Below, piece by piece: positions 1 to 40,091 of a stretch of 40,091 bases of DNA (positions are counted from its first letter, which is position 1; every line of letters begins with the position of its first letter). The translations under genes were made by a program, and so were the position numbers. The stretch lies in IMG/VR virus record IMGVR_UViG_3300037840_000197, positions 1-40,091 of that record; one strand, given 5' to 3'. The notes under the pieces were generated by a model. The model searched no databases and had not been told where the DNA came from. It worked only from the letters and a program-made list of their open reading frames with translations. The stretch comes from a virus.

Positions 1-127
1 GCTCGCCATTCTGAGCCGACGCCAGCAGTCCGATACCGGGATGATCTCGTGGCACGACAAGCTGAATGAAGCCATCGCCTGGCAGGGGAAGATACTTCTC
101 GATTTGTGGCCGAAATACATTTCGCGG
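1..127. repeat. Terminal direct repeat, left copy (circular join)
   Basis: These 127 bases are identical to the last 127 of the window. The repeat lies inside the portal gene and the reading frame continues correctly across the join, so the two ends are the same piece of DNA read twice. A length of 127 matches a common maximal assembler k-mer, which points to an assembled circle rather than true terminal redundancy. Confidence 0.95.
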
Positions 128-880
128 GCGAAAGTGCAGCGCATCATCAACCCCGACGACACGACCAAGCACGCAGTGGTTTTTAACTCCTCATACTCCG
201 ATCCGCAAGACGCGCAAGCAATGCTGAATCCCGACGCCGGGATGAAGATGGCCTACGACGTGGGAGTCGGCGATTATGACCTCACACTTTCGAGTGGACC
301 GATGTACCAGACCCAACGACAGGAAGCATTCAAAGCCATCAGTATGGTCATCGCAGAGGACCCGCAGCAAATGCTGCCAGTGTTGGGAGATGTTTGGTTC
401 AGCAATGCCGACTTTGCGGATGCCGATATTTTAGCTGCCCGCTTCAAGAAACTCTTACCCCCGAATTTGCTGGACTCCGACGATGATGATGTACAGAGCA
501 GGCTAACGAAGGCGACAGCAGAGTTGCAGCAGTTGAGCACGCAATACAACCAGTTGTTGATGGAGATGAACCGGGCCTCGGACACTATTCGCACGAAGCG
601 TTTGGATCTCGAATCGAGAGAGCGCATCGCGCTGATGAATAACTTCACGGCTCTTACTGTGCAACGGCTTAAATCTCACGATGCGGCAGCGCAAGCATTG
701 ATGGACAAGCAGCTAGAGGCCATCACCATGCAATTAAGCGCCATGCACGAAGGAATGAGCATCGACGACGATGCCGGTGCCGCCCCGAACACACCAGAGT
801 TGCCGAACCAGGTTGAGCCGCACGTGCAGCCGATTGTCCCAGCGTCCCCGACGCCGAGACCGCAGCCAGTTACGCAGTAA
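1..880 (+). CDS. P22-type portal protein, C-terminal part (continues from 38661)
   Basis: This is the 3' part of the portal gene whose start is at 38661. Position 1 is the third base of a codon, and the frame joins exactly when the 127-bp overlap is collapsed, giving 727 aa against 725 for the P22 portal. The protein forms the dodecameric ring at the capsid vertex through which DNA is packaged and ejected. The C-terminal part contains a long alpha-helical, coiled-coil-like stretch (about 480-730 of this window), as expected for the helical barrel of P22-like portals, and ends in a Pro/Thr-rich tail. The scaffold gene follows after 45 bp. Read alone, the first ATG in this piece is at 41, but that is an internal methionine and not the true start. 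Confidence 0.93.
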   Translation, partial: LAILSRRQQSDTGMISWHDKLNEAIAWQGKILLDLWPKYISRAKVQRIINPDDTTKHAVVFNSSYSDPQDAQAMLNPDAGMKMAYDVGVGDYDLTLSSGPMYQTQRQEAFKAISMVIAEDPQQMLPVLGDVWFSNADFADADILAARFKKLLPPNLLDSDDDDVQSRLTKATAELQQLSTQYNQLLMEMNRASDTIRTKRLDLESRERIALMNNFTALTVQRLKSHDAAAQALMDKQLEAITMQLSAMHEGMSIDDDAGAAPNTPELPNQVEPHVQPIVPASPTPRPQPVTQ

Positions 881-925
881 GCAATCCAGAGCAATCCACA
901 AACCCTACAAACACAGGAGGAAGTG

Positions 926-1870
926 ATGACGCCATCAGGGATCATTTTGAGTTCAGGAAGCCAGGGAGCGACCAAAGAGTCGCTCGAAAGCGTGTTAACC
1001 AAAAACGGATTCGAGCCGGAAAAGCCGGAAGTGGTCGCACCCGTCGAGCCCAAGCCGGAAGATTTTGAATCCGACGAAGAGTGGGAGAAGGCGAAAGCTG
1101 AGTTCGATGCTGCGACGGAGGACGGTGAGCGAAAAGAGGAAGAGGAAAAAGAAGCGGCAGGGGACAAACCCGAAACCCGTCAACAGCACAAACCCACCCG
1201 ACGTCAGAAAGCCGTCGAGAAAGCCACCAAGGAACTGCGGGAGGAACTTGCGAAAGCGAATGAACGCCTCGCCGCGCTCGAAACTGGAAAGGGTAAGGCT
1301 GCGGCCACCGAAACCGTCAAGCCACCAACTGAGCCCAAGCGCGAAGATTTCAAGAGCGACAAGGAATTCGACGACGCTCTGTTCGACTATCGCTACAAAC
1401 TGCGCCGCGCCAATGAAGAAGTTGAGAACGCGCAGAAGAGGCTGAACGACGGCCTCGCCAAGAATTTCGCCGACTACAAGGACGCAGTCGCTGACTTCAA
1501 AGAAGATCACGACGACTGGGATGAAGTAGTCGACCAGAAACTCGCCATTCCACAGGCGGTTTATTACGCCATCGTCGATTTAGGCAAAGAGGGGCCGCGA
1601 GTGACCTATCACCTCGGGCAACACCCGGAAGTCGTCGACGAGCTGGCGGAAATGACGCCCTACCGTGCCGCGATCGAAGTGGGACGCCTCGCCGACAAGC
1701 TAAAAGGCGGCAAGCCCAGCACGGAGAACCCGAAACCCAAGCCCCGCGTGCTTCCTGAGCCAGTGCGAACCCTCTCGACCAACGCGGCGCAATCCAGCCT
1801 GACCCGACGCGAGGCAGCAGCGAAACGCGATTACAAATCTTTCAAAGTTGCGGATCGTGCCGGCAGGTAA
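926..1870 (+). CDS. Scaffolding protein (P22 gp8-like by position and composition)
   Basis: This 314-aa protein is extremely rich in Glu, Lys, Asp and Ala and is predicted largely helical, with coiled-coil segments. It lies between portal and coat, the place of gene 8 in P22, whose scaffold is 303 aa. It would line the procapsid and leave before DNA fills the head. The C-terminus is basic (Arg/Lys in the last 25 residues), as expected of the coat-binding end of P22 scaffold. ATG 926 is preferred over GTG 923 because the perfect AGGAGG at 915-920 then has a 5-nt spacer. Two copies of a motif like KPEDFESDEEWEKAKAEFD / KREDFKSDKEFDDALFDYR (about residues 40 and 140) suggest an internal duplication. 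The assignment rests on context and composition; no diagnostic motif exists. Confidence 0.8.
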   Translation: MTPSGIILSSGSQGATKESLESVLTKNGFEPEKPEVVAPVEPKPEDFESDEEWEKAKAEFDAATEDGERKEEEEKEAAGDKPETRQQHKPTRRQKAVEKATKELREELAKANERLAALETGKGKAAATETVKPPTEPKREDFKSDKEFDDALFDYRYKLRRANEEVENAQKRLNDGLAKNFADYKDAVADFKEDHDDWDEVVDQKLAIPQAVYYAIVDLGKEGPRVTYHLGQHPEVVDELAEMTPYRAAIEVGRLADKLKGGKPSTENPKPKPRVLPEPVRTLSTNAAQSSLTRREAAAKRDYKSFKVADRAGR

Positions 1871-1891
1871 ACCCTCTTAAGGAGAACGACT

Positions 1892-3163
1892 TTGGGAAAC
1901 TCAATTCTCACGAATCAGGAGATCAGTTTCAAGAACCTGATGGTGCTTGAAAATTCGATGTCCTTCACCAAGAAAGTGAAACGCAATTACGATGACCGCT
2001 TCGGACGCTCCGGCGCGAAGATCGGTTATATCCTCAACATCCGCAAGCCCGCCCGCTCGGTTTCGACCGCCGGACAAGGCATTCAGTTGCAGGACTACAT
2101 CGAACGCTCGGTTCCTTTGGTCCTCAACAAGCAGTATCAGCAAGCCTGCGCCTTCACCTCGTCCGATCTCACGCTCTCACTCGACGATTTCACCAATCGG
2201 GTGACCAAACCAAAGATCGTGCAGCTCGCCAACGACATCGACTACGACGGCTTGCAGCAGTTCATCAACGTGCCTGCCGAAGTGGGAGCGCCGGGAACGG
2301 TCCCTGCGACTCTAGACGTCTACCAGAACGCCAGTCAGTTCATTGCGGACGAAGGATTCCCCATCGACGGCGAAGACGACATCACCACCCACGTCTCTCC
2401 CAAGATGATGCGTATCATCTTCCCGCAATTGCAGGGCTTGATCACCAATGGCGGAGGCACCGCGTCACTCGGCTTCCTGCGCAGCTTGGCGAAAGGCGAA
2501 GACGGCGGAAGCGATGACTTTATCAAGGGCAAAGTCACCGAAGCAGCCGGGATGACGTTCTTCCGTACCCAGAACGCGCCCACCTTCACGACAGGCACCC
2601 AGGGCGGCTCGCCCGTGGTCAACGGTGCGAACCAAACTGGATCGTCCATCGCATCGAGCGGCTGGTCGAACAACACCCAGGTGCTCAACCAGGGCGACAT
2701 CATCTACTTCGCTGGTGTCCACCGCATCAACCCGTTGACTCGTCAGTCGACCGGCGATCTGCGTGGGTTTGTGGTGACCGCAAACGTCACTTCGAACGGA
2801 TCCGGACAGGCGAATATTCCAATCGCTTGCGTGGATGGCGATGGCATCACGCTAGCCGGTCCTTACCAGACCGTCGATGTGTCGCCAGCGAACAGCGCTG
2901 TCATTACGGTATCCGGAGCCAGTGCCGTAACCAGCCAGCGCGGACTGGTGTTCCATCCGGAGGCTTTCACCTTCGGCTGCGCGGATCTCGAGATGTACGA
3001 CAACCAGCACATCTCTGAGATGGCTGCGGACAAGGATCTCGGCCTTGCCATCCGCATGTGGGCGCAACCTGACATCAACACTGACCGCTTGCTGATGCGG
3101 CTCGACGTACTCGGCGGATGGCTCACTATGTACCCGCAGGGTGCCTCGCGGATCGCCAGCTAG
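1892..3163 (+). CDS. Major capsid (coat) protein, P22 gp5 family
   Basis: This 423-aa protein (P22 gp5 is 430 aa) forms the icosahedral shell. Recognisable family features are the N-terminal segment with KKVKRNYDDRFG and IGYILNIRKP, and the late segment GVHRINPLTRQSTG followed by DLRGFVVT, which resembles the gp5 stretch before its C-terminal HK97-fold strands. The start is TTG at 1892, preceded by AAGGAG (1879-1884) at a good distance; no ATG exists until much later, so the TTG start is convincing. The gene follows the scaffold gene by 21 bp and precedes a secreted-type structural protein. The insertion domain (about residues 215-330) is rich in Gly, Thr, Ser and Asn and differs most from what I remember of P22. 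Confidence 0.92.
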   Translation: MGNSILTNQEISFKNLMVLENSMSFTKKVKRNYDDRFGRSGAKIGYILNIRKPARSVSTAGQGIQLQDYIERSVPLVLNKQYQQACAFTSSDLTLSLDDFTNRVTKPKIVQLANDIDYDGLQQFINVPAEVGAPGTVPATLDVYQNASQFIADEGFPIDGEDDITTHVSPKMMRIIFPQLQGLITNGGGTASLGFLRSLAKGEDGGSDDFIKGKVTEAAGMTFFRTQNAPTFTTGTQGGSPVVNGANQTGSSIASSGWSNNTQVLNQGDIIYFAGVHRINPLTRQSTGDLRGFVVTANVTSNGSGQANIPIACVDGDGITLAGPYQTVDVSPANSAVITVSGASAVTSQRGLVFHPEAFTFGCADLEMYDNQHISEMAADKDLGLAIRMWAQPDINTDRLLMRLDVLGGWLTMYPQGASRIAS

Positions 3164-3202
3164 TTCTAAGTCAAATCCCAAAAGAAAAGAGAAATAAATC
3201 CT

Positions 3203-4042
3203 ATGAACCGATTCACGAAAATTGCTGTGCTTCTCTCTCTCGTGGCGGGTTTGGCTGGAGCATGCTTCGGCCAGACCGCGCTTACGCAAACTACTTTAGC
3301 CTCGGCAGTCAACGGCCCAGCGCTCTATTCCGGAACGACACCGACCATCTCTGGCACGGTGACTCTGGCGTCGTGTACCGGTCTTGCCGCTCCTGTTCTG
3401 CCGGGAACCCCTTCGTCGATCATTTATGTCGGACGTGAAGCGATGGGCGTTTTCAGCGTGAACACCACCTCGTGCATCCTGGTCGTCAATCGCGGCTATA
3501 TGGGCACGCAGGCGGCTCCGCATCCATCCGGAGACATGGTGCTCTACGGACCAAACTACGCAAACACCATCGCCTTCGGCGGGAATCCGGTTCCGAACGG
3601 GCTTTTCCAGCAAGACCCGCCCGCCAATGGAACCTGTACTGCTACGGGCACGCCTACCAGTCCCTGGGTTAACGTCCTAACCGGTGCGCAATGGATTTGC
3701 TCGACCATCTCGAAGACCTGGATTCCAGGCTTCGTGAACCCGTTGACTACAGTCACGGATGTTCCGAACACTGCCGTTGCTTCGGCCGGGACCATCCTCC
3801 CGACAGGACCACTGTTTCACCTGACCGGGACAACCGCTGTAACCACCATCACCACCCCCGTGGGCTGCGATGCCACGGCGGTCGGTGGTTGCACATTTTC
3901 GATGATTGTCGACTCCGGAACTGCTTCGCAGTTTGGCACCGGCGGCAATCTTGAGATCGGAGCTGCGATCACGACATTGAGCGGTAAGACCTACACCTTT
4001 GTGTGGGATGCGGTTCAGTCGAAGTGGAGCATCAGCGGCTAG
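3203..4042 (+). CDS. Signal-peptide-bearing probable head decoration or fibre-type protein
   Basis: The 279-aa protein begins with a textbook Sec signal peptide: basic n-region MNRFTK, a hydrophobic core of about 15 residues, and a likely cleavage site after CFGQ near residue 24. The remainder is Thr/Gly/Ser/Pro-rich beta-structure. The last 70 residues (LTGTTAVTTITTPVG, then FSMIVDSGT, and a final YTFVWDAVQSKWSISG) follow a pattern common in phage decoration and fibre tip domains. It lies directly after coat, where decoration genes often sit. A signal peptide on such a protein is odd, because P22-like virions assemble in the cytoplasm. Four Cys pairs would fit oxidation in the periplasm. The function is inferred from position and fold pattern only. 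Confidence 0.7.
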   Translation: MNRFTKIAVLLSLVAGLAGACFGQTALTQTTLASAVNGPALYSGTTPTISGTVTLASCTGLAAPVLPGTPSSIIYVGREAMGVFSVNTTSCILVVNRGYMGTQAAPHPSGDMVLYGPNYANTIAFGGNPVPNGLFQQDPPANGTCTATGTPTSPWVNVLTGAQWICSTISKTWIPGFVNPLTTVTDVPNTAVASAGTILPTGPLFHLTGTTAVTTITTPVGCDATAVGGCTFSMIVDSGTASQFGTGGNLEIGAAITTLSGKTYTFVWDAVQSKWSISG

Positions 4043-4112
4043 TAGTTAGTTTCCTCCCCGCTTCGGGCGTTGAGCGTATCAGCGCCCACATTCTTTCCAC
4101 GGAGAAAATTAC

Positions 4113-4379
4113 ATGGCAGACATAAAGCTAGACGGCAGCGACAAGATCGCGCCGGTTCCATTCGATGCGCACGAACAGGCCACACGCGGCGTGCACCTTC
4201 CCACCGAAACCGATTCCCCGGACAAGGATCCACGCACAGTTGTCGAATTCCCCAAGGCAGTCGATCACGTCGATCATCCTTCTGGAGTCGGCAAGCAACC
4301 CGTGGTCGTGAACAGCGCCGAGGAAGAGCAAGCGTATCTCGACCAGAAGGAAGAAGAAGCATCCGACGAAACCGCGTGA
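4113..4379 (+). CDS. Small acidic hypothetical protein in the head module
   Basis: This 88-aa protein starts at an ATG with an upstream GGAGAAAA sequence. It is rich in Asp, Glu, His and Pro, ends in a strongly acidic tail (EEEQAYLDQKEEEASDETA), and looks largely disordered. It lies between the coat-linked secreted protein and another small head-module gene. I do not recognise the family. Position suggests a minor capsid or assembly factor, but nothing in the sequence proves it. Confidence 0.65.
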   Translation: MADIKLDGSDKIAPVPFDAHEQATRGVHLPTETDSPDKDPRTVVEFPKAVDHVDHPSGVGKQPVVVNSAEEEQAYLDQKEEEASDETA

Positions 4380-4429
4380 TTTATAGATCACGCTAGTTCC
4401 TCCCCATTTCAAAAACACAGGAGAAATCT

Positions 4430-4735
4430 ATGGCATCCGGAAATTTCAACATGGAAGACCCGTCGAAGCAGGAGCAGATCCGGCGCGGGCACCACGAATA
4501 TATTCCCACCGCTGGCAAGCACGGAGCCTACGTTCCGAGGCAGTACGATCGCTCCAAGAACGATTACCCGAAGATGATGGGCAAATTCCCCGCGCCGAAA
4601 CTGGCAGACTTCAAGGGCCAGGCGAACCCGGAGCAGCTTCTTGAGAACGCGCAAAGGGAGTGGAACCGGGCGATGGACGCGACGATCGTCAACTCCAAAG
4701 CCGAAGAGCATGAGTGGTTGAAGGCGAACGGCTAG
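4430..4735 (+). CDS. Small hypothetical protein of the head module
   Basis: This 101-aa protein starts with ATG behind an AGGAGAAA ribosome-binding site. It is polar and basic in its first half (PRQYDRSKNDYPKMMG), with a helical C-terminus containing EQLLENAQREWNRAMDATIV. No transmembrane segment or catalytic motif is visible. It belongs to the co-directional structural operon between coat and the gp4-like adaptor. Its TAG stop shares the palindromic CTAG with the stop of the opposing minus-strand gene. Function unknown. Confidence 0.65.
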   Translation: MASGNFNMEDPSKQEQIRRGHHEYIPTAGKHGAYVPRQYDRSKNDYPKMMGKFPAPKLADFKGQANPEQLLENAQREWNRAMDATIVNSKAEEHEWLKANG

Positions 4736-4902
4736 CCGTCTAGCTCAAGGCAAAAGCCGAAGCAGGGTTTTCCGTCGAGAGTGTAGAGATTGGCGATTTG
4801 GCAGACTTGGCCGTTTCGCTTTTTGAGCGCGAGAAAGCACTCTTCGCAGACTTCCGACCTATCAAGGCTGTTCATCTGAGGGAACTCTTCGCCTGCTTCC
4901 AT
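4732..4902 (-). CDS. Tiny minus-strand protein with paired cysteines
   Basis: A 56-aa frame starts at ATG 4902 on the minus strand and ends with a TAG sharing the CTAG with the stop of the plus-strand gene. It fills the only gap in the head module. The protein carries CEEC near residue 20 and two further cysteines (PCFGFC) near the C-terminus, so a small zinc-binding ribbon is possible. No convincing ribosome-binding site precedes the ATG. The well-behaved composition and the cysteine spacing argue for a real gene, but the short length leaves doubt. Confidence 0.45.
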   Translation of the reverse strand: MEAGEEFPQMNSLDRSEVCEECFLALKKRNGQVCQIANLYTLDGKPCFGFCLELDG

Positions 4903-4921
4903 AACCGAATTCTAAACCCCC

Positions 4922-5728
4922 ATGCCCAATAACCCCACAAACCCGCTCGCTCAATCGGCGACGGATTTCATCAAGTCTGGGTTGCGCCTGGTCGGAGCGC
5001 TGCGCAGCGGATTGAATCTCTCAAATGACGAGCTCACGGATTGCGCCCTGGTGCTGAATAGCATGCTCGATAGCTTCTCGATCGAGCGCACCCAGATTCC
5101 AGCCACCGCCATCCAGACGCTAGATCAGAACCAGAAGACACTCACCTTGGTTCCGAATCAGGCGTCTTACGCGCTGGGCAATGCGATAGGCACGGAGAAT
5201 TTCCTTCTGCCGCGGCCGTCGCGAGTCGAGCGGGTTTCGATCATGTACGCGGCTTCGCAGCCTACTCCTGTCGAAATCGACATGGAGATGTATGACGACG
5301 TGCAATGGCAGGGTATTGCCAACAAATCCACGCCGTCAATCCTTCCCCAAGTCTGCTTTGTGGACGATTCGAGTGCCGTCTTCCCCGACATGGTGCTCTA
5401 CTTCTGGCCGGTGCCGACGCAGGCGAACCCGGTCATTCTCTACATCTGGGGGCTGTTGCAGCAGTTCCCGAATCTAACTGCACCGTTTCTTTTTCCTCCG
5501 GGTTACGCGGAGATGTTGCGCTACAACCTGGCGCTTCGCCTGGCAGCGGAGTTTCCCTGCGATCTGCAAAAACTGGCAATCGTGCAGAAGCTCGCCGCCG
5601 AATCGAAAGAGCGCGTCGCAGGCATCAACGTTCGTCCCAAAGAAGCTGTGTGCGACTCGGCACTGCTTCCGAGTGGCGGGATGGGGAACATCTACACCGG
5701 ATCAGCCAGCCGGAGTTTGAAGAACTAA
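4922..5728 (+). CDS. gp4-like head-tail adaptor / tail accessory factor
   Basis: This 268-aa protein begins with the pattern of P22 gp4-type head-completion proteins: DFIKSGLRLVGALRSG followed by LSNDELTDCALVLNSMLDSF, i.e. paired helices with a conserved small-residue turn. Such proteins bind under the portal after packaging and form the first ring of the tail. The following segments contain YxLG-type strands and a PPGYAEMLRYNLALRLAAEF helix typical of the family. It is longer than P22 gp4 (166 aa). It lies just upstream of the gp10-like gene, as in P22. No clear Shine-Dalgarno precedes the ATG. The first domain is a confident match; the rest is judged by context. Confidence 0.75.
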   Translation: MPNNPTNPLAQSATDFIKSGLRLVGALRSGLNLSNDELTDCALVLNSMLDSFSIERTQIPATAIQTLDQNQKTLTLVPNQASYALGNAIGTENFLLPRPSRVERVSIMYAASQPTPVEIDMEMYDDVQWQGIANKSTPSILPQVCFVDDSSAVFPDMVLYFWPVPTQANPVILYIWGLLQQFPNLTAPFLFPPGYAEMLRYNLALRLAAEFPCDLQKLAIVQKLAAESKERVAGINVRPKEAVCDSALLPSGGMGNIYTGSASRSLKN

Positions 5729-5980
5729 TGGGAGCATCAGCAGGTGGGATTCTTCGGGCTTGGAGCGATACGCCTCGAAGTACGCATGGAGAAGGTTTTG
5801 CTGGGCTTGGTGGTATTCGAGACTGGCAAGTTGTTCAGCGAATCTCAATTTGTCGCATTCATCCTCGCGGGCTCTGATCGATGCGAACCACAGTATGAGA
5901 CTCGAATTAAGCGGTCCGAAGACCGAGGTGGATCGTCCTTTCGGCCAACCCGGAATGATGTCCCGCGCCTTTAACTTCAT
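5702..5980 (-). CDS. Minus-strand small helical protein (moron-like)
   Basis: This 92-aa frame lies opposite the structural operon. Its 3' end overlaps the gp4-like gene by 27 bp, and its start is 13 bp from the gp10-like gene. The protein has a coherent amphipathic helix (ASIRAREDECDKLRFAEQLA and onward) and a C-terminal hydrophobic stretch, unlike the low-complexity translations of ordinary shadow frames. A TATAAT hexamer at 5989-5994 (minus strand) sits 8 nt before the ATG with no Shine-Dalgarno, as for a leaderless transcript. This looks like an independently transcribed accessory gene. The family is not recognised. Confidence 0.55.
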   Translation of the reverse strand: MKLKARDIIPGWPKGRSTSVFGPLNSSLILWFASIRAREDECDKLRFAEQLASLEYHQAQQNLLHAYFEAYRSKPEESHLLMLPLVLQTPAG

Positions 5981-5988
5981 CGGCTGAA

Positions 5989-5994
5989 ATTATA
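5989..5994 (-). promoter_or_regulatory. Perfect -10 hexamer for the minus-strand gene
   Basis: On the minus strand the sequence is TATAAT, leaving 8 nt before the ATG at 5980, so transcription would begin at or next to the start codon. No good TTGACA lies 17 bp upstream, so the promoter is tentative. The hexamer overlaps the ATG of the plus-strand gp10-like gene. Confidence 0.4.
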
Positions 5995-7547
5995 TGCGAT
6001 TCGGATTCTGCGGACCCGCGTACCAGGCTCCATCGCCTCTGGGTGATGCTGAAGCTCTGATCAACTTCTATTTGGAGCAGATGGAATCGCCGAACGCCCG
6101 CACGCCGTTTCTTTTGATCGGCACGCCGGGTCTTTCGATATTTGCCAATCTCTCGGCCGTCGCTGGCGTTGCCTTGCCTTCAGTGCGGGGAATCGAGACC
6201 TTCAGTAATCGGACCTTCGCGGTGGCAGGAACGCATCTTTTCGAATTGACCCAGTCGGGAGCAATCGACTACGGCGGCTTTGGTGGGAATAACAACATCA
6301 TCGACGACGGTCTTCCCGTAACGATGGTGTGCGGCGGAACTGTGGGAGGAAGCTATCCCACGCAAGTGCTGATCGCGAGTGGCGGCACGCTCACCGTGTT
6401 CTCGCTCATCTCGGACACATTCCAGGCGCTCACTACGCCACCGACGAACGTATTGATGGTTGAATTTCTCGACGGCTTCTTCATCGCGCTCAGTCAGGGG
6501 AATACCTGGTCGGTTTCAAATCCCGAAGACGCGACCACCTGGCCAGGCATTTCCGTGGCTCAAGTCTCAGTGTTCTCCGATCAGCTTCTCTCCCTCATTG
6601 TTTCGAATGAACGCTTGTGGGTCTTCGGGGGAAAGCGAGCGGTGGCGTATTACACCTCGGGTTCCCCGCTCTTCCCTTTTGATGTGGCCAGCGGCGGATT
6701 CATGGAAGTCGGAATCCTCGCGCAGTATTCGGTGAAGCGCGTGGCCATGAAAAGCGGAACGACATTCATGTGGCTGGGCGGAGATGAACGCGGCGGAACT
6801 GGCGTGGTCTACGCTGCCAATGGCTATCTTCCGCAGCGAGTTTCTGATCACGGCTTTGAATACTGGATGGCGCAGCAGCCGCAAATCTCGGATGCGGTAG
6901 GAATGGCGCGGCAGGACCAGGGCCACAATTTTTATGATCTCTGGTTCCCCACCGCGAACGCGACGTGGACACTCGATGTCGATCTCGGGAGCTGGGCGCG
7001 GCGGTCGTCCCTTGTGAAAGGCCTACCAGCAGCCCATCTCGGACGTTGTCACAGCTTCAATTTTGCCACGCACCTGGTCGGCGATCGCAATTCCGGAAAC
7101 GTGTACGCCATGAGCACCCAGTATCTCTCGGAAAACACCGCGCCGGGAGTCTTTAACCCCATCGTTCGTACCCGCATCGGCCCGACGATCTCGAACGAAG
7201 GCGGCCAGCTCACCGTTCCCATCAACGAATTTCAGGTGGATTTTGAAACCGGGCTCGGCCCGATGCCGCCACTGGTCGATGCTTTCGGCAATCCTCGCGA
7301 TCCGCAAGCGATGTTCAGTTACTCGGAAGACTTCGGTAAGACGTGGACGCCGGAGCGAATGATCTCCTGCGGCAAGGCGGGACAGTTCAAGAAAGTGGCG
7401 ATCGATCGGCGGCTCGGGAGCTGGCGCAGTTGGACACCGAAGGTCACGGTTTCTGATCCCATCCCCTGGCGCATTGCCGATGCTTATGTGAACGGAACAC
7501 AAGATCAAAAAGAACGCTGGGCGAAGTCGATTGCGAGGGTTAGTTAA
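5994..7547 (+). CDS. gp10-like packaged-DNA stabilisation / tail hub protein
   Basis: This 517-aa protein corresponds by position, length and pattern to P22 gp10 (472 aa), which closes the portal-gp4 stack after packaging. It starts with a Pro-rich strand (CGPAYQAPSPLGDAEALINF) and contains repeated beta-propeller-like blades with Gly/Phe/Trp turns (for example ERLWVFGGKRAVAYYTSG). Near the C-terminus it has the sequence FSYSEDFGKTWTPERM, matching the 'SYSDDGGxTWS' signature of this family, then LGSWRSWTPKVTVSDP. The gene overlaps the following gene by one base (TAATGG). Confidence is high for the family and moderate for the exact role. Confidence 0.85.
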   Translation: MRFGFCGPAYQAPSPLGDAEALINFYLEQMESPNARTPFLLIGTPGLSIFANLSAVAGVALPSVRGIETFSNRTFAVAGTHLFELTQSGAIDYGGFGGNNNIIDDGLPVTMVCGGTVGGSYPTQVLIASGGTLTVFSLISDTFQALTTPPTNVLMVEFLDGFFIALSQGNTWSVSNPEDATTWPGISVAQVSVFSDQLLSLIVSNERLWVFGGKRAVAYYTSGSPLFPFDVASGGFMEVGILAQYSVKRVAMKSGTTFMWLGGDERGGTGVVYAANGYLPQRVSDHGFEYWMAQQPQISDAVGMARQDQGHNFYDLWFPTANATWTLDVDLGSWARRSSLVKGLPAAHLGRCHSFNFATHLVGDRNSGNVYAMSTQYLSENTAPGVFNPIVRTRIGPTISNEGGQLTVPINEFQVDFETGLGPMPPLVDAFGNPRDPQAMFSYSEDFGKTWTPERMISCGKAGQFKKVAIDRRLGSWRSWTPKVTVSDPIPWRIADAYVNGTQDQKERWAKSIARVS

Positions 7548-8086
7548 TGGCGGTGTCGCGTCAGCTACTTGAGACCCTGAATCCTGTGCACTGGGAAAAA
7601 GGCGGAAGCGGCGGCCCGCGTGTCACCTGGCTGCAAGGCTTGAGCGATCTGGTGAATCGGCCGGTTATCAACCGCCTAACCGCAACGACTTCTGCGACGG
7701 CCGTGGTTACCAATGCGGCAGTGCAATCGAGCGGAGTGGGGACCGGACAGCTTCAGCCGAAACGCTATGCCGAATTCACGGTCAAGGCCCGAGTCACATT
7801 CAACATCAATAGCGTCGGGCCTGCTTTCGTCTACGTCTACCGCACGCTGGGCGCGATTCCAGCCAACGGCGCAGCTCCGAATGCTGGGGACGTCGCAATC
7901 GGCGGAGATGCCTTCGTCGGCGGACCAACTTCAAACGGAGTCAACCAGGTGGGGACGCTGTCGTTCCTCGACTCAGGCCTCGACACCAGCAAACGCTACC
8001 GCTACTACCTCGCAGTGCTCGGCCCGAACGGAAACACCTTGAACCTGGTCAACCAATCTCAGCTTTTAGTGATGGAGCGCTCCTAA
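7547..8086 (+). CDS. Probable minor structural protein, beta-rich
   Basis: The 179-aa protein starts at the ATG overlapping the stop of the gp10-like gene (TAATG). It is beta-strand rich with many small residues (LTATTSATAVVTNAAVQSSG, then RYAEFTVKARVTFNINSVGPAFVYVYRT), consistent with a jelly-roll or fibre-like fold. In P22 this place holds the gp26 tail needle, but no trimeric coiled coil is visible here, so a needle assignment is not supported. Most likely a virion protein; exact role unknown. Confidence 0.65.
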   Translation: MAVSRQLLETLNPVHWEKGGSGGPRVTWLQGLSDLVNRPVINRLTATTSATAVVTNAAVQSSGVGTGQLQPKRYAEFTVKARVTFNINSVGPAFVYVYRTLGAIPANGAAPNAGDVAIGGDAFVGGPTSNGVNQVGTLSFLDSGLDTSKRYRYYLAVLGPNGNTLNLVNQSQLLVMERS

Positions 8087-8087
8087 C

Positions 8088-8996
8088 ATGGGATTCCTGG
8101 CAGCACTGCCCTCGATCATTGGGGGTGTCGGATCGCTCTTTGGAGGCTTGTTTGGCTCAAACCAGACGGGCAAAGCTACTCAGCAGTACGTTCAAGGGCT
8201 TCAGCAGGCGCAGCAATCGCTCGAAGGCTCGGAACAGCAGGGCCTTCAGAACTATTCGCCGTATCTTCAAGCTGGCAGCACCGCAACCCGCAGCCTGGGC
8301 GATCTCCTGGGTACACCAGGGCAAGGCTTACTCACCCCGTGGACGCAGCAGTTCACCGCGCCGACGGCTGCCGAAGCCGCAGCAACGCCTGGTTATCAGT
8401 TTCAGTTGCAGCAGGGCGAGAACGCGATGCAGAACTCGGCCGCTGGGCAAGGATCGCTCCTCACCGGGCGCACCCTCGCCGATCTCAACAACTACGCGCA
8501 AGGCACGGCCTCGGCCAATTACCAGAACACTTTCAATAATTCGCTCACCCAGTACCAGTCGGCCTACAACACGTTCTTGAACAATCAGAACAACACCTAC
8601 AGCCGATTGATGGGCATGAGTGGTGAAGGCCTGCAGGCAGCGGGCGGAGCGGGAAATCTGATCTCGAATGTCGGCGGCGACATCGCTTCGCTTTACGGAC
8701 AGAAGGGTGCAGCACAAGCGGCAGGAACGATTGGTTCGGCGAATTCCATTAATTCCATCTTCCCCGGCATTGCAAATTCCCTAAGCGGGCTTTCGCTTTC
8801 GAGTCTACTGGGCAATACAAACTCAGTTCCCAGCTATCTTGGCGCACCAACTGCGCCCGGCTCCGGATTCGGGCTGGGGGCGCTGCCGCCGGCAGGAACG
8901 GGAGGCCCAACGAGTGGGCCTTTCATGTCGGCGGGTGGCAGCGGCGGACCGCTGTTGAATCAGTGGTTGCTGAGCAACCTTAACGGGGGAGGATAG
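8088..8996 (+). CDS. Probable DNA ejection / internal virion protein 1
   Basis: The 302-aa protein begins with a Gly-rich hydrophobic segment (SIIGGVGSLFGGLFG) typical of podovirus DNA-transfer proteins, followed by Gln/Ala/Asn-rich helices with QQ and TYQN repeats and a Gly/Pro-rich tail. It resembles the short family of 'DNA transfer' proteins that sit after the head-closure genes and are ejected with the genome. The next two genes share the composition, giving a three-protein set as in P22 (gp7, gp20, gp16). The frame is clean and starts 1 bp after the preceding stop. The assignment comes from composition and place. Confidence 0.65.
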   Translation: MGFLAALPSIIGGVGSLFGGLFGSNQTGKATQQYVQGLQQAQQSLEGSEQQGLQNYSPYLQAGSTATRSLGDLLGTPGQGLLTPWTQQFTAPTAAEAAATPGYQFQLQQGENAMQNSAAGQGSLLTGRTLADLNNYAQGTASANYQNTFNNSLTQYQSAYNTFLNNQNNTYSRLMGMSGEGLQAAGGAGNLISNVGGDIASLYGQKGAAQAAGTIGSANSINSIFPGIANSLSGLSLSSLLGNTNSVPSYLGAPTAPGSGFGLGALPPAGTGGPTSGPFMSAGGSGGPLLNQWLLSNLNGGG

Positions 8997-8999
8997 CGA

Positions 9000-10421
9000 A
9001 TGTTTCAACTTCCAGCCGTCCCGAATCTCAACGTGACCCCGCCGCAGATGCCGTCTCCCCTCGATCAGTACGGGAAGATGCTGCAACTGAAGACACTGCT
9101 AGGACAGCAGGCGATGCAGCCTCTCCAGCAACAGGAAGCGCAGCAGGATATTCAGGCGAAGCAGTTAGAGAATCAGAAAGCGCAGATGTCGCTCGCTTCG
9201 CAGCAAGCACTGATAAAGGCCGTGGGCTCTGGCTTCCTCACGAAATACGTGGGCAAGGAAACTCCTGATGGTTCCGGCTTTGATGCGAACGGCGCATTTA
9301 ACGAACTTGTCACTCCGGTAGAAAAAGGCGGATTCGGGGTGATGCCGCCTGAAGCGAGCGGACTCGTGGATTCACTTTTAAAGCGCGCTCAGGGGCAGGC
9401 GGAAGTCGTCAAGACCAATGCTCAGGCGGGAGAGGCGCAGGCCACCATTCGCACCAAGGGCCTCGAGACACTTCACAGCCGTGTGGCGGGAGCAATCGAA
9501 GACCCGAAGACGATCCCCGCATTACTCAATGACCTGGTGAAGAATCCGCAACTATTCAGCGGTGTGCCACAGGACGATTTAGCCCATGTGTTCGTGGCGG
9601 CGAAAAACGGGGACATGGACGGGCTCAAAGCAGCGGGCGGAGCGCTGGATGTTGATAAGACTCTCGCCGACTTCCACAAATCGAAGGCGGAAGCAGTAAC
9701 CGCCCAGCAGAAAGTCATTCCCGATAACGGTGGCATGTCACCGGACACCGCGCAGCAGGTTCAAAAAGATGTCGCCGTCGCAACCAATCCCCAGATTCAG
9801 CAAGGTAAAGAAGCGGTCGCGGTCGCTGAAGGCAGAGCGCGCGAAGGGATACAGGTGGCGATGGAACCGCTCCGCCTGCAAATTCAACAGCAGTTCCAAA
9901 ACCAGAAAGATGCGCGCGACAAGATCGAGACCAGCACCCTCAAACCGTTCCAAGACAAGATGACCGATATCGAGATGGCGCGAACTGCCATTTCTCAGGC
10001 CTTGGATAATCCCGTCTCCGCGCGGGCGGCGATCTTCAAGATGGTCGGCGTGGCCCAGCCTACAGGATCACATCGGGTTCTACCGATGGAGTTCACGGCG
10101 TTCAAATATCCCGGCGGCATCACCGACCAGGTCAAAGAGAAATTCAACGACTTCCTCAAAGGCGAGCCGTGGACGCCAGAGATCGCGCAGGCAGCAAGCT
10201 CCTTCATCGACGGACAAGCAGGAGCCGCGCAGCGCAATCTGAATTCTGGAATTGACAACGTCAACAAACTCTATGGGACCAGCGTGGGAAGCGGATTGAA
10301 GCAGCAAGGCGCTCCGAAGGTCCTCCCGCTCAGCGCGATTCAGCAGGCAGCGAAAGATCATGGCATCTCTATTGAAGAAGCCACGCGCCAGGCACAAGCG
10401 CAGGGCTATACCGTCCAATGA
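9000..10421 (+). CDS. Probable ejection / internal virion protein 2, coiled-coil
   Basis: This 473-aa protein is strongly Gln-rich near its N-terminus (QAMQPLQQQEAQQDIQAKQL) and is predicted to form long helices there and around residues 280-320. It overlaps the following gene by ATGA. No enzyme motif is visible; in particular there is no transglycosylase signature. Long Gln/Ala helical proteins in this position are characteristic of podovirus ejection proteins that form a conduit across the cell envelope. The exact counterpart in P22 cannot be fixed. Confidence 0.65.
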   Translation: MFQLPAVPNLNVTPPQMPSPLDQYGKMLQLKTLLGQQAMQPLQQQEAQQDIQAKQLENQKAQMSLASQQALIKAVGSGFLTKYVGKETPDGSGFDANGAFNELVTPVEKGGFGVMPPEASGLVDSLLKRAQGQAEVVKTNAQAGEAQATIRTKGLETLHSRVAGAIEDPKTIPALLNDLVKNPQLFSGVPQDDLAHVFVAAKNGDMDGLKAAGGALDVDKTLADFHKSKAEAVTAQQKVIPDNGGMSPDTAQQVQKDVAVATNPQIQQGKEAVAVAEGRAREGIQVAMEPLRLQIQQQFQNQKDARDKIETSTLKPFQDKMTDIEMARTAISQALDNPVSARAAIFKMVGVAQPTGSHRVLPMEFTAFKYPGGITDQVKEKFNDFLKGEPWTPEIAQAASSFIDGQAGAAQRNLNSGIDNVNKLYGTSVGSGLKQQGAPKVLPLSAIQQAAKDHGISIEEATRQAQAQGYTVQ

Positions 10422-11620
10422 GTTCACCTACACCAATTGATTTCTCGAAGTACGCGCAACCAGGAGCGGCGCAAATTGACTTCTCGAAGTACGAGAGCGG
10501 CGCGGCAACTACCAGCGCTCCGCCTTCGGTTGCGGCTCGCGTGCGCGATAACTTCGCCTCTGGCCTCGGTGTGATGTCGGACGAAGACGCAAAGAATTTC
10601 TTTTTACATCCAGTGAGCACCGCGATCAAATCGCTCGACGCCCAGGGCGCGCTTGCTGTCAAAGCCAAGGACGCTTACGAGAAGGGCGACTACAAAGGCG
10701 CTCTGATGTACGGGCTCAACTATCTGGTGCCGTTCATCGGACAGCAAACCGCAAAAGCGGGCGAGCAAATGAGTGAAGGCGATATCGCTGGAGGATTGGC
10801 ACGCACGGCGGGCGCTGCTCTTCCAATGGTGGTAGGAAGTCCCGAAGCTCGCGCAGTTGCAAGCGATGCAGCATCCACAGTGAAGAGTGCGGTGTCATCG
10901 GCTGCATCGGCGGCCCAGCCAGTTCTAGCAAAAGTTGCGAAAGTGGCCTCGGATACTATTGATCCCGACCTCACGGGGGTCCTCTCTCCGCGGCTTGCCC
11001 ACGTACAGAAGGCGCTGGGCAAACTTTCAGATGCGCTCGAAAAATCACAGCAAGCTCATGCCGAAGCTGCCGACCTCGACGCGACGGAAGCTAACAAGCC
11101 CTATGCCGGAGAAACGGCACGAGGAAGAACTCTCGGTGGAGTCAAGCCCGTGCCACAAGTTCAAGCGCAGCCGGCAGCTCAACCCGCGCCAGTTCCGGCC
11201 GCGCCAGCTCCGCAACCTCCAGCTAGCATTCCGCTCTCCGCGCTCAATGGTCCGCGCATCGTGCCATCAGTGCAAAACATTCGGGAAAATCTTGCGCAGG
11301 CTCAAAGCGCAGAGGCAGCTCCGTCTCGCATCACTCCCGATGCGATGGAAGACCACGCCTTGCAGCAGGAGATGAATCAGGACTTACAGCGTCACGGATG
11401 GGCGGCGGATTCAGAAGCGCGAAGAGAATTTATTGCGCGGAATTCGACGGGAGTTACGAAGGGCGAATTAACCGGTGCGGTCGAAAAGCCGGTGAAGTAT
11501 ACGAAGACGCCCGGCGTCTCGTCAACCGGCAGCGGTGTGGCGGGAGACTCAGAAGATTTGCTCGATCTACTGCGACGATCAGTGGAGTCGGCGAAGAAGC
11601 AGGCGAAGGGGCAACGCTGA
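10418..11620 (+). CDS. Probable ejection / internal virion protein 3 with IDFSKY repeats
   Basis: The 400-aa protein overlaps the preceding gene by ATGA, so the two are probably translationally coupled. Its first 25 residues contain two copies of IDFSKY (PIDFSKYAQ, QIDFSKYES), a short motif I have seen at the N-termini of other phage virion proteins. The middle has an Ala/Gly-rich hydrophobic stretch (GGLARTAGAALPMVV), a long Ala/Lys/Ser helix and a Pro/Ala/Gln spacer (residues about 240-275). No catalytic motif is evident. Position after two similar proteins suggests an ejection role. Confidence 0.62.
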   Translation: MSSPTPIDFSKYAQPGAAQIDFSKYESGAATTSAPPSVAARVRDNFASGLGVMSDEDAKNFFLHPVSTAIKSLDAQGALAVKAKDAYEKGDYKGALMYGLNYLVPFIGQQTAKAGEQMSEGDIAGGLARTAGAALPMVVGSPEARAVASDAASTVKSAVSSAASAAQPVLAKVAKVASDTIDPDLTGVLSPRLAHVQKALGKLSDALEKSQQAHAEAADLDATEANKPYAGETARGRTLGGVKPVPQVQAQPAAQPAPVPAAPAPQPPASIPLSALNGPRIVPSVQNIRENLAQAQSAEAAPSRITPDAMEDHALQQEMNQDLQRHGWAADSEARREFIARNSTGVTKGELTGAVEKPVKYTKTPGVSSTGSGVAGDSEDLLDLLRRSVESAKKQAKGQR

Positions 11621-11696
11621 ACAGACCACCCCAAGGGCGATTCAGATCCGACGTTCCTTCGTAATCACGCATAACTTGTCCATCTTAATCTCTGCC

Positions 11697-12902
11697 ATGA
11701 AAAAAGCCAGCATTTTACTTGCGGTTGCACTTTTCTGCACCCTCGCCAGCTTCGCCCAGACCGTCTCCCCCTTCATGGGTCTGGGGAACGCCCAGTTCTT
11801 CGACAATAACGGCGAACCCTTGGTCGCAGGCGTCCTCTATAGCTATCAGGCGGGAACCTCGACCCAGCAGGCCACTTACACCGACTCTACGGGCCTAGTG
11901 CTGAACCCGAATCCCCTGCCCTTCGGAAGCGGAGCCCGCACCGGAATCTGGTTGCTGAGCTCGTCTTACTACAAATTTGTGCTATGCCTGCAAAACGATG
12001 GAGCGAACTGCGCGCCAGCGGATGTGCTCTTCAGCGTCGACCAGGTCCCGGGATCTCCCGCAGGCTCGGGGGGTGGTTCGGGATCCCCATTTATCTCCGC
12101 ATCGGCAAATCCGGCGACGACCGGAATCCTGCGCCTAGCTACGGCGGATTCGATCTGCTGGCGCAACGCCGCGAACTCGGCCAACCTCTGCATCTCGAAA
12201 GATTCAAATGACGTCTTGAGCTGGGCGGGGAACGCGATGAAGTTCCCCGAGCTTGGGTGCTCGAATACGACCGCAGCTTTCGACTATCTATGCGCGTCCA
12301 GTACAAATCACCGCTGGATGATGGCAAATAACGGCGGAGCCCAAGCGCAGATCGCGGCGGCGGGCGTGGACATCAACACCAGCGACCAGGTCACGCAACT
12401 GCATTTCGGTGCGACTGCTGAGCCGCTAGGAACGGCGCCGACTACGAACCAAAATCTCTGCTGGAACGGCACCAATATTGTCGGTTGCACGCCTAACCCA
12501 TTCCCGATCACCATTTACAGCACCGCTTCGGCGATCACCACATCGAGCATCGGTTCCACGCTGATGACGACCGCTCCCGTCAGCGGGGCCACCTACCGAT
12601 TGTCGGCCTACGGCACGATAAGCGTGATCGGGACTTCCTGCACCGGGACTAGCGTCGCCACGGTGGATGTGGTGTTCACGGACATCAATACAGGAAGCGC
12701 GACCTGGCTTGTTTCGACGCTCCAGCCCCAGGGTGGTTTTAACGGCAGCTTGGGACCGATGACCCCAATTGGAGTGATTGGGACGTTTCGGGCTAAAACC
12801 TCCACCAACGTCAGTTATCTAGTGAACTGGGTTCCTGGGACCGGATGTTCTCCGGGGCAAACCTATCAAATCTTCCCAGTGCTTGAACAATTGTCAAATT
12901 AG
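11697..12902 (+). CDS. Tail fibre with phage head-binding-type domain behind a signal peptide
   Basis: This 401-aa protein starts at ATG 11697 with a Sec signal peptide (MKKASILLAVALFC, cleavage likely after SFAQ near residue 23). Directly after it comes a phage receptor-binding-protein N-terminal domain: FFDNNGEPLVAGVLYSYQAG, TYTDSTG, NPNPLPFGSGARTGIWL. That is the 'FxDxxGxPLxxGxxYxYxAGTxxxxxTYxDxxG…NPxxL' pattern of tail fibres and tailspikes. The C-terminal half is Thr/Ser-rich beta structure. A leader peptide before a virion-attachment domain is unexpected. No strong ribosome-binding site is seen. It heads a run of four similar fibre-like genes. Confidence 0.8.
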   Translation: MKKASILLAVALFCTLASFAQTVSPFMGLGNAQFFDNNGEPLVAGVLYSYQAGTSTQQATYTDSTGLVLNPNPLPFGSGARTGIWLLSSSYYKFVLCLQNDGANCAPADVLFSVDQVPGSPAGSGGGSGSPFISASANPATTGILRLATADSICWRNAANSANLCISKDSNDVLSWAGNAMKFPELGCSNTTAAFDYLCASSTNHRWMMANNGGAQAQIAAAGVDINTSDQVTQLHFGATAEPLGTAPTTNQNLCWNGTNIVGCTPNPFPITIYSTASAITTSSIGSTLMTTAPVSGATYRLSAYGTISVIGTSCTGTSVATVDVVFTDINTGSATWLVSTLQPQGGFNGSLGPMTPIGVIGTFRAKTSTNVSYLVNWVPGTGCSPGQTYQIFPVLEQLSN

Positions 12903-12912
12903 CGGAACTCTC

Positions 12913-13980
12913 ATGCGTAAATTCTCGATTTGCTTCATTGTGACTCTTGCGGCATCTCTCGCTTTCGGCCAGGGTGTCTTTGTCCCGCCGCAGGTTGCGC
13001 TCAACACGGTGAACGGGATCACCAGGCCAATCGCGCAGGCGACGATCACGGTGTGCGCGGCAGGTGCGAGTGGGATTCCCTGCTCTCCAGTGCTAGTCGG
13101 AGCAATCTTCAAAGATGCGGCTCTCACTCAGCCGCTTTCGAACCCGTTTACGACGGATACCTATGGCAATTACAACTTCGCGGCCGCAGCGCTGACGACT
13201 TTCACCGTCACTGTGACCGCGCCAGGGTATGCGGGGTTCTCGTATCAGATCACCACCGGAGGCGGAAGCGGGAGCAGTGGGATCACGGGATGCGGGGGCA
13301 CTCCGAATTTTCTCGCCATTTGGACGGGCTCGACTGTCCTCTGCAATTCCCTTCTCAGCGATGACGGGACCAACTTGATCTATGCCGGGACGAATCTCGC
13401 GGTCAAGAACATAAATAACAACCTGATTGCCGTGGGTCAAAATTTGATCATGAAGGGTGCCGACGGCAGCGGAGCCACTCATGGTGGTGCTGGCGAACTT
13501 CTCGCTGGATCAGGGACCGGAACTAACAGCGGCGGTGGGCAGTTAATAATGCAGGCTGGATCGGGAACGGGAAGCGCTGCCGGTGGCGCCGTAACCCTAC
13601 AAGCCGGAAGCACCATAACTGGCAATGGGGGTTCCGTAGTCATTCAAGCTGGCGCTTCGATCTCAGGCCCTGGTCTCGCTGGGAATGTTCTGCTAGAGCC
13701 TGGTTTTTCAAGCACCACGTATGGAGGCGAAGGGACAGTCTCGATTGGAATAACTTCCGGATACGAAGGTGCAATGCCTTTTTATCTAGGGGTAGTAACT
13801 TTTGCGAATTTATTCACCCCGCCGAGCGATCCTGTCAACTTTAGTACACATGGAGCATTGCTGAACTGCACTGACTGCAAAGGTCCGCAAGACTCCGTTT
13901 CTTGGGGTAGCACCGCGGTAGGTAGCGGCACGGGAGCAGTGTTGAAGTACACCGGCTCCGCCTGGATCGTCATCGGCTAA
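12913..13980 (+). CDS. Secreted-type fibre protein, second of the run
   Basis: The 355-aa protein begins with a signal peptide (MRKFSICFIVTLAASLAFGQ, cleavage expected after the Gln). An N-terminal beta domain follows with ITRPIAQATITVCAAGASG, FKDAALTQPLSNPF and DTYGNYNF, a pattern shared with phage fibre N-domains and bacterial surface proteins. Gly/Ser-rich repeats follow (residues about 175-260: GAGELLAGSGTGTNSGGG, QLIMQAGSGTG and so on), suggesting a beta-helical or trimeric shaft. Its last 36 codons plus stop are duplicated in tandem just downstream (13993-14116). ATG 13980-proximal starts do not matter; ATG 12913 is chosen because it opens the signal peptide. Confidence 0.75.
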   Translation: MRKFSICFIVTLAASLAFGQGVFVPPQVALNTVNGITRPIAQATITVCAAGASGIPCSPVLVGAIFKDAALTQPLSNPFTTDTYGNYNFAAAALTTFTVTVTAPGYAGFSYQITTGGGSGSSGITGCGGTPNFLAIWTGSTVLCNSLLSDDGTNLIYAGTNLAVKNINNNLIAVGQNLIMKGADGSGATHGGAGELLAGSGTGTNSGGGQLIMQAGSGTGSAAGGAVTLQAGSTITGNGGSVVIQAGASISGPGLAGNVLLEPGFSSTTYGGEGTVSIGITSGYEGAMPFYLGVVTFANLFTPPSDPVNFSTHGALLNCTDCKGPQDSVSWGSTAVGSGTGAVLKYTGSAWIVIG

Positions 13981-14116
13981 AGCATTCTTCTCGACTGCAA
14001 AGGTCCGCAAGACTCCGTTTCTTGGGGTAGCACCGCGGTAGGTAGCGGCACGGGAGCAGTGTTGAAGTACACCGGCTCCGCCTGGATCGTCATCGGCTAA
14101 AGCATTCTTCTCGACT
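13873..14116 (+). repeat. Perfect tandem duplication, 120-bp period
   Basis: Bases 13873-13996 and 13993-14116 are identical (124 bp, overlapping by the tetranucleotide GACT). The first copy carries the last 36 codons and stop of the preceding fibre gene and 12 bp beyond. The second copy has the same coding frame but follows a stop and has no start, so it looks untranslated unless the stop is read through. The period of 120 is a multiple of three. Total identity implies a very recent event. Confidence 0.97.
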
Positions 14117-14141
14117 AAATCAAACCAGAGGTAATCCACCA

Positions 14142-15977
14142 ATGAAACGCACAATGACGCGGTACCTCGTCTTTCTGCTCGCTTGCTTGTCCCTCGGACC
14201 TCCGCTCTTACGTGGGCAGTCCAGCAACAGCAACGGCCCGTGGTTCATCACCAGCACCCAGACCGCCTCGATCAGCGTCGGCGCGGCTTCTACCGTCGGC
14301 ATCCAGGTCACCGGCACATGGACGGGAACCTTGCAGCCGCAAGTGGCGATTGCGGGGCAGGCCGGAGTGAACACTGCGGTTTATCCGACTGGCTCAACCA
14401 CCTCGCAAACCACCATCACCGCAAACGGGTTTTACACCATGCCGGCGGCGGGAGCGACGACATTCCTTCTCGTGGGCAATACCGTGTCCTCGGGAACGGC
14501 TGTGATTTATCTCTCGCAGAGCACGGGTACCGCGCGCGGGCCAGCGAGCGGCGGAGGCGGCGGAGCCGTTAGCTCTGTTTCCGGTACAGCAAATCAGGTC
14601 ACCGTGTCTCCAACTACGGGAGCAACGGTTGTATCACTTCCTGCTGAGGTTGATTTAGGAGTTGCGGGGACAAGTACCGGCATTCTCGGCTTGAACGGGG
14701 CCACCAGCGGTAAAGCCACGATCACCGCGCCCGCGGTCGCAGGGACAGCGACCAACCCGATCTCGATCACCAACTCCCTCCAGCTCCCAAGCGGCACGGT
14801 CTACAACTGGAATAATGACACCGGACTCTCCCGCGATTCCGCTGGGGTTGTAGACGTTGGAAACGGGACAGCGGGAAATAAATCAGGCACCATCAATGCC
14901 GCGGTGGTGAGCGCATCCAGTTCTGTTTCAACCGGAAGCTCGACCGTTGTGGCTTGCGCGGGGGCGACGGGTTGCGAAGAAGTCACGGAGGCGTCGGTTG
15001 CGTGTACGCCGACCGCGGGCAGAGATTGCAAGCGTGGTGACTCCACGGCTCACTCATTCAAATGTTCCCTGAATGGCGGCACCGAGACAGCTTGCGATCC
15101 GCTGATTACGAATGATCTCGGTGGAACCGCGGCCGCGCCCACTATTGTTTCGACGCACATCACGGGATTTACAACCAATTTTCTCCCGAAGTTCAACGCT
15201 TCGGGAAATGTGGTGCCATCGCTTTGCGACGAAGGCGTGACCACCGCGAACACGATCACCTGTACCGACACCAACGGAATCGCAGGGGTGAAGTTTACCG
15301 CCACGGGAGCGACGGCGGGATATTACGCATTCCCCCAAGGAAGCACCAGCGTAGGGGCTATCCCAGCAACGTCCATCCTTGAGCAAGCTCCCGCAGCGGT
15401 CACTTCCTACTCAATTACAAAGCCAGGAGCTGCACCAACACTGATTTCCTATAAGCGGACGGACACTTGCCCGGTCGCCACACAGGCGAACTGCACCGAA
15501 TCATTTCAGCCAGCGTCCATCGTTTTGCGCGTGACTGCGGATTTTACCGACGCATCGGCTACGACCTTGCAGGCAATCACCGGGCTCAGTTTTACCTTTC
15601 CCGCGAATCTGGCGCTGAACGCGAAGATCGATTGCGACATCCTCTACAACCAGACAGTGGGCGCTGTCTCGGATGCGTGGGGAGTTCAGGATGTCACCGT
15701 CGCACCCACGAACGTCGAAGCGACAGGATTCACTCAGACGGCGGCAACAACCTGGTCGGAGCAGCAGTTGCTAACACTTGCTACGACCACCGCCACAAAT
15801 ATTGGAACCTTCACGCCCTCGGCAATCACCACCGTTTGGCACGCCCAACTTCACAGCTTGGTGGAGCACCCCTCGAACGCTTCCACTTCAGTTTTTCAAA
15901 TCATGGTGAGCCAGAGCACGGCGGCAGATCTGATGGTGATTAAGCGCGGGTCTTCGTGCTTGGTGACCTTCCAGTGA
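14142..15977 (+). CDS. Large secreted-type tail fibre protein
   Basis: This 611-aa protein starts at ATG 14142 behind GAGGT and has a signal-like N-terminus (MKRTMTRYLVFLLACLSLGP, cleavage near LLRGQ, residue 26). The body is Thr/Ser/Gly/Ala-rich, with repeated fibre elements such as LGVAGTSTGILGLNGATSGK and ITNSLQLPSGTVYNWNNDTG, typical of long beta-structured phage fibres. The C-terminal third resembles a globular tip with Cys pairs. It overlaps the following gene by GTGA, pointing to one operon. A receptor-binding or adhesin role is inferred. The exact host target is unknown. Confidence 0.75.
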   Translation: MKRTMTRYLVFLLACLSLGPPLLRGQSSNSNGPWFITSTQTASISVGAASTVGIQVTGTWTGTLQPQVAIAGQAGVNTAVYPTGSTTSQTTITANGFYTMPAAGATTFLLVGNTVSSGTAVIYLSQSTGTARGPASGGGGGAVSSVSGTANQVTVSPTTGATVVSLPAEVDLGVAGTSTGILGLNGATSGKATITAPAVAGTATNPISITNSLQLPSGTVYNWNNDTGLSRDSAGVVDVGNGTAGNKSGTINAAVVSASSSVSTGSSTVVACAGATGCEEVTEASVACTPTAGRDCKRGDSTAHSFKCSLNGGTETACDPLITNDLGGTAAAPTIVSTHITGFTTNFLPKFNASGNVVPSLCDEGVTTANTITCTDTNGIAGVKFTATGATAGYYAFPQGSTSVGAIPATSILEQAPAAVTSYSITKPGAAPTLISYKRTDTCPVATQANCTESFQPASIVLRVTADFTDASATTLQAITGLSFTFPANLALNAKIDCDILYNQTVGAVSDAWGVQDVTVAPTNVEATGFTQTAATTWSEQQLLTLATTTATNIGTFTPSAITTVWHAQLHSLVEHPSNASTSVFQIMVSQSTAADLMVIKRGSSCLVTFQ

Positions 15978-16762
15978 GAAATCTCTTAATAGTTGTGCTT
16001 GCGCTCTGCTCGTCATCGTTCGCGCAGTTGGGCGGGAAGGCGGCGGCTGGAGGCAAGGCGACGTTTGGAGGGGGGGGCGCGGGTGTTACCCCCGATCAAA
16101 TCTCCGGCATTCAGGCGTGGTTTGCAGCGGATAGCGGCACCAGTTGCGGCGGCGCATGCTCCAATGGGAATACTCTAACTCAGTGGAATGACAAGTCCGT
16201 AAATGCCGACAATCTTGCTTCCGGGGCAAGCTGTTCCACTCTTCCGACTTTTGCAAGTTCGCAGATCAACGGCAAGCCAGCGATCAAATTCAACGGGTCT
16301 TCGCAGTGTATTCAGCTCGTGAGTTCTATCACCCTGACCACAGCTTCAACGGTGTTTGCGGTTATAGACGATGTTTCCATCGCGGCTAAAGGATCGTTCT
16401 TCAGCGGCGCATCAGGATCGCTTGTCTACTGGAGCGCGCCCACAAAAGAGCAGGGCGCGGACAATGCGGCGACGGTTTTGCTTGGGAACGGCACCGCGGC
16501 GGCGGATACGAGCTGGCATCAGATCAATGAAACCTACAACAACACAACCGTGACCTTCCGATTGGGCCGCGCGACTGATGGAAGTGCTTCCCCCTCGTCA
16601 ACTCTCACTGCCGTCAATACGATTGTCGGGGCGAATGCCAGCTCGGGACCGGGGGAATGGTTCAACGGCTATATTGCCGAACTGATTATCTACAACCGGG
16701 TTTTGAACGGAACGGAAATCGGAGAAGTGGAAGCGTACCTGAATGGCAGGTACGGCTTATAG
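15974..16762 (+). CDS. Secreted-type protein with LamG/concanavalin-like fold
   Basis: The 262-aa protein starts with GTG at 15974, which overlaps the upstream stop (GTGA). The signal peptide VRNLLIVVLALCSSSFAQ is followed by a Gly-rich linker. A jelly-roll lectin-type domain covers residues about 45-262: ISGIQAWFAADSGT near its start, then TLTQWNDKS, and the ending WFNGYIAELIIYNRVLNGTE followed by VEAYLNGRYGL. That ending is the standard LamG-like/concanavalin A-like signature. It probably binds surface sugar. The last 73 bp overlap the 3' end of the convergent acyltransferase gene. Confidence 0.8.
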   Translation: MRNLLIVVLALCSSSFAQLGGKAAAGGKATFGGGGAGVTPDQISGIQAWFAADSGTSCGGACSNGNTLTQWNDKSVNADNLASGASCSTLPTFASSQINGKPAIKFNGSSQCIQLVSSITLTTASTVFAVIDDVSIAAKGSFFSGASGSLVYWSAPTKEQGADNAATVLLGNGTAAADTSWHQINETYNNTTVTFRLGRATDGSASPSSTLTAVNTIVGANASSGPGEWFNGYIAELIIYNRVLNGTEIGEVEAYLNGRYGL

Positions 16763-17838
16763 CGCAGGATTGGCGACTCGAAATATTTCCAAGAGAGTGC
16801 CGCGATTGCGACCGTGAGGCCAGTGGCCGCGACACCGAGAAGCAGATTGCTGCCGAGAAAGTGCGACAGTCCGACGTACGTTTCGAAATGAACCAAGTAC
16901 ATGGTGTAGCTGATCGTCCCGATATACAGAATTGGCCTGACCCGTAAAAAGGAAAGCGTGGAATGGCCTTCCAGTCGGACGCAGGACGCAACGATGCAGC
17001 CAAACAGCAACGCAATGAGGCTATATCCAAAAATGCTGAAAAGCTCAGTGGATCGAACTTCAGTGCCGCGAAATAGACCGCAGCGTGCCGAGAGCCAGAT
17101 GGTGGCAACCGACAGCGGAAGAATTGGAGCCAAGAAGGCCCACTTCGAAATGGCGGGGCGGGCCTTCAGAAGAAGTGCAATGCAGGCCCCAACAGCCAAC
17201 GTGTCAAAGCGCGGGATGAATCCAACGCCTTCCCTCCAGTCAACCGTGTGAGTAAGGCCACGAAGCGCCGGGCAGAGAAACAATGGCGCGATGGCAAATA
17301 CCCCAATCCACTTCTTTGAAGTCTTCAAAACAATCGGCGCCCACAGAAGATAGAACAACTCTTCGACGGCAAGTGACCAGTAAACCCCTATTCCAAGGCT
17401 GTACAGCGAAAAGTCTGCGGGGTGAAATGGCTGCGACGAAAGATCGAACGGGGCGCGACCTAGTAAACGCTGAAAGACAAGATGAAGTGAGATCCCCTTC
17501 CGGATAGCCGGGAGGAAAAACAAAGGTTGCAGCCAGCTCGAGCTGTCGAAGCCTTCGCGATGAACGAACACGAGGACCGCAATTATCGCAAGCACGGCAT
17601 AGTAAGGAGGGAAGATCCGCAGAATCCTTCGCCAGTAGAACTTGCGGTAAGGCGTCGGATCGCTGCGAAGTTCAAGAAGGATGCCGGTAATTAAGAACCC
17701 CGAAATGACGAAGAACAGATCCACGCCGACCCAGCCCATCGTAAACCAACGCGAGTGCGGGGTAAAGTGCAGCAACAGCACGGCCGAGATTGCCAGCGTC
17801 CGCAAGCCGTCGAGTTCGAATATGCGCCCCTTGCTCAT
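16690..17838 (-). CDS. Acyltransferase 3 family membrane O-acyltransferase (OafA/YrhL-like)
   Basis: The 382-aa membrane protein has the family signatures in order: ELDGLRTLAISAVLLLHF (with the catalytic-type His), GWVGVDLFFVISGFLITG, YWRRILRIFPPYY, VYWSLAVEELFYLLW and SYTMYLVHF, with about ten hydrophobic segments. Enzymes of this family transfer acetyl or other acyl groups to sugars of lipopolysaccharide or exopolysaccharide. In P22-like phages such genes change the O-antigen and so block superinfection (lysogenic conversion). It is on the minus strand inside the fibre cluster and is preceded by a tiny gene with an ATGA overlap, so it is a transcriptionally separate 'moron'. Its ATG lies at 17838. 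All core motifs are intact. Confidence 0.93.
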   Translation of the reverse strand: MSKGRIFELDGLRTLAISAVLLLHFTPHSRWFTMGWVGVDLFFVISGFLITGILLELRSDPTPYRKFYWRRILRIFPPYYAVLAIIAVLVFVHREGFDSSSWLQPLFFLPAIRKGISLHLVFQRLLGRAPFDLSSQPFHPADFSLYSLGIGVYWSLAVEELFYLLWAPIVLKTSKKWIGVFAIAPLFLCPALRGLTHTVDWREGVGFIPRFDTLAVGACIALLLKARPAISKWAFLAPILPLSVATIWLSARCGLFRGTEVRSTELFSIFGYSLIALLFGCIVASCVRLEGHSTLSFLRVRPILYIGTISYTMYLVHFETYVGLSHFLGSNLLLGVAATGLTVAIAALSWKYFESPILRYKPYLPFRYASTSPISVPFKTRL

Positions 17839-20353
17839 CGGGAGGCAGGTTTGCCGCCGCGCTTACCGTTTCGGCGCGCAGCTCGCGCTTTGCGTTCGGA
17901 TTTTACTTTGCCGCCCTTGCGGCCGAGGGCTTGCGCGGCTCTATTCTTCATGCTTCGACCGTAACCCAAGCGCTTGGGTTTGTCTATGGCTCTTTGGTAT
18001 TAGCCTTCTCGGCGCCTCGGGTTTCGGACAGGCATGGTCGGGAATTCTACCTACCTCCCGCGCAATCGATTGGAGCGGAGCTGGCGTCGTGGGCGGCATT
18101 CCTTCAGCAACATGGACGCAGTGTGGTCCGACAATCTCTGCGTATTCCGGTGTCGTGGACACCATCAATAACGCCCTCCAGCACTCGGCGGTTGGATACA
18201 CAGGCTGTGGGGCGAATACCTACGTACAGCTCGCCGGAACGCACGCCAGCCCAGCAACTTTCAATCTGAGCGGAGGGACGACCGGTTCTAACGGAATAGA
18301 TTTTGCCAGCATCTCCAACGATCTTCTGCGGGGCGGGGGAGGTGACGCAACCCTCCTCGTGTTCGGAACTGGCATGGATAAGAACTGCAATGGCGGGGCT
18401 AATACGGCCATCTGTATTCAGGGGGCTCATGGTGAATATCCCAACGGAAACACCGGGACAACCTACCCGTGGACGGCGGGTTACGCACAAGGTTCAAATC
18501 AGATCACGATAACCGGCGGCCCGGCGGCCATCACGCTGAACTCGACCATCATCGTAATGGATCAGGATGACGATGGCTACACTGGAGACCCGGCAGTCGG
18601 AATCGCAATCGACACCGGAAACTATTTTAACTGCGGCGATGTTTATGGCGAACTCGGCAATGGGAACGCGCAGACGGTCAACACTTCCGGAACGTCTGTA
18701 ACGTGGAACTCGGGCGTGCAATTTACCACCACTTGGCTCTCTGGTGGGGGAACGCTGCAATACAACATCAATGGAACCATTTATACGGTCGCAACGATTC
18801 CCAGCGCCACGTCGATGACCCTCACCACATCGGCGGGGACTCAAACGAACGTCAACGCCTATCCCGTGGCGGGTTGCGCGGTCAACGGGCCGGATGGTGG
18901 TAACGGAAGAGTGCACAGATTTCAAGTGGAGATGAGCCAAGCCACGGCCTACAACTCAGCAACCGGAGTGATCACCCTTGCAAATCCGCTGAAGCATCCG
19001 AACTGGAGAAGTGGACAGAGCCCTGAAATCTGGCTTATTCAGCCGGTAATGAATGACGGAGTCGAGAACTTATCCATTGACCTGAGCGGGGATTCCTCGG
19101 CCAACGATGGAATCGCTTTCATCAATGCCTATAACGTTTGGGCGAGCGGAGTCCGCGTTATCAAGCCCGTTCAGTACGCCCTTCATGCTGAAGATGTGGA
19201 TCATTTCACTTGGCAGTCAAATTACGCCTTCGCCGCGCAGACGGCCAGTGGGACCGATTCTTCCATTGCACACGTGACGCAGGTCGGCGATGGCCTGGTG
19301 CAGAACAATATCAGCGAGCAATACCTCACGCACTTCTTCGGGGAAGGACCGGACAGCGGCACGGTCGTCGGCTACAACTTTTTCATCAGCGATAATGTGA
19401 CCTCGGGCAACATGAATCAGTCCCATCGTCCGCACTCGAACGGCAACGATTATGTGCTCGACGAAGGCAACGTCTCGAACGGCTATTACGGCGAAAACAT
19501 TCACGGCAGCAGCCCCATGCACACCGACTTCCGCAATTTCTATACTGGATGGGAATCCTGTGGCACCTCGGGAACCTGCGGCGGAGCGGGTAGCAAGAGT
19601 TTCGGCACCGTTCCTGTGTGGCTTGAAGCCTACAGCGGTCGCTACGCCAACATCATCGCGGATGTGCTGGGGACGCCGGGCTACCACACGACCTACACTA
19701 CTGCGAGCGCTTCCACCGGCATCTATGAACTAGGAAATGGCAACAACAATTTCACGCCCAACGTTCCCACTGATCCGCTGACTTCCTCGACCCTGGTGCG
19801 ATGGGGAAATTACGACGTGGTCAACACGGCGGTCCTCGAATGCACGGCCCTGAACACTCCGATAGCTGCCTGCACTGCGGATGAACGCGGAGACGCGGCC
19901 CCAACCTATCCGGGGCTTTCCAGTCCTGCTACAACGTTTCCGGCATCGTTCTATCTCTCTGCGAAGCCTTCGTGGTGGGGGACAATGCCCTACCCTGCAA
20001 TCGGCCCGGATGTGAGCAGTGGCAACCTGGGCCAGTGTTCGGGCACGCTGAATGTCGCCAATCAATATAACGGGGTTGCCGCGCTTTCGAATTCTCAATG
20101 CGGAAGCCACGGCATTACCGCGTCGGCCTGGGGTGGACACGTCAACGCGAACCCAGCCATGACTTGCTATCTGAACACAATGGGTGGGCCTCCGGACGGA
20201 TCGAACGCAAGTGCGCTCAGCTTCAATGCGAACACTTGCTACCAGGGCAATCCCGCAAATCCCGGCACATCGAAGGCCCCCGGCTTAACTCTCACACCCG
20301 GCATCTCGGTCACAGAATTACACCTCCCGGCTCATTTCCATGCCCATCCCTGA
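17822..20353 (+). CDS. Beta-helix tailspike-like protein (probable depolymerase); start uncertain
   Basis: The open frame codes for a large protein whose mature part is a right-handed parallel beta-helix. It has many short G-N-x-I/V turns (VQNNISEQYLTHFFGEG, VVGYNFFISDNVTSG, DYVLDEGNVSNGYYGENIHG), as in pectate-lyase-like and tailspike enzymes. A hydrophobic segment ending in LLGASGFGQ (about 17984-18030) looks like the signal peptide seen on the other fibre genes. No ATG, GTG or TTG occurs in frame just before it. The nearest are TTG 17831 and ATG 17822, which would add an Arg/Cys-rich extension antisense to the minus-strand genes. A rare start codon or a sequencing frameshift near 17,950-18,000 is also possible. 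Catalytic residues cannot be fixed. Tailspike function is inferred. Confidence 0.7.
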   Translation: MRPLLIGRQVCRRAYRFGAQLALCVRILLCRPCGRGLARLYSSCFDRNPSAWVCLWLFGISLLGASGFGQAWSGILPTSRAIDWSGAGVVGGIPSATWTQCGPTISAYSGVVDTINNALQHSAVGYTGCGANTYVQLAGTHASPATFNLSGGTTGSNGIDFASISNDLLRGGGGDATLLVFGTGMDKNCNGGANTAICIQGAHGEYPNGNTGTTYPWTAGYAQGSNQITITGGPAAITLNSTIIVMDQDDDGYTGDPAVGIAIDTGNYFNCGDVYGELGNGNAQTVNTSGTSVTWNSGVQFTTTWLSGGGTLQYNINGTIYTVATIPSATSMTLTTSAGTQTNVNAYPVAGCAVNGPDGGNGRVHRFQVEMSQATAYNSATGVITLANPLKHPNWRSGQSPEIWLIQPVMNDGVENLSIDLSGDSSANDGIAFINAYNVWASGVRVIKPVQYALHAEDVDHFTWQSNYAFAAQTASGTDSSIAHVTQVGDGLVQNNISEQYLTHFFGEGPDSGTVVGYNFFISDNVTSGNMNQSHRPHSNGNDYVLDEGNVSNGYYGENIHGSSPMHTDFRNFYTGWESCGTSGTCGGAGSKSFGTVPVWLEAYSGRYANIIADVLGTPGYHTTYTTASASTGIYELGNGNNNFTPNVPTDPLTSSTLVRWGNYDVVNTAVLECTALNTPIAACTADERGDAAPTYPGLSSPATTFPASFYLSAKPSWWGTMPYPAIGPDVSSGNLGQCSGTLNVANQYNGVAALSNSQCGSHGITASAWGGHVNANPAMTCYLNTMGGPPDGSNASALSFNANTCYQGNPANPGTSKAPGLTLTPGISVTELHLPAHFHAHP
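17835..17951 (-). CDS. Tiny basic Gly/Arg/Lys protein upstream of the acyltransferase
   Basis: This 38-aa protein is read on the minus strand and ends at a TGA overlapping the ATG of the acyltransferase (ATGA), so the pair is probably translationally coupled. The sequence starts MKNRAAQALGRKGGKVKSER and continues with ARAARRNGKRGG, matching a widespread family of very small basic proteins. A second, longer member is at 32646-32840. The family is probably nucleic-acid binding, but that is a guess from charge. An 18-bp perfect palindrome lies 12 bp upstream of its start. Confidence 0.7.
   Translation of the reverse strand: MKNRAAQALGRKGGKVKSERKARAARRNGKRGGKPASR
17963..17980. promoter_or_regulatory. 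18-bp perfect palindrome, operator candidate
   Basis: The sequence AACCCAAGCGCTTGGGTT is identical on both strands. It lies just upstream of the minus-strand small gene/acyltransferase pair and near the 5' end of the tailspike gene on the plus strand. A perfect 18-bp palindrome is not expected by chance in 40 kb, and its place between diverging genes suggests a repressor-binding site. Confidence 0.5.
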
Positions 20354-20645
20354 TCTGCTAAAGCCGATCGACTACGAGTTCTATCGCCAGGTCCCGATGC
20401 CGAAAGGCGGCTGGCCCGACCGCGAGAACCCGAAAGCGCTGCGCAAATCGCTCGACAAGGCCCATGACAATCTGGGCCAGGTGGTGCGTGAGAACGACCG
20501 CTTGCGGAAGGCGCTGATCATGTTTAGCCAGCGGCAAACCCTCTGGATAAAGATCGTGATCTCCGCGCTGGGCGTGCTCGCGGCGTCGGTGTGTTCGATT
20601 CTCGGCTGGCTGATTCCCTACGCGATCCGCGGCATGGCGAAGTGA
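20340..20645 (+). CDS. Coiled-coil protein with one C-terminal membrane segment (lysis module)
   Basis: The 101-aa protein overlaps the tailspike 3' end by 14 bp. Residues 30-65 form a Lys/Asp/Arg-rich helix. Residues about 68-95 are a single transmembrane segment (WIKIVISALGVLAASVCSIL), and the C-terminus is short and basic. The arrangement could fit a holin-like or spanin-like lysis accessory protein or a haemolysin-XhlA-type protein, which also joins a coiled coil to one C-terminal membrane segment. It precedes the transglycosylase by 238 bp. The exact class is not settled. Confidence 0.65.
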   Translation: MPIPDLLKPIDYEFYRQVPMPKGGWPDRENPKALRKSLDKAHDNLGQVVRENDRLRKALIMFSQRQTLWIKIVISALGVLAASVCSILGWLIPYAIRGMAK

Positions 20646-20673
20646 CAAACCGCGCGACAAAAGCAGCGACAGA

Positions 20674-20868
20674 ATGACGCCGAAGATGCTCATCTCGCGC
20701 AACCTGGCGCACAAGATCAACAGTGGATTGCAGGTCATCATGAGCCTGATCGAAACCGGGCAGTCGAGCCGCGCCATCGTGACCATCCGCGAACTCTCGG
20801 AGCTGGTGAACGGCTGCGTGGAATCGAGAGACGAAGAAAAGCAACGCGAGCTGCGCGAACAATCCTAG
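20674..20868 (+). CDS. Small helical protein between lysis genes
   Basis: This 64-aa protein is helical with no membrane segment. The sequence NLAHKINSGLQVIMSLIETG followed by AIVTIRELSELVNG recalls the dimerisation helices of histidine kinases (H-x-x-N-x-L-Q). It lacks any kinase domain, so it may only share a two-helix hairpin. There is no strong Shine-Dalgarno. The function is unknown. Clean frame and operon position support that it is real. Confidence 0.55.
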   Translation: MTPKMLISRNLAHKINSGLQVIMSLIETGQSSRAIVTIRELSELVNGCVESRDEEKQRELREQS

Positions 20869-20883
20869 TTCCCTTCCCCGAAA

Positions 20884-21339
20884 ATGTTCCCCGATCTCTT
20901 TAACGCCGATGCAAAAACGCGGCTCGCTTTCATTATTCCGATCGCGCTCAAAACCAGCTTGTCGCCTGCGTTGGTTTGTGCCGTCTGCGAGCAAGAGAGT
21001 TCGTGGAATCCCTGGGCGATTCGCTTCGAGCCCGCATTCGAAGCCCGCTACATCAAGCCTGCACTTCCGGCGGCGCCGACGACCCGTGAGCTCACGAAGG
21101 CGATGTCATTTGGCTTGATGCAGATCATGGGCGAGACTGCGATCGAACTGGGATGGACGGGGAACTTCTTGAGCGAGCTCTGCTATCCCGCGATGGGTGC
21201 GCTATTCGGCTGCAAGAAATTACAGCAGTGCTTCGTCAATCATCCCGACCGCGAAGCTGCATTGCTCGCTTACAACGGCGGCGGAAATCCTCTCTACGCT
21301 TCTCAGGTTCTGGGGCGGGTCTCGAACTACACAGGATAA
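20884..21339 (+). CDS. SLT-type lytic transglycosylase (endolysin)
   Basis: The 151-aa enzyme cleaves peptidoglycan between N-acetylmuramic acid and N-acetylglucosamine. Motifs of the SLT/goose-lysozyme-like family are in order: CEQESSWNPWAI with catalytic Glu at about residue 38, SFGLMQIMGETAIELGW at about 76-92, and ALLAYNGGGNPLYASQVLGR near the C-terminus. It has no signal peptide, so a holin would be needed to release it, and a holin-like gene follows 15 bp later. It is a compact single-domain enzyme without a cell-wall-binding domain. Confidence 0.92.
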   Translation: MFPDLFNADAKTRLAFIIPIALKTSLSPALVCAVCEQESSWNPWAIRFEPAFEARYIKPALPAAPTTRELTKAMSFGLMQIMGETAIELGWTGNFLSELCYPAMGALFGCKKLQQCFVNHPDREAALLAYNGGGNPLYASQVLGRVSNYTG

Positions 21340-21354
21340 AAAGAAAGGAATTTT

Positions 21355-21609
21355 ATGATTACGAAACTTTCAATGTGGTGGGCCTCTCTGCCGCACGCGG
21401 TGCGAACTGGCATCGTGCTATTTCTCGGCGCCGCCGGCGGCGTTCTGAAACACGCGCTCACTCAACCGAACGCCTGCATGACCGGGCCGTGTTTGCAAGG
21501 GTACGTCATTGCCGCGATGCACGCGGGAGCGACCGCGCTGATTGCCCTCTACATCCCTTCCCCGCTCGGACGCACACCGTGGCCGGGTGAAGCGAATCAG
21601 TCGAAGTAA
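21355..21609 (+). CDS. Holin-like two-helix membrane protein
   Basis: The 84-aa protein starts at an ATG with AAAGGAA upstream and follows the transglycosylase closely. It has two hydrophobic segments (AVRTGIVLFLGAAGGVLKHAL and IAAMHAGATALIALYIP) separated by a Cys-containing loop, and a polar C-terminus. This topology and location are those of phage holins, which permeabilise the inner membrane to release the endolysin. The family is not recognised by motif. Confidence 0.75.
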   Translation: MITKLSMWWASLPHAVRTGIVLFLGAAGGVLKHALTQPNACMTGPCLQGYVIAAMHAGATALIALYIPSPLGRTPWPGEANQSK

Positions 21610-21613
21610 ATTT

Positions 21614-21726
21614 GTATAGCTCGCGGCTGTAATCATTAATCGCCAGTATTCATGGGGTTGCGGAATTGACCTGGCGCCGGCGCTAGGATCCGTCGGCGAG
21701 CTGGCCGGCTAACCCCAAAGCTATAC
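21614..21726 (+). ncRNA. Candidate structured RNA between holin-like genes
   Basis: Four nested or adjacent helices can be drawn by hand. An 8-bp closing stem pairs GTATAGCT (21614-21621) with AGCTATAC (21719-21726). A 6-bp stem pairs GGGGTT (21654-21659) with AACCCC (21711-21716). Within this, CGCCGGCG pairs with CGTCGGCG (one G-U) around an 8-nt loop, and AGCT pairs with GGCT around GGCC. The element sits in the 156-bp gap before the gene at 21766. There is no T-run, so it is not an ordinary terminator. I recognise no known RNA family. Confidence 0.5.
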
Positions 21727-21765
21727 CGATTTCATCAACGCAATTCAAAATTCTAAGGAGAAAAA

Positions 21766-22134
21766 ATGAGCAATAAAGTAGTCACGTTTCTCGAAGCAAT
21801 CGGCAAGGATTTCGTAAAGGGACTCGATGCCGTTCTACCCTATGCGGCGACCGTGGGCGAAACCGCAGTCGGCATCTTCGCTCCCAGCTTAGGTCCGCTA
21901 TTCAATACAACCGTCTCCGCAATCGTTCTCGCGGAACAAAAGTATGCCGCTCTCGGCAAGCAAAAAGGAACCGGTGCGCAGAAACTCGCGGACGTTCTGC
22001 AAATCTCCGAGCCAGTCATCGCGCAAGGTTTGGCGGGACGCTGGCAACCGAACGACACCGCCGCCGTCACTGGGTACATCAATTCCGTGGTGACCGTGCT
22101 AAACGCCGCCCCAGGCGTCGCGCCTTCGGCATGA
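21766..22134 (+). CDS. Hydrophobic small protein, possibly lysis-related
   Basis: The 122-aa protein starts with ATG after a good AAGGAG. A hydrophobic, Ala/Val-rich region at residues 20-60 (VGETAVGIFAPSLGPLFNTT) could be one membrane helix, though it is broken by Pro. The rest is helical and Gln/Lys-containing. It lies in the lysis cluster but no holin signature is clear. It overlaps the next gene by ATGA. Confidence 0.65.
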   Translation: MSNKVVTFLEAIGKDFVKGLDAVLPYAATVGETAVGIFAPSLGPLFNTTVSAIVLAEQKYAALGKQKGTGAQKLADVLQISEPVIAQGLAGRWQPNDTAAVTGYINSVVTVLNAAPGVAPSA

Positions 22135-22292
22135 GCGAACCCACACTCAAGCCCGAAACCATCGCGGATTTGAAGCAGTACGTCCTCGCCAAAAAGGGAA
22201 TGTTCGGGGCGCTGCATCTCAAGAACGTCGAGCAGAGTTGTAACTGCGATATCTGCAAGACAATCAGGGAAGCTGTAGAAGAGTTGAAGTAG
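22131..22292 (+). CDS. Tiny Cys-containing protein
   Basis: This 53-aa protein starts at the ATG overlapping the preceding stop (ATGA). Its C-terminal half has SCNCDICKTIREAV, a CxCxxC cluster that could bind zinc. The composition is helical and charged. It is the last gene of the lysis operon, converging with the minus-strand gene that follows. Function unknown. Confidence 0.6.
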   Translation: MSEPTLKPETIADLKQYVLAKKGMFGALHLKNVEQSCNCDICKTIREAVEELK

Positions 22293-22310
22293 GGCCTAGA
22301 TCGCCTCGCG

Positions 22311-22577
22311 CTACGGCTGCTCTATCGGCATTCCTTGATCTATGACACGCGGAAGTTTCTGACACGGTTCAGATTCGACGCGGACCCATTTCCCATGCTC
22401 ACACCTGGCAATCACGTCGTTTGTGTTTATCGTTATCGTCATGTCTTCCTCGCAAGCGACGGCGGAGATACTGGAAATTGTTGTCAAATCTCCAGTCGTC
22501 ACCATGCCGGCTGTTGGGCCGAAGATTAACTTCGGCTGATGCGACAACAACCACAGAATTGCTGCTATCGGAACCAC
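22311..22577 (-). CDS. Small membrane-anchored or secreted Cys-containing protein
   Basis: The 88-aa protein is read on the minus strand from GTG 22577, preceded by AGGGGAAGT and only 12 bp after the upstream gene. The N-terminus (VPIAAILWLLS) is hydrophobic and could be a weak signal or membrane anchor, followed by a beta-rich domain with three cysteines (VACEED, ARCEHGKW, EPCQ). It forms a two-gene minus-strand operon with the next entry. The family is not recognised. Confidence 0.55.
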   Translation of the reverse strand: MVPIAAILWLLSHQPKLIFGPTAGMVTTGDLTTISSISAVACEEDMTITINTNDVIARCEHGKWVRVESEPCQKLPRVIDQGMPIEQP

Positions 22578-22589
22578 GACTTCCCCTTT

Positions 22590-22970
22590 CTAGCTTGCCT
22601 CGCGCAGCCGTCGTTCCGGCGGAAGGATTTCACCCTCGGGAAGTGAAGGCCCGTAGAGAACGTCTTGCCGTCTCTGCTGGAGTTGCTTCCACGCTTCCTG
22701 GGCGACATCCGGATCCGCGCCGACCAAGTCGAGCAGGATCTTGAAAATCGCCACATCGAACGGCGCGCTGCGCGGCGGCTCTTTCTCGACGGTCACGGTG
22801 CGAGTTGCGCACTGCGGGCAGAGGAATAAGCTCTCCGATTTCGATGTCCGACGCTTCCCCATTCCATGAGTGCGGGCGAAGCAGCGGATCTCGACCGCCG
22901 ATTCTGATGGATCAATCTGGCGAAGACAGCGGGAAGAGCAGCAAATTTGCGATAAACGCACGCGCGGCAT
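22590..22970 (-). CDS. Small zinc-ribbon-like protein, first gene of a minus-strand operon
   Basis: The 126-aa protein starts at ATG 22970 with a strong AGGAG (minus strand, 8 nt upstream). An earlier ATG at 22994 lies inside the repeat region and lacks a ribosome site. Cysteines cluster twice: CCSSRC at about residue 9 and CPQC at about residue 53. A helical region follows (APFDVAIFKILLDLVGADPD) and a Pro/Arg-rich tail. It is oriented against the surrounding genes and has two copies of an 11-bp repeat upstream. It could be a regulator, but no helix-turn-helix is evident. Confidence 0.6.
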   Translation of the reverse strand: MPRVRLSQICCSSRCLRQIDPSESAVEIRCFARTHGMGKRRTSKSESLFLCPQCATRTVTVEKEPPRSAPFDVAIFKILLDLVGADPDVAQEAWKQLQQRRQDVLYGPSLPEGEILPPERRLREAS

Positions 22971-22982
22971 ACTTTCTCCTAG

Positions 22983-23015
22983 GATTGGTACCAAACGTCA
23001 TTTTGATTGGTACCA
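22983..23015. promoter_or_regulatory. Two direct repeats GATTGGTACCA, operator candidate
   Basis: Identical 11-mers at 22983-22993 and 23005-23015 are spaced 22 bp apart start to start, about two helical turns. The first copy contains the perfect palindrome TTGGTACCAA and the second a near copy. They lie 13 to 45 bp upstream of the ATG at 22970 on the minus strand, so a protein bound there would control that operon and could affect the rightward early genes. Confidence 0.55.
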
Positions 23016-23139
23016 TTCGTTTTTAGTGAAGGGAAGGGGATACTGGCAGGACTCAGGCGAGTTAACACTGATTACCTCGGTTTCGATTTGAAACTTCGGT
23101 GACTGCCGGATTTTCGCCGCGCGAAGGTACAGTGGCCGC

Positions 23140-23415
23140 ATGGACGTGAAACTGATCGACTCATTGCAAGAAACAAAGGCAAATCTGCGCGAGGCGCTTC
23201 ACCAGGCCGGGGCTCTTGAATACAAATTCCTTGGTCCTCGTCCGAAGGACGGGCAAAAAGAACCATCCACCCCCGGAAGCGAATCTATTGCGACCCTACT
23301 CAGCGACGTGAGATTTTTGAGCGCCGAACTTGTGAAAGCTCTGTGCGCCCATCACGTTGTCGTCGGCGATTTCGCCTGGGAGAAGGGCATTGGCCAAGTA
23401 GCACGGTTAGGCTAA
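23140..23415 (+). CDS. Small hypothetical early protein
   Basis: This 91-aa protein opens the rightward early region, about 170 bp from the divergent minus-strand operon. It is helical, with a charged N-terminal half (SLQETKANLREALHQAGALE) and a second helix (LLSDVRFLSAELVKALCAHH). No catalytic motif is seen. The next gene begins 6 bp after its stop. Family not recognised. Confidence 0.6.
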   Translation: MDVKLIDSLQETKANLREALHQAGALEYKFLGPRPKDGQKEPSTPGSESIATLLSDVRFLSAELVKALCAHHVVVGDFAWEKGIGQVARLG

Positions 23416-23420
23416 TCACC

Positions 23421-23723
23421 TTGCCCTCCGCCGCCGCGAAAGCGAAACTCAAAAACCTTCCCGCCCTGGTGCTGAAGCACCAGAAGACCCTCGAACGCGC
23501 CAAGCAACTCTACGACCGCGCCGACCAGCAGCTCCTCGAAATCGCGGAACTCTTCATCGAAACCTGCAAACACTGCGGTGCGTCGAGACTACTACCTGAG
23601 TCCTCGATCCCGCTGAACGACGACGGCAAAGTGGCCCGCTTGCATGACAACTACGAGGGCAACACCGTGGTTTGGGGGCATGGTGGAGTGCGAAGGTTCG
23701 GTGTGAAGATTTCGAAGTCGTAG
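23421..23723 (+). CDS. Small early protein with CxxC
   Basis: The 100-aa protein is read from TTG 23421, the first start codon after the preceding gene; an ATG at 23343 is in frame but would overlap that gene by 73 bp. The N-terminal two thirds form a Lys/Leu-rich helix (ALVLKHQKTLERAKQLYDRA), followed by ETCKHCGASRLLPE, a half zinc-ribbon, and a short beta tail. It is followed by a 156-bp gap with a promoter. Function unknown. Confidence 0.55.
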   Translation: MPSAAAKAKLKNLPALVLKHQKTLERAKQLYDRADQQLLEIAELFIETCKHCGASRLLPESSIPLNDDGKVARLHDNYEGNTVVWGHGGVRRFGVKISKS

Positions 23724-23843
23724 TCCCCGCGTTCTTTTCCTTCCGGCTTTTCCTGTAGCACCAATCCAGTTACCCCATCGCGCATCGCTAGTGTTTTCCG
23801 CTGTTTTTCCACACTTGTTGAAAAATGCACAGGAAGTTTGACC

Positions 23844-23872
23844 TTGACAGGAATGGTCCACTACCGGATACT
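23844..23872 (+). promoter_or_regulatory. Sigma-70-type promoter, apparently leaderless
   Basis: TTGACA (23844-23849), an exact 17-bp spacer, and GATACT (23867-23872, four of six matches to TATAAT). The expected start of transcription is at 23879-23880, which is the ATG of the next gene. The messenger would therefore have no leader. No other plausible start or Shine-Dalgarno is present there. Confidence 0.6.
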
Positions 23873-23879
23873 CCGTCGC

Positions 23880-24509
23880 ATGGCAACTTCAATCACCATC
23901 GAACTTCTACATTGCCAGATGTGCGGTCACGGGAACGACCCAGAGAATCCGTGGATTCCGCGTCGTGTCGGGAGTAAGCCCAGACGATGTCCTAATGACG
24001 ACTGTCGCTCGCGGCGATGGGATGCGGCTCGATATCCGAATGCCGCGCCGCCGACTCCACCAAGCCCGAATTTACGCGGGAGAAAACTGTCAGCGTCCGA
24101 AAAGGGTCGGAGGTCAAGTATTATGTTAAACAGAGTTCCACAGCTCCATCTTCCGCTTTCCATCGCTGCTTCGATTCTGATCGTACTCGCCCTCGCGTTT
24201 TTTAGTCCAGTACGGCTTCATGCGTATAATTCGCGCCCTATGCCAGCCAAAGCCGTCCTGAAAAGGGTGGTTCATCGCAAACCCGTGCCGTACATGCCTT
24301 TTGCAACTGAGCCGAAGTACCTGCTTTGCTACATGATCGAGACGCTCGAATGTGATCACACCGTCGCAGTATATCCCCAGGCCGATCCGCTGATCGCGAG
24401 ATATCGGCGTTGCCAGGAGTGCGATCGCAATAACATCATCGCCGTCGACGTGCCCAAAAAACCGCCGGCGTCTGTAAAACTTCTCGACATGTGGAGGAAG
24501 ATCGCTTAA
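23880..24509 (+). CDS. Zinc-ribbon plus membrane-anchored Cys-rich protein (possible fusion)
   Basis: The 209-aa frame joins two halves. Residues 1-60 are a zinc ribbon: CQMC at about residue 12, then a basic stretch (WIPRRVGSKPRRCPNDDCRS) of the type seen in tiny phage and antitoxin-like zinc proteins. Residues about 87-112 contain a membrane segment (LPLSIAASILIVLALAFFSP), followed by a soluble domain with LLCYMIETLECDHTVAVYP and RCQECDRN, another CxxC. A strong internal start lies at ATG 24123. ATG 23880 is favoured as the long start because of the promoter geometry. Overall function unknown. Confidence 0.6.
   Translation: MATSITIELLHCQMCGHGNDPENPWIPRRVGSKPRRCPNDDCRSRRWDAARYPNAAPPTPPSPNLRGRKLSASEKGRRSSIMLNRVPQLHLPLSIAASILIVLALAFFSPVRLHAYNSRPMPAKAVLKRVVHRKPVPYMPFATEPKYLLCYMIETLECDHTVAVYPQADPLIARYRRCQECDRNNIIAVDVPKKPPASVKLLDMWRKIA
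24109..24125 (+). promoter_or_regulatory. Internal ribosome-binding site and start (GGAGGT…ATG)
   Basis: GGAGGT at 24109-24114 is followed after 8 nt by ATG 24123, in frame with the longer gene. Translation here would give a 128-aa membrane protein without the zinc ribbon. It is a better initiation signal than the one at 23880, so two products from one frame are likely, or the upstream part is a separate fused gene. Confidence 0.55.
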
Positions 24510-24943
24510 AGACAAACGGCGCGTTAAGGGCTGACACCCCGCGCCGTCTGAAGGACGAAAGAGCCTATTTCTATGCCCCTTCACGCGCAAGCGTACCCCA
24601 ATTCGGAAACATCGTCTAGCGGAATTTCTTCCGTATCCTCGCGTGGTCACGCCGCGAGTTGTCCATCCCCAAGAGAAGAATGTGTTTGTGGTTTCTCCGC
24701 CCGCTTTTGGGCGGAGGTTCGAGCGAGAGCGGAGTTGAGTGCCGTGGGTTTACCAGAATCGAGAGCGGGCAACGTGTCTTCCACCCGTTTTCACGACCCG
24801 CGACTTATACCGGCAGGCTCCCGGCACTCAATTGCGTTTTCGCCCGGTGAAACCCTGCCGGGTATGGACGTAAAAAACGGGGAAGGCCGGGGAGCGGCAG
24901 AAATGCCGATTCCCGAAGGGTGTTTAGCTTTTGATTTCTTTAC
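24510..24943. other. Intergenic region rich in inverted repeats; candidate replication origin
   Basis: This 434-bp stretch has no convincing gene. It carries at least six inverted repeats: 24516-24523/24540-24547 (8 bp perfect, with inner GGG/CCC), 24620-24624/24629-24633 (5 bp), 24638-24643/24653-24658 (6 bp), 24695-24702/24709-24716 (8 bp, loop of 6), 24735-24744/24822-24831 (10 bp perfect) and 24807-24817/24854-24865 (11 bp, one bulge). It ends at the rolling-circle initiator gene. Hairpin-rich DNA upstream of a Rep gene is where plus origins and lagging-strand origins of rolling-circle plasmids are found. Confidence 0.55.
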
Positions 24944-24951
24944 TTGATACC
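24935..24951 (+). other. Candidate double-strand origin nick site (CTTGATA)
   Basis: The sequence TTTCTTTACTTGATACC contains CTTGATA (24943-24949), the core recalled for nick sites of the pC194/pUB110 plasmid family and of phiX174, cut between G and A. Here the cut would fall between 24946 and 24947. The pyrimidine tract ahead of the core also resembles those plasmid origins. The TTG of this core is the probable start codon of the Rep gene. Confidence 0.6.
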
Positions 24952-26026
24952 AGTGCATAAATCGACAGATTCAGAAAATGCGCAATACCCCGGCTCTGGG
25001 GTCTCCGCCCAACCTTTTTTGGGCAACGAATTTCGTCTCATCGATCGCTATGAATTGCAGGGAGAACTTGTGCAAGCCCTGGAAAACACGACACATCACC
25101 GGCATCTGGCGGAAAAGGTTCACAACTGCCACAAGAAGTTTCGCCGCAAGCGATGTGACGGCAACCACGATTGGGCGACAGCGGACAACTCGTGCTCGGT
25201 TCGCATCTGTCCCCATTGCTCACATCGGCGCTCGAAGATTCTGGCAGCGCGGATGCAGACTTTTCTCGTTGGTAAGACCGAATTGCGGTATGCGGTGTTG
25301 GCCGAACGCAGCTCGGAGAATTGTGAGGCGGGAATTCTCTCGCTGTGGAAGGCGTGGACTTCGCTTCGTCGATCAGTGTGCTGGAAGCGGAAAGTGAAAG
25401 GCTGCATTGCGGTGCTCGAAGTCACCTACAACGCGAAAGACAAGACGTTCCATCCCCACCTGAACGTGCTCATGGAAGGCGAGTATTTCCCTTTCGAAGA
25501 ACTGAACCAGGCGTGGATCAAGGCAACTGAAGGCAATGGGCAAACGTCATTCATTCGTGCGGCGGATGAAAACACGGTGTTCGAGTTGATTAAGTACGTC
25601 ACTAAAATTGCGGACTTGCTTGAGCACACGGCGGCGCTCGATGAATTTCTCTCCGCGGTTTACGGCTCTCGAATCGTGCGCACCTATGGCACCTTTCGCA
25701 GCATGAAAACCGAGGACGAAGAAAATCCCGGTGAAGAGTGTCCCGACTGTGGATCGACTTGCATCGTGGACCTGGGGCGCGTTCGCACGAATCAACTCGC
25801 CTTTGATTTCGAGAAGCAGGTTTTTCGGGTGCGGGGATCGCCGCCGGCCGTGGCTTTGATTGCAGCGATGGAATTTAATCCTTGGAAATTTGCGATGGAT
25901 GGTTTCCGGCGCCCGGATTCAGTAGGAATCGCGCTTGAAGCTCGCAGCCGCGCCACCCGCTACGAAAAGCAGGTTCGCAAGATGTTTCGCACGAGCAAAG
26001 AGAGTTTGCGGCAACCAGCCGCATAA
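24944..26026 (+). CDS. rep: Rolling-circle replication initiator, pC194/pUB110 type (Rep_1, HUH endonuclease)
   Basis: The 360-aa protein would nick one strand at the origin, join covalently to the 5' end through a tyrosine and start rolling-circle synthesis. Family motifs are in order: a cysteine motif CSVRICPHCSHRRSK (residues 84-97), the metal-binding HUH-type motif FHPHLNVLM (His170 and His172), and ELIKYVTKIAD (Glu214, catalytic Tyr218, Lys221, Asp224), the E…KYxxK motif. A further CPDCGSTC (266-273) could be a second zinc ribbon. The length fits the family. The start is TTG 24944, inside the presumed nick site; GTG 24953 is an alternative. SSB-like and J-domain genes follow. Helicase and polymerase would come from the host. 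Confidence 0.9.
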   Translation: MIPVHKSTDSENAQYPGSGVSAQPFLGNEFRLIDRYELQGELVQALENTTHHRHLAEKVHNCHKKFRRKRCDGNHDWATADNSCSVRICPHCSHRRSKILAARMQTFLVGKTELRYAVLAERSSENCEAGILSLWKAWTSLRRSVCWKRKVKGCIAVLEVTYNAKDKTFHPHLNVLMEGEYFPFEELNQAWIKATEGNGQTSFIRAADENTVFELIKYVTKIADLLEHTAALDEFLSAVYGSRIVRTYGTFRSMKTEDEENPGEECPDCGSTCIVDLGRVRTNQLAFDFEKQVFRVRGSPPAVALIAAMEFNPWKFAMDGFRRPDSVGIALEARSRATRYEKQVRKMFRTSKESLRQPAA

Positions 26027-26038
26027 GGAGCAACACCA

Positions 26039-26392
26039 ATGGCAACAGCACCAACCACCATGAAGCCCCGGCGCGAGATGCAGGAAGTCAAAGCGCCGGA
26101 ACAATTTCAATTCACCAAACCCGGTCAGACGGTTGAAGGCGTTCTGATTTCAATCGAGCCAGTCGAGATCAAAGGCAAGCCCGCGATCGAGTATCTATTC
26201 GTGCGCGAGAATGGCGATCGATTCACTTGCCTCGGCACCAACGATCTCAATAAAAAACTTCACCCCGGCCAGATCGGTCACATGCTGGCCATTCGCTATG
26301 AGAGCGACGATGCCTCGTTTCAGAAGCAGGGGCAGAGTCCGATGAAAGTTTTCAAGGTGTTGGTAGGCAAGGAAAAGGAACCGGGTTTTTGA
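26039..26392 (+). CDS. OB-fold-like protein, possible ssDNA-binding protein
   Basis: The 117-aa protein follows Rep by 12 bp, with AGGAGCAA as ribosome-binding site. The pattern FTKPGQTVEGVLISIEPVEI, then PAIEYLFVRENGDRFTCLGT and GHMLAIRYESDD, gives alternating strands of a small beta-barrel with exposed aromatic and basic residues, as in OB-fold single-strand binding proteins. A rolling-circle phage needs to coat displaced single strands, and the gene sits directly after Rep. This is a structural guess; no SSB C-terminal acidic tip is present. Confidence 0.5.
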   Translation: MATAPTTMKPRREMQEVKAPEQFQFTKPGQTVEGVLISIEPVEIKGKPAIEYLFVRENGDRFTCLGTNDLNKKLHPGQIGHMLAIRYESDDASFQKQGQSPMKVFKVLVGKEKEPGF

Positions 26393-26471
26393 GGTTCGAG
26401 GGGGCGGATCGGGTGAATGCGCATTGTGATGGGTGTGCTTCACCTGGTCCGGTTGTCTCAGGAAAAAAACA

Positions 26472-27113
26472 ATGAGTCGTCAAGCCTACCCGCTTTCGTG
26501 GCCCGATGGATGGAAGCGCGCGAAGTATCGCAATTCGGCAGCGTTCAACAAAACGAAAGAGCCGAAGCACGTCAACGGTCAACTGGTTCCACAAGGCAAG
26601 GGCCGACTCTCCGTTGCCGATGCAGTGGGCCGCGTTTTGTCTCAGCTCGGGATGATGCGAGTTAGTCCGGACGACATCCTGATTTCAACCAATGTTCGGC
26701 TGCGACTCGACGGATTGCCGCGGAGCGACCAGGAGCCATCCGACCCTGGTGCCGCTGTGTACTGGCAGAAAAAAGGCAAGACCATGCGCTGCATGGCGAT
26801 CGATCAGTACACCCGTGTGGCCGATAATCTTGCCGCGATCGCTGCAACTCTTGACGCAATGCGTGCGATCGAGCGTCATGGCGGCGCAACTATTCTCGAT
26901 CGAGCTTTCCTTGGATTTGCGGCGCTTCCGGAACACGCATCCCAGCCGTGGCGCGAAGTGCTGGGCATTCAAGGCTCAGCCACGCTTGACCTGGTCGAAT
27001 CGCGTTTTCGCGCTCTGGTGAAAGTTCATCATCCCGACGTCGGCGGAAAAGATGAGGATTTTCTCCGGATAAAGGAAGCGAGAGAAGCTGCGCTGTTGGA
27101 GCTTGCGTCATGA
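26472..27113 (+). CDS. Phage J-domain (DnaJ-like) protein
   Basis: The 213-aa protein starts at ATG 26472 (an upstream in-frame ATG at 26433 has no ribosome site). Residues 1-150 match a family found in phages and other mobile elements: QAYPLSWPDGWKRAKYRNS, then DDILISTNVRLRLDGLPRSD, AVYWQKKGKTMRCMAIDQYT and IERHGGATILDRAFLGFAAL. The C-terminal 45 residues are a J-domain, with LGIQGSATLDLVESRFRALV followed by the hallmark HPD (about residues 187-189). J-domains stimulate host DnaK. It may recruit the chaperone to the replication machinery. It overlaps the next gene by ATGA. Confidence 0.85.
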   Translation: MSRQAYPLSWPDGWKRAKYRNSAAFNKTKEPKHVNGQLVPQGKGRLSVADAVGRVLSQLGMMRVSPDDILISTNVRLRLDGLPRSDQEPSDPGAAVYWQKKGKTMRCMAIDQYTRVADNLAAIAATLDAMRAIERHGGATILDRAFLGFAALPEHASQPWREVLGIQGSATLDLVESRFRALVKVHHPDVGGKDEDFLRIKEAREAALLELAS

Positions 27114-27349
27114 GCTTTCCGGCTGAAACCTCGATCGATTCAGCCGGTCTGGAGGACGGCGGCTTTCTAGGGAGGGAGCTTGTCGTCCTTGAACATCCGG
27201 TGGAGTGGATGAGGTACTGCGAAGTCTGTCAAAGCGAACAGAGGTTTGTGGCCGACATGGAATGCGCCAGCGGATTGATCGGACATTGCGCGAATTGTGG
27301 GGAGGGTAAGCGGGTGCCATTCACGAGGACAGTGGGGGAAATTCTGTGA
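27110..27349 (+). CDS. Small zinc-ribbon protein
   Basis: The 79-aa protein starts at the ATG that overlaps the J-domain gene's stop. It contains two cysteine pairs, RYCEVCQSEQRFVAD and GHCANCGEGKRVPF, about 22 residues apart, the standard spacing of a zinc ribbon, with a basic C-terminus. Such tiny proteins are common in phage early regions and usually bind nucleic acid or protein. No specific family is recognised. Confidence 0.7.
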   Translation: MSFPAETSIDSAGLEDGGFLGRELVVLEHPVEWMRYCEVCQSEQRFVADMECASGLIGHCANCGEGKRVPFTRTVGEIL

Positions 27350-27648
27350 TGCACGCTGAACTCCTGAACCTCTACTACTTCGCCTACTCGATTGTGAAGG
27401 TGCTCTGGATGACGGGCTTGGGGGAGGGTTGTCTTTTTGTCTACGCGGCATCGCGCTGGGAGAGGGCATTCGGGGTCCCTGCCCGCAGTCAGGGAGAAAG
27501 GTGGTTAAAGTGTTGGAGCAAATTGAGCAGACCGCAAGAGTTTGTCACGAGGCCAACCGCGCTTATTGTCAGACCATCGGCGACGACTCGCAGCCGTCTT
27601 GGGATGACGCCCCAGAGTGGCAAAGGGATTCCGCCATTAAGGGCGTGA
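27349..27648 (+). CDS. Possible small membrane protein overlapping the next gene
   Basis: The frame begins at ATG 27349 (TGATG with the upstream stop) and codes for 99 aa. The first 45 residues (LLNLYYFAYSIVKVLWMTGL and on) are hydrophobic and plausible as a membrane segment. The C-terminal half overlaps the RyR-domain gene out of frame and is Arg/Thr/Ser-rich, unlike a natural domain. It would fill an otherwise empty 150 bp. A shorter real product is possible only through a frameshift, so confidence is modest. Confidence 0.4.
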   Translation: MHAELLNLYYFAYSIVKVLWMTGLGEGCLFVYAASRWERAFGVPARSQGERWLKCWSKLSRPQEFVTRPTALIVRPSATTRSRLGMTPQSGKGIPPLRA

Positions 27649-27884
27649 AGTTTCACATCGCGAACCTCTCTGTCGGAACGAAGCCCTTGCCTTCTTCGAG
27701 TCATGAATCGTGGCTGGAAGAGAAACGCGCCGAGGGATGGAGGTACGGACCCGTAAAAGATGCGGAGAAGAAAACGCATCCTTGTTTCATGCCGTATGCC
27801 GCTCTGCCGCTTGAACAGCGGTTGAAAGACTACATCTTCGCAGCGATTTGCGAAGCATTCTGGATGGCGCGGACGACGATATAA
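27501..27884 (+). CDS. RyR-domain protein
   Basis: The 127-aa protein is read from GTG 27501, with AGGGAG just upstream. An earlier ATG at 27429 has no ribosome site. After a helical N-terminus, the segment SSHESWLEEKRAEGWRYGPV, then DAEKKTHPCFMPYAALPLEQ and LKDYIFAAICEAF, matches the RyR domain: His-x-x-Trp, Gly-Trp-x-Tyr-Gly-x-x-x-Asp, Lys-x-His-Pro, Pro-Tyr and a final helix. Bacterial and phage RyR proteins have been suggested to bind nucleotide-derived ligands in defence or counter-defence. The function here is unknown. Confidence 0.8.
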   Translation: MVKVLEQIEQTARVCHEANRAYCQTIGDDSQPSWDDAPEWQRDSAIKGVKFHIANLSVGTKPLPSSSHESWLEEKRAEGWRYGPVKDAEKKTHPCFMPYAALPLEQRLKDYIFAAICEAFWMARTTI

Positions 27885-27889
27885 GACTC

Positions 27890-28576
27890 ATGAGCGCAAC
27901 CTTCACTCTCGATTACACCGACGAATCTAGTGAACGTCTCGCCGCTGCTGTGACTTCCTACGGCCTCGGAACCCGCTCCTACAACGCCAGCCCAGAGAAA
28001 CACGAAGTAGATCGCCAGCGCAGGGCCGCAACCGAAGCGTTCGAATCCGCGCCGCGCGAACAAATCGAAGTCCCCCCGATGTGCACCTGCTCGCAGCGTA
28101 CCTACCCGCACGAACTCGACGTGCACAGCCATCTTCCTTCCGAGGCATGGAATCCGCAGAATCGTTTTCGTTGGCCCTGGTCGCTCATGCTCCTCGAAGA
28201 ATCCGGCCAGGCTATTCTCGAATTTGCCGTCATCCTCCCCATATTCCTCATGCTCTGCTTTGGCATGATCGACATGCAAATGTGCCTGCAGGATGTAGCC
28301 AACGTGAACTACATCGTGAACGAAGTTGCCCGCTGTCAGGCCATCGCGGGAACACTTTGCTCCGACGCGCCGAACACACCGAGAAGTTATGCCGATCTTC
28401 AGGCGCGGAACCTGCACATGAAGACCGCCTACTTGACGCTAGTCTCGGCGAGCTGCAACGTGAATTCCTGCACTGCGACCATTTCCTTTAAGTACCACGC
28501 GCTGGGGATCTGGTTCCCCGGCATCACCTTTGTGAGAACTGGGACGGCGGCTTTGGCTGGGCCGCCGACTGGATAG
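27890..28576 (+). CDS. TadE-like pseudopilin domain joined to a phage-type N-terminal domain
   Basis: The 228-aa protein is read from ATG 27890. The first 100 residues are soluble, with MCTCSQRTYPHELDVHSHLP and a RWPWSLML motif (about residue 98). Residues 103-135 carry the TadE/TadG pilin signature: EESGQAILEFAVILPIFLML, then CFGMIDM, i.e. Gly-x-x-x-x-Glu-Phe just before a membrane helix. The C-terminal 80 residues have Cys pairs and a GIWFPGI motif. TadE-like proteins are minor pilins of tight-adherence pili. One in a tailed phage is unusual, and it lacks the normal short leader. The combination looks like a fusion of two genes. Confidence 0.75.
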   Translation: MSATFTLDYTDESSERLAAAVTSYGLGTRSYNASPEKHEVDRQRRAATEAFESAPREQIEVPPMCTCSQRTYPHELDVHSHLPSEAWNPQNRFRWPWSLMLLEESGQAILEFAVILPIFLMLCFGMIDMQMCLQDVANVNYIVNEVARCQAIAGTLCSDAPNTPRSYADLQARNLHMKTAYLTLVSASCNVNSCTATISFKYHALGIWFPGITFVRTGTAALAGPPTG

Positions 28577-28582
28577 TCGCCC

Positions 28583-28807
28583 ATGATTTTGATTGCACAA
28601 AACGATGACCCGGAATTGCTGGAATGGTTAGCCAAGGCTGAACGAAATGGCGGCAGTTTTATTTCGGCGCTGGCTACAGCGGGGTTATGTGCCGATCATG
28701 ATAACTACAAGATTCTGCGTCCCGTGCTTCAGTTCATGCGACTGAAATATCCGGCCTACGAGCCGAGCGATCAGGTCAAACGTGAAATTGCCGAGCGAAA
28801 ACCGTGA
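28583..28807 (+). CDS. Small phage protein of the 'NYKILRPVL' type
   Basis: The 74-aa protein starts 6 bp after the TadE-like gene. The sequence WLAKAERNGGSFISALATAG, then ADHDNYKILRPVLQFMRLKYP, resembles a small phage family with a conserved NYxxLRPxL motif. It is helical, soluble and shows no catalytic residues. The stop overlaps the GTG of the next gene. Function unknown. Confidence 0.65.
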   Translation: MILIAQNDDPELLEWLAKAERNGGSFISALATAGLCADHDNYKILRPVLQFMRLKYPAYEPSDQVKREIAERKP

Positions 28808-29013
28808 CCATCCTCGAACTCGCCCCTCAACTCGATGATCGCGAAGCCGCCGATCTCCTGCTATTTTTATCGGAGCAGGTCTACGAAGCCCGTTTGCGCG
28901 ATGGCGGACGATTGCGCGATGCTACCGATTTTAAGCAGTGGCTTCTTGAACTCGCCGAACAGTGCGGAAGAGAAGGCTGGGTGAGGAACCAGCAATGGAG
29001 GGAGATTTCGTGA
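28804..29013 (+). CDS. Small helical protein
   Basis: The 69-aa protein starts with GTG overlapping the preceding stop (GTGA). It is mostly helical (DDREAADLLLFLSEQVYEAR, then FKQWLLELAEQCG) and acidic, ending in WREIS just before the TGA. The 17 bp at its stop and the next start recur at the end of the next gene. No family recognised. Confidence 0.6.
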   Translation: MTILELAPQLDDREAADLLLFLSEQVYEARLRDGGRLRDATDFKQWLLELAEQCGREGWVRNQQWREIS

Positions 29014-29244
29014 GCCGATTCGATTTCGATAACCTCACCTGGAAGTGCGCCATCTGTGGGCTGGAGCGCCCGGACGAGAAAATCAGCGTCTTCAAAGTGG
29101 ATATCGGCCCAAGAGATTTGCCGACAGGCACCGTTGTTCGCAACGTCAAATACTGCAATGACAATCCGCGGTGCTACGACGGTGCGAGAAATTGGAACGA
29201 GGAAAATTTCCGGGCGCGGCAGCGTGTGAGGGAGATTTCGTGAG
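28998..29244 (+). repeat. 17-bp direct repeats flanking one small gene
   Basis: GAGGGAGATTTCGTGAG occurs at 28998-29014 and 29228-29244. Each copy contains the ribosome-binding site, GTG start and overlapping stop of a small gene, and both preceding proteins end in REIS. The gene between is thus bounded by identical junctions, as if inserted or duplicated by recombination at short homology. Confidence 0.75.
29010..29243 (+). CDS. Small zinc-ribbon protein bounded by direct repeats
   Basis: The 77-aa protein starts with GTG 29010 (GGAGGGAGA upstream) rather than ATG 28962, which would overlap more. It contains KCAICGLERPDEK near residue 11 and KYCNDNPRCYDGA near residue 50, so a CxxC…CxxxxxC zinc site is possible. 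It belongs to the packed run of tiny early genes. Function unknown. Confidence 0.65.
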   Translation: MSRFDFDNLTWKCAICGLERPDEKISVFKVDIGPRDLPTGTVVRNVKYCNDNPRCYDGARNWNEENFRARQRVREIS

Positions 29245-29449
29245 TTTTGAAGTTAGAAATGAAGAAGTCGAAGCGAAACTCAAGGAGATCGGTCGGGCGC
29301 TCAAAGCCTCAATGCCACAGGGCTACGGCTTCACGTTGCTGATTACGAGTTATGGCGAAGGCGGATCGCTTTTCTACATGAGCAGTTGTGAACGCGACTC
29401 CATGATCGCTACTATGCGCGAATTTATTCAGAAGCACGAGCACAATTGA
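29240..29449 (+). CDS. Small helical/beta early protein
   Basis: The 69-aa protein starts with GTG at the second copy of the junction repeat. The pattern EVRNEEVEAKLKEIGRALKA, then GYGFTLLITSYGEGGSLFYM, gives a helix followed by two beta strands, then a final helix (REFIQKHEHN). It resembles short phage proteins with a GFxLLI strand. No enzymatic motif. Stop and next start overlap (TGATG). Confidence 0.6.
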   Translation: MSFEVRNEEVEAKLKEIGRALKASMPQGYGFTLLITSYGEGGSLFYMSSCERDSMIATMREFIQKHEHN

Positions 29450-29643
29450 TGAGCTACCGCGAAGAGAACGGGCAAGTGATCCTCACCATGAGCCGGGAGG
29501 ATTACGAGCGAGTGTTGATGGTGTTCGGTGCGGCCACGGCTGCATTCCTTTCTCGCTCCGGTGATCTTGGATGGGTACTGTCGCTGCTGGATCGCATCAA
29601 CGAGGGGAATCCGCACTACAGGCCGTACACGGTGAAACGGTAA
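29449..29643 (+). CDS. Small hypothetical early protein
   Basis: The 64-aa protein starts with ATG in TGATG. It has a helical composition (SREDYERVLMVFGAATAAFL) and a basic, Pro/Tyr-containing end (NPHYRPYTVKR). It is one of a series of single-stop-overlap genes, consistent with one polycistronic messenger. Family not recognised. Confidence 0.6.
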   Translation: MSYREENGQVILTMSREDYERVLMVFGAATAAFLSRSGDLGWVLSLLDRINEGNPHYRPYTVKR

Positions 29644-29843
29644 TGCTGACCTGCTGGATTTTCGGTCATCGCTATGAGTACGAGCTGCGGGAAAGCGGAT
29701 GTCTTTGGCTCATCTGCACAAAATGCGGAGAGTGGAAGATGCTGATCGAGACGCAGTTTGTTGCCGGGGGGAAGATGGTGAGGCCTATCCCTTCTCCGAA
29801 TTACACACCCAGTGCGCCGCCGAATTCACCCACTCCCCGTTAG
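29643..29843 (+). CDS. Small Cys/His-containing protein, end of the rightward early operon
   Basis: The 66-aa protein starts at ATG in TAATG. It contains TCWIFGHRYEYE and LICTKCGEWKM, giving Cys, His and a CxxC spaced for a small zinc finger, then a Pro-rich tail (PSPNYTPSAPPNSPTP). Its last 59 bp overlap the 3' end of the convergent HNH gene. Function unknown. Confidence 0.65.
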   Translation: MLTCWIFGHRYEYELRESGCLWLICTKCGEWKMLIETQFVAGGKMVRPIPSPNYTPSAPPNSPTPR

Positions 29844-30132
29844 CCTTTTCGATTCTGTCGTCTCTCCACGCTGCTCCCATGCCTCTTCTTCGCTGATGCT
29901 CGAAGGTGGCGCTCTTGACGCTTATACGTCGTCCACAGAGCGAGCAGCGGTAGTTCTGGCGCTGCACCATCAGTTCCACTCGTCGGGCGTACTCGCGCCA
30001 TCCTGCCGCCGAATCCTGACAAACTTCCCTTCCATCCGGGTACACCCTCACCGCCCCATTGAGGATGGTGCGATAGCGCAAGGATGGTTCCGGGTAGGAG
30101 CGGGTTTTCGGGATGGGACGGCGGCGGTTCAT
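29785..30132 (-). CDS. HNH endonuclease
   Basis: The 115-aa protein carries the HNH fold: YRCSLCGRRISVKSATFEHQ (zinc CxxC and the first catalytic His), then RRGMGAAWRDDRIEKA, and NSAAHWVCNSEKG with the central Asn and final His/Asn. The N-terminal 30 residues are basic. HNH enzymes cut double-stranded DNA; in many phages one lies near the terminase and helps packaging, while others are mobile. Here it is the last gene of the minus-strand operon, and it overlaps the upstream small gene by 4 bp. Its closest kin resemble 'HNHc' proteins of phage early operons. Confidence 0.85.
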   Translation of the reverse strand: MNRRRPIPKTRSYPEPSLRYRTILNGAVRVYPDGREVCQDSAAGWREYARRVELMVQRQNYRCSLCGRRISVKSATFEHQRRRGMGAAWRDDRIEKANGEWVNSAAHWVCNSEKG

Positions 30133-30371
30133 GAGTTTTTGGCAGTATCGAGAAGTTCGCGTGCCTTGATTCGGCTGAAGGGCATCTGAAGGAAGAGCTC
30201 TTGGAAGGCCTGAAAGATCGGCACAGCCAGCCCCAGTTCAACAAATTGTTTGCAGGGACAATCTCGTTTACTGAAAACGAAGGGACTCCCGGCGACAATC
30301 GAGCACTCGCGTCCGAAATGAACTTCCCTGGTATGCATGCAGATACAAATATCGTCCGGATGTCCCATCAC
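30129..30371 (-). CDS. Small Cys/His-rich protein
   Basis: The 80-aa protein starts with GTG 30371 or ATG 30368, with GGAGGG a few bases upstream on the minus strand. Residues ICICMHTREVHFGREC and KRDCPCKQFVELG form a CxC…H…H…C…CxC set that probably binds metal. The C-terminal 35 residues form an amphipathic helix. It overlaps the HNH gene by 4 bp. Function unknown. Confidence 0.65.
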   Translation of the reverse strand: MMGHPDDICICMHTREVHFGRECSIVAGSPFVFSKRDCPCKQFVELGLAVPIFQAFQELFLQMPFSRIKARELLDTAKNS

Positions 30372-30475
30372 GAATTCCCTCCACTTGGTATTTTTCTAGC
30401 GCCGCCGAGCTTTTCGTCGATGTCCTTGCGCGATAAGAGGCGGTTCGCTAACTCGATGTGATCACGCGATTCAAT
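30368..30475 (-). CDS. Possible 35-aa protein with ATT start
   Basis: Between the ATPase stop and the next gene a frame reads ESRDHIELANRLLSRKDIDE then KLGGARKIPSGGNS, natural-looking helical protein, and its stop overlaps the following GTG. The only possible start is the rare ATT at 30475. A real gene here is plausible, but the start codon keeps confidence low. Confidence 0.3.
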   Translation of the reverse strand: MESRDHIELANRLLSRKDIDEKLGGARKIPSGGNS

Positions 30476-31715
30476 CTCCGGCTACTTCATCCTGCCTTGG
30501 TCGATCCATGATGGCGACCATGGGTTGTGGTCCGCGCTTCGGTAGACTATCGGACGCCATCAGTTGCATGAGTGTCATCCCGTGTACGCCGGGATGGAGC
30601 ACGTCTTCGGTTGCGAGATGGAGGAGCCCAACCAGTGAGTTGTGATCGGTGGGGATTTCCTTCTGCTCGATGCGCTTGCGGGCGCTTCGCATGATCAGCA
30701 CGTTGCGCTCGATGGTTTTGGTCGGGACTTCCTCTTCCATGCGCGACCAGGAGATGAAGCCATTTAAGTATTCAAGGGTTAAGTTGCGGAACATGGCGTC
30801 GAGCTTGGATCGCTTTTCGCCGCCGGGGAAGCACATGTTAAGTAGGGCGTCGAGCTCCTCCAGCAAACCTTTGCGGTCGGCCTGTTCGCGAGCCCAGTCG
30901 GTCTTGCCGGAAACGATGAGTTGTTTATCGGAGACGTTCGGGCGCAGGGCTTGGGTGAGAGCGATGCGAAATTCGATGTGCGGGCGGAAGTGATCGAGCA
31001 CGGTTCTGTACTGCCCCGGCTTGTATTCTTTGGCGAAGTTTTTTCCCTCGAACACAAACTGTTCGTTGCTGATGACCGAATCCGCGTCTTTCACCACATC
31101 GCAGACGTACTCCATCGCGGTCTTGCCGCGTAGCAATCCCATGATTCGGCGCTTGCGTCGGCGCATCTCACATTCCAGGTTGCAGTCGTAACCAAAATTC
31201 TGCCCGCCTCCCGCGTTGAATTTGGAGTCGCCCTGGATGAGCTTCATCTCGCCCGTTTCCGCGTCCTCGATGTTCTCCCAGTGATAGCCCAGTCGTCCGC
31301 ACGCGATGGCGTGGAAGTCGCCGAGCTGGAACGGTTTGACGAAGTTATTCCACTGGTTCATCAGTTGAGCGCGGCGGTCGAACGGCAGGTTCCCGTTTGC
31401 GTAGGCGAACGCGGCGAGCCCCGTGGTCCACGGCACGGTTAAATCGTCGGCTACATAGACCGAACCTTTTTCGGCGCGGAAGCGGTCGAGGCTGGTTTGC
31501 AGCGCGGCAATTGAATCCCCTGCCGTCATCACCAGGGGAACTTTCTCCCGGTCGAAGATGTGAACCTTCCAGGACGGCCAGCGGTCACTCGAATCGAAGA
31601 CGTGTACTGGCGCTGAGTTGCAATACTCTTTTGAGATGCCGACGGCGAGCTGCGCCATCGTGCAAGTTTTGCCGGAACCATTAGTTCCGTCGGTTGATAG
31701 TTTGAGGTACGACAT
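30471..31715 (-). CDS. Phage P-loop ATPase
   Basis: The 414-aa protein starts at ATG 31715 with AAGGAG upstream on the minus strand. The Walker A motif is DGTNGSGKTCTMAQLA (residues about 9-24); a Walker B-like YVADDLTVPW is near residue 92. The overall plan resembles phage nucleotide-binding proteins of the AAA_24/RecA-like type, often found near replication or recombination genes. Later segments have a charged RRRKRRIMG stretch. It could be a DNA-handling ATPase. It is not a recognisable replicative helicase because typical DnaB or UvrD motifs are absent. It is the largest gene of the minus-strand operon. Confidence 0.75.
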   Translation of the reverse strand: MSYLKLSTDGTNGSGKTCTMAQLAVGISKEYCNSAPVHVFDSSDRWPSWKVHIFDREKVPLVMTAGDSIAALQTSLDRFRAEKGSVYVADDLTVPWTTGLAAFAYANGNLPFDRRAQLMNQWNNFVKPFQLGDFHAIACGRLGYHWENIEDAETGEMKLIQGDSKFNAGGGQNFGYDCNLECEMRRRKRRIMGLLRGKTAMEYVCDVVKDADSVISNEQFVFEGKNFAKEYKPGQYRTVLDHFRPHIEFRIALTQALRPNVSDKQLIVSGKTDWAREQADRKGLLEELDALLNMCFPGGEKRSKLDAMFRNLTLEYLNGFISWSRMEEEVPTKTIERNVLIMRSARKRIEQKEIPTDHNSLVGLLHLATEDVLHPGVHGMTLMQLMASDSLPKRGPQPMVAIMDRPRQDEVAGD

Positions 31716-31938
31716 GGCTGTGATCTCCTTGTGGTTGGAATTTGTGGGACTGTTGAAAATCGTGAATGGCTTGCTCGGCGCGTCTAAATTCCTCACGCGC
31801 GTGCGAGAGCATGCTGAAAACTGTGTCGTAGTCTTGCGCTTCAAAAAACAGAAAGATGGTGTCAATCGCGGCCACGGCCCGGTAAGCCGCGAGATCGCGA
31901 TCTTCGAGGAGCCTCCGGAATTCGCTGAGGTTATCCAC
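31681..31938 (-). CDS. Small helical protein upstream of the ATPase
   Basis: The 85-aa protein starts at GTG 31938, which overlaps the stop of the upstream membrane protein, and its last 35 bp overlap the ATPase start. It has an all-helical pattern (LLEDRDLAAYRAVAAIDTIF, then DYDTVFSMLSHAREEFRRAE) and could dimerise. Tight overlap on both sides suggests translational coupling with the ATPase. Function unknown. Confidence 0.6.
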   Translation of the reverse strand: MDNLSEFRRLLEDRDLAAYRAVAAIDTIFLFFEAQDYDTVFSMLSHAREEFRRAEQAIHDFQQSHKFQPQGDHSHVVPQTINRRN

Positions 31939-32068
31939 GGCCAGTTCTCCTTTTCGTGAAGTGATGCACTACAACCCAAACGGCTGGGTAGACTGCCAGA
32001 AAGAAGATCAGCCCGGTGAAGCAGCCGACCCAGAACAAACAGCGGACGAAGAGCCAGACGTTACTCAT
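31931..32068 (-). CDS. Tiny one-helix membrane protein
   Basis: The 45-aa protein begins at ATG 32068 inside the end of the upstream gene and ends with TAA sharing bases with the next GTG. Residues about 4-36 are almost entirely hydrophobic (LFWVGCFTGLIFFLAVYPAV), giving one strong membrane helix, and the C-terminus is basic (TKRRTGRG). Orientation is probably C-terminus in the cytoplasm. The role is unknown. Small membrane proteins of this type occur in phage superinfection immunity and envelope sensing. Confidence 0.55.
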   Translation of the reverse strand: MSNVWLFVRCLFWVGCFTGLIFFLAVYPAVWVVVHHFTKRRTGRG

Positions 32069-32321
32069 CGCATCCTGCGTAGTAGGCGCGATAGGTGTTC
32101 ACGTCGGGGAATCCGTTCAATGCGATGGCCAGTGGATCGGGTTTCGGTTGGGGGAGTTCGAAGGCTTGCGCGGCCATCTGCTCGCCGAGCGTCCAGAGTT
32201 CATGGAGCATGGCAGCATTGCGTGCGCGCCGCTGTTCGTCGGTGGGGGTGATGATTGTGGTGCTGAGATCGGGCTGTGGAAATTCGCGAGGGGATGGAAC
32301 TGCTAGAGTGCTGTGAGCCAT
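32061..32321 (-). CDS. Small hypothetical protein, minus-strand operon
   Basis: The 86-aa protein starts at ATG 32321 with a very strong AAGGAGG on the minus strand. The 5' region (32322-32340) can form a stem AAGCCT/AGGCTT whose loop includes part of the ribosome-binding site. The protein has a Pro-rich N-terminus (PSPREFPQPD) and a helix with Arg-Asn-Ala repeats (RRARNAAMLHELWTLGEQMA). The C-terminus has YRAYYAGCDE. No family recognised. Confidence 0.6.
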   Translation of the reverse strand: MAHSTLAVPSPREFPQPDLSTTIITPTDEQRRARNAAMLHELWTLGEQMAAQAFELPQPKPDPLAIALNGFPDVNTYRAYYAGCDE

Positions 32322-32395
32322 TGAAGCCTCCTTAGTAGGCTTTGATCGGTTAGCCTCGGGTCGGTGCTAGTAACACCGGCGCGGGGCGTTTAAGT

Positions 32396-32539
32396 TTATC
32401 GAACTCTTTTGCGGAGAGCCTTGAGCAGCGTCAAAGCGTCTTTACGTTCATCAAAAACTACGATGATCTTGTCGGTGCATCCGCCGTGAAGCCGCACAAC
32501 CGTTTGACCGCCGCGATTCGTATAAGTGTCTATGCTCAT
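32396..32539 (-). CDS. Tiny leading gene of the minus-strand operon
   Basis: The 47-aa protein starts at ATG 32539 with GGAGGG on the minus strand. The sequence MSIDTYTNRGGQTVVRLHGG then IIVVFDERKDALTLLKALRK looks like a small alpha/beta protein with a basic end. It is the first gene of the leftward operon and is divergent from the rightward gene at 32646; a 12-bp palindrome lies between. Possibly regulatory. The family is not recognised. Confidence 0.55.
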   Translation of the reverse strand: MSIDTYTNRGGQTVVRLHGGCTDKIIVVFDERKDALTLLKALRKRVR

Positions 32540-32570
32540 CGTGTTGCCCTCCGATGAGTACAAATTACTC

Positions 32571-32582
32571 CGTAGCGCTACG
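32571..32582. promoter_or_regulatory. 12-bp perfect palindrome between divergent genes
   Basis: CGTAGCGCTACG lies in the 106-bp gap between the leftward gene at 32539 and the rightward gene at 32646. Its core AGCGCT is also the core of the 18-bp palindrome at 17963-17980, next to the other member of the same small protein family. It may be an operator. Twelve bases alone can occur by chance. Confidence 0.35.
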
Positions 32583-32645
32583 CATTGTCAAGGGAAAAGC
32601 GAAATGTTTCTTGCGTTCCGCTAGGCATAGTGGTAAGAGTTACTT

Positions 32646-32840
32646 ATGGCAAAGAATCAAGCTGCGGTTTCCCTCGGAAGAAGGGGCGGAACAGCACGAG
32701 CGAAGAATCTTACGCCAGCGGAACGCAAGGACTCCGCCCGCCGCGCCGCTCAGGCGAGATGGGCGAAGCGACACGATGACATGAAGGAAATTCTCAAAGC
32801 CGAGATTGTTCGCCAGCAACCCAAGAAATCAAAGCCGTGA
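32646..32840 (+). CDS. Small basic Gly/Arg/Ala protein
   Basis: The 64-aa protein starts at ATG 32646. Its first 22 residues (NQAAVSLGRRGGTARAKNLT) closely resemble the start of the 38-aa protein at 17835-17951, and PAERKDSARRAAQARWAKRH follows. It belongs to a widespread family of small proteins seen in bacteria and phages with a conserved LGRxGG. Charge suggests nucleic-acid binding. It overlaps the next gene by GTGA. Function unproven. Confidence 0.7.
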   Translation: MAKNQAAVSLGRRGGTARAKNLTPAERKDSARRAAQARWAKRHDDMKEILKAEIVRQQPKKSKP

Positions 32841-33046
32841 AGCCCGACCCCAGCGTGCGCATTTGTCAGAAATGCGGGATTGCCAGGCGCTTAGAACGAA
32901 GAGTGGTCGGTTTGCGACGGAAACCCCTCAGGTGGATCGCGGAGTACATCGATTCCGGGTGCACGAACCCGAAATGCCCGCCGGTCCTCTCAGAACCCTG
33001 CAAAACATCCCTAAAGCCCCACAAAACCCGGACCCACCGGGCATAA
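32837..33046 (+). CDS. Small zinc-ribbon protein
   Basis: The 69-aa protein starts with GTG 32837, overlapping the preceding stop. Cys pairs RICQKCGIARRLE near residue 9 and GCTNPKCPPVLSEPC near residue 41 suggest zinc binding. Arg and Lys are abundant (RLERRVVGLRRKPLRW), so it may bind nucleic acid. The following 133 bp (33047-33179) hold no gene I can support. A pyrimidine-rich stretch is the only feature there. Confidence 0.65.
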   Translation: MKPDPSVRICQKCGIARRLERRVVGLRRKPLRWIAEYIDSGCTNPKCPPVLSEPCKTSLKPHKTRTHRA

Positions 33047-33179
33047 CACTGCGGTAACCTAGCAATTCCCTGCTTTCTACCCATATTCTCAGCTCTGATC
33101 TGTTCTTCCTTTACCGCCAGAGCGCGCGCCAAAGCCGCTCCTCCCTCTCGGGCATAGCTGTGTCTCATTCCATGAAAAT

Positions 33180-33593
33180 ATGAGTACGAGCGTTTACGAC
33201 TGGAACGCAAATCCGGCGGTGGATCGCCGCTTGTATCCGATCTCAGACCATCGTGCCGAGGAAATGGTGACGATGGGCTTCGCGAAGTTCATTCTGCTCG
33301 AGACCGGACGCAAAGCACTGCAAAAACTCCCTCCCCTTGAGGTGATGGAGGAACGTGCCGCGAGAAATGCGCTGGCTCCTTTCGGTCGCGGTCCAGTGGG
33401 ACTCACGAAAGCCCCGCCAAAGATTAACTACCCTGTGCCCGCCATCGTTGATCATCGCTTGAGCTGGCATTATTCCTTTATGCATACGCGCAAGGAAAAA
33501 GACTTTCTTGAAGTTTCTGCCGGGACCGGAAGCCACCGAGCGGCAGCTATCGCGCCGACACATCCAGTTGCTTCGGCGGTCCCGGCAGGCTGA
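33180..33593 (+). CDS. Small hypothetical protein upstream of the recombinase
   Basis: The 137-aa protein starts at ATG 33180. The first 70 residues form alternating helices (HRAEEMVTMGFAKFILLETG, then LEVMEERAARNALAPFG). The C-terminus is Ala/Pro/Thr-rich (AAAIAPTHPVASAVPAG), as in disordered tails. No motif is recognised. It lies between the zinc-ribbon gene and two perfect inverted repeats next to the tyrosine recombinase. Confidence 0.55.
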   Translation: MSTSVYDWNANPAVDRRLYPISDHRAEEMVTMGFAKFILLETGRKALQKLPPLEVMEERAARNALAPFGRGPVGLTKAPPKINYPVPAIVDHRLSWHYSFMHTRKEKDFLEVSAGTGSHRAAAIAPTHPVASAVPAG

Positions 33594-33595
33594 AG

Positions 33596-33633
33596 CCCCG
33601 CCAGGTTCCCGGTTACCCCCTGGCCTGGCGGGG
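33596..33633. repeat. 10-bp perfect inverted repeat (hairpin)
   Basis: CCCCGCCAGG (33596-33605) and CCTGGCGGGG (33624-33633) are exact reverse complements around an 18-base loop. It starts 2 bp after the stop at 33593, so it could act as a transcription terminator, though no T-run follows. It lies 66 bp before the recombinase gene. Confidence 0.75.
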
Positions 33634-33652
33634 AATTCGCTAGATGGACGGC

Positions 33653-33679
33653 TTGCACCAATATGTCCTTCTGGTGCAA
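33653..33679. repeat. 8-bp inverted repeat, possible recombinase site or operator
   Basis: TTGCACCA (33653-33660) and TGGTGCAA (33672-33679) are exact reverse complements around 11 bases. It is 20 bp upstream of the recombinase start. Inverted arms about 8-12 bp long around a short spacer are the form of tyrosine-recombinase core sites, and phage attachment sites commonly adjoin the integrase gene. An operator for the recombinase is the alternative. Confidence 0.6.
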
Positions 33680-33699
33680 AAGTTGATTAATTTTTGATT

Positions 33700-34230
33700 A
33701 TGGATGCTCTTTCAAAAGAGGAATTCTTCGCATTGATGGCTGAGGCGCACGAGCACGACCGGCGCACCTGGCTGATGATGGTGCTGCATTTCTGGCATGG
33801 CGGCCGCAACTCGGAAATCATTAATCTCACGCGAGATAACTTCGTCGGCCGGCACGTTATTTTCAATCGCGGCAAGCACTCGCTGCCCTGCAAACAGGAG
33901 CTGGTCGAGCACAAAAACCCGCTCTTCAATGAGCGCCCGGCAGTGTTTGATTACCTCCGCACTTTGGGCAAGAATCAAAAACTCTTCCCGGTGAGCCGGT
34001 GGACCTATTGGCGACACATGAAGAAGGTCGCGCTGGCCGCCGGCATCGATCCAGTGAAAGCGAAAACCACGGTCTTGAAGCATTCCCTCTGCACTTATAT
34101 GTATGAAAATGTTGGCCCCAACTTCGTGCAGCGCCGTGCCGGCCATCGCTCGGGAAATTCCACATTGAAATATGGGACGGTGCAGGAAGCGCAAGTCGAC
34201 AGCCTAATTGTGGATGCTGTAGGACTCTGA
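33700..34230 (+). CDS. Small tyrosine recombinase (integrase-like, catalytic domain only)
   Basis: The 176-aa protein starts at ATG 33700 (a TTG at 33694 is two codons upstream). It has the catalytic-domain motifs: HGGRNSEIINLTRDN with the first Arg (about residue 36), TVLKHSLCTYMYE where the usual H-x-x-R is HSLC, AGHRSGNSTLKYGT with the second His and nucleophile Tyr. It lacks the N-terminal DNA-binding domains of full integrases, and the second catalytic Arg appears replaced by Cys. That resembles small recombinases of the FimB/FimE size class or a reduced phage integrase. It may catalyse integration or inversion. Two perfect inverted repeats lie just upstream. Confidence 0.85.
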   Translation: MDALSKEEFFALMAEAHEHDRRTWLMMVLHFWHGGRNSEIINLTRDNFVGRHVIFNRGKHSLPCKQELVEHKNPLFNERPAVFDYLRTLGKNQKLFPVSRWTYWRHMKKVALAAGIDPVKAKTTVLKHSLCTYMYENVGPNFVQRRAGHRSGNSTLKYGTVQEAQVDSLIVDAVGL

Positions 34231-34268
34231 TCGCGTTTGATTGTTTTGATTCATAAGAGAGTTTTCAA

Positions 34269-34466
34269 ATGAAGGCCTTTCTGCTCTTTCTCGGCCTGCT
34301 GGTGGGCATTCACCACTACCCGGAAGTGCCGCCTCCGGTTCCGTCGAAGCCGGTTCTGCCCCACATCAATCCAAAGCTAAGACCGGCGCAGGAATGCGAC
34401 CCGAACGAAAACTACCCCGGGGGAGAGCTGCGGCACTGCACGAACAGATTCAACCGAAAGTTGTGA
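34269..34466 (+). CDS. Small secreted or membrane-anchored Pro-rich protein
   Basis: The 65-aa protein starts at ATG 34269 behind AAGAGAG. Its first 14 residues (KAFLLFLGLLVGIHH) are hydrophobic, fitting a weak signal peptide or anchor, followed by EVPPPVPSKPVLPHINPKLR, a proline-rich stretch. Pro-rich small outer-membrane lipoproteins (Rz1-type spanins) share this look, but no lipobox Cys is present at the cleavage site, so a spanin assignment is weak. Overlaps the next gene by GTGA. Confidence 0.5.
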   Translation: MKAFLLFLGLLVGIHHYPEVPPPVPSKPVLPHINPKLRPAQECDPNENYPGGELRHCTNRFNRKL

Positions 34467-34720
34467 CTATGCAAAATCAAGAACAGTACGAGTGCGGCAA
34501 CTGCTACTTCGTCGGCCCGCTCAATCTTCACGGCGGCTGCGGTCGCTGCAACAGCCAGGCGGTCCTCTCGCTCGAACGGGTGGGCCTCTTAATCCGCGAG
34601 ACTATTGAAACCCGTCAGCGCGTCTTAGCCGGGATCCCGCTTGATCTCGCAAATCCCTTGGTGGTCGAACGCGCTGGGTACTGGTTGCAGCGATGCCGCG
34701 AGCGCAACGTCGCACAATGA
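34463..34720 (+). CDS. Small zinc-ribbon protein with helical tail
   Basis: The 85-aa protein starts with GTG 34463 (or ATG 34469). The Cys pairs YECGNCYFVGPLNLHGG and GCGRCNSQAVL form a zinc ribbon near residues 10-30, and the rest is helical with VVERAGYWLQRCRERNVA at the end. It overlaps the next gene by ATGA. It is part of the run that leads into the terminase genes. Function unknown. Confidence 0.65.
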   Translation: MTMQNQEQYECGNCYFVGPLNLHGGCGRCNSQAVLSLERVGLLIRETIETRQRVLAGIPLDLANPLVVERAGYWLQRCRERNVAQ

Positions 34721-34920
34721 ACACTGGCATGAGAAGCCGTATCAACACCAGAACCATCCGCGTCGACCTGCCCATCGAGTTATTCAAAGAGCTGATCGAT
34801 GCCGCCCACCAGACCAACGGGACAGACGAAGGCGGAGGATTCTGTTCTCCGGAGAGATTCGCGCAAGAGTGCATTGAGTCAGTTCTTGCGTCTCGCCGGC
34901 TGGATCGTCTCTCCGCGTGA
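34717..34920 (+). CDS. Ribbon-helix-helix-like small protein
   Basis: The 67-aa protein starts with ATG 34717 in an ATGA overlap and its own TGA overlaps the GTG of TerS. The sequence NTRTIRVDLPIELFKELIDA gives one beta strand and a helix, followed by SPERFAQECIESVLASRRLD, a second helix, which is the plan of Arc/MetJ-type ribbon-helix-helix DNA-binding proteins. It may regulate the packaging operon or bind DNA with the terminase. The fold assignment is tentative. Confidence 0.55.
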   Translation: MNTGMRSRINTRTIRVDLPIELFKELIDAAHQTNGTDEGGGFCSPERFAQECIESVLASRRLDRLSA

Positions 34921-35318
34921 GTGAGTCGAAAAAGAAACGCGGTGGTAAGCGTGCGAATGCCGGACGTAAGAAACGCGAGCGACTACCGGAGCAGATCGAC
35001 GCTCGTGGCACGCAAGGTCAGAACCGGGCAGCGAGAATCATCGACCAGTTGAATGAAGCGCCAAAAGGCAAATACGACGCTGATAGCAAGACCTGGTCGG
35101 GTGACTCCTACGAGATCCAGCGCTTTCGTCAGCTTGACGACTCCGCTCATTCTCTCGACCTCCGTAAGTGGCTTTACGACAAAGCCGACGGCAAAGCTGT
35201 GCAGACCGTCAACCACCTGCATGACAAACCCATCGAGATGAATGTCAACGTCTCGATGGCGGAACTGGTTCGCAAGGTTCGCCAACGCAAACAGGACTAT
35301 GAACGCAGTCGCAGCTAG
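34917..35318 (+). CDS. terS: Terminase small subunit (TerS-like)
   Basis: The 133-aa protein starts with GTG at the stop of the upstream gene. It sits immediately before TerL, overlapping it by 20 bp. The basic N-terminus (KKKRGGKRANAGRKKRERLP) and the helix-turn region LRKWLYDKADGKAVQTVNHL, with the following conserved KPIEMNV motif, match a common phage TerS pattern (the 'YDKxDGKxxQTV' stretch). TerS recognises the packaging site on phage DNA and loads TerL. Assignment is by pattern plus neighbours. Confidence 0.8.
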   Translation: MSESKKKRGGKRANAGRKKRERLPEQIDARGTQGQNRAARIIDQLNEAPKGKYDADSKTWSGDSYEIQRFRQLDDSAHSLDLRKWLYDKADGKAVQTVNHLHDKPIEMNVNVSMAELVRKVRQRKQDYERSRS

Positions 35319-36852
35319 CTTCCCCGATCTGGAGCGCAACCCCTTGGCCGCTGTCCAAGCTGAGCTCGCCGAATACGCGGACGATCCCCTCGGCTTCGTA
35401 ATGGTTGCCTATCCGTGGGGAGAGGGCGAGCTGGCCGGCGAAGCTGGGCCGCGCACGCATCAGAGAAAGTTCCTGCGCGAGCTGGGCGCACACCTGCAAA
35501 ACCCTCTTACGCGCCACAAGCCATTTCGCAAAGCGAAGAGCTCCGGCCACGGCATCGGAAAGACCACCGAAGTTGCATGGCTCGCCCACTGGGGGATGTC
35601 CACCTTCGAAGACACGAAAGTGATCTTCATGGCCGGCACGGGTGATCAGCTCAAAACCAAAACCCAGCCCGAAGTAGCGAAGTGGTTTCGCCTCGGCGCA
35701 AACAGTGATCTATTTGAAGTCAACGTGCAATCGATCAAGGTGCGAGAAGATGGCCATGAATCCACCTGGCGCGCGGATTTCACCACCTGGTCGGAAGAGA
35801 ATCCACAAGCATCCGCCGGCGCCCACAATAAAGGCAAGCGCCTGATCATCATCTATGAGGAAGCATCTGGCATTCCGGATGTGATCTGGAAGACGCAGGA
35901 AGGCGCGCTCACCGACGCGGACACGGAAATCATTTGGATTGCGATCAGCCAGTGCACGCGCTCGGAAGGCTATTTCTATGAAGCAGTTTTCGGAAGCCAG
36001 CGCCATCGCTGGAATCCGGAAGTCATCGACTCCCGCACCGTCGAAGGTGTGAACGTCGAAGAGATCAATGAATCGATCGCAATCTATGGCGATAATTCCG
36101 ATCATGTGCGTGTTCGCTATCTCGGCCTCTTCCCTCTCGCCGGCGGCGGCAAGTTCATCGATCTCGAACTGGTGCAAAAAGCCCAGCTCGCGCCGGCCGT
36201 CGCGCTCTCGGATGATGCCTTGGTGTGCGGAGTCGATTTTGCCTATGGCGGCGCAGACGATAACGTAGTGCGCTTCCGCAAAGGCCTCGATGCGCGATCG
36301 ATTCCCTCGATCAAAGTGAAAGGCGAATTCACCCGAGATCCGGCAGTGATGAAGGGCAAGCTGGCCGACGTACTCACGAAGACCTATGACGGCGAAAAAG
36401 TGTCGATGATGTTCGTCGATGGCTCCGGAGTCGGCGGCAACGCCGGCGCGATCGTCGCTGGTTTGCGATTGCTCGGCTTTCAGAACGTGCAGGAAGTGAA
36501 CTTCGGCCACGATGCCATCGATCCCCACTACGCCTACCGCAGAGATGAGATGTGGGGCCGCATGAAGGATTGGATGCGCGAAGGCGGCGCGATCGACGAC
36601 GACCACGAGCTCGCCGCTGACTTACAAAAACCAGTACTGATCTCTGATTTGAAGCAGCGGGTCAAGCTCGAACCGAAAGATGCAATGAAAAAGCGCCTGG
36701 CGAAAATGGGAACGGATTCTTCCTCTCCCGACGATGGAGACGCGCTCGCCTTGACCTTTGCGTTGCCAGTGGTGGCTATCAAACCGTTGCGCGTTGGTGC
36801 ACCAACCCTCAGTGTCGCCGATCGCATGGGCGACGGGGGATGGATGGGCTAA
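35299..36852 (+). CDS. terL: Terminase large subunit
   Basis: The 517-aa motor-nuclease drives DNA into the head and cuts it. Motifs: SGHGIGKTTEVAW (Walker A, residues about 82-94, Lys88), RLIIIYEEASGIPDVIW (Walker B with paired Glu), and the nuclease Asp residues in GVDFAYGGADDNVV, MMFVDGSGVGGNAG and SSPDDGDALALTF. ATG 35299 is preferred over ATG 35242, which overlaps TerS further. Overlap with TerS by 20 bp and with the next gene by TAATG supports one operon. The length is ordinary for the family. Headful packaging, as in P22, would fit a circularly permuted genome. Confidence 0.95.
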   Translation: MNAVAASFPDLERNPLAAVQAELAEYADDPLGFVMVAYPWGEGELAGEAGPRTHQRKFLRELGAHLQNPLTRHKPFRKAKSSGHGIGKTTEVAWLAHWGMSTFEDTKVIFMAGTGDQLKTKTQPEVAKWFRLGANSDLFEVNVQSIKVREDGHESTWRADFTTWSEENPQASAGAHNKGKRLIIIYEEASGIPDVIWKTQEGALTDADTEIIWIAISQCTRSEGYFYEAVFGSQRHRWNPEVIDSRTVEGVNVEEINESIAIYGDNSDHVRVRYLGLFPLAGGGKFIDLELVQKAQLAPAVALSDDALVCGVDFAYGGADDNVVRFRKGLDARSIPSIKVKGEFTRDPAVMKGKLADVLTKTYDGEKVSMMFVDGSGVGGNAGAIVAGLRLLGFQNVQEVNFGHDAIDPHYAYRRDEMWGRMKDWMREGGAIDDDHELAADLQKPVLISDLKQRVKLEPKDAMKKRLAKMGTDSSSPDDGDALALTFALPVVAIKPLRVGAPTLSVADRMGDGGWMG

Positions 36853-37100
36853 TGGAAGCGATCATCACACACTACAGCGATGCTCATATGTTGGCCATTG
36901 GCGCCGTCAAAATGAGCGATGACTTTATTTACGAGGAAGCAGCGGGTGGCGAGCGCTTCTATGTTCTCACCCGCGAAAACCTGAACCGCTTAGGCGAGGC
37001 AGCAATCGAAACCGCAAGCCCAGCGACGCATCTTTCCTGTGACTGGTTGTCGGAACTCAAGCAATTTATAAAAGATTGGAGTAAGCCAGATGGCAATTGA
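36852..37100 (+). CDS. Small hypothetical protein after TerL
   Basis: The 82-aa protein starts with the ATG of TAATG at the TerL stop. It has a beta-rich first half (MEAIITHYSDAHMLAIGAVK, FIYEEAAGGERFYVLT) and a helical C-terminus (SELKQFIKDWSKPDGN). No motif is recognised. Genes at this site in phages are often unrelated to packaging. Overlaps the next gene by 11 bp. Confidence 0.6.
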   Translation: MEAIITHYSDAHMLAIGAVKMSDDFIYEEAAGGERFYVLTRENLNRLGEAAIETASPATHLSCDWLSELKQFIKDWSKPDGN

Positions 37101-37356
37101 GACAGCAGAAGCAGCTAATCCGAAGAAACGGCCGCAAGTTCTTAGCCACATCGAAATCCATCCCAAACTCGGTGGTGGTCACATCGTGAAACATGTTTAC
37201 GAGGGCTACAGTCACGATCCCAAGAACGTCTCCTTCAACGCCGTGGGGAAATCGCGCGGCGGTGAACACGTCACTGCGCATGTCATGAAACATGCTGGGT
37301 TGCCAGCCGCGGCGGATTCGACTGAGAACGAAACCGAAGAGGAAGAAGAAGAGTAG
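37090..37356 (+). CDS. Small protein with acidic tail
   Basis: The 88-aa protein has a conserved-looking core (LSHIEIHPKLGGGHIVKHVY) and EHVTAHVMKHAGLP, followed by a purely acidic tail (TENETEEEEEE). It starts at ATG 37090, inside the preceding gene. It resembles small phage proteins with a 'hIevhp…gGhiVkh' motif. Function unknown. Confidence 0.65.
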   Translation: MAIETAEAANPKKRPQVLSHIEIHPKLGGGHIVKHVYEGYSHDPKNVSFNAVGKSRGGEHVTAHVMKHAGLPAAADSTENETEEEEEE

Positions 37357-37530
37357 ATGCCAGTCTTCCTCGAAGCGAAGTTGAAGCGTGAATACGGCGC
37401 TGATTCCGCCATCCCCTACAAGGTGATGAATAAACTGGGTGCCATGCGCGGCAACAAAGAGACAGCCAAGGGCAAGCGCATGCAGAAGAAGCATGATGCC
37501 AAAATGCGAAGCCTGAAGGATCTGGCCTAA
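37357..37530 (+). CDS. Tiny Lys/Arg-rich protein
   Basis: This 57-aa protein starts at ATG 37357, right after the stop of the preceding gene. It is strongly basic and helical (AKLKREYGADSAIPYKVMNK, then KGKRMQKKHDAKMRSLKDLA). The pattern 'EAKLKxEYG…AIPYKVMN…G' recurs in small phage proteins that I cannot name. A capsid or packaging role is guesswork. The stop overlaps the next ATG (TAATG). Confidence 0.6.
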   Translation: MPVFLEAKLKREYGADSAIPYKVMNKLGAMRGNKETAKGKRMQKKHDAKMRSLKDLA

Positions 37531-37664
37531 TGAGGATGTTAAATTTCGACCTGGCCAACCCTGCCGATCTTCTGGCTGCAAAAATGTATTTGCTCGCTCA
37601 GTGGGGAGAAGAATATAACGCTGGGTTGAGATTCGAGATGCTTTACCTCGGCTTGGATTACTGA
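37530..37664 (+). CDS. Tiny helical protein
   Basis: The 44-aa protein starts at ATG of TAATG and ends at TGATG with the co-chaperonin gene, filling the gap completely. The sequence NPADLLAAKMYLLAQWGEEY then LRFEMLYLGLDY is helical with aromatic residues. Position in a coupled chain of small genes is the main support. Function unknown. Confidence 0.5.
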   Translation: MRMLNFDLANPADLLAAKMYLLAQWGEEYNAGLRFEMLYLGLDY

Positions 37665-38101
37665 TGCCACAATCCCGCGAAGCCATCAAGCACGCCCCAG
37701 TCTCAAGCGAAGTCTGGCGCGAGCAACGTACCCAGCGCGGCGGGCTTTGGTTTGACCCGCTGAAGATCAAACCGCTCGGTGATCACATTCTGGTGGTTCT
37801 CGACGATGAAACTCCGCCCAGCGAAACGATTGTTGCGCCGGACATCGCACGGAACCGCGAAATCGGAACTCGCATCGGTACTGTGATCGCAGTCGGACCT
37901 GGGAAGTGGCGCGAAGCTGGCAAAAATAGCGAGAGCTGGATGCTCAACCCTCTGCGTCGCAAGCCGATGACGCTCAAAGTTGGCGATCGCGTGACCATCG
38001 GCCACTACTCCGACTGGGAATCGTGGTTCTCGGATTACGAAGGACGGGGTAAGAACGTGGTGCTGTGTCAGGAAGCGGACGTGCGAGGGGTGCTGCGATA
38101 G
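37664..38101 (+). CDS. GroES/Cpn10-like co-chaperonin
   Basis: The 145-aa protein has the GroES fold pattern: IKPLGDHILVVLDDE (first strand with conserved Pro-Leu-x-Asp), the mobile-loop region ETPPSETIVAPDIA, RIGTVIAVGPGKWRE, then LKVGDRVTIGHYSD and NVVLCQEADVRGVL at the end. It is longer than GroES (about 97 aa) because of an N-terminal extension and a WMLNPLRRKPM insertion. Phage co-chaperonins such as T4 gp31 enlarge the GroEL cage for coat protein folding. A location between TerL and portal fits that job. Whether it replaces or joins host GroES is unknown. Confidence 0.85.
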   Translation: MPQSREAIKHAPVSSEVWREQRTQRGGLWFDPLKIKPLGDHILVVLDDETPPSETIVAPDIARNREIGTRIGTVIAVGPGKWREAGKNSESWMLNPLRRKPMTLKVGDRVTIGHYSDWESWFSDYEGRGKNVVLCQEADVRGVLR

Positions 38102-38277
38102 CTCCGGGCAACAAAGAAGCGTTTGAAGCTGCGTTTGAGAAAGTTTACGGCTATTCTCCAAAGCCCAGCGAGCCCTGGTCGGGAACGGCTTCTGGTTATC
38201 AACCTCCCGAAGATCACATCTACCAAATTTGGCTTGCTTCAGGTGAGGCTATTGAGAAAGAGATGGCGAGACGATGA
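38065..38277 (+). CDS. Small hypothetical protein overlapping the co-chaperonin end
   Basis: The 70-aa frame starts with GTG 38065, the only start in frame, overlapping the co-chaperonin by 37 bp. The core PGNKEAFEAAFEKVYGYSPK then DHIYQIWLASGEAIEKE is helical with aromatic residues. No recognised family. The stop overlaps the next gene's ATG (ATGA). Confidence 0.55.
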   Translation: MSGSGRARGAAIAPGNKEAFEAAFEKVYGYSPKPSEPWSGTASGYQPPEDHIYQIWLASGEAIEKEMARR

Positions 38278-38501
38278 TCCTTACCGAACAGGCCAAGAAG
38301 AAGGTTCCTAAATCCGAGCGCGGCGTCCCCGGGAAATCCGGAACAGGCAGCTATCCCATGCCAGACAAGGAACACGCGCGAGCCGCCGTTGGCCTGGCAG
38401 CGATGCACCACGGCAAAAACTCTGCCTTCACCAAAAAGATTCGCGCCAAAGCTGCTCGGCTCTATCCCGGCGGCGAGAAGAAGTTGAGCGACCTCAAATA
38501 A
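38274..38501 (+). CDS. Small protein with 'YPMPDKEHARAA' motif
   Basis: The 75-aa protein contains SGTGSYPMPDKEHARAAVGL, then AAMHHGKNSAFTKKIRAKAA, a pattern (YPIPDxxHAxxA) seen in several small phage and prophage proteins. It is basic and helical. It starts at ATG 38274 (ATGA overlap). The family has been met next to portal or head genes before, but its function is unknown to me. Confidence 0.65.
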   Translation: MILTEQAKKKVPKSERGVPGKSGTGSYPMPDKEHARAAVGLAAMHHGKNSAFTKKIRAKAARLYPGGEKKLSDLK

Positions 38502-38530
38502 GTTGAGCACTTCCCCAAAGATCATTCCCA

Positions 38531-38650
38531 ATGGAACCCACCACTAAGGTTCTTCCCTGTGGCAAATGTGGGCGGGAGATGGTGGTCTCGATCCGCACGA
38601 TAGTGATCTTCTGCGGCGCGTGCTCGGCAACACTCGGCGATAAGAAATAA
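38531..38650 (+). CDS. Tiny zinc-ribbon protein just before the portal
   Basis: The 39-aa protein starts at ATG 38531. Two pairs (CGKCGREM and CGACSATL) with 15 residues between form a minimal zinc ribbon. The portal gene starts 10 bp after its stop. The ribosome-binding site is unclear. Confidence 0.55.
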   Translation: MEPTTKVLPCGKCGREMVVSIRTIVIFCGACSATLGDKK

Positions 38651-38660
38651 CTCCTCGGCA

Positions 38661-40091
38661 ATGCCCGTAACCCTTTCATCGAAATCTAAGAAGCGAGGCG
38701 GTAAGTCGTCCGCCGACGAGGATCTGATCGCGACTTCGCTGAAGCGATTCAAGATCACCGCTGAAGCCGAGTCGGAATCGCGGCGGCAGGGGCTCGAAGA
38801 CCTGAAGTTCTCAATCGGCACCGGGCAATGGGATGACGCTGTAAAAGCCAGCCGGGAAATCGAAGGTAAACCCTGTCTAACCATCAACCGCGCGCCGTCG
38901 TTCTTACGCCAGTACACCGGTGAAGAACGCCAGCACCGTCCCGCGATGCTGGTGAGCCCGGTCGGAAACGGCGCGGACCTGCAAGTCGCGAAGATTCATC
39001 AGGGCGTTTTGCGTCACATCGAAGTGGCCAGCCGAGCTGACACCACTTACGACAGCTCTTACGACATGGGGATGCGGATTGGCTGGTGTCCCTGGCGCAT
39101 TAAGGTCGATTACGTTTCGGAAACAGGCTTCGACCAGGAGCCGCGCATCGAGGCAATCGAGAATCCCTTCGCCGTCTATCTCTCGCCGGTTCGCCGTCCG
39201 GATGGCACCGATCCTCTGTGGGGACATGTGATCCGTGATTTCCAGAAAGACGAATACCTCACGGAATTCGGCAAGACTGAGCTCGCGCGGCTGAATTTCC
39301 CTAGCCAAATGGGGAATGCAGAGCCCGGCTGGGTTACGAAAGACGGTGCACGAGTAGCGGAATACTGGTGGATTGAGCTCACCCCGGCGATTCTCTATCA
39401 CCTCGATGACGGATCGATCAAATTAGGTGATGAAATCACCGAAGAGGAGCGCAAGAACGCGGGTGGGAACAAACGGGAAACCGTGATTCGCAAAGTGCAC
39501 TGCATCAAGCATGACGCCATGCAGGTGCTCGCGCGCTACGAGTGGCTGGGTAAGTACATCCCCCTTCCTGAATTCAACGGCGTGCGCCTGAACGTCGATG
39601 GAAAAATCTATCGTGCCGGAATGATCCGTGACTATCGCGATGCGCAACGGATTTATGACTTCATGGTGACGCGTGCGGTCGAGCAAGTGGATATGGTCTC
39701 GAAAGACCCGTTGTGGGTGGCCGACGAGAACGCGCAATACGGCGAAGACTATCGCCAGATGAGCCGGAAAAACTTCTCCCACGTCTTTCATAAGGCATAC
39801 GATTCGCAGAACCGTCCATTACCTGTCCCCTCGCGGGCTAATCGCGAAGCTCCGATTCAGGCCATGCAAGCCCTGATCCAGCAGGCCGATTACGACATGA
39901 AGGCAGTCGTCGGAATCTACGGGTCTTCACTCGGCGAGGAAGCTGGAAATACCCAAGAATCCGGGCTCGCCATTCTGAGCCGACGCCAGCAGTCCGATAC
40001 CGGGATGATCTCGTGGCACGACAAGCTGAATGAAGCCATCGCCTGGCAGGGGAAGATACTTCTCGATTTGTGGCCGAAATACATTTCGCGG
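38661..40091 (+). CDS. P22-type portal protein, N-terminal part (continues at 1-880)
   Basis: The gene starts at ATG 38661 and runs off the end of the window; the rest is at 1-880. Family signatures include FSIGTGQWDDAVKASREIEG, followed by KPCLTINRAPSFLRQYTGEE, WRIKVDYVSETGFDQEPRIE, and later DKAYDSQNRPLPVPSRA-like text (here HKAYDSQNRPLPVP) and VGIYGSSLGEEAGNTQESGL. Joined, the protein is 727 aa, the length of P22 gp1, and it shares its layout (stem/wing, crown, helical barrel). It works with TerL during packaging. It is preceded by the zinc-ribbon gene at 10 bp. High confidence. Confidence 0.95.
   Translation, partial: MPVTLSSKSKKRGGKSSADEDLIATSLKRFKITAEAESESRRQGLEDLKFSIGTGQWDDAVKASREIEGKPCLTINRAPSFLRQYTGEERQHRPAMLVSPVGNGADLQVAKIHQGVLRHIEVASRADTTYDSSYDMGMRIGWCPWRIKVDYVSETGFDQEPRIEAIENPFAVYLSPVRRPDGTDPLWGHVIRDFQKDEYLTEFGKTELARLNFPSQMGNAEPGWVTKDGARVAEYWWIELTPAILYHLDDGSIKLGDEITEEERKNAGGNKRETVIRKVHCIKHDAMQVLARYEWLGKYIPLPEFNGVRLNVDGKIYRAGMIRDYRDAQRIYDFMVTRAVEQVDMVSKDPLWVADENAQYGEDYRQMSRKNFSHVFHKAYDSQNRPLPVPSRANREAPIQAMQALIQQADYDMKAVVGIYGSSLGEEAGNTQESGLAILSRRQQSDTGMISWHDKLNEAIAWQGKILLDLWPKYISR
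39965..40091. repeat. Terminal direct repeat, right copy (circular join)
   Basis: These 127 bases equal positions 1-127 exactly. Collapsing the two gives a 39,964-bp circle with an intact portal frame. Confidence 0.95.

Follow-up and report, generated by a model that had tools for sequence, protein, structure and literature searches.

Most known rolling-circle initiators of the Rep_1 kind come from small plasmids or from small single-stranded DNA phages. Phage phiX174 has its origin within the initiator gene A, where it is cut in the sequence CTTGATA. Among tailed phages with double-stranded DNA, those of the P2 type are thought to initiate replication by means of an HUH nickase (gpA) and to use host replication proteins. 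CTTGATA is also the reported nick site of Rep_1 proteins (PMC10378824), and some inoviruses carry Rep_1-like proteins (PMC6668415). In the Rep protein of plasmid pC194, Tyr214 is the nicking residue, Glu210 favors hydrolysis when the round terminates, and Glu142 is a metal ligand (PMC5703833). Rep_1 initiators, their nick site, and tailed phages that replicate by rolling circle (P2) are already known.

The locus described here (Table 1) departs from each of these systems. Its genome is that of a tailed phage with double-stranded DNA, whereas phiX174 and the inoviruses are small phages with single-stranded DNA. P2 gpA (Phage_GPA) belongs to a different HUH family from the phage Rep; moreover, unlike in P2, the virion modules that accompany this Rep are of the P22, GpA, and HK97 types, and the cassette includes an SSB-like gene. 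With the pC194 and pUB110 plasmids, the phages share the Rep_1 domain, the aligned tyrosine, the glutamate four residues before it and the metal-binding glutamate, and a nick region of the form TTTCTT..CTTGATAC on the rep strand. Unlike the plasmid proteins, the phage Rep has asparagine in place of the second HUH histidine, and its nick region lies at the start codon rather than roughly 130–210 nt upstream. The phages also lack a hairpin around the nick, and their tailed genomes of ~40 kb carry an OB-fold, SSB-like gene of their own.

The locus is likely to be a tailed-phage replication cassette composed of a Rep_1 single-tyrosine nickase, a double-strand origin at the start of rep, and an OB-fold protein that binds single-stranded DNA. 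The phages that carry this Rep form a family of soil tailed phages that appear to copy their DNA as small plasmids do, through a single nicking enzyme cutting beside the start of its own gene, which would be unusual among phages of this size and type. What is new is a Rep_1 cassette as the apparent sole initiator in several kinds of ~40-kb tailed phages, where the metal motif is a variant and the nick region adjoins the start codon.

Table 1. Coordinates and strands of the features discussed, in window numbering
Feature	Position	Strand	Basis or remarks
Structured stretch before the element (candidate leader or accessory to dso/sso)	24510–24936	+	RNA fold, z −4.43
Conserved 22-bp stem, left arm	24724–24745	+	91.9% of cells paired
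Conserved 22-bp stem, right arm	24821–24842	+	Loop of ~75 nt in the window
Conserved DNA element TCTTTACTTGATACCAGTGCATAAATCGACAGAT, candidate double-strand origin	24937–24970	+	Overlaps rep start; 27/34 columns invariant
Predicted nick core CTTG^ATA	24943–24949	+	Cut predicted at 24946/24947; pUB110 likeness
rep	24953–26026	+	HUH-type initiator of the Rep_1 family; 357 aa when started at GTG, 360 aa at the alternative TTG 24944
Rep catalytic residues			By alignment: E156, H167/H169 (N171), E211, Y215
117-aa OB-fold protein, putative ssDNA-binding partner of Rep	26039–26392	+	AF2, OB-fold matches, position
Terminase	35242–36852		

Rep_1 proteins in tailed phages

The window, meaning the whole stretch of DNA that was analyzed, is an entire virus record of 40,091 bases. 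Because its first and last 127 bases (positions 1–127 and 39965–40091) are identical, the assembly is circular and the genome measures 39,964 bp. A terminal repeat of this same length also occurs in three relatives (G002, G003, and G005), and the portal gene of the window spans the circular join. Virion genes match phrog_156, phrog_283, phrog_8865/648, phrog_578, and phrog_598 in PHROGs, which stand for a portal, coat, scaffold, gp10-like closure, and ejection protein of the P22 type. These matches confirm the earlier description as a P22-like tailed phage, and the record holds the complete genome in a circular assembly.

Several other genes of this genome deserve mention in their own right. 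Between the terminase and the portal lies a GroES-like (Cpn10) gene (37664–38101, +), and a short tyrosine recombinase of 178 aa that consists of the catalytic domain only is encoded at 33694–34230 (+). A RyR-domain protein (27429–28576, +), followed by a TadE-like protein, is unusual for a phage early region. On the opposite strand, within the tail-gene region, an ORF of 382 aa (16690–17838, −) was judged by eye to resemble a membrane acyltransferase, whose product possibly modifies the host surface.

The same Rep is encoded on ten further IMG/VR contigs, with identities of 38–64%. The cassette occurs together with P22-type packaging (the window, G007, and G013), with a lambda GpA-type terminase (G002, G004, and G008), and with HK97-type genes (G003).

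The original prediction described an open frame of 360 aa (24944–26026) with the motifs CSVRICPHC, FHPHLNVLM, and ELIKYVTKIAD, all of which are present, and named a profile search as one check on its assignment to the Rep_1 family. That search gives 61.9 bits against Pfam Rep_1 (PF01446; cut-off 33.2), and the family is matched by 11 of 11 members, that is, by the window and its ten relatives. The only other Pfam match of the window protein is the IS91 zinc-binding domain (Zn_Tnp_IS91), which lies 0.9 bit above its cut-off and is likewise matched by all 11 members. PHROGs holds no family for these Reps, and a sequence search of the PDB returned chance matches only. The AF2 model of Rep, built from 11 sequences, is too weak (mean pLDDT 48.8) to establish an HUH fold: HUH proteins such as SIRV1 ORF119 (Z 7.2) and a geminivirus Rep (Z 6.7) are among its best matches, but so are unrelated folds of the ferredoxin-like kind.

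More can be said from an alignment of six phage proteins with seven plasmid proteins (pC194 RepA, pUB110 Rep, and five others), in which residues of the phage Rep are numbered from GTG 24953. Fourteen columns are invariant, including E156, H169, E211, K214, and Y215. The phage residues Y215, E211, and E156 align with Y214, E210, and E142 of pC194, and the spacing of the glutamate four residues before the tyrosine is kept. In the plasmid motif PH-U-H, the second histidine is the second metal ligand. The corresponding phage motif is HPHLN, which retains the first HUH histidine (H169) but has N171 in place of the second in 11 of 11 members. To judge from its position two residues upstream of H169, H167 could substitute for the missing histidine. 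Because asparagine replaces the second HUH histidine in all phage members, the active site of this Rep is a variant. Of the HUH motif and single tyrosine originally ascribed to the protein, the tyrosine is upheld but the HUH pair is noncanonical, and we therefore claim Rep_1 membership as a variant only.

Proteins of this kind had been expected to be rare in such phages, an expectation supported by the absence of close relatives of the window Rep among 50,697 phage records. When pUB110 and pRGF00045 were used as queries against phage records, Rep_1-like proteins were recovered from inoviruses, satellites, and a microvirus, along with fragments in Streptococcus thermophilus phages. These queries found one intact Rep_1-like gene in a tailed phage, the ‘protein Rep’ of Listeria phage LIS04 (181 kb). 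There, Rep sits among unrelated genes with no SSB-like gene annotated beside it, and shows no sign of being a sole initiator. Searches of bacterial genomes found no relatives of Rep or of the OB-fold protein.

The conserved element at the start of rep

Ten distinct phage loci, whose Rep proteins are only 38–75% identical, share an element of ~34 bp (TCTTTACTTGATACCAGTGnATAAnTCGACAGAT) that aligns without gaps and is invariant in 27 of 34 columns. Within the codons of the element, invariant residues use a single codon in three of three columns, compared with 2 of 70 in the remaining gene. Judged from these sequences, the element is under selection at the DNA level, as expected of an origin, though much the same pattern would be seen at an operator or a translation signal. 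When IMG/VR was scanned with a 17-base pattern (TTTACTNGATACCAGTG), 11 contigs were found, nine of which encode Rep exactly at that point.

The candidate origin does overlap the beginning of the rep gene, although not in the manner first proposed. The original prediction took the TTG at 24944, within the nick core, as the start codon. In three relatives (L004, L021, and L017) the core reads CTAGATA, such that the TTG is replaced by TAG, and in a fourth (L028) it reads GTTCATA and the TTG is missing. A GTG is found at the position of 24953 in 11 of 11 members, with the frame open to the end of rep. Since four of the ten distinct loci have TAG or no TTG at this place while GTG is universal, we assign the start to GTG 24953 and reject the TTG. 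The accompanying idea that nicking occurs at the gene’s own first codon is not borne out, since the predicted nick lies ~7 nt before this GTG. There is no clear Shine-Dalgarno sequence for rep, and scans for sigma-70 promoters and terminators around the gene revealed nothing convincing.

CTTGATA is present at 24943–24949, as had been noted, but it is uninformative when taken alone. The window contains four copies where 2.3 are expected, which is no better than chance, and the sequence is altered in the four loci mentioned above. We therefore rejected CTTGATA by itself as evidence. The claim of a plasmid-type nick region instead finds its support in the longer nick region of pUB110 (TTTCTTATCTTGATAC), a 16-mer that matches positions 24935–24950 at 14 of 16 bases. 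This is the sole site in the window within three mismatches of the 16-mer, with 0.06 expected. Plasmid pUB110 carries its 16-mer upstream of rep and on the rep strand, and close versions are present in pC194, pRGI00953, and pSTEG007. The most conserved half of the phage element lies 3′ of the predicted cut whereas the CTTG half varies, and for this reason the exact cut at 24946/24947 is placed by inference. A hairpin around the predicted nick is not conserved among the relatives.

Upstream of the element, the 434-bp gap (24510–24943) folds better than 100 of 100 shuffled sequences, in agreement with its earlier description as rich in hairpins. An Rfam search of the window returned no family. 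The 22-bp stem within this region is found in eight of the ten distinct Rep phages and in one further phage (L041, discussed below), and is absent from two (L021 and L016) that retain the element. Its loop measures 69–75 nt across relatives, and the stem-loop is located 108–304 nt upstream. Pairing holds for 91.9% of cells, compared with 34–44% when the arms are slid, and three pairs are changed on both sides. Small ORFs overlap part of the stem, and their reading frame differs from one relative to another, so it is the stem rather than a protein that seems to be conserved. The stem-loop may act as an origin for the second strand or as a leader that controls rep.

These observations also bear on a different explanation, in which Rep is indeed the initiator but the 34-bp element chiefly serves to control rep, as its translation start, operator, or promoter, and the true nick is made at another place, such as the stem-loop region. 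The start codon does lie within the element, the CTTG side of the element varies among relatives, and a conserved stem-loop is situated upstream at the distances given above. Furthermore, binding of RepU at the double-strand origin of pUB110 also silences repU (PMC5703833), so the roles of origin and control site can coincide. We nevertheless consider this explanation unlikely, because the pUB110 nick region finds only this one match in the window, the element extends into codons without synonymous change, unlike the remaining gene, and the two phages that lack the stem-loop keep the element.

Neighboring genes and the proposed course of replication

A replication origin at rep would be accompanied by the gene for the 117-aa protein directly downstream. 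AF2 models this protein (pLDDT 82) as an OB fold of five strands and a helix. The top Foldseek rows are rich in OB folds that bind single-stranded DNA (Teb1, RPA, POT1, LEF-3, and PrgE), the best E-value being a weak 3e-3, and the comparison with PRD1 P12 gives a modest VIA-align Z of 6.0. The OB gene follows rep in relatives too. In one of them (L019), a canonical SSB ending in DEDIPF (5445–5885, +) comes directly after rep and replaces the 117-aa protein, which is a stronger argument for a role in binding single-stranded DNA than the structure scores are. From the fold, the place after rep, and this replacement, we infer that the 117-aa protein binds single-stranded DNA.

Searches for DnaB_C, DNA_pol_A, and Prim-Pol gave no match in eight genomes of Rep phages, and Pfam identified no further replication protein among 35 nonstructural ORFs of the window. 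The predicted lack of a polymerase, a primase, and a DnaB-type helicase is thereby upheld for the DnaB, Pol A, and Prim-Pol families. Unrecognized replication genes are possible among the unannotated ORFs, one example being the ATPase-like gene at 30471–31979 (−). This ORF encodes 502 aa with a Walker-A-like GTNGSGKT and has a weak match to phrog_1366 (unknown function); its product is a possible ATPase that could act in replication or recombination.

GC skew had been put forward as a further check, with a switch anticipated near 24.9 kb. We computed it for eight genomes treated as circular, with rep set to position 0 and with detrending. The minimum falls ~0.2–5.1 kb upstream of rep in seven of the eight (281 bp in the window). 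Just after rep, the skew is positive in all eight genomes and is the highest of all eighths in six, and it tends to fall with distance. A minimum near rep is thus present, but it is confounded with the position of gene modules, and unidirectional rolling-circle replication does not predict a change of sign. A change of sign marks two-way replication; strand displacement would be matched by a decay from rep. Because module position is confounded with distance from rep and the genomes are related, we reject the skew as proof and take it to lend no more than weak support to an origin near rep.

P22- and lambda-type terminases usually need concatemers. This property invites another explanation, which is that Rep serves plasmid-like prophage maintenance or a minor pathway, while lytic replication proceeds by host initiation recruited by an unrecognized phage protein. 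Many ORFs of the window are without assignment, an integrase-like gene is present, and E211, the counterpart of the terminating residue of pC194, is kept. The eight genomes contain no helicase or polymerase of the tested families, however, the nonstructural ORFs of the window include no other replication protein, and the cassette of Rep and the SSB-like gene is conserved across virion types, all of which make this account improbable.

If the locus is a replication cassette, as we favor, Rep would bind the element (24937–24970) and cut the + strand in CTTG^ATA beside the start of rep, acting through Y215. Host enzymes would extend the 3′ end, with the OB protein covering the strand that is displaced. 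The upstream stem-loop may provide the start of the second strand or the control of rep, and Rep would end the round with E211. Recombination or run-through would be needed in addition, because a terminating cycle of the pC194 type would not supply concatemers. Counting against the cassette reading are the asparagine at the second HUH histidine, the variable CTTG, the lack of a conserved hairpin at the nick, the weak model of Rep, the need for concatemers, the absence of a clear Shine-Dalgarno sequence, and the possible presence of unrecognized replication genes.

Exchange at the rep slot

Another phage of the P22 type (L041) has the same stem-loop and OB gene flanking a different gene (1510–2676, −), which encodes an initiator of the Rep_trans family (PF02486; 30.3 bits against a cut-off of 29.6) in the rep slot. 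Such a replacement of one family of rolling-circle initiators by another is what would be expected of a replication slot. That Rep is instead the IS91-like transposase of a mobile element inserted in these phages, rather than a replication protein, is scarcely credible and we reject this identity: although the zinc-binding domain narrowly passes its cut-off and recurs in every member, and although such transposases are related to the pUB110 family according to the title of a cited study (Mendiola and de la Cruz 1992, cited in PMC5714925), the NCBIfam IS91 model yields 14.2 bits against a cut-off of 125, Pfam detects the zinc domain only and no transposase catalytic domain, and the gene keeps a fixed slot beside the SSB-like gene across phage types, a slot that can hold Rep_trans.

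Returning to the replication cassette, a broader proposal can be made, which we regard as possible and hold tentatively. A distinct Rep_1 subfamily, marked by the shifted metal motif HPHLN, may be the sole initiator in several lineages of ~40-kb tailed phages. It would nick the DNA a few nucleotides ahead of its start codon, with a dedicated SSB as partner, and the large double-stranded genome would be copied through displacement of full-length single strands in phages with terminases that usually need concatemers. The slot would accept Rep_trans, and plasmid replicons would be swapped as modules; this last part of the proposal is drawn from the acceptance of unrelated initiators by the slot.

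In these phages, the Rep_1 protein is the only recognizable initiator, which makes it testable whether large phages with double-stranded DNA can live on plasmid replicons. It also raises the questions of how the displacement of a 40-kb strand is managed and by what route unit-length products come to terminases that usually require concatemers. The HUH variant and the predicted nick site next to the start codon add something new for enzymology and for the control of rep.

Two observations concern the DNA upstream of rep in relatives. In L003, a HerA-like ATPase (DUF87) is encoded at 6872–8716 (+), ~1.3 kb upstream of rep, and could be a translocase for the Rep cassette. Low-complexity repeats (ADLAYLAYLADLAY...) occur at the C-terminus of the protein encoded upstream of rep in L003 (8949–9572) and L004 (7629–8444).
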